64,000 nt of DNA from Closterium sp. NIES-65 (Eukaryota > Streptophyta > Zygnematophyceae > Desmidiales > Closteriaceae): positions 1,798,001 through 1,862,000 of the forward strand of contig CANXME010002486.1 in NCBI GenBank assembly GCA_948144175.1. Reading direction: 5' to 3'. The position numbers and the translations under genes are program-made. The notes below the pieces were generated by a model that was not told where the DNA came from, did no database searches, and worked only from the letters and a program-made list of their open reading frames with translations. Shown here piece after piece: positions 1 to 64,000 of this stretch. Within the stretch, counting starts at the first letter, position 1; the number at the start of each line of letters is the position of its first letter.

Positions 1-812
1 GCTAGGCGCGTCAGGGACAAAGCCAAGGAAGACACAGGGAATGGTGCGGGAGGAGGGCTTGTCCGCGGACGTATTGCTGACAAAGGCACGAGCACCCCAG
101 ACTCGGAAACGCAACGCATCGCCAACCTCTCCCGTCCAACGCAGTGTGGGCGAGGTCTCCAGCAAGGAGACGCGGGGCCAGAGGTTGAGCTGCTGCGCGC
201 CGTACGGGACCGCAAACGGCCATAGAAAATGGGGAGCCGCCACATGGATCAAAGAGGTACGCGCGATCTCCATGACCAAGCCGATTTGGCGCTCAGCAAC
301 CCCATTTTGCTGCAGTGAGCCCGGAAGCGTGAACGACTGCTCGATGCCCTCCCCCTGACAGAAGGCCCGCAAGAGGTTGGAGGTAAACTCACCACCTCTG
401 TCAGAGTGCAGACGCAGGACAAGAAGGTCTTGGCAGAACCTGCGGCGGAGCTGGAGACGTACTGCTTGGATCCAAGGGATGAGGATAGCAAGGACTTCAC
501 CCTTGGTGCGCAAGGGGAAGACCGTGGTGTAACGTGAGTAGTCGTCGACAACCAGCAGAAAGTACCGCTCACCGCCCTGTCCACGAACGCGGGCTGGGCC
601 CCACACGTCCGGGTGGAGGGTCTGCAGAGGAGCCTCGGTCAGGGAAACGAGGAGGAGTGAGGAGCGGCGCGCTGCCGCCCTTCGACACAAGGAAGGCAGG
701 GCGGTGCAAGGGAGGCAGGGAGGGGAGGGAGAGATCTGGGAAGACCTGACACTAGGAGGCGACGGTGCATGCCATGGAGACGTGGCAAGAAGGGGTGACC
801 CAGGCGGTGGTG
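1..812 (-). pseudogene. Copia A1 integrase core (frameshifted)
   Basis: The minus-strand reading contains the second catalytic aspartate in LHSDRGGEFTSNLL (about 420-370) and the catalytic glutamate in LQQNGVAERQIGLVMEI (about 320-270). Downstream are the conserved blocks PHFLWPFAVPYGAQQLNLW and VFLGFVPDAP near base 20. The glutamate of the DDE triad is intact here, unlike in element B. The frame is broken between this block and the protease frame. Integrase would join the cDNA ends to the host chromosome. Confidence 0.75.
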
Positions 813-1706
813 TCACAGAAGAGTCTTGTGCGACAGGGAGCGACACAAACAAGGGAAGGCTACCTGACCTGACACAAGCACCTGACCAGTAGCAGCTACC
901 GGAGGGGACGCAGTAGTCAGTGTGTAAAGACTCGACCCTGGCCGACGGGTGAACGTAGCCAGGTGACAGCCAGTCCTGGAGCACGTACAGATCCCCACAC
1001 GCTGTCCTCCAGGGGCAAAGGTATCAACCCATGCATCCTGGAGGACTGCGTTACTTACCAGGTTCGTAGAGAACGAGGGGAGGTGAAGACCTGACAGTGA
1101 GCCAGACGGAACCGCCGGGCACGGGAGCACAGTGGAGGACGTGCAAGAACTGGGCCCTGAGGGGTCAGCCAGAGACACTGCAACACGTGCAGGGAGTGGC
1201 GTGAGTGCGGTACTGTTGCAAAAGAAATAGCGGGAAGCACCTGAGTCAAGCGTGGAGGTTTGCAAGGCCTCAGGAGGCGTAGTACCTGAGAGAGCAGACT
1301 CGCTAGCACCTAAGGTAGTAGCCTCACTAGCACCTAGAGCAGCAACCTCTATACTGGGGTCGTACTGCACAGACAGGTAAGAGTCACCCTCAGCACCACC
1401 AGGCAAAGCATACATAACAGTAAGGATGGCGTCATAGTCTAAAGCAAAGACATAAATGCCCGACCTAAGCAGCTCAAGCCAGGGGGGGATCTCAGCCTCG
1501 TCGCCAAACTCTGCATGCCAGGCGTCACTCAAATAGGCGAAGCAGCGGGACTGTGCGTGACCAGGTGTACCACAGGTCTGACCAGCTCGACGACGTGCTC
1601 GAATGACGTACAGACAGCGACTAGGACTCGGAGACGTCCCACGCTGGTAAAGCCACTTACCAAGCTGCTGGGACGTAAGGACCGGACGCCGCCGTAGCTT
1701 CACCAA
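813..1706 (-). pseudogene. Copia A1 gag C-terminus, protease and GAG-pre-integrase
   Basis: The 297-codon frame begins in the end of gag. A degenerate knuckle-like segment (C-x4-G-x2-H-x4-C, as in GTPGHAQSRC) is followed by a conserved block, FAYLSDAWHAEFGDEAEIP. The aspartic protease signature follows as STLDSGASRYFF, then the substrate-pocket region LSGLHLPSFSTNLVS and the GAG-pre-integrase segment (TGCHLATFTRRPGSSLYTL). The frame ends shortly before the HHRLGHP-type motif seen intact in element B. It is part of a single gag-pol polyprotein; protease would cut the polyprotein in the virus-like particle. The upstream gag half is missing or scrambled, so the copy is not functional. Confidence 0.8.
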
Positions 1707-2269
1707 AGAGCGCCACTGTGACTGCTACTACGGCCGCCACTACTTCCACTGCTGCCACTACCGCCGTCACCACTCCCACTACTACTACAGAGTGAAGTCA
1801 TGGCGGGCAAGCTAGGAGGAGCGCGACCTCTAGGGCAGTACGGAGTGAAGGTAGTAGCACGAGGAGTAGCAGCAGCAGTAAGAGCAGCATAACGGCTCGG
1901 TGAAGCTAGGTTGCATCACCTTTAGCACTCCTAGCAGCACCTCCACCAGCAGCAGTAGTAGCGCGAGTAGCAGGGCGGATCGGGTTGGGTAGGGCGACTC
2001 GGCTCAGCCTGGGAGGCGCGGGCAGCAGGGCACGCCCTGTGAAAGGCAGCAGGGCGCAACCCACGTGCTGCAGCAGGGCGCAACGCGTGGGCTGCAGCAG
2101 AGCGCGACGCGCGGGGTGTCAGAATCCCAACCACTAGACCACTGGGATAAAAGGGCTTGTTAAGTAGCGGGTCAGTGTGCCCATAACCCCCTAGACCAAC
2201 GTGCCTGTAACCCTTCCCTAGGATCAATCGGGGATCACCAGCGGACCTCTGAAACGGGGCAGCAGCGCG

Positions 2270-2560
2270 CGACGCGCAGGGTAGTAGCGCGCGACTCGCG
2301 GGCTGCCGTAGGGCGCGACTCGTAGGGCAGCAGCGCGGGCGTAGGGCAGGGCGCAGGCGCAGGGCAAGGCGCTAGCGCAGGGCAGGGCGCTGGCGCAGGG
2401 CAGGGCGCTGGCGCAGGGCAATGCGCTAGCGCAAGGCAGGATGCTGGCGCAGGGTGACGCGAGGCAGGGCAGGGCACGGTGTGCGCTAGGCAACGCGACG
2501 CTGGGCAAGGCAGGGCGTGCGCAGAGCAGCACGACACGGGGCAGGGCAGGGCGTGAGCGG
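2270..2560 (-). repeat. Tandem-repeat leader of copia A1
   Basis: The stretch between LTR and gag consists of degenerate direct repeats built around GGGCAGGGCG(C/T)TGGCGCA. No coding motif is seen in any frame. Elements B and C carry unrelated GC-rich repeats at the same place, so this is a variable leader segment. Confidence 0.7.
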
Positions 2561-2682
2561 GCAGTGCAACGCAGGGTAGTGGGGCAATGCGGTAACCACA
2601 GTCGGTCGCTAAGAATGGTGGGCCCGGAAAAAGAAAAAAGAAAAAAAAAACACGGTCCTATGAACCTACTGGTATGAAACCA

Positions 2683-2815
2683 TGTCAAGGTAGCAAGCAT
2701 GAATGATTGCATTGAATAAATTGTGGGTACAAGTACTAACAATAATATTGGGTTGTACCCCACATGGGCTACCCCACTATAGGCTACACACAACTAGCAC
2801 AGATATGATTTGACA
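2683..2815 (-). repeat. 5' LTR of copia A1 (133 bp)
   Basis: The right boundary is the TTTGACA end shared by all copies of the family. The left boundary is the TG directly after the CCA that ends the primer-binding site on the plus strand. The internal blocks (ACAAGTAC, TGTACCCC, CTACCCCACTATAG) are shared with the A2 and C LTRs. At 133 bp it is very short for an LTR. Confidence 0.75.
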
Positions 2816-3164
2816 CGTACTAGTCAGGAGATTACGTATCGCTCGACACACACAATTTTAGACCGCCCATCGTACCGAAATTTCGACCACGATACTGTGG
2901 ACCATTCCAAATCAACCACATGATCACCCCAGTTACCGCCCATTTACTGTTGCCGACAAACTGGTACACCAGCCCATCATTCCACATCAGCCAACTTCGC
3001 TCTTACATCCCAACCACGAGCCAAGTGCCGCATCACCTCCCGCCATCCATTACTCGCCTTGCATCGGAGCCGGTCGTTGAGCCCGAGAAAATTTTGAGCC
3101 ATCAGATTCGACACCCCACATGCATGAAGAGGATCGAGTTCCTCATTTGCTCGAAGGACCGCAC
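2816..3164 (+). pseudogene. Ty3/gypsy integrase C-terminus plus chromodomain fragment
   Basis: A plus-strand reading from about 2855 gives the C-terminal integrase module KFRPRYCGPFQI, followed by HISQLRSYIP, the usual link to a chromodomain, and then a chromodomain start with EPVVEPEKILSHQIR and IEFLICSKD. This resembles chromoviral gypsy elements and not element D. It is a fragment wedged between A1 on the left and the A2 LTR on the right; A2 cuts it inside the chromodomain. Only about 100 residues remain. Confidence 0.7.
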
Positions 3165-3295
3165 TGTGAGAATGAAAACAAGGAATGATTGCATTGAGCA
3201 GCATGAGAAGTACAAGTAGGACACCCTAAAGTGCTGTACCCCATATTGACTACCCCACTACAGCCTAAATAGACTATAGCAGATATAGTTTGACA
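3165..3295 (-). repeat. 3' LTR of copia A2 (about 130 bp)
   Basis: It ends in TTTGACA on the plus strand and is followed by CACCCCCAT, the complement of the polypurine tract. The left edge may be 3165 or 3167 because TGTGAG and TGAG both fit a TG start. The neighbouring five bases to the left are CGCAC; the matching duplication cannot be checked because the other end is lost. Confidence 0.7.
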
Positions 3296-3503
3296 CACCC
3301 CCATAGGCAAAGGGGGAGAACAAGGGGTCACAAGACCAGTCAAGAGAACAAGGGCAAGACCAGGGTGGATCACAACGTCACCACAAAATCTGAGCGCAAG
3401 CACAAGGCCACAAGGTTAGTTCACAAGCAGAGTTATACATCAAGAAGAACAAGAAGAGTATGCATGCAAATGCAGGTATATATAGATCACAGTATAGGCA
3501 AAG

Positions 3504-5639
3504 TCAAGAGGTGAGCAAGTGAGGCCAAGTAGGCACAAGACCCAGCAAAGTACACAAGCGCTGATGATCACAAGGCGGAAGTGCCTTGGTAAACATATCA
3601 GCAGTGTTGGCCTCACAGGCCACGTAAGCAAGGCACAGCTGACCGCGCTGCTGCAGCTCACGAGCAAGGAAGTAGCAAAGAGCAATGTGCTTCGTTCTGT
3701 GCTCCACTCTCTGCTCCCAACACAAGGCCAGCATGGCCTTCTTGTCTACGTACAGAATTGGAGGAGAACTAGGCTGCTCTCCAAGGTCAGTCAGCAGGTA
3801 GGTGAGCCAACGTAGCTCGTGTGCAGCCATGGCCCCAGCGTAGATCTCGGCTTCACAACTGGAACCGAGAACACAAGACGAGCGGGTAGACCGCCACAAG
3901 ACAGAGCCGGAACCAAGGCTGAAGGTGTAACCCTGTGACGACCGCTGCGTAGCCTGGTCGTCAGCCCAAGAAGCGTCTGCGTGACCTGTGAGGACCACTG
4001 GACGTTGCCCTCCAAGCACTAGCCCCATGCTCGACGTACTGCACAAGTAGCGCAACACCCTCTTCGCTGCAGCCATCTGCTCTGGTCGGTGTCTCCCAGG
4101 AGCCACATAGCGTGCAAAGATGCTAAGAGGGTATGCTAGGTTAGGTCGTGTGCAAGTCATCACGTACATGAGGCAGCCAACAAGCTCTGGGTACGGGCCA
4201 CTCGGCTCTACGGACTCATCCGAAGGCAGAGCTGAGAGCGAGTGGCGAGTAGACAGAGGAGTGGCCTGAGGCGAGGAGTACGTGAAGCCGAAGCGCTGAA
4301 GGACCTGCTGCTCCATGTGTGACTGAGTCAGGGTAATGGTGCGCTCTGCTCTGTCCCGAGTGATCTGCAAGCCAAGGTAGCTGCGCAGTTCACCCAAGTC
4401 TGTGCACGTGTGTCTTTTCTGCAGCTCAGACTTCACGTGGGCGAGTCTAGCAGTGTCGGCTGTGGCAAAGACCAAGTCGTCGACGTACACGAGGATGTAG
4501 AACGGCGGCAAAGAGGTGTCGGTGCGCAGAAACAGCGACGGGTCGGCTGTTGAAGGAGCAAACCCAAGAGCCGCAAGTGTAGTCCTCAGTGTGACGTGCC
4601 ACTCACGGGGCACCTGGCGGAGACCGTAGACTGGCCGCCGGAGGCTCCACTGGGTACCAGGAGCAAACGACCAAGTGAAGCCAGATGGGCGACGCAGCCA
4701 GATCTCCTTGTGCAGGCTGCCCTGCAGGAAAGCAGTGCTGAAGTCAGGAGAGTGAAGCTCGTAGTCGCGCTGAGCGGCTATGTGCAGTAGCACCCGAAGA
4801 GTGGTCATCTTTTGGGTGGGAGAGAAGGTATGAAAGTAGTCAACTCCCTGCCGCTGACTGAAGCCTCGAGCCACGTAATGCGCCTTGAAGACAAGCGGAG
4901 AACCCGGCGGTCGCTTCACCCTAAAAATCCACATGCCACTGACGATGTTCGCCCCAGGCGGGGGAACCTCGTCAACGTAGGTGCCTGTGGACTTCCAGGA
5001 AGCCATCTCTGCGTCCATAGCTGCCTGCCACTGAGAAGAGTAGGGACCCTCTATCGCCTCCGCGTAAGAGCGTGGAGTCGGGATGTCAAGTGCATCCGGG
5101 TCTCCCTCAGGGGTAAGCAGTTTGGACACGAGATGAGGTGAAGCAGCAGCCAAACACTGGAACTCCTCCTGCTTGTCCTCGAGGACATCCGTGCCAAGGG
5201 CACACTCACCCTCGATGGACGGAGGACAGACAGACTCAGACTCAGCGACAAGACTAGCAGCGTAGTCTAAACGACAGCGAGTAGCAAATTCGACGAGCTC
5301 AGCAACTAGGGCAAACGCAGCAATGGACTCAAAGGAAGGGTCAGTGACGACAGTAGCAAGGAGATGCGTGACAGTAGGACTGGCAGCACGAAGAGAGTCC
5401 GACTCCGGGTCGGCAAGAGCAGGAAGAGAAGACTCAGGAGGAGAAGGCAAAGGGGCACGCAGAGGAGCAGTGGACGGACGCAGAGACATCTGGTGCGTGC
5501 CAGGGACAGGAGTAGGACGCTGACGCAAACCACGACTACTAGTGCGAGGAGGACGGACAGGCAACGCAGGGCAAGACGCAGGCTCACGACGCTCAGCAAG
5601 ACCTCCAGTAGGACCAGTGTAGGGAGAAGGTGCAGGCAA
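3504..5639 (-). CDS. Copia A2 reverse transcriptase-RNase H polyprotein segment
   Basis: This is an open frame of 711 codons. Residues 1-200 are the Pro/Ser-rich linker after integrase, including EGPYSSQWQAAMDAEM, the usual lead-in to the copia RT. The RT follows with NIVSGMWIFRVKR, SPDFSTAFLQGSL and the active site ILVYVDDLVFA (YVDD intact). Then come the RT tail LGLQITRD and RNase H with LTGHADASWADD, SSCEAEIYAGA and HIALCYFLAREL. It ends shortly before the 3' untranslated region. A conserved position in RNase H reads YVDKKAM where copy B has YVDNKAM. The RT would copy element RNA into cDNA in the particle. Although this segment is open, the element lacks its 5' half and cannot move by itself. 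Confidence 0.85.
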   Translation of the reverse strand: MPAPSPYTGPTGGLAERREPASCPALPVRPPRTSSRGLRQRPTPVPGTHQMSLRPSTAPLRAPLPSPPESSLPALADPESDSLRAASPTVTHLLATVVTDPSFESIAAFALVAELVEFATRCRLDYAASLVAESESVCPPSIEGECALGTDVLEDKQEEFQCLAAASPHLVSKLLTPEGDPDALDIPTPRSYAEAIEGPYSSQWQAAMDAEMASWKSTGTYVDEVPPPGANIVSGMWIFRVKRPPGSPLVFKAHYVARGFSQRQGVDYFHTFSPTQKMTTLRVLLHIAAQRDYELHSPDFSTAFLQGSLHKEIWLRRPSGFTWSFAPGTQWSLRRPVYGLRQVPREWHVTLRTTLAALGFAPSTADPSLFLRTDTSLPPFYILVYVDDLVFATADTARLAHVKSELQKRHTCTDLGELRSYLGLQITRDRAERTITLTQSHMEQQVLQRFGFTYSSPQATPLSTRHSLSALPSDESVEPSGPYPELVGCLMYVMTCTRPNLAYPLSIFARYVAPGRHRPEQMAAAKRVLRYLCSTSSMGLVLGGQRPVVLTGHADASWADDQATQRSSQGYTFSLGSGSVLWRSTRSSCVLGSSCEAEIYAGAMAAHELRWLTYLLTDLGEQPSSPPILYVDKKAMLALCWEQRVEHRTKHIALCYFLARELQQRGQLCLAYVACEANTADMFTKALPPCDHQRLCTLLGLVPTWPHLLTS

Positions 5640-5651
5640 AGGGGAGGCCGG

Positions 5652-6403
5652 CTATAACTGTAACTGTGACGGGATAGGCTGTGGACAATCTAAGGGTGGA
5701 GGAGGACCAGTAGAAGGCGGGAGACCAAGAACCTGCTGAAGGAGTGGAACGAAGTACGGCCGAGGCTGCTCGGCAACTCCAGACACAGCAGGGACAGCAC
5801 CAGCACCCCCAGCGGCAGCACGAGCGCCAGCAGCACCTCCAGCTCTAGTACCTCCAGCAGCACCAGTAGCACCCCCAGCAGGACCGCCTCCAAGACCAAC
5901 AGCAGTAGCCTCAGCGCCAACACCCTCCGCAGCTCCAGCTCCACTCGCACCCGCAGGCCTAGCAGCTCTAGTACCTCCAGTACGAGCACCTCCGGGACCC
6001 GCGGCACCAGCACCCTCAGCAGCCAAAGAACCTCCTGCTCCAGCAGCACGCCTCCTGCGCCGGGCAAACCACTCGCACAACTCCTATGGAGAAAGTGGCT
6101 CTCGCCGAGACGAAGCACCCAGAGAACCTCCAGGCCCAGCACCGCCATACGCCACACGAGCAGGCCCAGCTCTCTCAGACTCCGCACCCCCAGGCTCAGC
6201 ACCTCTAGACGTAGCACCCCCAGGCTCGACACCCCCAGGCGTAGCACCCCTAGGCTCAGCACCCCCAAGCTTAGCACCCCCAGTCTCAGCACCCCCAGTC
6301 TCAGCACCCCCAGGCTCAGCACCCCCAGACGTAGCACCCACACGTTCAGCACCCCCAAAGTCAGCACCCCCAGGCTCAGCACCCTCAGCAGCACCAGAGT
6401 CAC
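5652..6403 (-). pseudogene. Copia A2 repeat linker between integrase and RT
   Basis: The region encodes a low-complexity linker in several broken frames. In one frame (about 6341-6084) it consists of Gly-Gly-Ala-Glu/Thr-Pro-type pentapeptides encoded by 15-bp units of the type GGCTCAGCACCCCCA on the plus strand. Next to it lies a Gly/Ala-rich stretch (about 6080-5652). The same linker with other repeat numbers is present in copies B and C. No catalytic motif is present. Confidence 0.65.
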
Positions 6404-6478
6404 TAGTGACCTCGACAGGCTCGACTGCCTCTACCTAGGACACACGTGAAGGTGCTGGACCCTGAGGGGGGAGGGAGT

Positions 6479-6743
6479 CTACCGGGGGGGGACCTGGTAC
6501 AAGGAAGAGCGGTGGCGAGGGGAGGGACGGAGTGCGGTAGGGGAAGAGGCGGTAGTAGGGGACCGACTCGTCAAGCGTGACGTCCTAGGAGGACAACCAC
6601 CCTGGCGCGTCAGGGGGGAAGCCAAGGAAGACGCAAGGAGCAGCACGAGGGGACAGCTTGTCCGCAGACAAGTCGCGGACAAACGCCCAAGATCCCCAGA
6701 CACGGAACGCAGACGCATCGCCAACCTTCTCCGTCCACAGCAA
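6479..6743 (-). pseudogene. Copia A2 integrase C-terminal fragment, truncated
   Basis: The reading contains VGDASAFRVWGSWAFV and CVFLGFPPDAPGW, the conserved block that follows the integrase core in this family, then decays into the linker. Homology to the family stops at about 6743, in the codons preceding GDAS. Everything upstream of that point in the element is missing, which marks a truncation breakpoint against host DNA. Confidence 0.7.
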
Positions 6744-6828
6744 AAGAATTGAGAGCATTGATCCTATCTGATAATGCAGTAACCAGCACCGGAACCCCGA
6801 CCTCAAGTAGTGGGATGCTCTCACTCAC

Positions 6829-6996
6829 CTGGTCGTTTGTGTCTGTGGCGACGAATAGTGTCCGCACTTGATGCACCTGCTGCCCATGCTTCATCTGCTG
6901 CTGCTCCTTTTTAATCCCACCTAAGGCTACCCCATCCTCCCCTCCATCACCACCACCAGAAGCAGTAGCACCAGCAGCGGTTGTATCGTTGTGAGG
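6829..6996 (-). CDS. Host-gene exon of unknown function
   Basis: A 168-bp minus-strand exon is framed by consensus splice sites: acceptor ATGATTGCAG before 6996 and donor CAG|GTGAGTGAG after 6829. It encodes 56 residues: an acidic Gly-rich start (TASGGGDGGEDG), a Gln/Lys-rich stretch and a hydrophobic end VRTLFVATDTNDQ. The FVATD ending recalls a motif of fucosyltransferase-like enzymes, but that is too little for a call. The downstream intron is interrupted after about 85 bp by the truncated end of A2, so further exons may have been removed or displaced. Confidence 0.5.
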
Positions 6997-7295
6997 CTGC
7001 AATCATAATGTGTGCTACGGTATAAGTTTTTCAAGCGCGTTTGGTGAATTGGGTGCTTTGGCACATGTCTTCCTCTGACTCCCCCTCCCTCCCCTCCTCT
7101 TCCCTCCCCACCCCACTTTCCCCCCAACATACACAGAGCTGGCCTCTGATATGCCTACCAATCTATAGAGAGCTTGATTTGAATATCTTGGGCAGAGAAT
7201 ACCCAGCAAATTCTTTTATGTCAGATAGAATCATGCCAAACACAATATGTGTGCTGAGGAACTATATGTACAAGGTCATGTGTAGTGCAGCAGCG
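6997..7295. other. Non-coding gap between host exon and gypsy D
   Basis: About 300 bp with a pyrimidine-rich run (CCCTCCCTCCCCTCCTC at about 7082-7100), possibly the branch and polypyrimidine region of an intron belonging to the 6829-6996 exon. No protein motif or repeat was recognised. Confidence 0.4.
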
Positions 7296-7851
7296 TGTTG
7301 CGAGTTAAGCCAACGGACAGCAAGTGTATATAATGTATATTTGTATAGGCAACTGAAGCAGAGAAGTACCGAGGACAAGGGGATGAGGTTCGGATGATGG
7401 CTGGGTGTAAGATGGGGAAATACGTCAGCGGGAGGCAGCATGAGGCAAAGAGGGGATGTGACAGTTGGAAGGAGCTACTTTGTTTTGTGTGTGATTGCAT
7501 GTTTCGTTTCCTTGTAGGCTGGATGCCCGAGCCAGCTGGGGTTACAGCCACAAGTTGGAGGTTAGGCAGATGGGCGGCTAAGTGCTGGTGGCAAGAGGAC
7601 AGGAGGATGGCCCTTCGCTTCGGTGGGGGGACCATCTCCTCCAAGGGACACAGAGGAGTAGCAATAGGGGGAGGAGGCCGGCAAGAATATAGGGGGTATG
7701 GGCGTTTGACTTGGCATTGTTTGTATGTTCTATAAATCTCATGTGATTGCTTCAAGCTCGAGCACACGTGAGGCAGCAGGCCATAACAGACAGTAGGGTA
7801 GGCGGAGAAGTATGTGAGGGAGAAGTGTGAGTAAGCCGAGTGGGCTTTTCA
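7296..7851 (+). repeat. 5' LTR of gypsy D (about 556 bp)
   Basis: It begins TGTTGCGAGTTAAGCC and runs to GAGTGGGCTTTTCA, all repeated at 15431-15987. The exact right edge is uncertain: a TGG that could start a primer-binding site lies inside the shared segment (TGGGCTTTTCACATAC), so the true LTR may end about 10 bases earlier. A TATA-rich block lies near its start. Confidence 0.8.
7322..7346 (+). promoter_or_regulatory. TATA-like block in gypsy D LTR
   Basis: AGTGTATATAATGTATATTTG is kept in the 3' LTR (about 15458-15480) and, diverged, in the LTR of the related element E (GTATATATTTTACATG). Its position near the start of the LTR fits a retroelement RNA polymerase II promoter. No start site can be shown from sequence. 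Confidence 0.4.
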
Positions 7852-8108
7852 CATACAAACAATCTAGATGCAGTAGTATGCAGACGCGTGGTGGGACTGA
7901 ATACGAGCTAGAAGCCTCGTTTGTGAATTCGGAATCGACGTCGTCGGGAAAAACATGAAGCATGAATCAAGGGACAGAAACGAGGGAGGAGGAGGCGCGC
8001 GATGATGGCCCGCCTAAGCGGGATGTCGAGAAACCGGATCGGCCGGGGCGAGAGGAGAAGGAGGACATCGGAGCTGTGAAGAAGGATGCGTGATCGGGAG
8101 AAAGGCCG

Positions 8109-9190
8109 ATGCGCAGCGCGGAAGAGGATCGTTCGACCGGCTCCTATCAGAGGAGTGCGTCGTGGCAGGAAGAGGCGTCAGAGCAGCGGTGGAAATATAT
8201 GCTGCTGCCGAAAATCGAGGTTACGGAGCATTCTTCGGGGGATACACGACGAGCGCCGTCGATCAAGAATTACGTGATGCAGTTGGGCGATTTGCGGGCG
8301 TGGTGGGAGAGGGATCGTTTGGACCCAAAGGAGTTATTCCGAGGCCTCGCCAACACCTTGACCGGGGAAGCGGAAACTTTCTACCGCATCAGTCGGCGGG
8401 AACTACTGGAATGGACAGTTTGAGCGGCTCTAGGAGAGCGGGATCCCACAGTGCGCTTCCTGGGCATGCTTGAAGACTAGTTCCCAGCGCAGACACCCGA
8501 GAGAGTGACGGAGTTCAGGGAATTCCACCGCAGAACGGGAGAATCACTGCTGGCGTACTACGGAAGATTGGTGGAGCTAGCTGAAGACATGAGCTGCCAT
8601 GATACGGGACGGCTCGTCAGTAAAATTTTGAATGGGCTGCACTATGAACTACGGCGTGATGTGGCGGTTTGCGTCTTTGAGATGGGGGCACGAGCGACGA
8701 TAAAGGAGGTGTACGAACTTATGAAGCATGTGGAGATTGGTCGTCGGCTGTGTGAAATTGAGGCAACAACGGAGAAGGGAGGCGAAAAAAGGAGGTCAGC
8801 CTGGTTAGCGACTCCAGCAGAGCGGGAGAGGCCACCCCGCATGGCAGGTGACGAGCGCCATTGTCACAACTGCGGGCAGCCGGGGCATCTACGGAGGGAG
8901 TGTTGCAACCTCTCCGGCTTGCTCCACCTGTGGAAGCGAAGAGCACCTGAGGCAAGATTGCCCAAACGCACTGGTGTGTGAGCATTGTGGGAGGAAGGGA
9001 CATCAAGACAAGGACTGCTACGCAACCAGGTTAGAAGGGAGAATGAGGAAGGATCCGGAGGACGTGAAGGCGCAAATCGCGCGTTTGCAATGGCAGCTGG
9101 AGGAAATGGAGGGGCAAGAGCAAAAAGAACAGCGATGTTGGCGAGATCAAAGGAGGAGGACGAGGAAGGGAGTGAGGCCAGCTTTGCCCT
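8109..9190 (+). pseudogene. Gypsy D gag with three CCHC zinc knuckles
   Basis: The reading starts with MRSAEEDRSTGSYQRSASWQ and continues with the capsid-like region GLANTLTGEAETFYRI and MTEFREFHRRTGESLLAYYG. It is broken by a TGA at 8421 and a TAG near 8478 and by a frameshift near 8890. Three nucleocapsid zinc knuckles follow: CHNCGQPGHLRREC, CSTCGSEEHLRQDC and CEHCGRKGHQDKDC, then a coiled, Glu/Gln-rich stretch (IARLQWQLEEMEGQEQ). The related element E (47548-46958) has an open version of the capsid part, which shows the stops here are secondary. Gag would form the particle and bind element RNA. Confidence 0.85.
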
Positions 9191-9207
9191 GATGGCATGC
9201 CCAGTAC

Positions 9208-9717
9208 GTGAGAGAGGCGATCTCGGTTTACGATCGCGGCACCGATACTTTCCGCAAGATCCCCCAATACATGAACAAGGTTCAAGAATGGATACTGCAG
9301 AGGCACGAGCTCTTGGGGCGGCACGATGACACCCCCTTGGAGAGAATGGCGTGTCAGCCATCAGTGCTGGTGGTGGAGCCGGGAGTGATGACAGTGGGCG
9401 GCGTCAAAGTCAAGCAGACGATCTTGGACACGGGTGCCCACAACGTACTGATTGGTGCGCCCATGGCAAGGCTGCTGGGCTTGGACAGAGAGGATAGAGT
9501 GTTAGCGGAAGGCTACTTGCTTATGACCGCAGAAGGGGGAACAGCTATGTGGATGCCGAGGACCCGCAACACGGTGGAAAAAGTGATTCGACCCAGACAC
9601 CAGGATGAGTGCATAGTGAGGATGTACTGCGGTGTGTCAACGTCTGAGGACTATGACTTACTGCTGGGGGTGGAGTATCTGTTCGCAATCGGCACCGTGT
9701 GTGGGAAGAGCGGCTGA
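9208..9717 (+). pseudogene. Gypsy D aspartic protease
   Basis: The frame has the retropepsin signature QTILDTGAHNVLIG followed by MARLLGLD and a C-terminal DYDLLLGVEYLFAIG, which fits the second conserved block of the fold. It is in a different frame from gag and ends in a TGA, while the neighbouring frame carries on as RLMYRVTYWEHDNSLAELP into the methyltransferase, so a frameshift near 9705 separates them. In the ancestor protease and methyltransferase were probably one polyprotein. Element E has the equivalent IIDTGAHPVLIG. Confidence 0.82.
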
Positions 9718-10982
9718 TGTACCGGGTGACTTACTGGGAACATGACAACTCGTTGGCAGAACTGCCAGTGTGGTTCATGAGAAGGGAACCAAGGTAGGCG
9801 TACCAGGCTATGGAGAAGCCGCTGGAGGAAGAGCTAGGAATCATGACCTGGAAGGAGATGGGACTGACAGAATCTGCAAAGAAGCAGTACGAAGACATCT
9901 GGGGAGTCAGCGATAACCTGCACGAACAAGTCCTGAACTTGAGGGTGTTGCAGAAGCCGCTGGTGGTGCTGGAGTTATACGGAGGAATCGCTACGGGTCT
10001 AGCGGCAGTACTGAAGGCAGGCCACGCTGTGGCCAAGTATTTGTATGTGGACAACGACGGTGACGCTAACTTGATGGCATGGCAGCACCTCAGGCTACTA
10101 AAGGCCAGGTACCACAAGCTGAGCTGATGGAGGAAGCCGCGGAAAGAGGAGCGGAGTGGCTGTGCAGGGGGGTGGAGGAGATTGACGACGACCTTCTTGC
10201 AGAATGGGGAAGGATCGACCTAGTGATTGCCGGATGGAGCTGTCAAGGGTTTTTGCGAGCCAAGAGGGGCAGAGGCATGGGAGATGCGAGGAGCGCTCAG
10301 TTTCGGGACCTGGTGCGAGTGCTGAAGATGATCAAGAAACGGCAACGAGAGGTGGCTTATATCATTGAGAACGTGGACATGGCAAATGATCCAAGACCGG
10401 CGGTACGGGCGGCCAATGAAGAGATCACTGAAGAGCTGGGGGCAGGAGTAGCGTGGGATGCTGCACAGAATGAGAGCAGGGCTGACAAGCCAAGGCGGTA
10501 TTGGCAGAACGTCATACCTGAGGCAGCGCTGAGATACCAACCATTGCAGATGGAACGACCAAGGGCGAGACGAGTGGAGGATATTTTGGAGCTAGGAAGG
10601 TTGGCGGCACCAGTCACAGAAGAAGACCACCCCCACAATACCCGTGCAACAAAGTGGGAGAGCCAAGGCAAGCCTGGCCGACGCTGGTGGCGCACGAGAA
10701 CGCAAGGGGCTTCAAGGAAGTCAGAGGGGTGGCTGGCCCGGGTATGGTGTACGATCAGGCGCAAGGATTGTGGGAAGAACCCATCGCGCAGGAGCAGGAG
10801 TTGGCCATGGGTTTCCTGGCAGGAGCTACGGCTTATGAGCAAATGTCAGAGAAGGACAGGAAGGCGCTGGGAAGGGCGATGGATCTGAATGCTCTATACT
10901 GGCTATTCGTCACCATGGCTAACCACTTGGAGAGGAAATGGCTGGAGAGGCGGATCAGCAAGGCAACCTTAATCAGGCCATA
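9718..10982 (+). pseudogene. C5-cytosine DNA methyltransferase domain within gypsy D pol
   Basis: Three consecutive frames (9810-10110, 10079-10640, 10654-10982) together give one methyltransferase of about 390 residues. Motif I (AdoMet binding) is VLELYGGIATGLAAVLKAG near 9965-10020, close to the DNMT3/DRM form. Motif IV with the catalytic cysteine is DLVIAGWSCQGFLRAKRG near 10217-10270; the usual Pro-Cys is Ser-Cys here. Motif VI is YIIENVD near 10357-10378. The C-terminal part has AWPTLVAHENARGF, a motif IX-like QEQELAMGFLAG and a motif X-like ALGRAMDLNALYWLF. It would transfer methyl groups from AdoMet to cytosine in DNA. A TAG at about 9796 and two frameshifts (near 10110 and 10650) inactivate this copy. 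It lies between protease and RT in the same orientation, so it is part of the element and not a passing insertion. Confidence 0.87.
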
Positions 10983-11185
10983 GACGCGGCTGGCGACAGA
11001 CAAGGAGACAGAGGCTCGGACAATGCTGGGGGGGACTGGACGAAAAGGAGGAAAACCAGTGGTGGAGGGGAATTTCGGAAGAACGCAGGCGCGCAAGCTA
11101 GAGGGATCACCGAGAAGCTATCCCAGGGAGATATGCTGACCCGTCGGAGAGTGAAGAGGAATGGGAGGGGGAAGAGGAAGAGGAG

Positions 11186-12637
11186 ATGGAAGAAGAATCG
11201 GGGGCAGGCAGGGGTGACACCCCAGAGGAGTTCCACGACTCAGATTTCGACATGGAAGGAGATTACTACAACCCACCAGACGAGCCACCCATAGGGCCAG
11301 TGTTCATGGGGTTGGACGTCACCCCAAGTGAGGCGGAGCAGCAAATGCAAAGGGAAGAAGGGGCGGACGGTGGGGAAGAAGTCACGGTAAGGGGGCACGC
11401 TGAAGAGCGGCACACGTGGGATGTGGGAGAAGGACTACAAGGGGAATAGCGCAGAGCGGTGGAGGCTTTGCTAGCTTCCCACCGGCAGACGTTTGCTTAC
11501 ACCCTGAAGGAACTAGGATGCTGTAACTGCGTAGTCATGATGCTCAACCTGACCACAACAGTGCCAGTGTACCAGAGGAGGCGCCGAATGAGCCTGCAAG
11601 ACCTGGAGGTGTGTAAGGAGAAGTTTCTAGAGCTGTTAGAGGCGGGGCTGATACGCCGATCAGAATCCAGCTATGCGGTGGCGACAGTGGTGGCTGCCAG
11701 GATGGACCTGACGGGGACCGTGCTCTCCTGACGCATGTGTGGTGACTACAGGGACCTGAACAAAGTCACCATACCGGAAAGATACTCTACTCCAATTGTG
11801 GACGAGATTTTTGACCAGCTGGCAGGAGAGCGGGTGTTCTCCACACTGGACATGAGACAGGAATTGAATTAAATTCCCACTGCTGAGGAGGACAAAGCTA
11901 AGACGGCGTTCCACGGGCCAGATGGGGCGTATGAGTGGAACAGGATGCCCTTTGGTCTCAAAAACGCGTTGCTGCTATTCCAGAAGGTGATGGACGCGGT
12001 GTTACAAGGAATGGAAGGGGCGCTGTGCTACATCGACAACGTCATCGTGTTTAGTGCGTCAGCAGAAGAACACATGAATCGCCTCGCCGAGGCACTTCAG
12101 AGGATAAGGGAGGCCAGGTTGACATGTCACCCTGAGAAATGTCGCTTCCGACATACCACAGTGACGTATCTGGGGTTCGAGGTAATTGGAGGGAAACTGG
12201 CAATTCAGAATGTGAAGGTGGCCATCCTCGACCGCGTGGCGCAGCCGATGGATAAAAGCGCCCTCAGGGTGCTACTGGGGTTTCTGAATTACTACCGGAA
12301 ATTTGTGGAAGGTTTCAGCAGGAGGGCAGCACCGTTGAACAAGCTGCTGAATTATGACGTTAAGTGGCAGTGGGGGGAGCCTCAGAAGTCAGCACTGAAG
12401 GACCTAATGCGAGCCGTGAAGGAGGGCGTAGTGTTGCAGTTGCCACGGGCGGACGTGCCCTTCGTCCTTTACACGGACTGGAGCAGCACGGGCATGGGAG
12501 CCATTCTAAGCCAACAGGAGGGAGGGGAGGACAAGATGGTGGCATTCGTCAGCCGCTCATACAACCCAGCAGAGGCTAACTACTCCTCTTACGAGGGTGA
12601 AGGGCTAGCGTTAGTTTGGGCAGTGGGCCACTTTTGA
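11186..12637 (+). pseudogene. Gypsy D reverse transcriptase and RNase H
   Basis: An acidic linker (EEFHDSDFDMEGDYYNPP) leads into RT: ALLASHRQTFAYTLKELG, CGDYRDLNKVTIPERYSTP, FSTLDMRQELN, RMPFGLKNALLLFQKVMDAV. The active-site motif reads CYIDNVIVFS where gypsy RTs have YIDD, so the second metal-binding aspartate is asparagine. The connection and RNase H start with LLGFLNYYRKFVEGFS, FVLYTDWSSTGMGAILSQ and YSSYEGEGLALVWAVGHF. Stops interrupt it at 11729 (TGA) and near 11870 (TAA); all segments stay in one frame. RNase H continues, frameshifted and with stops, to about 13020 (HRSGKNM, DGLSRNPPAMAPE). Confidence 0.88.
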
Positions 12638-13026
12638 GTTTAGCTGCAAGGCAGGCCTTTTACGCTGGTCACGATCATCAGCCTTTGCTGTGGCTGATGC
12701 AGAACCAAAGCCTCACGGGGAGGAACGCAAGGTGGGCAATGAAGTTGTAGGAGTACCAATTCGCTATTCGTCATCGCTCGGGCAAGAACATGTAGCACGT
12801 CGACGGCTTGTCCAGGAATCCGCCGGCAATGGCGCCGGAGATGGCACTGGCAGCTATGGTGTCAGATCTCATTACCCCGCTTTGCAGGGAGCAGCACGCA
12901 GGAGCGATGGATGTGTGGGAAGACCAGGAAACTTTAGCATGGCTAAAGGGCAATATGGCTGAGGGAGCGGTGGTATCAGCACGAGCAAGGAGCAGGGGGC
13001 AACACTACCGCTGGTACTAGAATCAG

Positions 13027-13869
13027 GTGCAAATCCGAACGCAGGACGGGTGGAAGCGAGTGCCTGAGCCGAAGGAACGGGAAGGAGTGATACAAGAGGT
13101 GCATAACAAGCTAGGGCACTTTGGCCCGCTTCGCACGCAGCAGCTACTGCAGACAGGGTGGTGGTGGGCAGGGATGCATCAAGAGATTAAGGATTGGGTG
13201 GCCAGGTGCCCGGCGTGCATCAAGAACCGCGCGGCGTTTGAAAGGAGTAAGGCTGAGCTGCAGCCACTGTTAGTCGTGGGGCTGGGGTATCGTTGGTCCT
13301 TGGACCTGGTGGGAGAGTTGCCACTAACCAAGCGAGGGCGGCGATATGTGGTGGTCATGATAGAGCACGTGAGCAAGTGGGTGGAGGTGCGCGCAGTGAG
13401 CCACAAGACGGCGGAAGAGGTGGCAGACGCCTTTGAAGAGCAGGTGCTGACTCGCTTTGGGGCATGCGGGGAAGTGCTGATGGATCAGGGCACGAAATTC
13501 CAAGGAGAGTTTGAGGAGCTGCTGGCCTCGTGTCTGATCCCTCATCGCACCACATCGAGGTAAAATCCGCAGAGCGACGGGCTTACGTAGCGGCTCATTT
13601 AGACCTTGAAGCAAAGGCTGCGAGCCTGTGGAGAGACAAGGAAGCGGGATTGGGACAGGCACCTTCACTGGGTCATGGCCGGATACAGGTTCAGCAAGAA
13701 AGCGGCCCTTAAGGACCTATCCCCGTATCATCTGCTCTTTGGCACGGAGGCAGTTCTTCCGGTGGGAGCACCACGAGTACTGACAGATGTGATCACGGCT
13801 GGCTCATCCGAGAAGTGGGCAGCGCTGGCGGGTGTCCGAGGGGAGTACCTGTGGCGCCTGCTGTTATAG
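13027..13869 (+). pseudogene. Gypsy D integrase
   Basis: The zinc-binding HHCC domain is visible as VHNKLGHFG ... WWWAGMHQEI ... CPACIKNR. The core has the first aspartate in YRWSLDLVGELPL and the second in VLMDQGTKFQGEF. The third catalytic residue should follow in NPQSDGLxE; here the sequence reads QSDGLT followed by TAG at the glutamate position, so the DDE triad is broken. A TAA precedes it. Reading resumes with LHWVMAGYRFSKKAALKDL and YHLLFGTEAVLPVGAPR. The frame ends at a TAG at 13867, and the reading can be traced further to about 13950 with more stops. Confidence 0.85.
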
Positions 13870-13949
13870 TCTGCAGTCCACTTAGGGGTCGCGGATGCCC
13901 ATGAAACTGCCTAAGTAGAAGCTGATGACTTCAAACCGCCTCTGTGCAA

Positions 13950-14935
13950 AACACTATCACGACCAGCTCCAATAATATACGAGGCTGAAACTTGGACAGC
14001 AATTATCCTTAGGTGTCTGCTTTCAAACGGTATATTATTTGCTACTATCAGAGGTGTACGCACTACGCAGTGAACTAAAACGTAAGCTCGGCTGAAAATC
14101 GTGTATTCTCATTGATGCAAGGAAGAGGTGAGTACAACATTGCCTAGGGGACTCTTAAGGGGTTGGGATCATCCTAGGAACTCAGAGAAGGTTGAGTCCT
14201 AGGGTAAAAAGGCTAGAGAAGGATGGGAAACGTCATAGCTAGGTCAGCAAAGCCAACCACACATGGATGTTCAGAGCTGTACTCAAGGCAACCAATTGTG
14301 AGTCAAGCCAACCATGGGTCAGCTTGTCTTCCCACTTGCACCCTCTTGCAAGCTGATTCCAGGAAGACCACACTTCTCAAAAGGAGGGTGGTAGAGTCCC
14401 ACTTGACCACTTGTACTTCTTGTCTCATTCTCTGTCCCTGCACCATTGGCATGACAACAATGAAAGGGTGGCAAGGGAAATGCTGCCAACAGTGCACCAT
14501 GACTACGGAACAGTGACTTTCGACAGCTGTCACGCAATGCTCCGATATTGGATCGCTCTGAAACTTGGTAACCACCTGAAAAAAAAAGCAAAGAAAAGCC
14601 AGACCAAATTTCAGACGAATCAAAGCTTGATAGACGAGTCAGCAGCCGAAATGGTGAACTCGGGTGTTACCAAAAAAGAGTAGCACACACTTCCGGGATG
14701 CCATAAGTCTTGAAACATAAAATGTTGCCTTGGTAGCTGCTTCAAATACTCTGAAACTTTGAGGGTTTGAATTACACATGTTGAACAACCTCCCCACAAA
14801 ATTCCAGAATCTGAGCAGGCTTGTAGGCCGAATGGGAGTGCGATGACCGTGCCACTGTAATGTGTTGGCACAACACCTGCTCCCAGCGGCGATAGAGAGT
14901 TTGCATGTCACCCAGCTACGGGATATTCATCGCTA
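13950..14935. other. About 1 kb of foreign DNA inside the gypsy D integrase tail
   Basis: Integrase-like reading fades after DDFKPPLCK near 13950 and resumes with IHRYRQ and ALQQGQELYSRRPKKDRLDAG at 14925-15015. The sequence between is less GC-rich and gives no recognisable protein. I could not define terminal inverted repeats or a target duplication. It may be an unclassified insertion. Confidence 0.45.
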
Positions 14936-15245
14936 CAGGCAGTGACAGGAGCATGGGGCTGGCAGGACGCCAGCAGCTTTGCAGCAGGGACAGGAGCTGT
15001 ACAGTCGCCGCCCCAAAAAGGATAGGCTAGATGCGGGGCTGTCTCATCAGTGCTGGACTGTCAAGGAGATTCGTGACTCAACGGTGTTGGTGCTGGAGAG
15101 CGAGGCTGGGGTGTGAGCGGTGGACCACATTACTAATGTTGCCCGGGCAGGAGGCAAGGCAGCAGCATATCAGGGTCCCGTGACCAGGGCAAGGGCAGCT
15201 CAAGGTCACGGGAGGGGGCAAGGAGATGTCAAGCGCTAGGAGCAA
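14936..15245 (+). pseudogene. Gypsy D integrase C-terminal tail
   Basis: The reading contains ELYSRRPKKDRLDAG, LSHQCWTVKEIRDSTVLVLE and, after a TGA, VDHITNVARAGGKAAAYQGP, ending in DVKR*EQ*. The type of tail, a basic SH3-like module with VLVLE, fits gypsy integrases. A second copy of its last residues at 15988 onwards reads DVKRQEQ and stops, without the premature stop seen here. Confidence 0.6.
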
Positions 15246-15430
15246 TGAGGTCAATACCAGCTGAGGAGAGGAACCTATCTCAGAGAGGGACAACGAGAGA
15301 ATCATGGAGAAAGAAATACAGTGGCATCAAGGCAGAGAGGGAAGGCAGCGCAGGGGCCTTGCAAGAAGGAAGAGGGAGAGCCACTTGGAGAGGAGCTAGG
15401 GCAGGAAGAGGTAAGGGAACTTCCGACAGC

Positions 15431-15987
15431 TGTCGCGAGTTAAGCCGAACGGACAGCAAGTGTATATAATGTACATTTGTATAGGCAACCGGAGCAGAGA
15501 AGTACCGAGGACAAGGGGATGAGGTTCGGATGATGGCTGGGTGTAAGATGGGGAAACACGTCAGCGGGAGGCAGCATGGGGCGAAGAGGGGATGTGACAG
15601 CTAGAAGGAGCTACTATGTTTTGTGTGTGATTGCATGTTTCGTTTCCTTGCAGGCTGGATGCCCAAGCCAGCTGGGGTTACAGCCACAAGCTGGAGGTTA
15701 GGCAGATGGGCGGCTAAGTGCTGGTGGCAAGAGGACAGGAGGATGGCCCTTCGCTTCAGTGGGGACACCATCACCTCCAAGGAACACAGAGGAGTAGCAA
15801 TGGGGGAAGGAGGCAGGCAAGAATATAGGGGGTACGGGCGTTTGAATTGGCATTGTTTGTATGTTCTGTAAATCTCATGTGATTGCTTCAAGCTCGAGCA
15901 AACGTAAGGCAGCAGGCCATAACAGACACTGGGGTAGGCCGAGAAGTATGTGAGCGAGAAGTGTAAGTAAGCCGAGTGGGCTTTTCA
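15431..15987 (+). repeat. 3' LTR of gypsy D (about 557 bp)
   Basis: It starts TGTCGCGAGTTAAGCC and matches 7296-7851 throughout. A purine-rich stretch, GGGCAGGAAGAGGTAAGGGA, lies shortly before it and may be the polypurine tract. It is followed not by host DNA but by a second copy of the element's 3' internal end. Confidence 0.8.
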
Positions 15988-16195
15988 AGGGGATGTCAAG
16001 CGCCAGGAGCAGTGAGATCAATACCAAGTGAGGAGAGGAACCAATCTCGGAGAGGGACAACGAGAGAATCATGGAGCAAGGAATACAGTGGCATCAAGAC
16101 AGAGAGGGAAGGCAGTGCAAGGGCCTTGCAAGAAGGAGGAGGGAGAGCCAATGGGAGAGGAGCTAGGGCAGGAGGAGGTAACGGGATTTCCGACA
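15988..16195 (+). repeat. Remnant of a tandem second gypsy D copy
   Basis: The 208 bp after the 3' LTR repeat 15219-15426 with scattered substitutions, from GATGTCAAGCGC to TTTCCGAC. That segment is the last integrase codons plus 3' untranslated region of the element. The order is therefore internal end, LTR, internal end again, with no second 3' LTR. Confidence 0.75.
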
Positions 16196-16421
16196 AGAGC
16201 TTGTTTTATAGTGAATGAAGACGGTATACATACCCTGTGTGGTATAAGCATATCATTGCATCATAGCCATCGACAACTGAAACCTCCTGAACATGCATGT
16301 ATCTTTGTTCCACATTGTAATAGACTCAGCCTAAGATAGCTCCTTGGGACAAGAGGTGCATGAGGTGCATGGGACCACCTTGGAACACCACATAGACACG
16401 ATTATGTTTTAAGCAGTCGAG

Positions 16422-16930
16422 CTAACAATCAGCTGCTCCAACTTGAAAGGAAGATGTTTGGTGCCATGCCAAATGTTGACATGGTGTAGGTATGCATGCA
16501 TAGGTAAGAACCGCCACTCTAGCACAGCAGTTGCAACAGCAGACTGTGCTCAGAAGAATCCACGCTTGCATGAATCGGCCTCTGTCAAGTGCTGAGATCT
16601 CGTCAAGTGGTGGCAGCTCCTCGCTGTTGTGGAAGGCGAGGATGATGAAGGCCCAGAAGAGGCACAGCACACTATCGGAGAAACCGCATAACGCTAGCAG
16701 GACTAGAGTGATGAGAGTCATTATCTTGGCCTTGCGCCAATCGAACAAGGCCTGGATAGAAGGGAAGGGTTGAGGGAAAGGGAAGGGAAGGCAAGGATGG
16801 TGAAGGCCTAGAAGAGGTACAGCACACTGCTAGAGAAATCTCCTAATGCCAAGCGAGCAAGGGGCGGTGATAAGAGCAGTGCTCTTGGCCTTGAGTAAGC
16901 CCACTAGGGCCTGCAGAGAGGGAGAAGTAT
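16422..16930 (-). other. Tandem hydrophobic exon-like repeat (host)
   Basis: Two stretches of about 140 bp, 16635-16775 and 16795-16925, are similar (shared GAAGGC(G/C)AGGATG(A/G)TGAAGGCC and the CTTGGCCTTG block). On the minus strand they read FDWRKAKIMTLITLVLLAL with LCLFWAFIILAFHN, and a diverged VGLLKAKSTALITAPCSLG. Both suggest two short membrane helices. The first is open for 108 codons from an ATG; the second has stops. I do not recognise the family. It could be a duplicated exon of a small membrane protein. Confidence 0.35.
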
Positions 16931-17227
16931 GGAAGGAAGGGCAGGCACACAGTGTACGAGAAAAAGGGTGGGAGTGGGGGAAACATGGATAGAGGGGAGG
17001 GCTGCAAACATGTGTGGACAAGGGAAGGTGGTAAGAACTGCAGTGCATAGTGCACACCACAGCATTCGGCCATAGGGTATGGTGACTAGAAATGGTGGAA
17101 AGGTGTGGGGTATGTTGAAATTGCTTTTGAGAATTCTCAGAAGTGATTTCAACACAGTGCCATGCCACGTAGCGGAAAAGCCTGAAAGATGTGGGGTTTC
17201 AAGAGGGAGAATAGAGGGATGGGTAAC
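16931..17227. other. Host flank left of copia F
   Basis: About 300 bp without recognisable coding or repeat motifs. The last five bases, GTAAC, are the left copy of the copia F target duplication. Confidence 0.5.
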
Positions 17228-18236
17228 TGTCAACGGGAGTGTTGTGTGGCCCTGTCCTCCCTCGGGCAGAGCCGACCTTGTGGTTGGATGTGCGGGGGAT
17301 ACAACCAACCTACAGCAGTGGGCACGGGGGCCACTGCAAGGGCGTCGAGCTGGAGGGCGCCTGGCTGGAGGGCGCCGAGCAGAAGGACGTTGTCCTGGAC
17401 ACCTGGTCAACGTCTTGAACGCCTGAACGGTGTCCTGGGAGGTTGGACGCCGACCTAGGCGTCTGCACAGCTACCTAGGTGCCTGGACGCCGACCTGGGC
17501 ATCTGGACGGCGTCCTGGGCGCCTAGATGGCGTCTTGGGAGGCTGGACGCCGACCGGGCGCCTGGACGCCAGCCTGGGTGACCGGACGTCGTCCTGGGCG
17601 TCTGGACGCCGGATCGGGGACGCCGGGCATGTGTGGCCAGCTACGAACTGAACTGATCAACTAGGCGTGGTTGCCCGGTGGACCGGGATACCCGGACGAC
17701 GTGTGCGAAGGTCGGCGGGGTGGAATCTGCAAGGCCGACCTCGGAAGTGGTATCCTGAGGTCGATGTGGCTGGTGGGCACAGTCGCTGGCGTGGAGTCCA
17801 CTAGGTGTGTGCGCTGTGCTCATGACAAGGTGTGGAGCACCAACCAGCTGCACGCACCTGCAAAGCAGGTGCACTGTTGTTTTGCGAGTGCAGCGCTGTG
17901 CAGCCAACTTGCTCCAGCGTTGGCATACCGTGGACTTGGAACGTTGACGAACCGCTGCTCTGCAATGCTGTAGCGGTGCGAGCGCTGCTGCGCTGGAGCG
18001 CAGTTGACCATGCTGCGCTGGATGTCGACCAGCAGCCTAGCTAGCTCAGATATAGTATGTGATGCCAATGTTGTTTGCTATCATTGTTGTGATGTTTTCC
18101 TAGTGAAACTCTTACTAATTCTCCTCGTGAAGTAGCAAGTAGCGTGAACACAAGAAACAACTAAGGAACGAACGCAGAGATCAATCTTGCCCCGTGCTTA
18201 GCCCGTAGTCTACCTCCTGTTGATGTTACCTCCGCA
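17228..18236 (+). repeat. 5' LTR of copia F (1009 bp)
   Basis: It starts TGTCAACGGGAGTGTTGTG and ends CTCCGCA. The middle (about 17400-17620) holds degenerate repeats of CTGGACGCCGACCTGGGC type. The primer-binding site would start with TGGTGTGGTGAGC at 18237, which agrees only in part with initiator tRNA-Met. Confidence 0.85.
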
Positions 18237-18652
18237 TGGTGTGGTGAGCGTGGACGGCACACGACTTACCTTTTAGTTAGGTCGACGTAGTGGTCAATTA
18301 CATAATCCGTGTACGTAGGCCGGCAACTGTGCGGTAGTCACCATGGGTAGGCGGCGTAGGTGATGTAGGAGTGGTGGACACCCTCGAAGCTCAGCTAGAG
18401 AATGCGAGGAGACGCCATGAGTCCCAGGAGTACGAAGCAATCCCGTGTGTGGTTGTTGAGGCCGGACTCCGCAGTGTGTGGGCGACGGAGCACCCTGCTC
18501 CACTAGCCTCTTGTCGACTGGTGAACAACAAAGGCAGCGTTGATGTAGGCATCAATGCTGATGGTGACCAAGTCGCCAGCAGTGCGGGAGGCACGTCGAG
18601 GCAGCGAGGTGTGATACACGCCGATGAAGTCGGCGGCGATCAGGCATAAGGA

Positions 18653-19340
18653 ATGGGGTCGTTGGTGGGTGCAGGCTCCTCACAAGGCAACATCGGAGGT
18701 CAACGAAGCGAATTGTCGCCGATGTCGGCGACCCACGTGCCAATGGGGAGGATATCACCGAGCTACGGCTACTTCAAATTTACACCGCACTGGATCACGG
18801 TCACCCCCCTGCTGGTCGGTCGACCAGACATTTCCACCTGGAAGGAAGCCATCGAGCCCTAGTTGGAGATGGCCGGGCTGATTGGCTTCATCCGGGGCAC
18901 CGTGTTGACGCCGTCGAAAGACTACCCCGACCTGCGCAAGGAGTTTCGGGTTGTGCAGTTGTTGACCTTCACGGTCATCTCGCGGTGTTGCTTGCCAGGC
19001 GTGCAGATCGCCTTGAAGCCATGCCGGGACTACATTGACGCAGGACACCACGCGTTGCACTTTATTGAGTCCACGTACAAGGTCACCGACGACCTGTACA
19101 TTGGCCGGCTTGACAAGCAGATGACGCATCTGCGGATGGGCGACCAGGAGACAACGGCAGACTACTACAATCGGGCACGGCGACTTTTCGCCACGATGAG
19201 GATGTCCGGCGTGCAATACTCCATGGCGTCATATGTCACCCATTTCCTAAAAGGGCTCTTGAGTAGCTACAACGTGATGAAGCGGCTGTCGGTGGTGCCG
19301 AGCAATGGGCGACGCAAAACAAGGACTCCTTGACCTCATA
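18653..19340 (+). pseudogene. Copia F gag capsid region
   Basis: The reading begins near FKFTPHWITVTPLLVGRP and STWKEAIEP, is crossed by a TAG at 18860, and continues as LEMAGLIGFIRGTVLTP, DDLYIGRLDKQMTHLRMGDQ and DYYNRARRLFATMRMSG. This matches the order of the copia-type gag domain (UBN2/retrotran_gag). Ahead of it a further 93-codon frame at 18371-18649 may be the N-terminus. Gag assembles the particle. Confidence 0.75.
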
Positions 19341-19432
19341 CATCCTACGGGACGAGGCGATGCAGGAGGCCGAGCAGTTCTTGGAGATCCTGCCGCAGGC
19401 AAACCCCGACAAAGCAGGGAGGCTGACCAGGG

Positions 19433-19740
19433 TTGCATGGACAGCCTAGCGGCAGTGGGAGTAGTGGTGGGAGGCCCGCGAAGGATGCCGACAAGAAGAA
19501 CTCGGTTGAGGAGAGCAGTCGTGGAGGAGGAGGTCGACGTCGGGGATGTTGGTTGTGCGTCGACCTTGACCATCTCTCCTTTGAGTGCCCCAACCGCAGC
19601 GACCCGGACGACGACGACGCCAAGGGAAGCCGAGGGAGGTCGCTTGGGCGTCGCCCTCACCGGGAGAGTAAGCCGCGCAAGGAGAAGCAGTCGACCGGGT
19701 CATCAACCTCGGCGAAGGACACTGACTCCTCGGCGAGGCA
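19433..19740 (+). pseudogene. Copia F gag zinc knuckle and basic tail
   Basis: A frame change near 19320 leads to a Ser/Gly-rich spacer and one knuckle-like motif, CWLCVDLDHLSFECPNRS, followed by an Arg/Lys-rich tail. The knuckle fits C-x2-C-x4-H-x4-C. It would bind element RNA. Confidence 0.65.
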
Positions 19741-20100
19741 TTGCGCTCGCTGGTCGGCGACGTGGAGCCAACTGTCTTGCTGTTCCGAGCGGTGGCGGCA
19801 GCTGTGCAGGCGAACCCGGCGGTGGTCCTGCTCGACAGCGGCTGCTCGCACCACCTGATGGGGACGAAGGAGGCCTTTGTTGACTTGGAGCCAAGCGGCG
19901 ACGTGAAGCAAGTGCGCGGCTTCAATGGGGCGCTGCAGGACGTCTGGGGCCGCGGCATCGTCGCTCTGCAAGGTGCAGCCGGGAAGCGGGTGCTCATCCC
20001 CAACGTGCTCTACGTGCTGGGCGTGCAAGCAAACCTGCTGTCATCTGGTCAACTGAAGGAGAATGGTGTGAATCTGCAGGATGATGGCAACGGGATGTAA
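19741..20100 (+). CDS. Copia F aspartic protease
   Basis: The protease signature VVLLDSGCSHHLMGTKEAF is followed by VKQVRGFNGALQDVWGRG and RVLIPNVLYVLGVQANLLSS, the typical end of copia proteases. A TAA after GNGM at 20098 separates it from the integrase frame; the ancestral polyprotein would have read through. Confidence 0.82.
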   Translation: MRSLVGDVEPTVLLFRAVAAAVQANPAVVLLDSGCSHHLMGTKEAFVDLEPSGDVKQVRGFNGALQDVWGRGIVALQGAAGKRVLIPNVLYVLGVQANLLSSGQLKENGVNLQDDGNGM

Positions 20101-20121
20101 CTCGTCTCGGCGGCGGGGGAC

Positions 20122-20841
20122 GTGCTTGGTCAGTCGACATACTCCGGCCAGGTCCTCTGCACCGACCTTCGACCCTGCTCGGGAAAGCTGACGCCGACTA
20201 TGACGGAGGTGGTAGCTCTGCGAGTAATCGTCTCAGCGACGAAGTCAATGCCGAACCGACTGCATGCGAGGCTCACCCACATTGGCATGGACACCATCCG
20301 AAGCTCGGTGAAGCACGAGGTCGCCACTGGGCTGGACCTCAAGTCGGAGTTCGGCGCCAACTCACCGTGTGTCTCCTGCGTCGGCAGGAAGCTGGCGCAG
20401 CACAACTTCCCCGACATGGGCTCGGACGCCAAGGACGCCCTGGCCGTCGTGCACATTGACTTGTGCGGGCCGTTTCAGGTGGCGGCCAAGGACGGAAGCC
20501 TTCACTTCTTGCTGCTGAAGGACCGCAAGACCTGCTATGTGTGGGTTACGCCAGTCGCCAAGAAGTCGGACGTGCTGCTAGAATTCCATAAGTGGCTGGT
20601 GTTGGTAGAGAGGCAGGCAAAGAAGCCGGTGGTGATGCTGTGCTCTGACCAAGGCAAGGAGTTCACCGCCTTCGTGGTCAGCAAGGGGATCGTTCACGAC
20701 CTAACCTGCCCCTACACCCCGCAGCAAAACGGCATGGCGGAGCAGGAGATGCGGACGGTGGTGGAGTCGGTGTGGACGATGCTACTGCATATGGGTGTAC
20801 AGCACCACTGGTGGCACCTCGCTCTGCGGCAGGCCGTCTAG
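20122..20841 (+). CDS. Copia F GAG-pre-integrase and integrase core
   Basis: HARLTHIGMDTIRSSV and CVSCVGRKLAQHNF supply the HHCC zinc-binding region. The catalytic core has the first aspartate in VVHIDLCGPFQ, the second in MLCSDQGKEFTAF and the glutamate in YTPQQNGMAEQEM, so all three acidic residues are kept. A stop after LALRQAV ends the frame, but the reading continues with TPYQLLIGKKADLLLVRVWG to about 20970 and then decays. Confidence 0.85.
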   Translation: MLGQSTYSGQVLCTDLRPCSGKLTPTMTEVVALRVIVSATKSMPNRLHARLTHIGMDTIRSSVKHEVATGLDLKSEFGANSPCVSCVGRKLAQHNFPDMGSDAKDALAVVHIDLCGPFQVAAKDGSLHFLLLKDRKTCYVWVTPVAKKSDVLLEFHKWLVLVERQAKKPVVMLCSDQGKEFTAFVVSKGIVHDLTCPYTPQQNGMAEQEMRTVVESVWTMLLHMGVQHHWWHLALRQAV

Positions 20842-21907
20842 GTTTGCAACTGCCTTGAGAGGTGGACGCTGCCACCAGAGATGACACCATACCAGCTGCT
20901 CATTGGGAAGAAGGCCGACTTGTTGCTAGTACGCGTGTGGGGCTGCATGGTGCAGTTCCTCGTCCCCTAGCAGCAGCGCGGTGGGAAGCTGAAGTCGAAG
21001 GCCAAATGGGGCCTTCATCTCAGCGTGTCATAGGTGAGCAAAGTAAGAACTCCTGGACATCACTGACAACCGGGTGGTCATCATGTCGGACGTGGTGTAC
21101 TACGAGACGATGTCGCTGGAGGTGTGGAAGTCAGAGCACGGCCCGGCGTCAGGGCGGACGCCGGTCAACCCGCTGATGAACACTTCGACGGCGACGCTCC
21201 CTTTGCTGCTGCGGACACCAAGGACGTCCACCCTTCCTCCCCCTCCCCTGCCCCTCCTTCCCCTCCCCTTGTAGCCAACCTGCATGGCCTGACTCCGGTG
21301 TTGGCCTCCGGCGATAAGGGGAGCAAGGTGACGTCGCCCGCGGCGCCGGCCAAGAACATCTCCGGTAGCCGACGCAACGCCAAGCAAGTCGGCCTGGGAG
21401 CGGCGTCAACGCCGAAAGGGGAGACGTAGACCGAGGAAGTGCAGCTGACTTTGGTGGAGCCGGCGAAGGAGGCATCGGCAAGGCAGCAGCTAACAAGGGA
21501 GCATGCAGCAGTGAAGCCGACCAAGGGGCAGTCCACGACGGGCAGTCGGCAGATGAGCCGACCTTAGGGGAGAAGTTGGCTGAGACGCCAGCTGAGGTGC
21601 AGCAGGACGCTAACGGTAGCGACGCCGGTGATGATGAAGGGGACGCCGAGGAGGCTTAGCCTGGACCACGGCGTACAGGCCAATTTCGGACGCCGCCCGA
21701 CTTCTATGTACCGGCTGCCTTCACCATAGCGTACGACGAGGTCGACGACGACTTGCTGTATGACGACGCCAAGGAGGATGAGGAACTTCCAGAGCTCGAC
21801 CCCGAGATGCACGCCGACCCCGAGCACCACTGGGACATCTCCTTGATGACGATGAAGGAGGCGTTGGCAAGCTAAAAGGGCAAGGCGGTGAACGCAGCCT
21901 CATCAGC

Positions 21908-22231
21908 ATGGGAACTTGGGAGCTGCAACGCCTACCTGGGGTGAACATCATGAAGAACCGGTGGGTGCTGACAACAAAGTACCGCATTGACGACACCGTC
22001 AAGCGCGAGAAGGCAAGGCTGGTTGTGAAAGGCTTCACACAGGTGTATGGCGCCGACTACGACGCGACGTACAAGTCAGTGAGCAGCTATGTCACGCTGA
22101 GGATCTTCCTCAGCATCGTCGTCGTCCTCGACCTCAACCTAATGCAGCTGGACATGAAGAACGCCTTCCTGCAGAGCAAGCTCGACAGGGTGCTGTACAT
22201 GAACCAGCTGGACAACTTCAACGATGGGTAG
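21908..22231 (+). pseudogene. Copia F reverse transcriptase N-terminal part
   Basis: The reading gives MGTWELQRLPGVNIMKNRWV, KARLVVKGFTQVYGADYDAT and LDMKNAFLQSKLDRVLYMNQ, the fingers of a copia RT. It stops at a run of TAGGAGGTAGG-like direct and inverted repeats (22230-22350). The palm with YVDD is absent both here and after the LINE insertion, so this is an internally deleted RT. Confidence 0.8.
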
Positions 22232-22369
22232 GAGGTAGGACTACCTCCTACCCGCCCTGGAGTCCGTCTACCTCCTACCCGCCCTGGAGTTTGTCATTCT
22301 TCAAGCAGAACTGGAGTCCTACCTCCTACCCGTCGTAGGTAGTCCTAACTCGACAGGGTGCTGTACATG
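22170..22369 (+). repeat. Duplicated RT segment and GGAGGTAG repeats at the LINE insertion site
   Basis: CTCGACAGGGTGCTGTACATG occurs at about 22181-22201 and again at 22349-22369. The text after each copy (AACCAGCT(G/A)GACAACTTCAAC, then TAGGAGGTAGGACT) resumes after LINE G at 35992. Between the copies lie alternating TAGGAGGTAGGACT and inverted CTACCTCCTACCCGCCCTGGAG blocks. The copia F copy therefore had a local duplication of about 170 bp before the LINE landed. Confidence 0.7.
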
Positions 22370-22496
22370 TTTTTTTTTTTTTTGGTGGATATAAGTACAC
22401 TACACGCATACATACATCCGCATTCGTAAGTGATGCTAGGAGGACAAAGGAGGCCACTGATAGCGAGAAGAAAACCCCCTCTCCCCCCCCTCGCTT

Positions 22497-24060
22497 CTAC
22501 GGGGGCCGAAAAGCCACCCCTCCATCTTCCCAGATTGCCTTAAAACCGGCGTTACACGTCATTGAAGCCTCGCATTGGTACAGTCTGCGCATGACCCCCG
22601 CCTCGTCAGCAGCCAAATGACCCCAGCCTCCTAATTTGTCCTTAGCTCCTTTGTAAGCCGCCCTTTTCCGGGCCTTGTTGTAAATCTTCACGTGCCTTGT
22701 GAAACTAACCGCCATGCGCCGTAACACCCTCTTTGACTGGAAGCAACTGCCCCTGAAAACCGTGTTGCACCGTTCCAACCAGACTTGGTGCGCAGTGGTT
22801 GAGATGAACGTTGCCTCCGGAAAACCAGTTGACGTGCAGCTCTCTTGGAAGAGCATATCGCCGAGGGACTCTACTACTCTTCTAGGATTCATGCATTGCA
22901 CCGCTCTCTTCATCACCCTGACCACCGGCTGTATTTTGGGGCAGCTGTACAGACAGTGGTCTTGCGATTCAACTTCCCTACAGTGCGGGCACCTCGCCCT
23001 TGCACCCAGGAAAGGCAGTCTCTCCCCCACTTGCAGGTTATTGCTGTGTAGCCTCAGAATGATCTCCCGTGCCCTGTCCAGAGTTGCCAGCGAGTCTCGG
23101 GTCGTGATGACCTTCCCCCAGCCAATCTTCCTTCCCAAAGTCTCCTCCCATTGCAACTCCTGCTTAGGTTGGGATGGGGGAGGGTTCATCAGCTTCCTTA
23201 GTCGCCTTAGCTCGGCACGCTCCCCCTTGTCGCAGATCGGCGAGTACAGCAGGCGCGTTCTTGGCTCTCTCAGTGGGCCACGTACTCTCCCCTCTATGAC
23301 CGCCATCGGGGTGGTGCGTAGGAAGCCAACTGATACCACGCTCGCATACTGCACCTCGGTGACGTTTCCTTTTTTGTCCAACGCCACTCTTCTCCCGTAG
23401 ATCGCGCCGTCACTCGTCTGCTCTAGTTTGTAGTAAAGCAGCTCCCCCGGCCGGTACGACGGTGAGCGGAGCAGATTTGTCTCCCTGAAGATCTCCTCTA
23501 CAATCAGTTTTGCAAGAACCATGTCCTTCCATCTTTGCGGTGTTGCCTCCTAGGCCTTCATCGCCCACTTTCTCTGCTCCTCTCCCCCCAATTCCCGCTC
23601 CAGGGTAGAGGCATCCTTGAGGGTTCTGCTTCCGTCCCACCACTTGTACACAAGATCGCCCAGCCGAACACCTTTTAGGCAGCGCGATCCAGCCCGATTG
23701 CCGAAAGGGGATTTTCCCCTGAAGAAAATCTTCCGATTAAACAGCAGCTGCTCTTCCTCCGCATCCCATCTGTGTGCAGGGTCTCCAATAGCCACCACTT
23801 TCGAGTCCCATAGAGACTTCACCGCTAATCTCCACCTCGTACCTCCTCCCAGCCAGCACTTCAAAATCGAGGGGTGTGCGTAGATTGTGGCCAGCCCGAG
23901 AGGGAACCCAGCAGCTCTCTCCCACAGCCAATTTCTCAGGGGCTCCTGCTCCGCCAGTGCCTTCCCCAATTTTTGAATTACCGTGCTGTCAATCCTTTGC
24001 TTCAGGTTAATAACGCCCAGTCCTCCCTCCTTCCGTCCCCAGGTCATAACTCCAAAGAGT
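22497..24060 (-). pseudogene. LINE G ORF2 C-terminal region with zf-RVT motif
   Basis: Two neighbouring frames (24047-23550 and 23522-22497) give the part after RT: MTWGRKEGGLGVINLKQR (typical LINE post-RT block), an Arg/Trp-rich region and the zinc motif CPHCREVESQDHCLYSCPK followed by VWLERCNTVFRG. A stop and frameshift near 23540 separate them. The last frame of 341 codons is open to RPP close to the poly(A). The C-terminal motif is thought to bind nucleic acid during target-primed reverse transcription. Confidence 0.82.
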
Positions 24061-24159
24061 GAAGTGCCTATCCAGCACCGCCATTCCCCCTGATATGAAG
24101 TTGTGACAGAGCCGCTTCACCTTTGTCCATACGTCGTGCGGCGGTGCGTATATCTGCGC

Positions 24160-24985
24160 CTAAAACAGCAGGATCGGCATCGCGTAGCTGTTTATAATGG
24201 TGACCCGCGCCGTCGTCTTGAGGTGTTTTGTCTCCCAGCAACTCAGCACCGCATTTATGCTCTCAAAGGCTTTATCCCATGTCGACACCGGCGACCCTCC
24301 AGATGTGATCCATATACCCAACAGCCTTTCCACCTTGTCCTTCTCCGCCCACTTGAAAGGCGTTACCAGAGGCTGCAACCGTCTCCGATTCTTCCCCAAC
24401 GGCATCAATGTCGTCTTGTCACGGTTCACACACAGCCCCGATATGTCCGCAAACTCGTCCAATACCTTCTTCGCCCGCTCCACCTGATCCTTCCCTTTCA
24501 GGATAAGTGTTGTGTCGTCCGCATAGCTGATGTAAGCGAGTTCTCCTTTCATCCCCCTTTTCCTGACCCCCAGTTTCCTCCTAGTGATCTCGTGGCAAAG
24601 TGGCTCGACCGCGCAGAGGAAGAGGTATGGGGCTAGCAAGCAACCTTGCAGCACTCCCTTCTCCATGTCTACGCAATCCCCCAGCCAGCTGTTGAGCAGT
24701 AATTTGGTAGTAGCACCTTCATGTAAACCCTTAACCCAGGCGATAAACTTGTCCGGGAAGCCCATGCGCTCCAGTGTCTCAAACAGGTATCCTTGGGAGA
24801 CGGAATCATAGGCTTTCAGGAAGTCAACCAGAAGAAGCAGCTAGTCCTCATCCTCCTCTTCTGCTGCATCAATAGCATCAGCCACCAGTGATGCAGCATC
24901 TGCCAGACTTCTCCCTGGGAGGAAGCCAAATTGGTTCTAAAAAAAAACCCTTGGTAAGGCCAGCTTGATCCGATTCGCCAACACT
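24160..24985 (-). pseudogene. LINE G reverse transcriptase, palm part
   Basis: Starting at the copia B junction, the reading gives LANRIKLALPR, then after a frameshift NQFGFLPGRSLADAASLVAD, LLLVDFLKAYDSVSQGYL, GVLQGCLLAPYLFLCAVEPL and the active site ELAYISYADDTTLILKG, followed by the thumb-side block WETKHLKTTARVTIINSYAM. YADD is intact. A stop in EDED*LLLL and the frameshift inactivate it. The first RT blocks are on the other side of copia B. Confidence 0.88.
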
Positions 24986-25117
24986 TGTTGAGATGAACAA
25001 ACAGGAATGATTGAACTAACATTGAAATCAGTACAAGTACCAAACCCTAGAATTGTGTACCCCCTATAGGCTAACCCACTCTAGCCTAAACAAGCACAAC
25101 ATATCTAATGTTTGACA
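24986..25117 (-). repeat. 3' LTR of copia B (132 bp)
   Basis: On the plus strand it begins TGTTGAGATGAAC and ends TTTGACA, followed by CACCCCCAT (the purine tract on the coding strand). Confidence 0.88.
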
Positions 25118-25327
25118 CACCCCCATAGGCGAAGTAGGGGAGAACTAGGGGTCACAAGACCAGTCAAGGAAAGCAAAGCAAAGCAAGCTCAGGGTGGATC
25201 ACAAAGTCACCACACATTCCGAGCACAAGTTCAACACCACAAGGCCAGTTCACAAGCAGGAGTACATATATATGTAAGACTAGACAAGCAAGAGCAGGTA
25301 TATATATATGTAACAGTACAAGGAAGG

Positions 25328-26839
25328 TCAAGAGGTGAGCAAGTGAGGCAAGACAGGTACAAGACCCAGCTGGGTGCAGAAGCGCTGATGATCACAAGGC
25401 GCAAGTGCCTTGGTGAAGACATCAGCAGTGTTGGCCTCAGAGGCCACGTACGCAAACCGCAACTGACCACGCTGCTGTAGCTCACGAGCAAGGAAGTAGC
25501 GGAGAGCAATGTGCTTTGTTCTGTGCTCCAGTCTCTGCTCTCGACACAAGGCCAGCATGGCCTTGTTGTCTACGTACAGGACGGGAAGAGAACGAGGCGG
25601 CTCTCCAAGGTCGGTCAGCAGGTAGGTGAGCCAGCAAAGCTCCTGAGCAGCCATGGCCCCGGCAGAGATCTCAGCCTCACAACTAGAGCCGAGAACAGAA
25701 GATGAGCGAGTAGCCCGCCACGAAACAGAGCCGGAACCAAGGCTGAAGGTGTAACCCTGTGACGACCGCTGCGTAGCCTGGTCGTCAGCCCACGAAGCGT
25801 CTGCGTGACCGGTGAGGACCACTGGACTCCGCCCTCCAATCACTAGCCCCATGCTCGACGTACTGCACAAGTAGAGCAACACCCTCTTCGCTGCATCCAT
25901 GTGCTCTGGTCGGTGTCTCCTAGGAGCAACATAGCGTGCGAGAATGCTAAGAGGGTATGCAAGGTCAGGTCGTGTGCAGGTCATCAGGTACATGAGGCAG
26001 CCAACAAGCTCTGGGTACGAGCCACTCGACTCTACGGACTCATCCGAAGGCAGAGCTGAGAGCGAGTGGCGAGTAGGCAGAGGAGTGGCCTGAGGCGAGG
26101 AGTACGTGAAGCCGAAGCGCTGAAGAACCTGCTGCACCATGTGTGACCGAGTCAGGGTGATGGTGCGGTGTGCTCTGTCTCGGGTGATCTGCAAGCCAAG
26201 ATAGCTGCGCAGTTCACCCAGGTCTGTGCATGTGTGTCTCTTCTGCAGCTCAAACTTCACGTAGGTGAGTCCAATAGTGTCAGCTGTGGCAAAGACCAAG
26301 TCGTCGACGTACACGAGGATGTAGAACGGCGGCAGAGAAGTGTGGGTGCGTAGAAATAGCGACAGGTCGGCAGTAGACGGAGCAAACCCAAGAGCCGCAA
26401 GTGTAGTCCTCAGTGTGTCGTGCCACTCACGAGGTGCCTGGCGGAGACCGTAGACTGGCCGCCGGAGGCTCCACTGGGTGCCACGAGGAAAAGTCCCAGT
26501 CAAGCCAAGAAGGCGGCGCAGCCAGATCTCCTCGTGCAGGCTGCCCTGCAGGAAAGCAGTGCTGAAGTCAAGAGAGTGTAGCTCGTAGTCACGGTGAGCA
26601 GCTACGTGCAGCAGTACCTGAAGAGTGGTCATCTTCAGGGTGGGAGAGAAGGTCTGAAAGTAGTCAACTCCCTGTCGCTGACTGAAGCCACAAGCCACGT
26701 AACGCGCCTTGAAGATAGGCGGAGAACCCGGCGGCCACTTCACCGTGAAAATCCACATGCCACTGACGATGTTCGCCCCAGGAGGGGGGGGCAGCGTCAA
26801 CGTAGGTGCCTGTGGACTTCCATGAAGCCATCTCTGCAT
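25328..26839 (-). CDS. Copia B reverse transcriptase and RNase H
   Basis: A 503-codon open frame contains the whole RT-RNase H region. RT blocks: NIVSGMWIFTVKWPPG, KARYVACGFSQRQGVDYFQT, LDFSTAFLQGSLHEEIWLRR, VYGLRQAPREWHDTL and the active site ILVYVDDLVFATADT. RNase H: VVLTGHADASWADDQATQRS, SSCEAEISAGAMAAQELCW, LYVDNKAMLALCREQRLEHR and ANTADVFTKALAP. The catalytic residues look intact. The open frame starts just after a run of eight C that shifts the polyprotein frame near 26790. Confidence 0.9.
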   Translation of the reverse strand: MQRWLHGSPQAPTLTLPPPPGANIVSGMWIFTVKWPPGSPPIFKARYVACGFSQRQGVDYFQTFSPTLKMTTLQVLLHVAAHRDYELHSLDFSTAFLQGSLHEEIWLRRLLGLTGTFPRGTQWSLRRPVYGLRQAPREWHDTLRTTLAALGFAPSTADLSLFLRTHTSLPPFYILVYVDDLVFATADTIGLTYVKFELQKRHTCTDLGELRSYLGLQITRDRAHRTITLTRSHMVQQVLQRFGFTYSSPQATPLPTRHSLSALPSDESVESSGSYPELVGCLMYLMTCTRPDLAYPLSILARYVAPRRHRPEHMDAAKRVLLYLCSTSSMGLVIGGRSPVVLTGHADASWADDQATQRSSQGYTFSLGSGSVSWRATRSSSVLGSSCEAEISAGAMAAQELCWLTYLLTDLGEPPRSLPVLYVDNKAMLALCREQRLEHRTKHIALRYFLARELQQRGQLRFAYVASEANTADVFTKALAPCDHQRFCTQLGLVPVLPHLLTS

Positions 26840-27680
26840 CCATAGCTGCCTGCCATTGAGAAGAGTAGGGACCCTCTATCGCCTCTGCGTAAGAGCGCAG
26901 ATTCGGGATGTCAAGTGCATCCGAGTCTCCCTCAGGGGTAAGCAGTACGGACACGAGATGAGGTGAAGCAGCGGCCAAGCATTGGAACTCCTTCTGCCTG
27001 TCCTCTAGGACGTCCGTGCCAAGGGCACACTCACCCCCGACGGACGGAGGACACCCAGACTTAGACTCTGCCACAAGACTAGCAGCGTAATCCTGACGAC
27101 AGCGAGCAGCAAAGTTGACAAGCTCAGCAACTAGGGCAGACGCAGCAGTGGACTCAAAGGAAGGGTCAGTGACGACAGTAGCAAGGAGACGCTTGACAGT
27201 AGGACTGGCAGCACAAAGAGAGTCCGACTCTGGGTCGGGAAGAGCAAGAAGAGAGGACTCAGTAGGAGAAGGCAAAGGGGCACGCAGAGGAGCACTGGAC
27301 GGACGCAGAGACATTCGGTGCGTGCCAGGGACAGGAGGAGGACGGTGACGCGATCCGCAACCACCAGTGCGAGCAGTACGGACAGGCGACGCAGGGCGAG
27401 ACGCAGGCTCACGACTCTCAGCAAGACCTCCAGTAGGACCAGTGTAGGGAGAAGTAGCAGGCAGTGGGGAGGCGGGCTGTAACTGTAACTGTGACTGGAC
27501 AGGCTGTGGACCCTCTAAGGGAGGAGGACGACCGAGAGAAGGCAAGAGACCAAGAAACTGATGAAGGAGTGGAACGAAGTACGGCCGCTGCCGTGCAGCG
27601 ACTCCAGAACCAGCAGAGACACCAGCGCCAGGGTTCTCCGCACCAGCAGCAGCTCCAACGCTCGACTCCACAGCACCAGC
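26790..27680 (-). pseudogene. Copia B linker before RT, frameshifted
   Basis: This Pro/Ser-rich segment starts near QRPYFVPLLHQFLGLLPS and ends in IEGPYSSQWQAAMDAEMASW, the same lead-in as in A2. It is separated from RT by a single-base frameshift in GCCCCCCCCTCC-type sequence near 26790 (homopolymer slippage). Confidence 0.75.
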
Positions 27681-28800
27681 AGCAGCACCAGCTCAAGGGT
27701 CCTCAGCACTTGCAGCAGCTCCAACGCCCGGGTCCTCAGTACCAGCAGCAGCTCCAATGCCCGGGTCCTTAGCACCAGTCGTAGCTCCAACGCACGGGTC
27801 CGCAGCACCAGAAACAGCTCCAACCTCTAGGGACGCAGCACCAACAGAAACAGTAGAGTCTCTAGTACCAGCAGCACCACCAGCAGCACGGGGTCCGCGA
27901 CACCAGGCGCGCCACTCCGAAGAGTGCAGCGCCGCTCGTACCACTCACTGATCCTCTCACGGGAGGGGAGCTCCTGGCTAGGAGGAGATGCACTAGTACC
28001 AGTCCCAGTAGTACGCCTGGCTCCAGAGGTACCTCTCCTAAGGCTGCAGTACTGCAAGTACCACTCATGCAGCTGCTCCGAGGAGAGGGATCCTCCAGGT
28101 GTAGGACTCTCAGGCTTAGGACCTCCAGACTCAGAACCCCCAAGCTCAGTACTCCCAAGCTCAGCACCCCTAGGCTCCGCACCCCCAGGCTCCGCACCCC
28201 CAGGCTCCGCATCCCCAGGCTCCGCACCCCCAGGCTCCGCTTCCCCAGGCTCAGCACCCCCAAGCTCCGCACCCCCAGGCTCAGCACCCCCAGGCTCCAC
28301 ACCCACAGCAGGACGAGAGTCGAGAGCTACCTCAACAGGCTCAACCGGGTCTACCTGAGACACACCTGAGGGAGCGGCACCCTGAGGGGGAAGGGGGTCT
28401 ACGACAACAGCACCTGGCGCGAGAAAGAGAGGCGGGGGGGGGAGCAGGGCACTGCGGTAGGAGAAGAGGCGGTAGTAGGGGACAGACTCGTCAAAAGTGA
28501 CGTCCCTGAAAGGGCAAGACTCGGCGCAAGGTGGCGTGGTAAAACTGCCAACCAGGCGCGTCCGGGACAAAGCCGAGGAAGACGCAGGAAACAGCACGGG
28601 AGGAGAGCTTATCCGCAGACGTATCGCGGACAAAAGCTCGAGATCCCTAGACCCAAAAACGCGACGCATTGCCAACCTCCCCCGTCCACAGCAGCGTGGG
28701 CGAGGTCTCTGGCAAGGAGACACGGGGCCAGAGGTTGAGCTGATGCGCAGCGTACCGGACCGCAAACGGCCACAGAAAGTGGGGGGCAACCGCATGGATC
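27680..28800 (-). pseudogene. Copia B integrase C-terminus and GGAEP repeat linker
   Basis: After the integrase core block (AFVRDTSADKLSSRAVSCVF) comes an extension that includes at least a dozen pentapeptides of the type GGAEP (about 28310-28110) encoded by 15-bp units, then Ser/Thr-rich and Gly/Ala-rich parts. Repeat units differ by single bases. Copies A2 and C carry the same linker with other unit numbers. Confidence 0.7.
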
Positions 28801-29864
28801 AAGGAGGTACGGGCTACCTCCATGACTAGGCCAATGCTGCGCACTGCAATCCCATTCTGCTGTGGAGAGGCCGGAACCTTGAACGACTGCTTAATGCTGT
28901 GCTCAGCACAGTAGGCTGCCAAGAGGTCGGAGGAAAACTCACCACCTCTGTCAGAGTGCAAGCGCAGGACAGGAAAGTCCGAGTGGAAACGCTCGCTCAG
29001 CTAGAGACGGGCTCTGCAGATCCAAGGGATCAAGACATTAGGGACCTCACCCTTGGTGCGCAAGTGGAAGACCGTGGTGTAGCGCGAGTAGTCGTCAACA
29101 ACTATCAGGAAGTACCTCTCCTGACCCTGACTACGGACGCGGGCTGGGCCCCAAGCGTCCATGTGGAGCGTTTGCAAGGGAGCAGTCGTCGGGGGAAACG
29201 AGGAGGAGTGAGGACCAGCGCGCTGCCGCCCCTCGACGAAGGGAAGACAGGGAGGAGCAGGCGAGGGTGGGAGGGGAGGGAGGACTCTAAGAAGACCAGA
29301 GACAAGGTATCGGGAGTGCATGGCACGAAGGCGCTGCACAGACGGGTGGCCAAGTCGGTGGTGCCAGAGGACAGTCTTGTGCACCAGAGAGCGACACGAG
29401 CAGGGGGCAGACAGCAGACCTGACGCGGACGCAGACGCAGACGCAGGGACTTGAGGGGACTCAGTGGTCAGTGTGTACAGGTCCGACCCTGGCTGCCGAG
29501 TGAAGGTAGCCAAGTGGCGGCCCGTACGAGCACACGTGCAGTGTGTCACGCGCTCGTAGGCAGGGGTGAACTGGTGAACACCCCTGTCCTGGATTGCACT
29601 ACCTGCCACCAAGTTTGTAGAGAACGAGGGGAGGTGGAGACCTGACAGTGTGCCCGACAGGACCGCAGGACATAGAAGGACAGTGGAGGAGGTCGCAATG
29701 ACTGGACCCCCAGAGGGGTCAGCGAGGGAGACAGCAATTGGCCGAGCAAGCGGCTCAAGGGCAGTGCGGTCACGAAAGAAGCAGTGAGAAGCACCTGAGT
29801 CCAGTGTGAAGGTGTGCAGTGCTGCCGTTGACTCAGTACCAGGGGGGGGCAGACGCAGAAGCAC
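28640..29864 (-). pseudogene. Copia B protease and integrase
   Basis: The protease signature TLDSGASHCFFRDRTALEP opens the frame. It continues with LSGLHLPSFSTNLVAGSAIQ, the GAG-pre-integrase VLWHHRLGHPSVQRLRAM and the integrase start LQTLHMDAWGPARV (first aspartate), VVDDYSRYTTVFHL. After a stop near 29001 the second aspartate follows in LRLHSDRGGEFSSDLL, and the glutamate position reads QQNGIAVRSIGLVMEV, with valine in place of glutamate (GTG). In A1 the same position is GAG-encoded glutamate. So the integrase is inactive by both the stop and the substitution. Confidence 0.87.
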
Positions 29865-31299
29865 CTAGAGCAGCTGCCTCACCAGCACCTGGGGTAGCAA
29901 ATACGCGAGTACCTGGAGCGGCAGACGTACTGGTCCTAATGCCCGGGCCGGGCGGCACACACAGGTACTCAGCACCGTCTCCACTAGTAGACATCACATA
30001 CATAGCAATGAGAATAGCATCAAAGTCTAGAGCATAGATATCAATCCCCTTCTTCAGGAGATCAACCCAGCGGGGCACCTCAGTGGCCTGAGGGAACTGA
30101 ACACGCCAAGCGTCGTTGAGACGAGCGAAGCAGCGCTGTGTGGCGTGCGGTCCCCCACACGGCTGACCAGTGCGGTCACCAGTGCGAATGACGTACGTGC
30201 AGCTAAAGCCACCCCCCCCCCCCCCCCCCCCCCCCCCGTGCTGAGAGTACCACTCACGAACCTCCTGAGGCGACGGAGTGTGCTGCTGGCCCTGGCCACC
30301 GCCAGCGCCTCCACGACCACCACCGCCGCTGCCACCTCCTCGACCACCCCAACCCCTGCCGCCGCTGCATCCACCGCCACCCCCACCACCGCCTCCGCCC
30401 CTGCCACCTCCTCCGCCGTTGCCGCCACCACCCCCACCGCTGCCACTAGCCCCTCCAGTCGCGCCACCACCCCCACCGCCGCCACCGCCCCCACCACTGC
30501 TTCCCCCGCTGTCACCGCCACCGCCCTTGCCCCCTTTGCCCTTGTCGCTGCGGCGCCCGCTCGAAGCAGACGCAGTCCCGACCTTCTCAGCACCAAGGAG
30601 GTCGACAGCAGCAGCAGAGGCGACAGAGGGAAGAAGGGGGGAAGGAGAACACCCCTCAAAGAACGGGGTACGGGGGTCGCCACGAGAGGCACCTACAGTG
30701 ACTATGCTAGCCTCAGCTCCAAGGAGTTCCTTCTCGAGGAGGGCAATGGTGAGCTCAGTGGGGCAGCAAGCTAGGAAGTGGTCCCTGACTGAGCGCAGAG
30801 TGTCAGGGAGGCGGGTGACTAGGTTGTAGAGAGTGAGCCAGAGTGGGGGTGGTTTCTTGGCAAGGAACTCATCAGGCATAGCGGCACGGAAGCGAGCCTC
30901 ACTAGTGCGGAGGTGCGTAATGAGGTCAGCGACTGTGTGGAAAGAGGCTAAGTCGGGGAACAGGTAGGGAAGAGAGAGACGGCCTAGTGCGGCAGAGGCC
31001 GGGGAGGAGTAGCGGGCAACGACAGCAGTGTACAGTGCCTGTGCAGTCTTGTGCTGGCCAAAGTGCTCGCGCTCATCTATCGGCAGGGAGTTGCGAATAG
31101 CGAAGCGAGCGTGGGCGTCACAAGTCTGCCACTGTGAGCGGGTAGTGCTGTCAGCAGTAGCAGCAGGAGCAGTAGAATGGCCTAGGGCGTGATCGTACAG
31201 TGAGATGTCCTCCTTGGCAATGAGCTGTAGGAAGAGGTGTAGGCCATCTAGCCAGGTTTCGAACTTCACTGGGCGGCCCTCAGCATCAAAAGCTAGCAC
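29833..31299 (-). CDS. Copia B gag
   Basis: The open frame of 488 codons starts MLAFDAEGRPVKFETWLDGL and contains the capsid-like region (YDHALGHSTAPAATAD, FAIRNSLPIDEREHFGQHK, RFRAAMPDEFLAKKPPPLW). A long Gly-rich stretch (about residues 245-330), partly encoded by runs of C/G including more than 20 identical bases at about 30211-30237, precedes a cysteine block CTYVIRTGDRTGQPCGGPH and the conserved FARLNDAWRVQFPQATEVP. The end overlaps the protease frame by 32 bp in another frame. The start ATG lies just after the repeat leader. It forms the particle. Confidence 0.85.
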   Translation of the reverse strand: MLAFDAEGRPVKFETWLDGLHLFLQLIAKEDISLYDHALGHSTAPAATADSTTRSQWQTCDAHARFAIRNSLPIDEREHFGQHKTAQALYTAVVARYSSPASAALGRLSLPYLFPDLASFHTVADLITHLRTSEARFRAAMPDEFLAKKPPPLWLTLYNLVTRLPDTLRSVRDHFLACCPTELTIALLEKELLGAEASIVTVGASRGDPRTPFFEGCSPSPLLPSVASAAAVDLLGAEKVGTASASSGRRSDKGKGGKGGGGDSGGSSGGGGGGGGGGGATGGASGSGGGGGGNGGGGGRGGGGGGGGGGCSGGRGWGGRGGGSGGGGRGGAGGGQGQQHTPSPQEVREWYSQHGGGGGGGGGGFSCTYVIRTGDRTGQPCGGPHATQRCFARLNDAWRVQFPQATEVPRWVDLLKKGIDIYALDFDAILIAMYVMSTSGDGAEYLCVPPGPGIRTSTSAAPGTRVFATPGAGEAAALGASASAPPWY

Positions 31300-31985
31300 A
31301 GGAGGGCTAGCCCTAGCAGTAGTAGGAGTAATAGCAGTAGGGGCACCCCAAAAACAGTAGGTAGTGCAACTCAGGTAGGGCGGCTCGATCCAGTACGGGC
31401 GGGGCGGCTCGGTTCAGGTAGGGCGGCGCGGCTCGGGAAGGGCGGCGCGGCTAGGTTCGGGCGGTGCGGCTTAGTTTGGGCTGGGCGGCTCGGTTCGGGC
31501 TGCTCGGGTCGGGCGGCTTGTTCTAGGGGGGCCGTTCGGGGCCTCTAGGGGCAAGCGCGGGGCCGATCGGGGCCTCTAGGGGCGAGCGCGGACCGTAAGG
31601 GGCCGCTAAGGGCAAGCGAGGGGCCGCTAAGGGCGAGCGCGGGGCCGATCAGGGCCGCTAGGGTCGAGCGCGGGGCCGTAAGGGGCCGCTAAGGGCGAGC
31701 GCGGGGCCGTTCAGGGCCTCTAGGGGCGAGCGCGGGGCCGTAAGGGGCCGCTAAGGGCGAGCGCGGGGCCGACGGGGGCCTCTAGGGAGGTGAGCGCGGG
31801 GCCGTTAGGGGCGATCGCGGGGCCGACAGGGTTGCTAAGGGGCGAGCACGGGGCCGTAAGGGGCGAGCGCGTGGGCCGACGGGGCCTTAACGGGCGGCGC
31901 GCGAGCCGCTTAGGGGCGGGTCGCGGGTCGCGGGGCCTTAGGGGGCCGTTAAAAACGAGGTGCCCTAGGGCGCAGTTAGGTAGGT
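31300..31985 (-). repeat. Tandem-repeat leader of copia B
   Basis: Between primer-binding site and gag lie GC-rich repeats, mainly of GGGGCCGTAAGGGGCCGCTA and GGGCGAGCGCGGGGCCG type at 31530-31950, and TAGG repeats at about 31975-31998. No coding potential is apparent. A1 and C have different repeat units here. Confidence 0.75.
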
Positions 31986-31998
31986 AGGTAGGTAGGTA

Positions 31999-32046
31999 GT
32001 GGTGGGCCCTAAAATACGGTCCTAGCAAAGGACCTGCTCTATACCA
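31999..32046 (-). promoter_or_regulatory. Primer-binding region of copia B
   Basis: On the coding strand the LTR is followed at once by TGGTATAGAGCAGG, a good match to the initiator tRNA-Met primer site TGGTATCAGAGC. A 6-bp hairpin (GGTCCT/AGGACC, 32018-32034) and GGGCCCACCAC (31999-32009) follow. Confidence 0.75.
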
Positions 32047-32178
32047 TGTTGAAATGAACAAACAGGAATGATTGAACTAACAGTGAAATTAGTACAAGTA
32101 CCTAACCCTAGAATTGTGTACCCCCTATAGGCTAACCCGCTGTAGCTTAAACAAGCACAACATATATAATGTTTGACA
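32047..32178 (-). repeat. 5' LTR of copia B (132 bp)
   Basis: It begins TGTTGAAATGAAC and ends TTTGACA on the plus strand, directly followed by the target duplication ACACC. Confidence 0.88.
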
Positions 32179-33770
32179 ACACCTTCACCACCAGTTTGTA
32201 GAAAATGCTCAGCAACGTGATTGGTCTGTAATTGCCAATGTTGTCCCTGTCTCCCTTTTTGTGCAGCAAGATGGTAACCGCGGTCATGAATGATTCGGAG
32301 AGCTTTGCTGTGCGCTCGAAGACTCTGACTTCACTCATCACCGCCTCGCCGAGAAGCTCCCAGTTGCGCTCGAAGAACTCCTTTGGCAGGCCGTCTTCCC
32401 CAGGCGCCTTCCCCACCGGGAGTCCTTTAAGCGCAGCCTTCACCTCCTGCTCCGACCATTCTCCTCCTAGTTGAGAACGGTCATCATCCCGAAGTCTCCT
32501 CTCTTTATCGATCGGCCATGGGTCCGAGATGGGATGCAACGGTAGGTCCACATACGCGTCACGGAAGTGTTCCGAAGCCGCGAGCAGTACTTCCCTCGCA
32601 CCCCTCCTTGTGGTCCCTTTGAAAAACAGTTTGCTGATTGCAGTCTTTGCCTTCCTCGACTTGAGCAGGCCTGACAGGAAAGCCGACGGCGTCTACCCAG
32701 CCACCTCCGCCAGCAAACCCGTCATGGCCTGCAAGCGCTCTTTACTGCTGTCCTGATATAGCTTTAGAGCCACCTCGTTTTTTATCAACTCCTCATAGGC
32801 GTCCTGGTCAGATGGGCTGTTCATGACCTTCCACCTGAGCCCTTCCACCTTCAATTCTAGATGTTTCATGGTCGCCCTCACTCGCTTCCTTTCCTCCGTT
32901 ACATGTGCCCTCATTCCCGCGCGCAGGCTAGCCACAAGCCTCTCCAGGCCCTGGACCGGTTGACTCGTATGCGACTCCTGTACCGCCGATACAATTTTCC
33001 TGGTCCCTTCCCCTCCAGCATGAGGCGCTGGCAGTCTCCATAGACCCGGTCCATGGTCTCCAGCTGATGTCTTGAGTGTCACCGTTGCCGCAAACCAGTG
33101 ATCGGTGAGACCGTATGGCACCATTTTATGTTTAGCCTCGTCCACGCAACCGAGCAGAGAGTGAGGCACTAACACCCTTTCTTTCTGGAGAAGAAAGTGA
33201 ACTCCTTGCGAGTTGGGTGCAGGCACCTGAAAGCGTCCTGCAGGTCCCACCTCGAGCAAATCTGCAAAAGCCGTTGGTTCTCTGCCGGCATACCCAGCTT
33301 CAAAGACTTGTCAAGTTCTGGGTCTGCTACTATGTTCAGATCACCGAGGAAGACTGTGTGCGTCGTCGCCTGCAGGCCCTGCACAAAAGGCGTCAGCACA
33401 TCCCAGAAGAACACACCCCTGACTGAAGCCTGCGCAGGTAGGTATGCCGCCACTATCCTGCACTTAATCTCCTTCCATGTTAACACCAGGCTCAACAACC
33501 GCCCTGACTCGTGTACGACTACATCCGTAAAAAGCATCCCTTACAGGAAACCCAGGACTGCTACTCCTCCAGCTCTCTGCGACGGTCCAACCACCACCTG
33601 CGCCTCTGCCTTAACATGTGTCCAGAAGTTGTGATCCGCCGGTATTCGAGTGTGTGTGAGTGCCACGATGTGTGCTGCTTTCTAAATCCATTTGCCACAC
33701 CTCTCCTACTTCCCCCTGCTTCCGAGCTCGTTGATGTTGAGCTCGAGGATGGTGAGTTTGTTGTGCTTAT
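32179..33770 (-). pseudogene. LINE G ORF2: endonuclease and N-terminal RT
   Basis: The reading begins near MDKHNKLTILELNINELGS (about 33770), a usual AP-endonuclease start, and has VALTHTRIP, RIVAAYLPAQ, HTVFLGDLNIVADPELDK (catalytic GDLN) and YGLTDHWFAATVTL (TDHW for SDH). A coiled spacer follows (33000-32700). RT starts with VKAALKGLPVGKAPGEDGLP, FMTAVTILLHKKGDRDNIGN and YRPITLLSIFYKLVVKVL, where copia B cuts in. Stops and frameshifts occur near 33680, 33545 and 33180. The endonuclease nicks target DNA to prime reverse transcription. Confidence 0.82.
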
Positions 33771-33779
33771 CCATTAACC

Positions 33780-35453
33780 ACTAGTGAAGAGCCCCACAGC
33801 ATCCACGGGCGATTGAGCTTCATTGCAACGATACATCTTGCTACAGCAAAAGAGAACATAGCTCCGACTACACAACCAGCTACAACAACAGCTCTTGCTG
33901 CCTCATCCTTTCCACTGTCACCGCTGCTGGTACACTCTACTTTGACGGCTTTGTGATGAAATCCCTCTTGAACGCAGGTAGCTTCTGTGAGAACTTGCTG
34001 ACACGGGTTGCAGATCCATCTTTCCGGAGTCCCCCTTTGTGCCGAGCAGACGCGATGTGAGCAGATGCCTGCTCGAAGCTGTTCCCCTGTCCATTCTTGC
34101 ACGCAGTCTGGACGCAGACCCACTCTTCCTGCGCAGTACCCGTGGAGGTGAGAATGACCGCGGGGTCGCGTATGATACGTTTCAGGAGATCTGAAACTTT
34201 CAGGGACGCAGCTGTGAGGAGGTAAAGGCAGATAGCCGTCAGTAAAAGGTAAGAAAGGAGGCGTGAACGGGAAAAGATACATCGGCTGCTGGGAAGAAAC
34301 ACCTCCACTTATACCATTCATCTCGTGAACCTTTTTTACTGTTAGGTTCCACTTGTTGAAGGTCTCCTGCCTCGGGGTGACATAATGATCATGGTACCGC
34401 GTCATGTGCTGTCCCTCGCAGAAATCACAGGTCAGCGACAGAAAGTGGAGAAGGTATCATTTCCCCGAGGCCGGATCCTCCACGAAATACCTCCAGCGGT
34501 ACTTGTCGTCAGCATGAGGAATGAACAACCCACGGATGCGGTCAGTGTCAAGGCCTGTCACTGGATCCACCGTCCGATTAAAACCAAAACCACTGGCAAA
34601 GGTGCTCCTGCCGCGCTTAACCAACTTAGACACCACCAAGAGGCGACGGATCAGTTCCGCCGTGATCTCCGCCGGCACCCCCTTAATCACAACCTCCTTA
34701 GCCGTCGGATTCAGCACTCGCTCGCGCAGGAAACGCGCGTCCTCTGGATGTTGCCAGGTGATATCAATGAGGTCCCCGTTCATGCACTCGTGACGGATGA
34801 CCTGATTCCAAATGAAGTTTGCATCGCGGATGTGATTGAACGTGACCTGGAGACGACCATAGCGCGTGCCAGAGAAAAAAACGTCGGCATAAGCACCTGG
34901 TAAGTTGTAGTCTGGAGCACATCCGGCGACATATGCTCCTTCCAATCATCCAGCGGAGCGGCGACCGTGACAGCAGCGCGCGTCACTTCAGTCTTCCTGC
35001 TGATTGGCACCCGTAAGGTTAGTGAAAATCTCTTAAAAGCAATAACCCAGTTAAGCGAGTCAGGCTCCAAATTTTCGTCGCTGTTGTCACTCAAATAACC
35101 GTCATCCTCCTCGCCAGGGGTCTCCGCCGGTGACGCGTCCACTTCATCTTGTTCATTGTCATCAGTACCAAGTTCCTCCCTTGCCTCGTGTTCTCTAGCA
35201 AGTCCCTGAGGAGCAGCGGCATCAGCACCGTTCTTATCAGTCTCCTTTCCATCTTAGCATCCTTGTTGATGTTGTTCTGCAGGTCAAGAAGATCTTCAAA
35301 AGGACCAAGCACCGCAGCACACGCCGATCCAGCAGGTGACTTCATGGTACTAGCTAGGTCCTTCACAGGTACGTCAGATACGTTGATCTCTTCCTTATCC
35401 AGAGCATTCCCATTGCCTTTCTTGTTGCTCTTGTTGCTGCAGGGTTTCACCAT
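33780..35453 (-). pseudogene. LINE G ORF1 (RNA-binding protein, frameshifted)
   Basis: The likely start is the ATG at 35453 (MVKPCSNKSNKKGNGNALDK), a Lys/Asn-rich beginning. A frame change near 35140 leads to EEDDGYLSDNSDENLEPDS and LNWVIAFKRFSLTLRVPISR, and another to RYGRLQVTFNHIRDANFIW, EVVIKGVPAEITAELIRRL (RRM-like start) and DDKYRWRYFVEDPASGK. The last third (34308-33937) holds a cysteine-histidine motif, CVQTACKNG ... HIASARH, which could be a C2H2 finger. ORF1 proteins coat LINE RNA. Confidence 0.65.
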
Positions 35454-35984
35454 GGTGCAATGATGAGAGAGGCTAGACGGCCTGATGAAGGCCGATAAAA
35501 CAGCTGATCTGAGCACAATCCGCGTAGGTCGCCCATGTTTTATATCTCTGATGCTAGAAGATGAAACACCACAAGTCAGGGGCTGGTGAAACCGAGGACA
35601 CCATATAAATTGTCTTCTGGACATGAAGCGAAGACCTCTTGAAATTGACGTGATGATAAAGCAGGCATGAAAACTATTCTGAGGACAGAGACTCCCAATG
35701 CATAGAGCTTGTATAGCAGCCATGTAATGTCGCCTGAATAGGATAAGAGTGTACTGTGATCAACAACCTGGAACTCAAAAAACAGATGCTTAGGTTCCCG
35801 TAACGAACACTAAAAGGACACCATTGGGTTGAGCTTAAAGCCGCGCATCGATTAAGTAGACTCGCATCGAAATCCGTTAAGAAATTGACACACATTGTGC
35901 CGCTTAAAGCATCTGGCCATGGCCATGGCTGCAGTAAGGCAGAGAGCTCCATCATTGTGTCGAACTTTTGTGTGTTTCGGATGC
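35454..35984 (-). other. 5' untranslated region of LINE G
   Basis: No coding motif was recognised on either strand. The segment is less GC-rich than the rest of the element and should hold an internal promoter, but none could be defined by eye. It ends at the target duplication GTACATG. Confidence 0.45.
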
Positions 35985-36139
35985 GTACATGAACCAGCTA
36001 GACAACTTCAACAACGTGTAGGAGGTAGGACTCCACCACCGAACTCCAGGGCGGTGTCACGTCTATTGGCGAGGTAGGAGGTAGAACTACCTACGACGGG
36101 TAGGAGGTAGGACTCCAGCCGCCTGTGCTTGTCCAGTTC

Positions 36140-36535
36140 TTCAACTGCGCAACGTTGTCGTCGACCGAGTCGGAGTACGTGGCGGCCACTGAAGCTGGCA
36201 AGGAAGGACGCCGCCTTCGCTTCCTCCTTGCAAAGTTCTAGCAGCTGGACGCCGGGACGCCAAATGTAATTCGTGTGGACAACATGTCAGCCATCACGGT
36301 CGCCGAGGGCATGGGGTTGACGGGCAACCTCAAGCATGTGGAGCGACGACAAGCCTGGCTGCAGCATATGATGAAGCACGGAAAATTCATGCTGAAGTAC
36401 ATCCCGACCACCGAGCAACCAACTGGCTTCCTGACGAAGGCGCTGCACTATACGGCCTTGAACCGGTGCTCCGTTGTAATCAGATATGTGCGCCTGGCCG
36501 ACGTGGGCGACGGCAACAACGACGTGCAGCAGTAG
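36140..36535 (+). pseudogene. Copia F RNase H C-terminal part
   Basis: The reading STESEYVAATEAGKEGRRLR (about 36161-36220), then a stop after LLAKF, is followed by NVIRVDNMSAITVAEGMG, KHVERRQAWLQHMMKHGKF and IPTTEQPTGFLTKALHY, the second half of a copia RNase H. The first half with the DADWA-type motif is missing. It ends 121 bp before the 3' LTR. Confidence 0.82.
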
Positions 36536-36656
36536 GTGCCATGACCTCTTGCATGGCTGGTACGATGACCGACGTGCTATGTGTTCTGTGCACGCCGACG
36601 GGCTATTCTCAGAGTGGTACTGTAGTGGGGGCCCAAGCGTGAACGCGGCAAGGGAG

Positions 36657-37623
36657 TGTCAATGGGAGTATTGTGTGGTCTCATCCTCGCTTCGGTGGAG
36701 CCGACCTTGTTGTTGGATGTGTGGGGGATGCAGCCGACCTACAGTAGTGGGCACGGGGGCCATGCAAGGGCGCCGAGCTGGAGGGCGCCTGGTTGGAGGG
36801 CGCCGAGCAAGAGGACGCTGTCCTGGATGCCTGGTTCATGTCCTGGACGCCTGGACGGCGTCCTGGGAGGCTGGACGCCGACCTGGGCGTCTGCACGGCT
36901 ACCTGGGCGCCTGGACGCCGACTTGGGCATCTGGACGGCGTCCTGGGTGCCTGGACGGCGTCCTGGGAGGCTGGACGCCGACCGGGCGCCTGAACGCCAA
37001 CCTAGGTGACCGGACGGCGTCCTGGGCGTCTGGACGCCAGATTGGGGACGCTGGGCATGTGTGGCCGGCTACGAACTGAGCTGATCGGCCAGGCGTGGTT
37101 GCCCGGTGGACCGGGATACCCGGGCGCGAAGGTCGGCGGGGTGGATTTTGCGAGGCCGACCTCAGAAGTGGTATCCTGAGGTCGACGTGGCTGGTAGGCG
37201 CGGTCGCTGGCGTGGAGTCTGCTAGGCGTCTGCGCTATGCTCGTGACAAGGTGTGGAGCACCAACCGGCTGCACGCACCAGCGAAGTAGGTGCACCGTTG
37301 TTCTATGGGTACAACGCTATGCAGCCGACTTGCTACAGCGTTGGCATACTGTGGCAAACCGCTGCTTTGCAACGCTGGAGCGGTGCGAGCGTTGCTGCAC
37401 TGAAGCACGGTCGACCATGCTGTGCTGGAGGTCGACTGGCAGCCTAGCTAGGTCTGTGATGCCAATGTTGTTTGCTATAATTGTTGTGATGTTTTCCAAG
37501 TGAAGCTCTTGCTAATTCTCCTCGTGAACTAGCAAGCAGCATGAACACAAGAAAAACTAAGGAATGGACGCAGAGATCACTCTTGCCCCGTGCCTAGCTC
37601 CCGTTGATATAGTTTTCTCCGTA
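36657..37623 (+). repeat. 3' LTR of copia F (967 bp)
   Basis: Begins TGTCAATGGGAGTATTGTG after the purine tract AAGGGAG and ends CTCCGTA (CA changed to TA), followed by the target duplication GTAAC. It carries the same GGACGCCGACCTGGGC-type repeats as the 5' LTR (about 36830-37030), with a different number of units. Confidence 0.85.
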
Positions 37624-37628
37624 GTAAC

Positions 37629-38820
37629 GAGGTAAGACTGGGAATGGTGCACAATGCAATGCCCTGTTATGATGGGCTGAAAGATTTGATGTGAATGGGG
37701 AGGGCGAAATAGAGGAGAAAGAGCAATGAGCATGGGCAAGCAGGGTAGGGAGGGCAAAGGTGTGGAGCTGGTGGGAAGTCACGGGAAGGATTGGAGGAGG
37801 TGGAAAGGGGAGAGAACGGGGCAGCGTGTGGGTGAGAGCAGTGCGGCCACACCATGAGGCCGCAAATCTACGAGCCAGAAGTTAGAATGGAAGCAAGCGC
37901 TGGGGGGGGAGGGGGGAACTGGAGAAGGAGGAAGAAGGGAGAGGGTATTGGGAGGGGATGGAGGGTACAGCACGTGGGTGAGAGCAGCAGTGCGACGTCA
38001 CCGTAGTGGCAGGAACCTGTGGGGCAGACGTTGGCATGGGCGAAGCAGGTGTGGAGCTGGGAGGGGTGACATGGGAAGAATTGGAGGAAGGTGGAAAGGT
38101 GGAGAGTTGAGGTGAGCAGTGCGGCCCCACAATAGGGCTGGAATCTGTGGGGCAGATGTTGGTGTGGGAGTTGGGAAGGGTGGGGAAGGGGGTGGTGGGA
38201 GGGAGAGGGTATGGGGAAGGGAGGGGATGGTGGTGACTTGGCCCGCATAATTGTACTCACCCTATTTGTTGTTATGGAAGTATTTTTGAAGCCACAAGAG
38301 CAGCATGCTTGCGATTGCTGATGTGGCATGTGTGCGCAACAATGCAAATCCATGAATTCGGATTACACTTCCCCATGCGTGTTATAGGCCTCAACTATCT
38401 TGACCTGTGGAAAGGTGCAAGCAGAGAAGGGGGAATTGAGGAAAGAATGAGGAGAAAAGGGGGAGGGGAGGATTGGGGTGGGAGGAAGAGGGGGAGGGAA
38501 GGAATAGGACGGGGGGGAAGGGAAATTGTGAGAGAGAAGGTGGAGTGAGGACCGCGGAAGGCAGGGAGCCATAAGGTGCGTCAGGAGTCAGCGGACTGGA
38601 TATGCGAGGCACTGGAGAAAGTGGAAGCAGACAACACGAGAATGGCACTCATGATGCCACAACAGGCTATGCCACGTGGCTTCCATGCGATAACTGTTTT
38701 TCTTGTACCTGTCCGATCCACCTTGTGCCATCATCCCTCAACCGTTGGTTCATGTCATCATGTCTTATTAACCGAATCGGTTTTGTCAAAATAGTTAAGA
38801 CAGGCTAAGAGCTCTCATTA
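37629..38820. other. Host flank right of copia F, G-rich imperfect repeats
   Basis: About 1.2 kb of purine-rich plus-strand DNA. Segments around 37735-37860 and 38035-38130 resemble each other (GTGTGGAGCTG, GGAAGAATTGGAGG, GCAGTGCGGCC), suggesting an old tandem duplication. No protein motif was recognised; it may be intron of a host gene. Confidence 0.4.
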
Positions 38821-39106
38821 TCTAAGCACCGGATCCTAGGCGTCTTGCTGCTATGATGCTATGCGGAAATACCTAGTAGTGTAATCCATCGCCACCACAT
38901 CATCCATCCATTGCGAGCACATCATCCTCCGACCGACGCCATGCTATTCCCGATTGTCCCGCGAATAGATGCCACGAATTGCCCTCACATGCAACAGGGA
39001 GCATCGAAAGAAGGCATGCGAGCAATGACGTGACGTTTGGTTGAAGAGCAAAATATTGATAGAATCTCTTCGGTCGGCCTGTGGATTTCATTGTTTAATC
39101 CTTAGG

Positions 39107-40008
39107 TCATTGGTAGCACTTCCTCCAACCATGTCCGCGCTTCTTGCAGTAGAAGCACACCTCCCCTTGGGCCCCGCCGCTCTCCTCTATATGGTTGTCC
39201 TTGTTCTTGCCCTTACACTTCTTCTTGAAGCCACTCTTTCTACCTCCAACTACATAGCCAGCCCCCTCCTTCGAGCACTCCACACTCCAGCGCTGCAAGT
39301 CCTCCTCAAGGATATGCGCCTGGATGTAATCCGCGCTTGGGGCTGTTGGGGGTTGAGGTTGATAGCAAGGGCATAGCATGACTCAAGCAGCCGTATCATA
39401 ATCTCTACACATTGCACAAGCTCCGGGTACACCACACCGCCACCTTGCAGCTTCGTGAAGATGTCGCGCATCTCGTCAACCACCAGTTGCATCAGCTCTC
39501 CGTCAACGAACTTGATGTCGCGCAGCCGCCGCGCGAATAGCATGATGCCGATAGCGTGTGTCGGTGAGTGCACATCCAGAAGCTTCCTCCAACCATTAGG
39601 GCCACACTCTAGATCACCCAAGAGGTTCTTGATGTGGTCAACTTGTCGTCCGCCAACCGCTTGCACCATGAGCATGTACGCGTCGAACGATCGCTCCATC
39701 CACGCTCATTTCAGCTCCGCGGCCTCCAGCATCTTCTCCTTCCCCTCCACCAGGGCCAATAGCTTATATTGGGTATACATTAGCCTCATGCGGAAGCTCC
39801 AGTGCTCATTATCCTCCCCCATGAATTTCTCAATAAAGAACACCTTCACAGGATCCACGGTTGTAGGAGATGGTGTAGTAGACGTACGTAGCGTAGGGTT
39901 GGCTTGTTTGTGAGTCCCCACTCCAACACCAACAACTCCCCCCTGCTCTTCAGCCTCTCTACCTCTACCCATCTCGCCATTAGCACCTCCAGAGATCGTA
40001 CCAGTCAT
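39107..40008 (-). pseudogene. Gag of a further copia-type element (H)
   Basis: The minus-strand reading starts MTGTISGGANGEMGRGREAE at 40008, continues with VKVFFIEKFMGEDNEHWSFR and YTQYKLLALVEGKEKMLEA, then (after a stop at 39705) MERSFDAYMLMVQAVGG, HAIGIMLFARRLRDIKF and DEMRDIFTKLQGGG. After a frameshift near 39380 comes a CCHC knuckle CFYCKKRGHGWRKC. The order FxGxNFxxWxxxM, then a knuckle, is that of copia gag. No protease or integrase follows. A stop comes right after the knuckle (38900-39091 gives an open but unrecognised frame). The 5' side is interrupted by copia C at 40127. Confidence 0.75.
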
Positions 40009-40126
40009 ATTGAGGCCTTATGAACTGTGGAAATTTGAGAAATCGTTTGGAGAGAATTCTGCCACAAATTTCGATTCTACAAAGATCGCCGTCGCAGACT
40101 CGATACTTCGAATTAGAACGCGGTTT

Positions 40127-40250
40127 TGAGAAAATGAACGAGAATGAATTGACTAAGGGAAAGTTGGGTTCAAGTACAAACCCTAAAAACTGTACCCCAT
40201 ATGTGCTACCCCACTATAGCCTACAGTAGCTATGTCATATAAATCTGACA
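40127..40250 (-). repeat. 3' LTR of copia C (124 bp)
   Basis: Plus strand TGAGAAAATGAACG ... TCTGACA. About six differences and one 1-bp gap from the 5' LTR (roughly 95% identity by eye). The complement of the purine tract, CACCCCCAT, follows. Confidence 0.9.
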
Positions 40251-40450
40251 CACCCCCATAGGCAAAGTGGGGGAGAACAAGGGGTCACAAGACCAGTCAA
40301 GCAAAGCAAGCTCAGGGGTGGATCACAAAGTCACCACACATTCCAAGCACAAGTTCAAGGCCACAAGGCTAGCTCACATGCAGGATTACAAATATATATA
40401 TTTAGGCTAGACAAGCAAGAGCAGGAGTATATATATGTACAACAGTACAA

Positions 40451-41970
40451 ACAAGGTCAAGGGGTGAGCAAGTGAGGCAAGGTAGGCACAAGACCCAGCT
40501 GAGTGTAGAAGCGCTGATGATAACAAGGCACAAGTGCCTTGGTGAAGATATCAGCAGTGTTGGCCTCAGAGGCCACAAATGCAAGCCGCAGCTGACCACG
40601 CTGCTGTAGCTCACGAGCAAGGAAGTAGCGGAGAGCAATGTGCTTCGTTCTGTGCTCCAGTCTCTGCTCTCGACACAAGGCCTGCATGGCCTTGTTGTCT
40701 ACGTACAGCACTGGAGGAGAACGAGGCACCTCTCCGAGGTCATTCAGCAGAGAGGTGAGCCAGCAAAGCTCCTGTGCAGCCATGGCCCCGGCGTAGATCT
40801 CAGCCTCACAACTGGAGCCGAGAACAGAAGACGAGTGAGTAGCCCGCCACGAAACAGAGCCAGAACCAAGGCTGAAGGTGTAACCCTATGACGACCGCTG
40901 CGTAGCCTAGTCGTCAGCCCAAGAAGCGTCTGCGTGACCACTGAGGACCACTGGAATCTGCCCTCCAAGCACAAGCCCCATGCCTGACGTACTGCACAAG
41001 TAGCGCAACACCCTCTTCGCTGCAGCCATGTGCTCCGAACTGTGTCTCCCAGGAGCAACATAGCGTGCGAGAATGCTAAGAGGCTATGCAAGGTCAGGTC
41101 GTGTGCAGGTCATCAGGTACATGAGGCAGCCAACAAGCTCTGGTACGGGCCACTCGACTCTATAGACTCAACCAAAGGCAGAGCTGAGAGCGAGTGGCGA
41201 GTAGACAGAGGAGTGGGCTGAGGCGAGGAGTACGTGAAGCCGAAGCGCTGAAGGACCTGCTGCACCATGTGTGACTGAGTCAGGGTAATGGTGCGGCGTG
41301 CTCTGTCCCGGGTGATCTGCAAGCCAAGATAGCTGCGCAGTTCACCTAGGTCTGTGCACGTGTGTCTCTTCTGCAGCTCGGACTTCACGTGGGCGAGTCC
41401 AACAGTGTCAGCAGTGGCAAAGACCAAGTCGTCGACGTACACGAGGATGTAGAACGGTGGCAAAGAAGTGTCGGTGCGCAGAAACAGCGACGGGTTGGCA
41501 GTAGAGGGAGCAAACCCAAGAGCCGCAAGTGTAGTCCTTACTGTGTCGTGCCACTCACGCGGTGCCTAGCGGAGACCATACACTGGTCGCCGGAGGCTCC
41601 ACTGGGTGCCAGGAGGAAAAGACCCAGTGAAGCCAGGTGGGCGACGCAGCCAGATCTCCTCGTGCAGGCTGCCCTCCAAGAAAGCAGTGCTGAAGTGAAG
41701 AGAGTGCAGCTCGTAGTCGCGGTGACCATCTATGTGCAGCAGTACCCAAAGGGTGGTCATCTTCAGGGTGGGAGAGAAGGTCTGAAAGTAGTCATCTCCC
41801 TGCCGCTGACTGAAGCCACGAGCCACGTAACGCGCCTTGAAGACAGGCGGAGAACCCAGCGGCCGCTTCACCGTGAAAATCCACATGCCACTGACGATGT
41901 TCGCCCCAGGCGGGGGAGCCTCATCAACGTAGGTGCCTGTGGACTTCCAGGAAGCCATCTCTGTGTCCAT
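40451..41970 (-). pseudogene. Copia C RT and RNase H, broken
   Basis: Three frames give the RT start (41970-41566: EMASWKSTGTYVDEAPPPGA, KARYVARGFSQRQGDDYFQT), the palm (41463-41113: FYILVYVDDLVFATADTVGL) and the RNase H end (40783-40457: AMAAQELCWLTSLLNDLGEV, ANTADIFTKALVPC). Stops or frameshifts occur near 41570, 41140 and 40880. YVDD is kept. Confidence 0.83.
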
Positions 41971-42177
41971 AGCTGCCTGCCACTGAGAGGAGTAGGGACC
42001 CTCTATCGCCTCCGCGTAAGAGCGCGGAGTCGTGATGTCAAGTGCATCCAGGTCTCCCTCAGGGGTAAGCCGTACGGATACAAGATGAGGTGAAGCAGTA
42101 GCTAAACAGTGGAACTCCTCCTGCCTGTCCTCAAGGACGTCTGTGCCAAGGGCACACTCACCCCTGACGGACGGAGG

Positions 42178-43430
42178 TCAGACAGACTCGGACTCAGCGA
42201 CAAGACTAGCAGCGTAGTCTAGACGACAGCGAGCAGCAAAGTCGACGAGCTCAGCAACTAGGGCAGACGCAGCAGTGGACTCAAAGGAAGGGTCAGTGAT
42301 ATCAGTGGCCAGGAGATGCGTGACGGTAGGACTAGTAGCACGAAGAGAGTCCGACTTCGGGTCGGCAAGAGCAGGAAGAGAGGACTCAGGAGGAGAAGGC
42401 AAAGGGGCACGCAGAGGAGCAGTGGACGGACGCAGAGACATCTGGTGCGTGCCAGGGACAGGAGGAGGACGCTGATGCGAACCACGACCACTAGTGCAAG
42501 CAGGACGGACAGGCGACGCAGGGCGAGACGCAAGCTCACGACGCTCAACAAGACCTCCAGTAGGAACAGTTTAGTGAGAAGGAGAAGGCAGTGGGGAGGC
42601 CGGTTGTAAATGTAACTATGACGGGACAAGCTGAGGACACTCTAATGGAGGAGGAGGACCAGTAGAAGGCAGGAGACCAAGAACCTGCTAAAGGAGCGAA
42701 ACGAAGTACGGCCAAGGCTGCGCGGCGACTCCAGACACAGCAGGGACAGCACCAGTACCCCCAGCGGCAGCACTAGCGCCAGCAGCACCTCCAGCTCCAG
42801 TACCTCCAGCAGCACCAGTAGCACCCCCAGCAGGACCGCCTCCAGGATCGACAGCAGTAGCCTCAGCGCCGACATCCTCAGCAGCTCCAGCTCAAGTTGA
42901 CCCACAGGCCCAGCAGCTCCAGTACTCCTAGTACGAGGACCGCCAGGACCCGCGGCACTAGCACCCTTAGCAGCCGAAGAACCTCCAGCTCAAGCAGCAC
43001 ACCTCCCGCGCTGGGCAAACCACTTGAGCAGCTCCTGTGGAGAGAGTGGCTCCCGCCGAGACGAAGCACCCGGAGAACCTCCACGCTCACCACCGCCAGA
43101 CGCCACACGAGCAGGCCCAGCTCCCTAAGGCTCTGCACCCCCAGGCTTAGCACCTCCAGTCGTAGCACCCCCAGAAACAGCACACCCAGGCGTAGCACCC
43201 CCAGGCTCAGCACCCCCAGGCTCAGCACCCCCAGTGGTAGCACCCCCAAGCTCAGCACCCCCAGGCTCAGCACCCCTAGTACTAGCACCCTCAGGCTCAA
43301 CACCCCCAGGTGTAGCACCCACACGCTCAGCATCCCCAGAGTCACACCCCCAGGCTCAGCACCCTCAGCAGCAACAGAGTCACCAGTAACCTCGACAGGC
43401 TCGACTGCGTCTACCTGGGACACACCTTAT
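42178..43430 (-). pseudogene. Copia C linker with GGAEP repeats
   Basis: A Ser/Thr-rich part (42441-42178) and a Gly-Gly-Ala-Glu/Thr-Pro repeat part (43322-43125) correspond to the integrase-RT linker of A2 and B. Several stops are present. Confidence 0.65.
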
Positions 43431-43860
43431 GGGGCAGGACCCTGAGGGGGGAGGGGGTCTACCGGGGGGGGACCTGGCACAAGGAAGAGCGGTGGCGGGG
43501 GGAGGGACAGAGTGCGGTAGGGGAAGAGGCGGTAGTAGGGGACCAACTCGTCAAACGTGACGTCCTGGGAGGACAGAACACGGCGAGAGGTGGGGTGGTA
43601 GAACTGCCACCCTGGCGCATCAGGGGAGAAGCCAAGGAAGACGCAATGAGCAGCACGAGGGGACAGCTTGTCCGCAGACAAGTCGCGGACAAACGCCCGA
43701 GATCCCCAGACCCGAAACACAGACGCATCGCCAACCTTCCCTGTCCACCGCAAGGCGGGGGAGGTCTCTGGCAAGGAGACCCGGGGCTGAAGGTTGAGCT
43801 GATGCGCGGCGTACTGAACCGCAAACGGCCACAGAAAATGGGGGGTAGCGTGCAACTACA
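43427..43860 (-). pseudogene. Copia C integrase C-terminal fragment
   Basis: The reading has PHFLWPFAVQYAAHQLNLQP, WTGKVGDASVFRVWGSRAFV and CVFLGFSPDAPGWQFYHP, then SSQDVTFDELVPYYRLFPYR. The whole catalytic core ahead of it is deleted. Confidence 0.8.
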
Positions 43861-43874
43861 GCGCTGTACAGGGT

Positions 43875-44150
43875 CTAAGCACTCTTGTACTGGCTAAAGT
43901 GCGCACGCTCAGAGGTAGGCAGGTGGCGACGCACAGCAAGACGTGCAGCAGCATCACGTGTGGCCCACTGTGAGCGAACAGTGGCGTCGGCATCAGCAGC
44001 AGGGGAAGGAGAGGCACCAGAGGTGAGGTCAAAGAGGGAGAGACCGTCTGCCCTATTGCACTGTAGGAAAAGCTGCAGGTCATCTACCCAGACGTCGAAG
44101 TCAATGGCCCGACCCTCAGCGTCAAAAGCGAGGACACTAGGGGTAGCCAT
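43875..44150 (-). pseudogene. Copia C gag N-terminal fragment
   Basis: The frame begins MATPSVLAFDAEGRAIDFDV and continues with VRRHLPTSERAHFSQYKSA; both match the N-terminal part of copy B gag. It breaks off after SAQ-type sequence into the integrase end, marking the deletion junction near 43865. Confidence 0.8.
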
Positions 44151-44189
44151 GACAGCAGTAGACTAGCAGCGCGAACAGTAGGGTAAGGG

Positions 44190-44940
44190 CAGTGCAGTGG
44201 CAGAGGCGCTGCTCTTACCGGACAGGGCGGCTCGGGCGGTTGGCAGCGCGGCGGCTCAGCACCTCGGCGACTTGGGCGGCTCGGGCGGCTCGACGGTACG
44301 GCGGCTCGGCAGCAACTGCGGCTCGGCGACTTGGCGGCTTGGGCGGCTTGGGCGGCTCGGCAGCAATTGCAGCTCGGCGGCTCGGCAACCCGGCGGCTCG
44401 GGCGGCTCAGGTGGCGCGGCGGCTCGGGCGGCTCGAGTGGATCGGGCGGCTCGGCAGCAGCTCGGCGGTGCCGGCGGCTTGGTGGTGATGGCGAGGCCGC
44501 GTGGGGACGGCGGCGGGGCCGGGTGGAGCGGCGTCGGGGCCAGTAGAGGCGGCGCCGGGGCCGGGAAGGGCAGTGCCGGGGCCGCAGAGGTAGGCGACGG
44601 GGCCGCTAGGGCGGCTAGGAGGAGGGGGGTCGTGAGGGCGGCCTGAAGAGGCCGCGGTAGCGGCGCGACGCGACGGAGCTGCGAGGGCGGCGGATCGGGG
44701 CCGCGAGGGCGGCGCGACGCGGCCGCTAGGGCGGCGCGACGTGAAGGGGCCGCGAGGGCGGCGGATCGGGGCCGCGAGGGCGGCGTGACGCGGCCGCTAG
44801 AGCAGCGCGACGTGAAGGGGTCGCGAGGGCGACGCGACGGGGCCGCAAGCGCGACGCGACGGTGCCGCAAAGGCGGCGCGATAGGGTCGTGAGAGGGGAG
44901 CGCGACTCGGGCAGTGTAGAGCGCGCTCCGTGCAGGAAAA
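44190..44940 (-). repeat. Tandem-repeat leader of copia C
   Basis: GGCGGCTCGG-type units at 44220-44480 and GGGGCCGCGAGGGCGGCG-type units at 44640-44880. Units differ from those of A1 and B. Confidence 0.75.
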
Positions 44941-44945
44941 AAAGA

Positions 44946-44994
44946 GGTGGTGGGCCCTAGGAACAGTTCCCACAGGGGAACCTGCTTGATACCA
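44946..44994 (-). promoter_or_regulatory. Primer-binding region of copia C
   Basis: Coding strand after the LTR: TGGTATCAAGCAGG, then a hairpin with stem GTTCCC/GGGAAC (44966-44981), then GGGCCCACCACC (44946-44957). It resembles the initiator tRNA-Met complement. Confidence 0.75.
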
Positions 44995-45119
44995 TGAAAA
45001 AATGAACGAAAATGAATTGACTAAGGGAAAGTTGGGTACATGTACAAACCCTAGAAAGCTGTACCCCATATGTGCTACCCCACTATAGCCTACAGTAGCT
45101 ATGTCATATAAATCTGACA
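44995..45119 (-). repeat. 5' LTR of copia C (125 bp)
   Basis: Plus strand TGAAAAAATGAACG ... TCTGACA, next to target duplication GGTTT. Confidence 0.9.
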
Positions 45120-45139
45120 GGTTTGACCACCAATCAAAC

Positions 45140-45765
45140 TTTAGTGAGCTCGATGGCTGCAGCTGACAGGGCTGGTCGATAGCCCGCTCGTCGTCGAGGA
45201 GGGGTAGTTCAACAGGAGCGGTGGTGGACAAAGGGCTCGTCAACCAGAGCGCACACTGGGTGGTCAACCACATAACCTGCTCGACGAGTTCTGCGGAGGC
45301 AAGCGAACGTCGTCGAGGCCGCGATGGCGGAGGTAACTTCGGGCTGGTATCGTGAAGTAGATGTGGCTTGTCAGGCGCAGACTACAGCCGACAGATGCAA
45401 AACGAAGCAAGTCGGGCCAATAGTCTGCTCGCTCATGCGTACATGCGCACTACTGTCTTGTACGGGTGCAATGCTGGACAACCACTCTGCTGTGTTAGCA
45501 AGCCACATTTCTGCAGTGCTGGTGTGGCTCCTCTACGCAACGCTCGCACACAGTCGACCATGCTGTGCTGGCGGTCGACCAAGCTAGCTGTAGATCTGCA
45601 AGGTGCCTGATGTAGTCATTCTTCTCATTGTCAATGCAATTATTCTATAATCCCAACTTTGCTAGTGGAAACTTTTGCCGACTTCTCCAGTGAATGTGCA
45701 AGTGCTAAGAATGCAAGCAACCAGAGTTCGTGCCAACCCCCGTAGTCTAGCTCACGACTATTGTA
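45140..45765 (+). repeat. Diverged solo-type LTR of the copia F family
   Basis: The right part follows the F LTR block by block: GTCGACCATGCTGTGCTGGCGGTCGACC (compare 37410-37435), AGCTAGCTG, TGTCAATGCAATTATTCTAT, AGTGGAAACTTTTGCCGACTTCTCC and GTGCTAAGAATGCAAGC. The left part is poorly conserved and no internal element region follows. Confidence 0.55.
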
Positions 45766-45769
45766 GAGT

Positions 45770-46230
45770 GACTCTCCGCAGATACGATCCCCATCATGAG
45801 GTCCTTGGGGTGTCACATGCAAAATCCAATCTAGTTGGATTTTGCCTAGGTGTTGCAACATTTGCAACCCATGCTAGAAACTTATAGCCACCCCAATCCA
45901 AAGGTCAAAGTTGCCTTCTTTACTACCCAACTAAAGATCCTTTTATAGTCTTTTCCCAATATAGATAACATCTCAAAATAAGATAGAATCTCCAAAACTT
46001 GGAAATCTTGAAATTTGGACGATCTTGGTCGGAATAAGGCGATCTTGGTATTCTTGGAAAGCTATAGATTTCTCCTGCATGATAAAGCATGTAGACTTGG
46101 AGAAAAACACAGAAATTATAAAATCCAACAGCCATGCATAATGACATATGCTCATGCAAATTATGCAAGCACAAATAGCACGAGCACTTGGCAGGACGTT
46201 AGGATGAGATGCACTCAAACTGACGTGCAT
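45770..46230. other. AT-rich spacer with a 9-bp inverted repeat
   Basis: About 460 bp, clearly more AT-rich than its surroundings, without coding motifs. AAAATCCAATCTAGTTGGATTTT near 45821-45843 is a near-perfect inverted repeat with a 5-base loop. Confidence 0.5.
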
Positions 46231-46740
46231 TCAACAACAATCCCTCTTCTATCTTTTCTTTGGGCCTGTCTAGCTGCAACTATTCCGCAAGCCTTTTCCC
46301 AATGAGCACTGGGTGCGCCCCAGTGTCTATGATCACCTGCTTCACCGAGATGGCCCCCACAGTGATGTATCCCTTTTCTGCCACCAAGACGGATGATGCG
46401 CAGCTGAGTCGCTCCAGCGGGTGGCGACACGGCGGGTGTTGCTTTTCTTCTGCTTCCGCCCTCCTCCTTGGGCCTAACTCCTTCCCTTCCTCGTTTTGCG
46501 GCCTCATGTTTCCTCTCCTTCAGCTTCAATCCCAGCTCTTCCCTATCCCGTGCTGGCCTTGCCATCAGGCATAATTCTTCTTCGCTGCTTTCCTCCTCTC
46601 CCCCCCTCGCCACCATAGCCTGCATCCTCTCGCTCCCCGCCTCGCGTCCTTCTAGCTGTGCTTGTAACCTCTCTATTTCCGCCCGCATCTCTGCCATCTT
46701 GCTCCTCCTACGGTTGTCTCCCCAGCCTTCTCCCCTTCAT
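46215..46740 (-). pseudogene. Gypsy E gag end and protease
   Basis: The first frame has the coiled MAEMRAEIERLQAQLEGREA, EEESSEEELCLMARPARDR; after a frameshift near 46430 the protease reads VKQVIIDTGAHPVLIGKRLA. Homology ends shortly after, at a TAG, and the element is truncated. D has the corresponding SEASFALMACPVRERGDLG and TILDTGAHNVLIG. Confidence 0.78.
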
Positions 46741-46957
46741 GAATAGCAATCCAGGTCCGCGTGCCCTTTAAGTCCACATTTACCACTCACCGCTGCCTCC
46801 AGGTAGTCGCGCCTCAAACGGTCCTCTTGTCCGCAGATGGAACACGCCGGTGGGTTGCAACACTCCTACCTCAGATGCCCTGACTTACCACAGTTGTGAC
46901 ACTTTCGCACATTCGCGGGTCCTCTCGGCGGCCGGTCTCTTCAACTGGCGCCGCACT
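46740..46957 (-). pseudogene. Gypsy E zinc knuckles
   Basis: The reading VRKCHNCGKSGHLR, a stop, ECCNPPACSICGQEDRLRRD and CGLKGHADLDCYS gives three knuckles in the order of D. The second has lost its last cysteine (Tyr), and the third has lost its first. Confidence 0.7.
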
Positions 46958-47548
46958 CTAGGTTGGCCTTTGCCATTCTGGCACTTGCTCTACCGTGCAC
47001 TCCACCTCAAACAGTCTTCTCCCCATCTCCACCCGCTTAGCCGCCTCGTAGGCTTCCCTTAACGTTGCATTTTCTCCCAGGTCAGAGATCTTCACTTGCA
47101 CGTCATGCTGCAGCTCGTAATTCATTCTGTTTAGGAACTTGTTCATGAGTCGGCCCTCAACGAGGCGCCCGTAGTACGCCAGCAGTAATTCCCTCGGTCT
47201 CTTTCTGAACTCCCGGAACTCTACAACGCACTCTGGGGTCTGCACCGGGAACTGCTCCTTTAGTATGTCAAGAAATTGCACCGTCGGATCCAATTCTCCT
47301 GGCCTTCCTCTTGCAGCCCATTCCAGTAAGTCCCTCATGCAGATGCGGTAATAGGTTTCAGCTTCTCCCGTCACAGTATTCGCCAGTCCACAAAAAAACT
47401 CATCCGCCACAAGGCGATCTCTCTCCCACATTGCCCTCAGGTTCTCCAGCTGCATTAGATAGTTCTCCAGGGAGGGTTCGCCGCGTGTCTTGCCTAAGAA
47501 CCTTTCTGGGACCTCCACCTTAGGGAGCATCGTGTAGCGCCATCGCAA
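46958..47548 (-). CDS. Gypsy E gag capsid region
   Basis: This is an open frame of 196 codons: MRWRYTMLPKVEVPERFLG, ENYLMQLENLRAMWERDRLV, GLANTVTGEAETYYRICMRD, PECVVEFREFRKRPRELLLA and AAKRVEMGRRLFEVECTVEQ. It aligns along its length with D gag and crosses both positions where D has stops. A more N-terminal part (AYQRSASW, about 47600) has a stop. Confidence 0.8.
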   Translation of the reverse strand: MRWRYTMLPKVEVPERFLGKTRGEPSLENYLMQLENLRAMWERDRLVADEFFCGLANTVTGEAETYYRICMRDLLEWAARGRPGELDPTVQFLDILKEQFPVQTPECVVEFREFRKRPRELLLAYYGRLVEGRLMNKFLNRMNYELQHDVQVKISDLGENATLREAYEAAKRVEMGRRLFEVECTVEQVPEWQRPT

Positions 47549-47856
47549 GGACGTTGCCTCTTCTTCCCAGCCCTACCAGGACGCGCTCCGCTGATAGGCT
47601 CGCTCGCCCTGCTTGCCGGCCCCGCCAACCATTCCTCCTTCCTCTGGCGTGGGCCATGCCACACCGTCCTTGGTCGCTCCCTTCTCCAATTTGTGTGTCG
47701 GATCGCGCTCCTCATCCAAGCCCATGGCTCTCTCCCGATTCGCCGCGTTCTGTCTCTCGGCGCCCTACGTCTCCGCCCCCTGGCTATTGTCATTCTTTCG
47801 ATGCGTAATCCAATCCGTATCTCGTGGGCATTCCCTCCACTAAGATTGCTTGTATG

Positions 47857-48575
47857 TGATGAGCTCCAAGCTCCCTCACATAATCTCACTTGTAGTTACT
47901 CCTACCTTGTGCTAGCTTGCCTTATCTCCTTAAGGTCCTACTTGCTCAGTTCACAACAAGAATTTCGTGTTGAAAGGGAACATACAAGCAATGATGAACA
48001 CACAGCAATAATCCACCAATTCTACCAGCGAGTCCTCCTCCTTACGCTCGTCCCATCATTCCTAGCCTAGTCGTCGACAACTAAGATTGTCTTTGAGCAG
48101 GCTTGCATCCGTGCTACTTCTTGCCAACCCTCCTGCCTCTAATCTCATTGCCTCCAGCTGGAACTGCGCTGATCCATCTGGCTTCTTGGTGTGTACCTGC
48201 AAACAATAGGGGAAACAACCATGCAAGCACACAAACACCCATCCACTGCCGTTCCCCGACCTCTTTCCCGCTGCCTTTGCTGAGTGTTGTAGAGTTACAT
48301 TCAATCCTCTTGTGCTTTCGTAAGTGCCGCCTCACTGGAACTTCCCCATGCAGATCCACCCCCTTCCATCACCCCTCGCGTCAGTAGAGGCCAGTTCCCC
48401 CGTTCACTCCTCATCCCTTGAAACGTCCTATGACTCTTCGCCTCTCATCCTCGCTAGCCGCTTCACTCATCATGTAAAATATATACATTCTGTACACCCC
48501 CATTTGCTCCTCCCCTTACCATTTCACATTTATGCAAATATGACAAACCTTAAAGCGTAACTTGCTCTAAACATG
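47857..48575 (-). repeat. Diverged 5' LTR of gypsy E
   Basis: Limits are approximate. The right end (minus-strand start) is judged from the TATA-rich GTGTACAGAATGTATATATT, the left end from CTCATCA before the internal start CACATACAA. Confidence 0.5.
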
Positions 48576-48785
48576 GCGAAATATCATAATAAAGCCATGA
48601 TATCCAAGCTAGCTCTAGCCTACTCCAACAACCTCGGTGATACCTTCTGCACAATAGAACCTGCCAAAGCATCTGGATGCAAACTCGCCACTACGGTTGC
48701 AGTGTAGACCAAGCACACGTTGGGCGCGCTAGGCACAGACGGCTAATATCCATAGAAGGAGAGCGCCAGGTATGTCAGCCGTCCA
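48576..48785. other. Spacer between gypsy E and copia relic
   Basis: About 210 bp in which I see no coding motif or repeat. Confidence 0.4.
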
Positions 48786-49219
48786 CTATAATAGAAGAAC
48801 CATTATATAGCGGCAGTAATGGTCCACAATGACCTGGATGAAGTGCTCCCGGTGTGGCCCAAGGATGACAGCAGGGCTCCACACGTCCATGTGCAGTGTT
48901 TGTAGTGGCGCAATGATGGGGGTAAACAATGAGGTAGGGGCGGCGCACTGCTTCGCCTCCGTGCATGGAGTGCACGGTGGCACATACGGGGGCCGAAGAG
49001 CGGGGAGTGACGACGGGAGACCAGAGACAAGACCATGCTGAACCATTTGACGAAGACGCAGGAGAGCGGGGTGACCTAGATGGTAGTGACACAGGAGCGA
49101 CGGGTGAGTGAGCGACCGACACGATCACAGTACAACTACCTGACCAGACAAGGAACGTGGGTGGATGCAGTGTACATCGTGGAAAGTTTGGGAAAATCTT
49201 GAGGGAACGTTGCAAGAGG

Positions 49220-49550
49220 TGCTCTAGTGGTAGTGTGAGAGTGTGCGTCCGTTCCTCCCTGATTATCCTATTTCGGATTTCTATTTTGATTTATGCGCTC
49301 CTTTCCTATTAGCTCTTATTCAGTTATTGCACCAAATATGATTCTATGCACCGTTTTTGTGCTGTTTTCTAGCACTATCTCGCATTATCTCGTGTGACCT
49401 TTCATGTGCATGATTGTTTACTGAATGACTCTACCAGATCTGAAAGACTCTATTTCCGCCAGTTTTGGAGCCTCGACACCTTGTTGTAACATCCAGGTTA
49501 CCTGCCTTGTATCGTGCTTCTATAGTCACGTAGTCATGCCTAGGTTCCTT
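49220..49550. other. AT-rich insert within the copia relic
   Basis: The sequence is AT-rich and separates two consecutive copia blocks. No terminal repeats or protein motif were found; origin unknown. Confidence 0.4.
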
Positions 49551-49724
49551 ATTGAACATTGAGGTAAAGTCTTTATCCTCTCACAGGAAGCATCCATAAA
49601 GGACGCACACCGTTCGTGCCCAAGAAACGTGGTAATGATATCGAGGCCCTGATGGCGACTGGCACTCACTAAGTTTCTGGAGAATGAGGAGATGTGTAGA
49701 CCTATGAGGGGACTGCCGTGCTGG

Positions 49725-50085
49725 AAATGGACAATGGAATGGTCCGAAGTGGTCTCCCCAAGGGCTGCGGGTGTCGTCAGGGGGGTGGGGGGGGGGGGGG
49801 GGGGTATGGGTGCGCTGACCCACCAAGGAAACATGCCCATCAACCCAGTTGGTTAGCGAAATGGAGTGCTATCCTTGCACGGTGCGGTGATTGTGGAGGA
49901 TCAGGATTCGATTTCTGCTGTCGACGATTTCCTGTGCCCTGGTGGTGGGCCCTCTTGGTGAGGGGAGTGTTGGAAATGGACATTGGAATGGGCCGAAGGG
50001 GTTATGTGTGCACTGACCCACCAAGGAAACATGCCCTTTTAACTCAGTTGGTTAGCGAACTGGAGTGCTACCCTGCATGCTGGAC
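49725..50085 (+). repeat. Duplicated segment with tRNA-like boxes
   Basis: Two copies of GGAAATGGACA(A/T)TGGAATGG ... TGACCCACCAAGGAAACATGCCC ... CAGTTGGTTAGCGAA(A/C)TGGAGTGCTA lie at about 49728-49880 and 49972-50075. The block CAGTTGGTTAGCG resembles a tRNA D-arm (A box), and in the first copy CAGGATTCGATTTCTG (about 49901-49916) forms a five-pair T-arm with a TTCGATT loop (B-box-like). The spacing is long for a tRNA. A tRNA-derived SINE head is possible. Confidence 0.4.
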
Positions 50086-50546
50086 AAGGGAGTGCAGAAG
50101 CCCTGCGTGCGACGACTGGCCCAGATGCGGGGCCGGCCACGGAGCTGCGATAGAAGCTGGTTGCAGCGAAAGGGTGGTGCGGTTGCGAAAGAAGCAATGG
50201 GTGGCACAGAAGTTGAGAGTGGAGAGGGGTGCGGCAGCAGTGGACGCACCTAGGCAAGCAAAAACGCACTTCAATCAATCAGGGCCGTGGATGCACGTAT
50301 AATGAAATAGTTTTTCTAACTGAATGGGGCAGTAGAAATTAACAATGATGGAATTTACGAACTCAATTTGTAGCACTTGGGACTCCTCTTTTTAAGACAC
50401 ATCTCCGCATTGTGGAGAACAATCTTGCTTAATTGCGTGTACCCCATTCATACTCAAACGCTTGGATCTGCATAAAAGCTTTGCATTTTCAACATACTGT
50501 ATGGTATTCATACACACTGTACCATAATATCTCAAACGTGGTCCGT

Positions 50547-50999
50547 TCAGTTGTGGTCATCACCCGTGCTCCTACTTGCTTCTCCACTTGTCCCCTCCCC
50601 AACAGTCAAGCTCTCATCCTCTTCAGGACTGCCTTCGCCATCCGTCGTTCCCCTCACAACACTCACACTCCTTACCGCAGACTCAGCTGCGGGGCACACA
50701 CGGTTATCCCTCTGCAGCCAACTCCCTCCCCCCGTTCCCAGCCCCCCCAGCCCACTCCCTTGCTGCGATATGCTCTCCCCCTCCCGCCTCACCACCTCCT
50801 CGTGCAGCTGCTTCAGCTGTGAGTGCAATTTGGCCATGGGGGGACGAGAGGCAGCAGGCATGGCCGTGCATGCCAGTGCCAGGGATGCAAGGCTCTTCAT
50901 GACATCAGCATGCACAATGCTGGCACCAGATGCTGCAGGGGAGACCATCCGAGGGTCTATAATGGAGCTGATGTCACCACTGGAGAGCTCGGCAGCTGC
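50547..50999 (-). CDS. Last exon: kinase end and C-terminal tail
   Basis: Acceptor ATCATGCAG before 50999. The exon begins [20 protein letters not shown], a typical subdomain X-XI start, and includes [20 protein letters not shown] with the conserved arginine of subdomain XI. The tail is rich in Ser, Gly and Glu ([20 protein letters not shown]) and ends DDHN before a TGA. The tail may hold autophosphorylation sites; that is inference. Confidence 0.85.
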   Translation of the reverse strand, partial: AAAELSSGDISSIIDPRMVSPAASGASIVHADVMKSLASLALACTAMPAASRPPMAKLHSQLKQLHEEVVRREGESISQQGSGLGGLGTGGGSWLQRDNRVCPAAESAVRSVSVVRGTTDGEGSPEEDESLTVGEGTSGEASRSTGDDHN

Positions 51000-53900
51000 C
51001 TGCATGATGGGAGAGAGTGGGTGCGAAGAGAGAGAATTTTAGTCAACTCAACAGTCATCGGAGGCAGCGAGTGGACTGCGGCATACAGATGAGGAAAATG
51101 AAACACACCCATTCTACGATGTGTGATGCTAGCCATCAAAAGAAAGGATGAATTGCAAGGCACTGGTTGGAGCACTCGGATAAGAAAAATGACTTACCCA
51201 CTCCTGAATGTGCTCATGGCATCGACTGAAAGAACGGGCTTTTGAGGTGTTTCAAGAATGACTCACCCAGTCCCGGATGTGTGACTGTGAGCCATCGATT
51301 GACAGCATTGGCTCCCTACCGGTCAGCACCTCCAGCAGTAGCACTCCAAAACTGAGGGAAAGGGGCGGGGGTGGTCGTTCAGGAGAGATGAGTGAGGAGA
51401 GAGAAGTGGTGCTGAAGGAGAATTCGTTGTTATTATTAGTCAACTGAGATACGGGTAGTCGGTCGGTGTAGTGGCGGAGAAAGGAGTCATGCTCAGCGAG
51501 GATCCGCAGCAGCTGCTGCAGATTCACAGCTGGCAATGCGACGATGCACACAAATGCACGTTTGCCAGGCACACAGTTATCCACCCTCTGTTGTTTGCAA
51601 AACACTTTTGCGTATTGGTGGTAGCGAGTGACAAGATTCCGTGGTGCTATTTGGAGAGCGTATTTTTTAGGCGCCTCAAGCCTAAAAAAAATCCACCCCA
51701 TGCAGATCACAAGACACTTTTGCATGCTGGTGGGAGTGATGACATGATGCCGTGGTGCTATTTGGAGTGCACATAGCCTGATGCTCCCATCACCCATGCC
51801 CACACGATGCAGCACCAAGGCACCACCACCGGTCAGCACCGCTCACCTGTATACATCGGTGGCGGTGGTGGCAAGGCGGGTCTGGAGGTATTCAGGGTCC
51901 ACATAGCCCGGTGTGCCCATCACCCTCGTGGTGTTCACCTGGGTCGCCTCCATCTTCCGCATGAACCCAAAGTCCGCCACCTTCGCCTGAAATGGTGCAT
52001 CGCATGGCGACAGAGAGGGAGTGAGAACAGGCAGGACAAGTTGAACAGGGTGGCTCCTCGAGCTGTAGAGAAGGGTTCTGTGGGTCGCTTCCATCTCCGC
52101 ATGAACCCCAAATCCGCCACCTTCGCCTGGGAGGGTGGGGTGGTGTTGTGATGGAGGAGGAAGGGAGGAGATGGGTTAACCCGAATTCACCACCTTTGGT
52201 TGAGAGATGCTCTCCAAGAGGTGTGTGGCATGGCATGAAGGAGGAGGAGAGGTGAAGGAGAGGGAGATTGTTAGAAGTTTGCAGAAAGAAGGGGACACAT
52301 TTGCGGTTTCAGGGCCAAGTGACAATGGAACAGTGAAGAAGTAAATGGAACAGTGAAGAAGTACATGGAACAGTGAAGAAGTAAATGGAACAGTGACGAA
52401 GTAAATGGAACAGTGAAGAATTAAATGGAGCAGTGAAGAAGTATATGGAACAGTGACGAAGTAAATGGAAGCAAAACAGGAGTCCTAAACTGATGCAGTA
52501 CTGTTGGATGACTCACCCACGTGTCTGCATCCAGCGCACATTTTTCACCCGCGCCTAGTCAGTCATTCAAGCTCTGGCCTCACCCGCATGTCTGCATCCA
52601 GCAGCACGTTGGCCGGCTTCACATCGCGGTGCACGATCCGACGGTTGTGGAGGAAGCTCAGCCCGTCCGCCACGTCCACCAGCACCGCCAGCCTCACACG
52701 CAGCGACATGGGCTTGGCCCCTGGGAGGTGGGGGCGTAGGAGAATGAAGAGGGCACGATAGAATGAAGGAATGGAGGCATGAAGTCATGGGCTTGGCTCC
52801 CGGGAGATGCGGTGCAGACATGGAAAAATGAATAGGGCCTCCAGAACAGGTGCTTGCAGGCTTGGCTCCTGAAAGGCACGGGCATGGGGAAGCAGTGAGA
52901 GGAGGGCATGGGGAATGGGAGTATAGAGGGATGGGATGGGAGGGCTCCCCATTCTTCCACCCTCTATTGATTTCTCCCAACTGCCTCCCTCATCATTCGA
53001 CATCCGTCATCATTCGACATATTTATTGAACATGAATCGTTCTTTCATTGGATCACCACTAATATGTATATATATACATATACAGTATCATTACCTTTCT
53101 TGTCAACGTTATCTCTATCATACTATGAACCATCATGCGAAGTGTACTGCCATCCTTTGTATTCTGAAGGATGTGAACGCCTTTCATCAACCCTTATTGA
53201 ACAAGCCCTGCTGGCCAAATCGCACCTGGCATGGTCCACTGGGAGAGATCCCCGTTGGGCATGAACTGAGACACAATGATTTGCTCCATCTGCAGGGTCT
53301 CCTCATTGTAGTCAATGCAGTACCCCAGCAGCGGCACCAGTGCTGGGTGCTTCAGCCGTGACAAGTCTGCCACCTGGGAGAGGGAGGATGGTTTGGAAGA
53401 CCAAGTAAAAGAACGAGGTGTGCGTGAGAGCCAAGTTGTAGCTGATGCAGTACCCAGCACCACTAGCAGCCTCGCGCGCTGCAGCAAGAACAGTGAGGTT
53501 TTGAGACATGAAGATCTGCATCCTTCCTTTTGAAAAGCGTGGGCTTCCTAAAATCAGTTTGTGAAAGGTGCAAATGGGAAGAAAAGCCAACTCATGTTTG
53601 AATTTGACTCATTGTTGCTGGCACGCATATTGAAATCGACTTATACAAGTAGTTGACTTCAATAGCTTAACTTGGACATTTCCCCTCCTATTCTGGACAA
53701 TAGATTTTACAGCTCAACCATCCATTTGTCTTTAGAATGATTTCAACCGTTAACGTAATCCCTTCGCAATGTTGGTACTCATCTCTTCCCAAGATCAGTG
53801 AGACCATTCGTTTTTTGCCAGAGTTCTCCTCACTGCATAGTGCTCACACCTTTGATAGCGACAAAAAATACACCGTTGAAAAAAAAAAAAAACCTTAAAC

Positions 53901-56900
53901 GAAAAGCTTCCAGGTTTTCAATCTCATCCCAACCCATCTGACCCATTTCCCATGTTAAGAATTTGCAGTTTTGTACTGCAAACAGCATCCCTATCTGCTA
54001 ACCACTTGCACAAAGTCATAGGAGGGGGCCGTGGCACGTTTGACAGCCCACACCCGCCCCACACCGCATAAAATATGTGATGTCCCTCACCTCCTTCATA
54101 AAGTCGTTGGAGAGGGCCGTGGCGCGCTTCACGGCCCACAGCACCTCCGGGTCTTGCGGGTCCACGCCCTTGTACACGTCGCTGAAGCCCCCCGAGCCGA
54201 TCAGGTTGACCTCCGAGAAGAAGTTGGTGGCCTGCTGGATGTCCGCCAGTGAGTACTGCTTGCACGCTGGGGGAGGAGAGGGAGGGGGGGGGAGGGGGGG
54301 GAAAGGAGGTGGTGGAGAAGGAGTGGTGGACAATGGAGGGAGGGGTGAGGGTGGATAGAGGGAAGCACTTGTCTAGGATCTGACTCAATCAGGTTGACCT
54401 TCGAGAAGAAGTTGGTGGCCTGCTGGATGTCCGCGAGTGAGAAGCAAGACATGGGGAAGAAACGGGGCTGGAATGAGGCATTTGTTTTGTGGAAACTAAG
54501 CTGATCAGCAGAGGAGGAGAGAATTGGGTGAAGATAGAGGGAGGCAGAAGTGACTGGCAATGTCTTTGAGTGTCTGTTTATGCACTGGCAATTCGGCCAC
54601 CCACAGGCAGCTTGGCTTTGTTCAGTTCATAATAAATTGCAGCATCCTACCAGGCTTCGTTTGGCGGAAGCAGAACCAGAGCAAGATGATCAGGGCGATG
54701 AGAGCAAGGAGTGCAATGAGTGCCGCCGCCACTATGGCTGCTATGGCCCCCGAGGAGAGAGAACTGGTGGAAGCCAAGGGGTTGGCTGAAGCATGGAGAG
54801 GGAGAACCGAAAAAGGGAGAGAGAGCAATGATAATGATGAGAGTTTGGAATGAGTGTGCAAGTGTGGCTGCGATGGCTTTTACTCAGAGTTGGGTGGTGG
54901 TGGCAGAGCAGAGGAGGCAAGTGGTGTGATAGAGAATTGTGAGAATACGGTGGTGGGAGAAGGAGAGATGGAGGGACTTTATGAAAATCGTACAGGAAGA
55001 ATCCAGACGAGATAAGGAACTGCATGATGGAAGAGAATGGGGAGAGCAAACGAGCAAGAGACACAAAGTATTGGGAGAGAGAGAGAGAGTGGGTTCAGGA
55101 TGGCAGAAACTTTAACAAATGCGAGGTGTAATGGGTGACGGAACTTGTGCAGTGGACAAGGCAGTGCAGGAGGGACTGAGGGAGCAGAAGCAGCAGGAGA
55201 CGCACTGGGTGCAGAGGAGGAGCAATCGAGGCAGTAGCTCTGGCACACGTGGCAGGTGGCGTTGGGCGCAGACGAGTTGGCAGACGCAGGGGAGCTGGAG
55301 TCGGTGACAGCTGGCGACGTGGGATTGGCTGGTGGCGCAGGAGGGGGCATCGGGCTGGTGGGCGGCGTAGGGGCAGCAAGGCAGGTGGCATTGTCATTGC
55401 AGAAGATGCCGGGGGTGCCGTACCTGGTGTGGTTGGGGGAGCGGGAGTGGAGGGTTGTGAGCCATGCCATCACTGGTACACAGTGTTACATACAGTTGTC
55501 TCAACTGAATGCCTGTGGCGGGGACTGAAAATCGTGAATTGTCATGCGTACAAGGTTCACGCTTTACAAGCCTTAATAGATAGGGAGACCGTAAAACATA
55601 ACCACTCATGTACCAGCGTGCATTGAAACAACCATTTTTCCTGGCAAACTCTCTAATTACTCCTCTGCGAGGGTTTGGAGTGACTCACAAGGCCTGCAGC
55701 TGCCCCAGGCTGTTGATGCCCCATGGCACTGACCCAGCCATCCCTGTGTAGCTCAGATCCCTGCAGTGCAGTTCAGAGAAGAGCAGCTTGGTTACAGCCT
55801 GAAAATTTTTTTTCCCCCAAAGATATTGGACACTATGACAAAAACATAACGATCCAGAACTGCGCAGTTAACTGCCATGTATCCCAGTCCATATCAGCTA
55901 TGGCTCCACATGTCTATGCAAGCTAACAGCTTCTTCGGTAAATGCAATTTGAGATGCGATTTAGGAGGCATTGTTGAGTGGGGTTGCAAACATGTGCATT
56001 TCAGCAGCTGTTTGGCGACTGTGAAATGCGGCAAGTGGCTTGCTGACTGTGATGGCTTGTAACAGCCACACAGTTCTAGTAATGGCTTGCGGGAGCAGCG
56101 ATTTGGAGGTTTCATGCTGAGAGTCTACTGCTGGGTATCTCACAGGAAAACCAGGTTGGAGAGTGAGGTGAAGGAGTCGGGGATGGGACCTGTGACGCTT
56201 GAGCGGCTTAGGTTCCTGCACAGTTGATGTGAGGCGTGGAGGATGATTGAAGGTACGCATGGGGGTATCCATTGACGGTCGTGAGTGAGAGGTTCATGCC
56301 CAGCAATAGGGCATGGTGGGCATGTAAAGAAGGGCGAGGAGAGGGAGGAAGGGGGGCATGGCCCGGTGCAGCAGCCTGTGTTTCCACAGAAAACCCTTGC
56401 AAGTACACTGGAAATGCCTGAAAGTAGAGTTTAATATCTCAGTGGGCCATTATCCCAATGCGCCATCATGGCATGATAACCAGCCACAGCGGTTCAAGGA
56501 GGGCATTGAGGATGATGTGGATGATGGGGATGATGGGGATAAAGAGGATGATGGGGATGATGGGGATGATGGGGATAAAGAGGATGATGGGGATAAAGAG
56601 GATGACGAGGATGATGGGGATGATGGGGATAAAGAGAATGATGAGGATGATGAGGATGATGAGGATGATGGGGATGATGAGGATGATGAGGATGATGGGG
56701 ATGATGGGGATGATGAGAATGATGGGGATGATGGGGATGATGAGGATGATGGGGATGATGGGGATGATGAGGATGATGGGGATGATGGGGATGATGAGGA
56801 TGAAGAGGATGATGGGGATGACGGGGATCATGGGGATGATGGGGATGATTAGGATGATGAGGATGATGGGGATGATGGGGATGATGAGGATGATGGGGAT

Positions 56901-59525
56901 GATGGGGATTCTGGGGATCATGGGGATGATGATGATGATTAGGATGATGAGGAGCACATGAACCAATCTGGGCGTACAGGGAGGTGAGGCCTGAGAGGCG
57001 GCCGATGCTGGTGGGGATGGAGTCTGAGAGGTTGTTGCGACTCATGTCCCTGGGAGGGGGTATTGGCATACATGCGATTGGAAGAATATGGGACACGTTA
57101 CGGGTGGGTAGATGAAGGCATGCATCCACACATGCGCATCATTCACATGGCCATCACTCCGCATGAGCAGGAATCACTCGCATGTGCATCCTCACATGTG
57201 CATCACCCTCCATGTGCATCACCCTCCATGTGCATCACTCTCACAGGAGCATCAAACTCAGAGGTGCATCGCTCACATGTGCACGAGCAGGGTGAGACCG
57301 CCAAAGGCAGAAGGGATTGACCCAGACAGCTGGTTGCCGCTCAAGTCACTGTGGAGGGGAGAGGGAAGAGAGGAAGTGTGAGAAGGCGCTGAGGAGTGAG
57401 ACTTGCAAGTAGATATATCAATTGTTAATGACAAGAATTAACTTTCAGCAGAGGAAAGCAGCTGAAAGGAAGACACAGCTTCTAGAAGGCCAGTACAAAA
57501 ATGAGGCCTGAGAAAAATCTAGATCATAACAGAGTAGGCACTCTTACATGCATGTTGTTGTAGGGTGGCATTCTCTGAGCTCTTGGTACGTGCTTTGATA
57601 TTCTTCTGACATCCCTCTAGCATTTTAGTTTGTTAAACTTGTCACCCCTCCTCCATAAGTGGGAGACTTTCGGTACTCACGTGTATGTATAATTTCTTCC
57701 TGTCTGTTAAACAGGTTACCAAATCATGCATCTTGAGCAACGCCTTTATGTATTGAACGAAATCAACAGAAGGACATAAAGAATCAGAAGTGCCTTGCAA
57801 TTGCGTTGCACCATAGTGACTCATGAACTCTCGCTTTGAGATCTTACAGTATGTGATACAATGCAATTTGCAGTGTAACGTGCACTTAACACAAGCTGAT
57901 ACAAGGTGTACATACATTATTTGAGTCCAGTTAGATTACAACCCAAGCTTGTCTCATGCTTGTAAGAATTGGCCTCGTTGCCCTTGTTTCAGGAATCTAA
58001 GGCTGGTCTTGCTTTACAAGACATGGCCTTCAAGTATCTAGCTTAGCTAAGTGACTCTTACAGGCACGTCAGCTGGTCCAGAGCTCCCAGGGATGTAGAA
58101 AGCGTGTCAGAAAACGAGTTGGTGCTGAGATTTCTGTGCGGGCAGCAGGGAAAGTGAGGGTGAGTCAAGAAGAAAGGAAGCACAGCACGTTCAGCAGCAT
58201 ATAGCGCCCATATGTGCAGCACGGATGGTATGTAGGCGAACGACTGAAATATAGTGTTATCTAAACGGTGTGGATGGTAGATTTCGGCACATGAATTTAT
58301 TGAGAGTACTTTGGAGTGTCGCTCTCTCATTTACAGGCACCACACGATGAGTAAGGTTTCTGCAAGGTTCACTCACAGCCTCTGTAAGAGCGTGAGCACG
58401 CTCAGGAAGTCTAAAATGCTACCACTTAGAGAGTTGCCACTCAAATCCCTGCAAATTACAGCATGCCACGTGGGTTTTCAGAAAGACAGAAAGGTTCAGC
58501 AAAAGGCAGAGCAGAGTTAGCAAGGGTGCAGCCATGTGACCACATACAGTGGTTTTGGAAGCCACGAGTCAACACATAATTCAGAAGCCACATGTCAACA
58601 CATGATATAAAAAAAGCCACGTGTCAACAAATGATGAAAATAAGCCCCGTGTCAACACATGATTCTCCGGCGTTCATGAGAAGCCACATGGAGGTTTCAT
58701 GAATGATGGAAAAAAATGGTCTCACAGGAAGCTAAGGAGTTTCAGGGCTTGGAGAGAGGTCGGGATGGCGCCTGAGAACTGGTTGCCACTCGTGTTGCTG
58801 CTTGGCAGATGGGTGACAGGACAGGAGGTGTGGAGGAGATGTGTGAGGAGGTGCACATTTGGGTTGCAAACGCTGCTGGTGCATCGACAAGAAATGCAAG
58901 GGTGGGGATGCAAGGAGTAAAGAGGTTGCAGTGGCACGCACAGGGATGTAAGGGCCACGAGATTGCCGAGCTCTGAAGGAAGTGAGCCGGAAAGCCTGTT
59001 GCTGCTGACGTTCCTGCAGGCAAGGGGAGGGCGAGGGCAAGGGCGTGGTTGATGGCGCAAGAGATAGCATACATAAGCAACAGGTGTAATAAATAACTGT
59101 TGCATATGTGCATCTGTGAGGCTCTTGAAGGCCAGACCGAATGTGAGAAACAAGGGAAGTAAGGGCAAAGACTGCTGGAGATTACGGTCCGCCAGCCGGA
59201 AGTGGGTGGCACGTGGTCTAACCTGGCTTCGTCAGCTTTGAAGTACCATGCACAAATAAAAATGCAGTGCAAAGCTGCTGGTAGATTCCAGCACTGGAGT
59301 GCTGGAGTAAAAGTGAGAGTGGTAACGCCAGCGCATGCGTACAATGAGGCAAGGCTGCTGAATTGTGCAGAGTACAACGGAAATCCTCCTGTGAAGTTGT
59401 TGCCGCTGAAATCTCTGTTTTTTGCCACCAGAACATGGACATAGCAGAGGAAGAATGTGGTACGCAATTTGCAATAGAAACGCCACACCGTATACGGTAA
59501 ATTTACAGCTGCTCTCATGTATTTC

Positions 59526-59581
<56 letters not shown>

Positions 59582-62065
59582 TTTCTCTTCTTCTTCAACT
59601 TATGATAGCACTGAACATGGAACTTAGAGAGATACTGAGAAAACAAGTACAGCAGTGCAAGCTTGGCATGTGGTGTGCAATTTATGAGATACGTACACTG
59701 CCGATACATTGTACGGGAGATTGGGCAGCGACCCCTCAAAGTTGTTGTTCTGCAAATACCTGTGATGTGATCATTCCCAACCATGCATGCAACATATCAT
59801 GGCACGGCATAATACAGTGCACCCACGCCATACCGTGTCATACAAGAGAAGGCAATTTGATAATAAGCTGTGTATTGTTAAAAGAAAACAGCAGCCAGCA
59901 GCAACAGCGGCGGCGGCAGGAGCGAAAGCAGCACCCGAATGAAGGTTTTGTGTTATCCACTGAAATCCACACGCATGTCCCAACAACCCAGATGCTATCG
60001 GGAGAAACAAAGAACACAAGATGCAGGTAGCGTGAACAGAGGGCAAACAGAGCACAGGGAACTTACAGGATGCTGAGGGAGGTAAGAGCACTGATGGTGG
60101 TAGGAAGAGAGCCAGAGAGAGAGTTGTTGCTCAGGACCCTGCAGTGGCCATGCCGTGGGACACACAAAGGGGTTGGGTTGAGAGTGGTTTTCCAGAATAG
60201 GCCCTTTTATAAAGCTGGCTGGACTACCATCTGAAGCTGTCATGTTGATATTGCACAGGTTAGCTCCTACTGGCATTGCATGATAACGCATTGGCCCACA
60301 GATTGGCAGCATGTACTCCTAGGGGCATCATATTCGGTGGTAACGATATGACAAGCCTGAAAGAAATGGAGCTCAACTGATTGATTAGTAAAGAAGGCAC
60401 TAGGCCTTAAGTACAAACGAGATGGGGTTGAGCAAGGCTAGGGAAAGGATGGGATGAGAATCCTAGCAAATCTCCAATTGGTGAGTTGGCAGATTTCCAG
60501 GATTACGAGGGAATCCCAACCAGATAGGGTTGGGATTACAAACTACACCCAGCCCGCAAATAACCTACGTGATATAGAATATAGTACACAAAGTGTTGAC
60601 AGCCTTATTCTAACAAAGCCAAGTGCCTAGGCTGGCTTGACGGCTTGTTTTTGCATCAGCTGCGAGCGCACACACAGTTTGGTAAGGTTGGTAAGGCTAG
60701 AGAAGCTTTCAGGGAAGGATCCTCTCAGGTAGTTGCTGCCAAGACCGCTGGAGAAAAAGAATTTTCATCATAACAGGAGGAGCGTGGGGACATATCCAGG
60801 GGGTATGGAAATTACGAGAGAAATTATCATGAATTTATTTTGAGGCATGAGGACGTTAAGTGATAAGACAACGCTAGCAGGTATGTGCACAAGCGCTGAG
60901 TGCGTGAGTGCTCACAGGTCCTTGAGAGCAGGGTTCTGGCCAAGCTCAGCAGGTAGCTCGCCTGAGAGGCTGTTGTTGTTCAGAACGCTGCATGCATTTC
61001 ACACATGGAGCATCAGAATTTAATACCACACACGGTGAATTTTGACTTTGGCAGACACAATCAGGAGCAACTCAACAACTTATGCCATACAACTGGAATG
61101 GGTTAAGTGTGTGCACCAGTGGTCAAGAAACAAAACAGCTGAAGCTGTGCAAATCTTGTTAGGAACAAACAGAACAGTTGAACTATGTGCAAACGCTTAC
61201 AGCATTGTCAAGCTGGTAAGGTTGGCAAAGCCAGTGGGAATGGGCCCACTCAAGCGGTTGTGGGCCAGATTCCTGCCAGTTCCATTTGCATTCAGATGGT
61301 GACAAGTTAGGCAAGGGGTTACCTTAACACGAGTGAGTGAGGTCCTCTCAGTGACACACACACATGGTGGGATGGGATGGTAAAGGGGTGTGAGGCGCAA
61401 TCGGAGACTTGAACCAAGTATAATGTGAGAAGGGAGGAAGTGGCACTGGTGGTACTGGTCATGTAGGTGAAGGTAAAGAGGGGCTGCAGCAGGCAGGTCT
61501 CCCATACTCTCCCTTTTGATGTTCGCCTTTGTAAGGGTAAGTATGCCCTCAGGTGTATTCTACACGTCGCATGCACACTGATGTGCACATTCATATGCAG
61601 GTGAGATCCATAAGCACCTTCACATACACATGCATGCGTCCATGTTTTGCGTGAACGTGTATGGACACGAGAGTCCTCATGACTTCGAAGTTCTCATGCC
61701 AGGTTTCTGAGAGACGTCATTGACTGCATTGACTTCATTGAGCATCACACAGCAGGCATCTCCCTCCACGGATTGAGCACAGAATTTTACGGCTCTTGGC
61801 TTCATGCGCAGGGACACTGAAATAGGCCATGCTGGTGGTGGTGTCACTTCTAGAGAACTCATAAGTAATACACGAGTACTCACAATCTCTCAAGGGTCGT
61901 CATTCGTGTGATGGTGGTCGGCAGGGGTCCACTGAAGTTGGCCCTCTTCCCATCGCTGCAGGTCAGAAGCTCCAAACAAGTAAGGCACAGGAGCATTCGA
62001 TAGAGCCATTCAGATTGTGTATGCACCAGGTGCACTGGGTCGCTGATATCAATGTGTTGTGTGTG

Positions 62066-62108
<43 letters not shown>

Positions 62109-63369
62109 TGTGTGTGCGTGTGCGTGTGCGTCTGTGTCTGTGTGTGTGTGTGACTGTGTGTGTATGTGTGTGCACGCACACGTGTGCATGTGTGTGTGCG
62201 TGCGTCCATGCGTGCATGCGTGTGTGTGTGTGTGCGTGTGTGTGTGTGTGTGTGTTCATGTGTGTGTGTGTGTGTGTGTTCATGTGTGTGTGTGTGTGTA
62301 ACCGCACGCGCACGAGGCACCAAGCTTACGTCCACACTAGCTGCACAAGATTGCTGATCTCCGAAGGGATGGGTCCCGACAAGGAGGTATTGCCAAAGTT
62401 TCTGGAGAAGCACGAGCCACACCAGAGCAGCGCACCATGGGATGGAACTGTCAATGCCAAATATAAGCTCATATTTTCTTTCACTCAACGGCACCGATAT
62501 CATTTTTCTGAAATAGGCTTGCGGAACTTGTCAGTGATGCAGAGAAGAGAGCATAAACTCACGAATATGTAAACTCGTGGATTCTTATGCTTGAAATGTG
62601 AACGCATAGGTCTGTTAAGCGGTAAACAATAATACAGAAATGTGATTCGCAGTAGGGAGGGGTGTAAGAACCTCAAGGCAAGGACGCACTCAAAAAGAGG
62701 CCTACAGATCAGTGAGGTTGGTGAGCTGAAAGAGGGCGGTGGGAAGGGAACCATGGAATAAGTTGTTGGGGAAGTGCCTGCAGGGTTATGGAGTTGGGAA
62801 TATTGTTGTTAATATGGAGGTGTTTGGAATGATGGTTGGTAAAATGGGTTAAATATATAGGGAGATTTGGGGGTACTGGGGAATTTCTAGAAACCGGTGA
62901 TATTAGGAACATTGGAATGCAATCAATTGTCGTTACCTAAATCTCATGCGATATGGCATGTGTTTGCATCGTATTGTGCCACATATCTTTACGTAGGCCA
63001 TTTCTATCTCATGGTTATTACACCTGAAAGCGGAGGTTCATTGCTCGCCTCTGCTGACACCTTCATGCAATGACTGGATGATGCGATGCAAGTGCATGCA
63101 TGCATGTCAGTTGTCGCAGCTTAAGAGCAGTACAAACCAGCACCTTGAGAATTGGGACAGGGGTTTGAAGGTGATTCAGAGACCAAGGCTTGAAGCTGGC
63201 ATGCAGGGGTTGGAATTGACTGTTGCAACATGCAGAGTTCCGGGAAAACCCTGAATTTCTTTTATTCGTATTGATGCATACACATGTATAGACTCACAGT
63301 TGGGTGAGGCTCTTGAGGTTGAAGAATGCTTCTGGGACAGTGCCGGAAAGAGCATTGCCTGCGAGGCCA
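50547..63369 (-). CDS. Leucine-rich-repeat receptor-like protein kinase
   Basis: A host gene with at least 26 exons on the minus strand. From the N-terminal side: eighteen LRR exons (63369-55689), a Pro/Ser/Cys-rich juxtamembrane exon (from 55423), a transmembrane exon (54785-54651), five kinase exons and a final exon with the end of the kinase and a Ser/Gly-rich tail (50999-50547). The protein would span the plasma membrane, sense an unknown ligand with the LRRs and phosphorylate Ser/Thr targets inside. All kinase signature residues are present and every kinase exon joins in frame, so it may be functional. The signal peptide and LRR N-cap were not found; they may lie in unrecognised exons between 63370 and 63720, or the 5' end has been lost. 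Confidence 0.88.
51267..54266 (-). CDS. Kinase domain exons 1-5
   Basis: Exons: 54091-54266, 53226-53373, 52584-52720, 51847-51986, 51267-51351. Exon 1 has [20 protein letters not shown] and the glycine loop [11 protein letters not shown], with the ATP lysine in LWAVKRAT. Exon 2 has [16 protein letters not shown] and the hinge [15 protein letters not shown]. Exon 3 has the RD catalytic loop [18 protein letters not shown]. Exon 4 has [12 protein letters not shown] and the activation-segment end [13 protein letters not shown]. Exon 5 has [16 protein letters not shown] and IRDW. Splice sites are consensus (GTGAGG, GTGCGA, GTGAGG, GTGAGC, GTGAGT donors). All catalytic residues are present. Confidence 0.9.
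52082..52131 (-). pseudogene. Partial duplicate of the DFG exon
   Basis: Fifty bases copy 51941-51990 (start of the activation-segment exon) with several changes including small indels; it reads [12 protein letters not shown], with DFG as DLG. A third, weaker copy may lie at 52168-52200. Confidence 0.65.
52322..52470. repeat. 20-bp minisatellite in a kinase intron
   Basis: Seven to eight copies of ATGGAACAGTGAAGAAGTAA with scattered single changes. Confidence 0.85.
52511..52539 (-). pseudogene. Partial duplicate of the catalytic-loop exon end
   Basis: About 28 bases resemble 52579-52607, the end of exon 3 with its donor: CTCACCCACGTGTCTGCATC against CTCACCCGCATGTCTGCATC. Confidence 0.5.
54388..54450 (-). 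pseudogene. Partial duplicate of kinase exon 1
   Basis: [20 protein letters not shown] repeats the start of kinase exon 1 (54204-54266), with few base changes, but breaks off in front of the glycine loop. No donor site follows. It lies between the TM exon and exon 1 and, if spliced in, would disrupt the protein. Confidence 0.75.
54651..54785 (-). CDS. Transmembrane exon of the receptor kinase
   Basis: The exon is 135 bp, acceptor CTTCAG, donor CTG|GTAGGA. It encodes [20 protein letters not shown] then [19 protein letters not shown]: about 24 hydrophobic residues followed by basic stop-transfer residues. The orientation puts LRRs outside and kinase inside. Confidence 0.88.
55060..55423 (-). 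CDS. Juxtamembrane exon, Pro/Ser/Cys-rich
   Basis: The acceptor CCACACCAG precedes 55423, which gives the right phase after the last LRR exon. It reads [20 protein letters not shown], a Pro/Ser-rich stretch, and [11 protein letters not shown] with paired cysteines. This fits the capping region after plant LRRs. The donor could not be fixed; the end given is approximate. Confidence 0.6.
55689..63369 (-). CDS. LRR ectodomain: eighteen one-repeat exons
   Basis: Exons (high to low): 63298-63369, 62706-62777, 62330-62401, 61884-61955, 61201-61272, 60916-60987, 60676-60747, 60067-60138, 59697-59759, 59343-59414, 58942-59013, 58726-58797, 58377-58448, 58062-58133, 57277-57348, 56978-57049, 56144-56215, 55689-55760. 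Seventeen are exactly 72 bp (24 residues) and one is 63 bp. Each starts after AG and ends before GT, with the same phase. Typical repeats are [20 protein letters not shown] and [20 protein letters not shown], fitting the plant-type LxxNxLxGxIPxxLxxLxx. Introns contain no other exon-like motifs that I recognise. Confidence 0.88.
56507..56950. repeat. GATGATGGG satellite in an LRR intron
   Basis: About 440 bp of GATGATGGGGAT/GATGAGGAT-type repeats on the plus strand, just downstream of LRR exon 56978-57049 on the gene's strand. It is open in several frames only because of the 3-bp periodicity. Confidence 0.9.
57165..57285. repeat. CATGTGCATC repeats near an LRR exon
   Basis: About eight loosely spaced units of CATGTGCATCACCCTC type run up to the 57277 exon boundary. 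Confidence 0.6.
58555..58675. repeat. Short tandem repeat AAGCCACGTGTCAACACATGA
   Basis: Four imperfect copies of about 28-30 bp within an LRR intron. Each includes CACGTGTCA or a variant. Confidence 0.7.
59527..59578. repeat. (TG)n microsatellite
   Basis: About 25 uninterrupted TG units in an LRR intron. Confidence 0.95.
62056..62300. repeat. Interrupted (TG)n microsatellite
   Basis: About 245 bp of TG repeats with CG, CATG and TATG interruptions in an LRR intron, close to exon 62330-62401. Confidence 0.92.
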
Positions 63370-63721
63370 CTGTGGGGAGAGATGGGAGATATGGGAGAGA
63401 TGGGAGAAGGATGTAGGCATAGCCCTGACAGCTAGCCCAAAGAAGCCGGCGTAGCTCGGTCGCCCCTCATAGAGCCTATGCTTTCTCTGTGATACTTGTT
63501 CCGCCGCCCACCCCGGCGGCCTACGAGCTCTGCTATCTCTGTTCTGCAACACCGGGTCTGTCACGGTTACATCCGTCACCCACGTCTCCCCTGACTCACT
63601 CTCTCAAACGGTCCTTGCATTAATCGGGGGGAAGATGCAAACACAAGCAAAACAAACAACCAGAGCACAAAGCTACCTAACACACCTACTTCTTCCCACT
63701 CCCGGCCCTCTCTGTCCGACC
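63370..63721. other. Spacer upstream of the first recognised LRR exon
   Basis: I see no LRR, signal peptide or clear promoter here. A GC-rich block at 63430-63560 is open on the minus strand (VTDPVLQNRDSRARRPPGW) but resembles nothing known to me. Confidence 0.4.
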
Positions 63722-64000
63722 CTATTGCCTGAATGGGGCCTCAATCAGCTGGTGCAGCTGTCCCTCGCTGAGAGGGACAATGGGGCCCTGCATGCCGAGC
63801 TCATCCGCTGCCAAGGCCTCGTTGGTCTTGGAGCGGAGGGCATTGGCCTGCGCTCTCTGGAGGCAGACAATCCAGCGCTGGCGGTACTCCGTCAGCAGCT
63901 TGGCTGCCTCGTATGAGGTAGGTGCTGCGTTGTAACGCAGCCTGGCCGCCAGCTCCGCGCACTGCCGCAGGTAAGCCAGCACCCCCGGGGAGGGGTAGCC
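63722..64000 (-). CDS. Last exon of an unidentified upstream gene (partial)
   Basis: The minus strand is open from the window edge to a stop at 63722: GYPSPGVLAYLRQCAELAAR, then LRYNAAPTSYEAAKLLTEYR, an Ala/Arg/Gln-rich helical stretch and IVPLSEGQLHQLIEAPFRQ. Composition and heptad-like spacing of Leu/Ala suggest an alpha-helical protein. Codon use is GC-rich and coherent. Family not recognised. It precedes the LRR gene on the same strand. Confidence 0.5.
   Translation of the reverse strand, partial: GYPSPGVLAYLRQCAELAARLRYNAAPTSYEAAKLLTEYRQRWIVCLQRAQANALRSKTNEALAADELGMQGPIVPLSEGQLHQLIEAPFRQ

Follow-up and report, generated by a model that had tools for sequence, protein, structure and literature searches.

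The segment from 7291 to 16195 of the window, a stretch of 64,000 nucleotides from Closterium sp. NIES-65 (contig CANXME010002486.1), is a retroelement in decay, whose Gypsy-type Pol includes a C5-cytosine methyltransferase (DNMT) placed between the protease (PR) and the reverse transcriptase (RT). The domain is identified as a methyltransferase with its motifs in unrearranged order, it occupies the same position in the Closterium relatives with visible neighbors, and the window element has split terminal repeats (one copy). The best joint explanation, in which we have moderate confidence, is that the segment is an inactive copy of an element with a DNMT3-like enzyme, whose intact copies would methylate their own cDNA. 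Since cytosine methylation is a main host weapon against retroelements, elements that carry it themselves give a direct handle on this arms race. The kind had so far been characterized in one charophyte and in dinoflagellates, and is now found to be diverse in Closterium, which belongs to the algal group nearest to land plants; chlorophytes have homologues with another domain order.

Layout and decay of the window element

Three protein searches, in each of which the best 8000 candidates were scored, gave 16, 97 and 62 matches and thereby 150 distinct related proteins (P numbers below). Using Pfam and tblastn with these relatives, the domain order of the window element was determined as PR-DNMT-RT-RNase H (RH)-integrase (IN), with a gag region containing CCHC knuckles in front. 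The features of the element, and one further fragment of the same clade, are as follows.

7291..7851, + strand: repeat A1, left terminal repeat, TG end at 7296 (by eye); 94.1% identity to A2 over 562 columns
8277..9338, + strand: gag region with CCHC zinc knuckles (tblastn with P0011, P0127 and P0138), with stops and frame changes
about 8858-9020, + strand: CCHC knuckles of gag, three by eye, one zf-CCHC stretch at E=2.9e-05
9355..9702, + strand: aspartic protease (PR), frame 1, DTGA motif; 84% identity to the PR of P0011 over 114 aa
9699..10121, + strand: PR-DNMT linker and methyltransferase motif I (ELYGGIATG), frame 3; 75.7% identity to P0001 over 140 aa
10121..10654, + strand: methyltransferase motifs IV (GWSCQG), VI (IENVD) and VIII, frame 2; 79.8% to P0001 over 124 aa
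10573..10959, + strand: methyltransferase motifs IX (AWPTLV) and X (ALGRAMDLNAL), frame 1; 66.7% to P0001, 73% to P0010
10960..11413, + strand: acidic linker from DNMT to RT; partial matches to P0001 378-582 (11129-11746) and P0010 134-297 (11225-11737)
11414..12367, + strand: reverse transcriptase, frame 2, with stops; PF00078 E=9.6e-21 (11873-12637), RT of P0127 60% over 189 aa
12371..12756, + strand: RNase H; PF17919 E=1.5e-23, 69-75% to P0122 and P0127
13021..13881, + strand: integrase, H2C2 zinc finger and DDE core (rve), stops inside; PF17921 E=4e-17, PF00665 E=9e-12, IN of P0122 62% over 196 aa
13882..14870, + strand: stretch of ~1 kb splitting the C-terminal part of the integrase, unmatched by the eight relatives used; P0122 resumes at 14877-15203
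14871..15218, + strand: C-terminal tail of integrase/pol, frame 3; 47% to P0136 and P0122 over 110-121 aa
15219..15428, + strand: repeat B1, starting in a purine tract (GGGAGGGGGCAAGGAGA); 90.5% identity to B2 over 210 bp
15427..15987, + strand: repeat A2, pairing with A1, with B1 and B2 adjoining it on either side
15986..16195, + strand: repeat B2, right end, closing ...TTCCGACA; B1 is its sole other long copy in the window
46232..47620, - strand: second, truncated gag-PR fragment, from another subfamily of the same clade (tblastn with P0007, P0008 and P0009: 64-72% identity, one piece 52%)

The Pol order PR-RT-RNase H-DDE integrase of Ty3/Gypsy elements is present in the window element and likewise in the relative P0127; the Gypsy assignment of the RT is based on RVT_1 and RT_RNaseH matches only. 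The PR matched PF13975 at E=0.00021, which is under the cut-off of that profile. No tyrosine recombinase was found by Pfam in the four ORFs tested within 14217-15469, and the rve and H2C2 domains are present instead. The stretch 13882-14870 is probably a later insertion; only short, mostly imperfect inverted repeats were detected in it, and the ORFs tested there gave no Pfam domain.

Stops and frame changes were found in the gag, DNMT, RT and IN regions, and the window copy is considered dead because its DNMT is spread over three frames. The initial annotation had the methyltransferase read through from the protease frame, which proved incorrect: the PR lies in frame 1 (9193-9714), after which the coding frame shifts to 3 for the linker and motif I (9699-10121), to 2 for motifs IV-VIII (from 10121 to about 10650) and back to 1 for motifs IX-X (about 10573-10959).

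Split direct repeats are the layout of DIRS/PAT elements. The repeat order of the window element, A1 ... B1-A2-B2, is split in this DIRS-like manner and is combined with a DDE integrase (one copy for both statements). By eye, the B1/A2 junction reads CCGACA-GC-TGTCG and contains a 12-bp palindrome, linking the two ends of the element via 2 bp; A2 begins with TGTCG and A1 with TGTTG, B2 ends with CGACA, and the element ends are TG..CA. There was no B copy beside A1, and searches for further A or B copies in the window gave only short matches. The ordinary LTR pair expected of Ty3/Gypsy was not found in the window copy, and we therefore use the label 'Gypsy-type Pol' rather than calling it a plain Gypsy element. 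The flanks AGCG and AGAG (by eye) agree at 3 of 4 places, which is too weak for a target-site duplication.

The repeat order might also derive from an ordinary LTR element that was rearranged, for example by insertion of a two-LTR circle opened inside the LTR or by partial deletion. Only one copy was seen, and the purine tract opening B1 might represent the PPT of a regular LTR in which B precedes A, both of which suit such a rearrangement; however, the borders of the repeats complement each other with a precision of a few bases, the window holds no additional long A or B copy, and Klebsormidium nitens elements are described with DIRS-like repeats and Gypsy domains (PMC5890265). We regard this origin as rather unlikely.

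Between the repeats, 31 substitutions were counted in 560 columns of the A pair and 20 in 210 of the B pair, of which 6 and 2, respectively, are CpG transitions. The observed/expected ratio of CpG is 0.69 in the element and 0.67 in the window. This CpG depletion and the CpG transitions are as in a methylated host genome, and they do not tell the source of the methylation apart.

The fragment at 46232..47620, whose nearest matches P0007, P0008 and P0009 are further Closterium proteins, ends at PR residue 56 of 114 and is therefore uninformative on the DNMT. Several other repeats were observed in the window. Three related stretches (3210-6595, 25031-27621 and 40168-43575) share 88-90% identity, and the first two contain a Copia-type RT (RVT_2) on the - strand; further Copia-type integrase pieces lie at 1-1023 (-) and 20101-20838 (+). 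Arrays of a 15-bp tandem repeat at 6123-6422, about 28103-28308 and 43112-43368 are located in or beside the Copia-type elements and are common to the copies. A dense tandem array with offsets in multiples of 9 bp (self-comparison), open in several frames, was found at 56507-56953, and a stretch of ~1 kb is repeated at 17228-18202 and 36657-37598 with 86% identity.

Relatives and two domain arrangements

The listed sources of the 150 relatives are Closterium (55 proteins, from NIES-53, -54, -65, -67, -68 and Naga37s-1), Scenedesmus (2), Tetradesmus obliquus (2), EukProt (2) and jgi, ena, lgn or unnamed ncbi entries (89). The closest among them to the window DNMT is P0001 with about 80% identity. 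For the trees, we used only proteins with a DNMT match of at least 210 aa (87 of the 150; 86 without P0150). In the 88-row tree, a branch with an SH-aLRT of 100 separates the window together with 33 Closterium rows from the remainder, and the same Closterium clade was obtained with an SH-aLRT of 99 in a 101-row tree with 12 outgroup rows (quick method in both). This placement points to Closterium or a near relative as the most likely host, as far as such algae are represented in the protein database. The predicted DNMT-carrying elements are diverse in Closterium, with many subfamilies.

To assign the domain order, we compared the proteins by BLASTP (E up to 1e-4) with individual domains taken from P0119, P0122, P0127 and others. 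The DNMT stood alone in 98 of the 150 proteins, had a PR before and/or an RT after it in 36, and had an RNase H before and/or an integrase after it in 16. The PR-DNMT-RT group comprises 35 Closterium proteins and the metagenome protein P0078, and the RNaseH-DNMT-integrase group comprises P0084 from Scenedesmus, P0099 from Tetradesmus, P0103 from EukProt and 13 metagenome proteins, with no Closterium member. Nearly complete examples are P0127 (CCHC-PR-DNMT-RT-RH-H2C2) and P0119 (RT-RH-DNMT-H2C2-rve).

A PR, RT, RH or IN neighbor was recognizable in 35 of the 55 Closterium relatives and in none of the other 20, and all 35 had PR before and/or RT after the DNMT. The initial annotation had turned to other copies of the family as a check on the domain, and these 35 of 35 carry it at the same place as the window copy; all were retrieved by the DNMT query, with which DNMT-less copies are out of reach. 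They also bear on the idea that the methyltransferase is a fragment of a host or bacterial gene inserted into the element rather than a part of it. Nothing beyond the frame changes within the window copy speaks for it. All 35 Closterium relatives in which a neighbor was recognized have the DNMT at the same position in pol, and the single protein model P0127 holds all of CCHC-PR-DNMT-RT-RH-H2C2; these observations refute the idea, and its remaining probability is negligible.

Two of the 35, P0143 and P0137 from Closterium NIES-54, have Copia pol domains joined to PR-DNMT or DNMT-RT and are probably nested elements or fused gene models. In P0104 (ena), a Pol of the DNMT-integrase type, a PHD finger follows the integrase (PF00628 E=1.2e-8), so that one polyprotein would combine a DNMT with a possible chromatin reader.

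A third DNMT clade, consisting of metagenome proteins, seems to have the PR-DNMT-RT arrangement as well: the N-terminus of its member P0034 matches Closterium PR ends (best E=1.6e-11), and P0078 is a further case. On the 88-row tree, a single change of arrangement separates 21 PR-DNMT-RT rows from 12 RNaseH-DNMT-integrase rows, a result that only repeats the clade split because all PR-DNMT-RT rows on this tree are from Closterium. The identities of DNMT and RT were correlated over 99 pairs with a rho of 0.91, the pairs not being independent. For the 32 pairs across the two arrangements, DNMT identity was 0.31-0.46 and RT identity 0.31-0.42. Such similar values would fit one old association of the two domains with later relocation of the DNMT; they do not prove it because the comparison was made among DNMT-bearing relatives only, with no DNMT-free ones included.

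Identity of the methyltransferase and its motif IV

A C5 methyltransferase between PR and RT, as the initial annotation had proposed, was confirmed by tblastn, in which the DNMT of P0001 matched 9951-10947 with a best E of 1.4e-79 (82% over 56 aa, 80% over 124 aa and 66% over 134 aa). The coordinates given there (9718..10982) are right. The motifs named there were recovered as well, with I, IV, VI, VIII, IX and X all seen in the usual order. The profile search suggested at the same time had a divided outcome: PF00145 on the window (10070-10888) stayed under the cut-off (E=0.0011, 18.9 bits against 22 bits; E=0.0022 for the read-through translation), while several relatives exceeded it, such as P0003 with 29.3 bits and P0024 with 50.5 bits. 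PF00145 gave no match in P0005 and P0007.

When a 45-row profile of the family was compared with PDB, DNMT3A ranked first at 1.7e-24 (90 bits), followed by DNMT3B at 2.7e-21 and DRM2 at 1.8e-11 (47 bits), with HhaI (2.6e-6) and DNMT2 (about 1e-5) among the lower matches. With fair confidence, the enzyme can be predicted to be DNMT3-like because DNMT3A is the best match among solved structures and the motif order I to X is unrearranged. DRM enzymes, the rearranged type of plants, have motifs VI-X preceding I-V. A DRM-type enzyme was accordingly rejected on motif order and on 47 bits for DRM2 against 90 for DNMT3A, so that only the first half of the earlier label 'DNMT3/DRM-like' was retained. 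The suggested capture of a host de novo enzyme would be consistent with the DNMT3 affinity. Pfam detected neither an ADD nor a PWWP domain in the relatives scanned.

A bacterial-type enzyme was also rejected on its weaker score, although the lead of DNMT3A is modest: the best ORF among the 86 fetched prokaryotic and viral loci listed reached 74 bits against 90 bits, using profiles of the same alignment. From genome contigs, the best 80 of 193 relatives were taken; these are ordinary prokaryotic methyltransferases by title, and some served as outgroup. A search of the phage collection gave no match, and among searches of viral contigs one was without a match and the others gave six loci (L001-L006) with short methyltransferase stretches only. 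In the 101-row quick tree, DNMT3A is placed with weak support beside the retroelement rows and opposite the 12 prokaryotic/phage rows, on a long branch of three segments that carries a long-branch warning.

One relative, P0150 (ena, 1541 aa), has a DNMT3-like domain (best PDB match DNMT3A, 4.9e-7) with no other Pfam domain and is distant from the retroelement DNMTs; it is possibly a cellular enzyme.

To our knowledge, the Pro-Cys (PC) of motif IV is near-invariant in C5 methyltransferases, and it is present in DNMT3A (PDB match). We say 'DNMT3-like' because it is missing in the window and in the Closterium proteins with a recognized motif IV. Motif IV was recognized by pattern in 119 of the 150 proteins; at least one of the 31 without a recognized motif (P0018) has PC. 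The residue before the catalytic Cys was E in 30, S in 3 and D in 1 of the 34 Closterium proteins and P in none, whereas in the 85 non-Closterium proteins it was P in 72, E in 11, L in 1 and D in 1. In the window copy, Ser precedes the catalytic Cys, and Leu replaces Ser three residues past the Gln, a change shared with P0036; its motif VIII has ADK where the family consensus has AHR. The P/non-P state changed at least seven times on the tree (a state could be assigned to 79 rows, among them the window, and the alignment retained the motif column). Among the Closterium rows covering each site, the catalytic Cys is kept in 25 of 25, the motif VI Glu in 30 of 31, the motif VIII Arg in 24 of 26 and the Trp in 25 of 27, and the motif VI Asn is more variable (N in 23 and H in 8 of 31). 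Many rows are near copies, and all of these residue counts are not independent.

Since none of the 34 Closterium proteins with a recognized motif IV has the Pro, the usual C5 chemistry cannot be taken for granted. An enzyme altered to EC, SC or DC in motif IV might act on another substrate (RNA or an RNA-DNA hybrid) or merely bind DNA, a possibility favored by the lack of Pro in 34/34 Closterium proteins against 13/85 of the others and by the repeated changes of state on the tree. The retained Cys, Glu, Arg and Trp would be odd for a mere binder, however, and we judge such an alteration improbable in comparison with a DNMT3-like C5 methyltransferase.

A broader reading, which we put forward tentatively and consider doubtful, would join these observations. 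An old green-algal Gypsy-type lineage may have been built around a DNMT3-like enzyme that moved within Pol and repeatedly lost the Pro of motif IV, throughout in Closterium. The EC/SC-type enzymes would then be C5 methyltransferases without PC, perhaps with a changed substrate such as nascent cDNA, an RNA-DNA hybrid or RNA, and the elements, with split repeats and a DDE integrase, would represent a distinct replication type.

Possible role and comparison with known systems

In the explanation that we favor, intact copies would make the methyltransferase within Gag-Pol, and the enzyme would travel in the virus-like particle alongside RT and integrase and mark newly synthesized double-stranded cDNA, either ahead of integration or during it. 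A copy marked in this way could arrive resembling methylated host DNA, which may protect it against recognition or damage or allow it to define its own chromatin state. The split repeats with their end-to-end B1/A2 junction may act as a splint or circle junction in replication, a proposal based on the DIRS replication model.

The same enzyme might instead serve self-limitation, in which genomic copies of the element or its cDNA would be marked by the DNMT, the host would silence them and survive, and the element would spread slowly. De Mendoza et al. 2018 (PMC5890265) considered this possibility, and it would suit the presence of the DNMT in many Closterium subfamilies, but selection on single elements should oppose self-silencing, and we consider it unlikely next to protection of the cDNA, although the data here would fit either. 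What the element gains from its DNMT becomes testable with copies that have the enzyme and copies that do not, and the Closterium family supplies a natural series of methyltransferases with changed motif IV.

Methyltransferase-bearing retroelements were mentioned in the initial annotation as known from charophytes and dinoflagellates, in agreement with what PMC5890265 describes. Acquisitions in the dinoflagellate elements SymbioDIRS-Dnmt3 and SymbioLINE-Dnmt were independent of that in K. nitens according to its authors; these elements resemble ours in having a cytosine methyltransferase domain inside a retroelement, but are DIRS elements with a tyrosine recombinase, or LINEs. SymbioDIRS-Dnmt3 of Symbiodinium is reported to methylate CG in yeast, whereas the K. 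nitens Gypsy DNMT gave no methylation there, a result its authors call inconclusive (PMC5890265). Retroelement DNMTs, that of KnitGypsy-Dnmt3 included, are described as being under purifying selection (PMC5890265), for which a Ka/Ks below 0.2 would be the criterion in this kind.

Animal DNMT3A/3B, the former being the best PDB match, share with the algal domain the motif order I to X, the GIATGL motif I, the catalytic Cys and the Glu of an ENV-type motif; they differ in that the algal motif IV Pro is replaced and the algal domain is embedded in Pol. The RNaseH-DNMT-integrase elements (P0084, P0099, P0103, P0104, P0119 and others) likewise have a Gypsy-type Pol and a DNMT 31-46% identical to that of Closterium, but it lies between RNase H and integrase and its motif IV is mostly PC. 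Those of chlorophytes may be partly known, given that a review mentions both green algae and charophytes as hosts of Ty3/Gypsy and DIRS retrotransposons encoding DAM and DCM, the kind per group being unstated in the text available (PMC6338049).

The Closterium family and its changed motif IV were not found described. Our literature search gave no paper on DNMT-bearing elements in Closterium, which is weak evidence as most subscription journals were outside its scope. The available text of the Closterium genome paper (PMC10407611) has no occurrence of gypsy, LTR or methyl, and 'Closterium' is absent from the main text, as available, of PMC12344493, which cites DNMT3 embedded in retrotransposons from the 2018 work but gives the element type as LTR Copia instead of the Gypsy of the original paper.

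The nearest known system is KnitGypsy-Dnmt3 of K. nitens, a Gypsy element whose Pol contains a DNMT3-type domain and whose repeats are DIRS-like although its domains are those of Gypsy (de Mendoza et al. 2018, PMC5890265). By its published description, it shares with the window element an unrearranged DNMT3-type domain in a Gypsy-type Pol, DIRS-like repeats and a charophyte host; the difference is the algal class, Closterium being a zygnematophyte, and no protein named K. nitens was among the 150 relatives listed. Because a DNMT3-like domain in a Gypsy-type Pol, the unrearranged motif order and the DIRS-like repeats are common to both, the window element, as judged from its sequence, is of the KnitGypsy-Dnmt3 kind published in 2018, now in another algal class.
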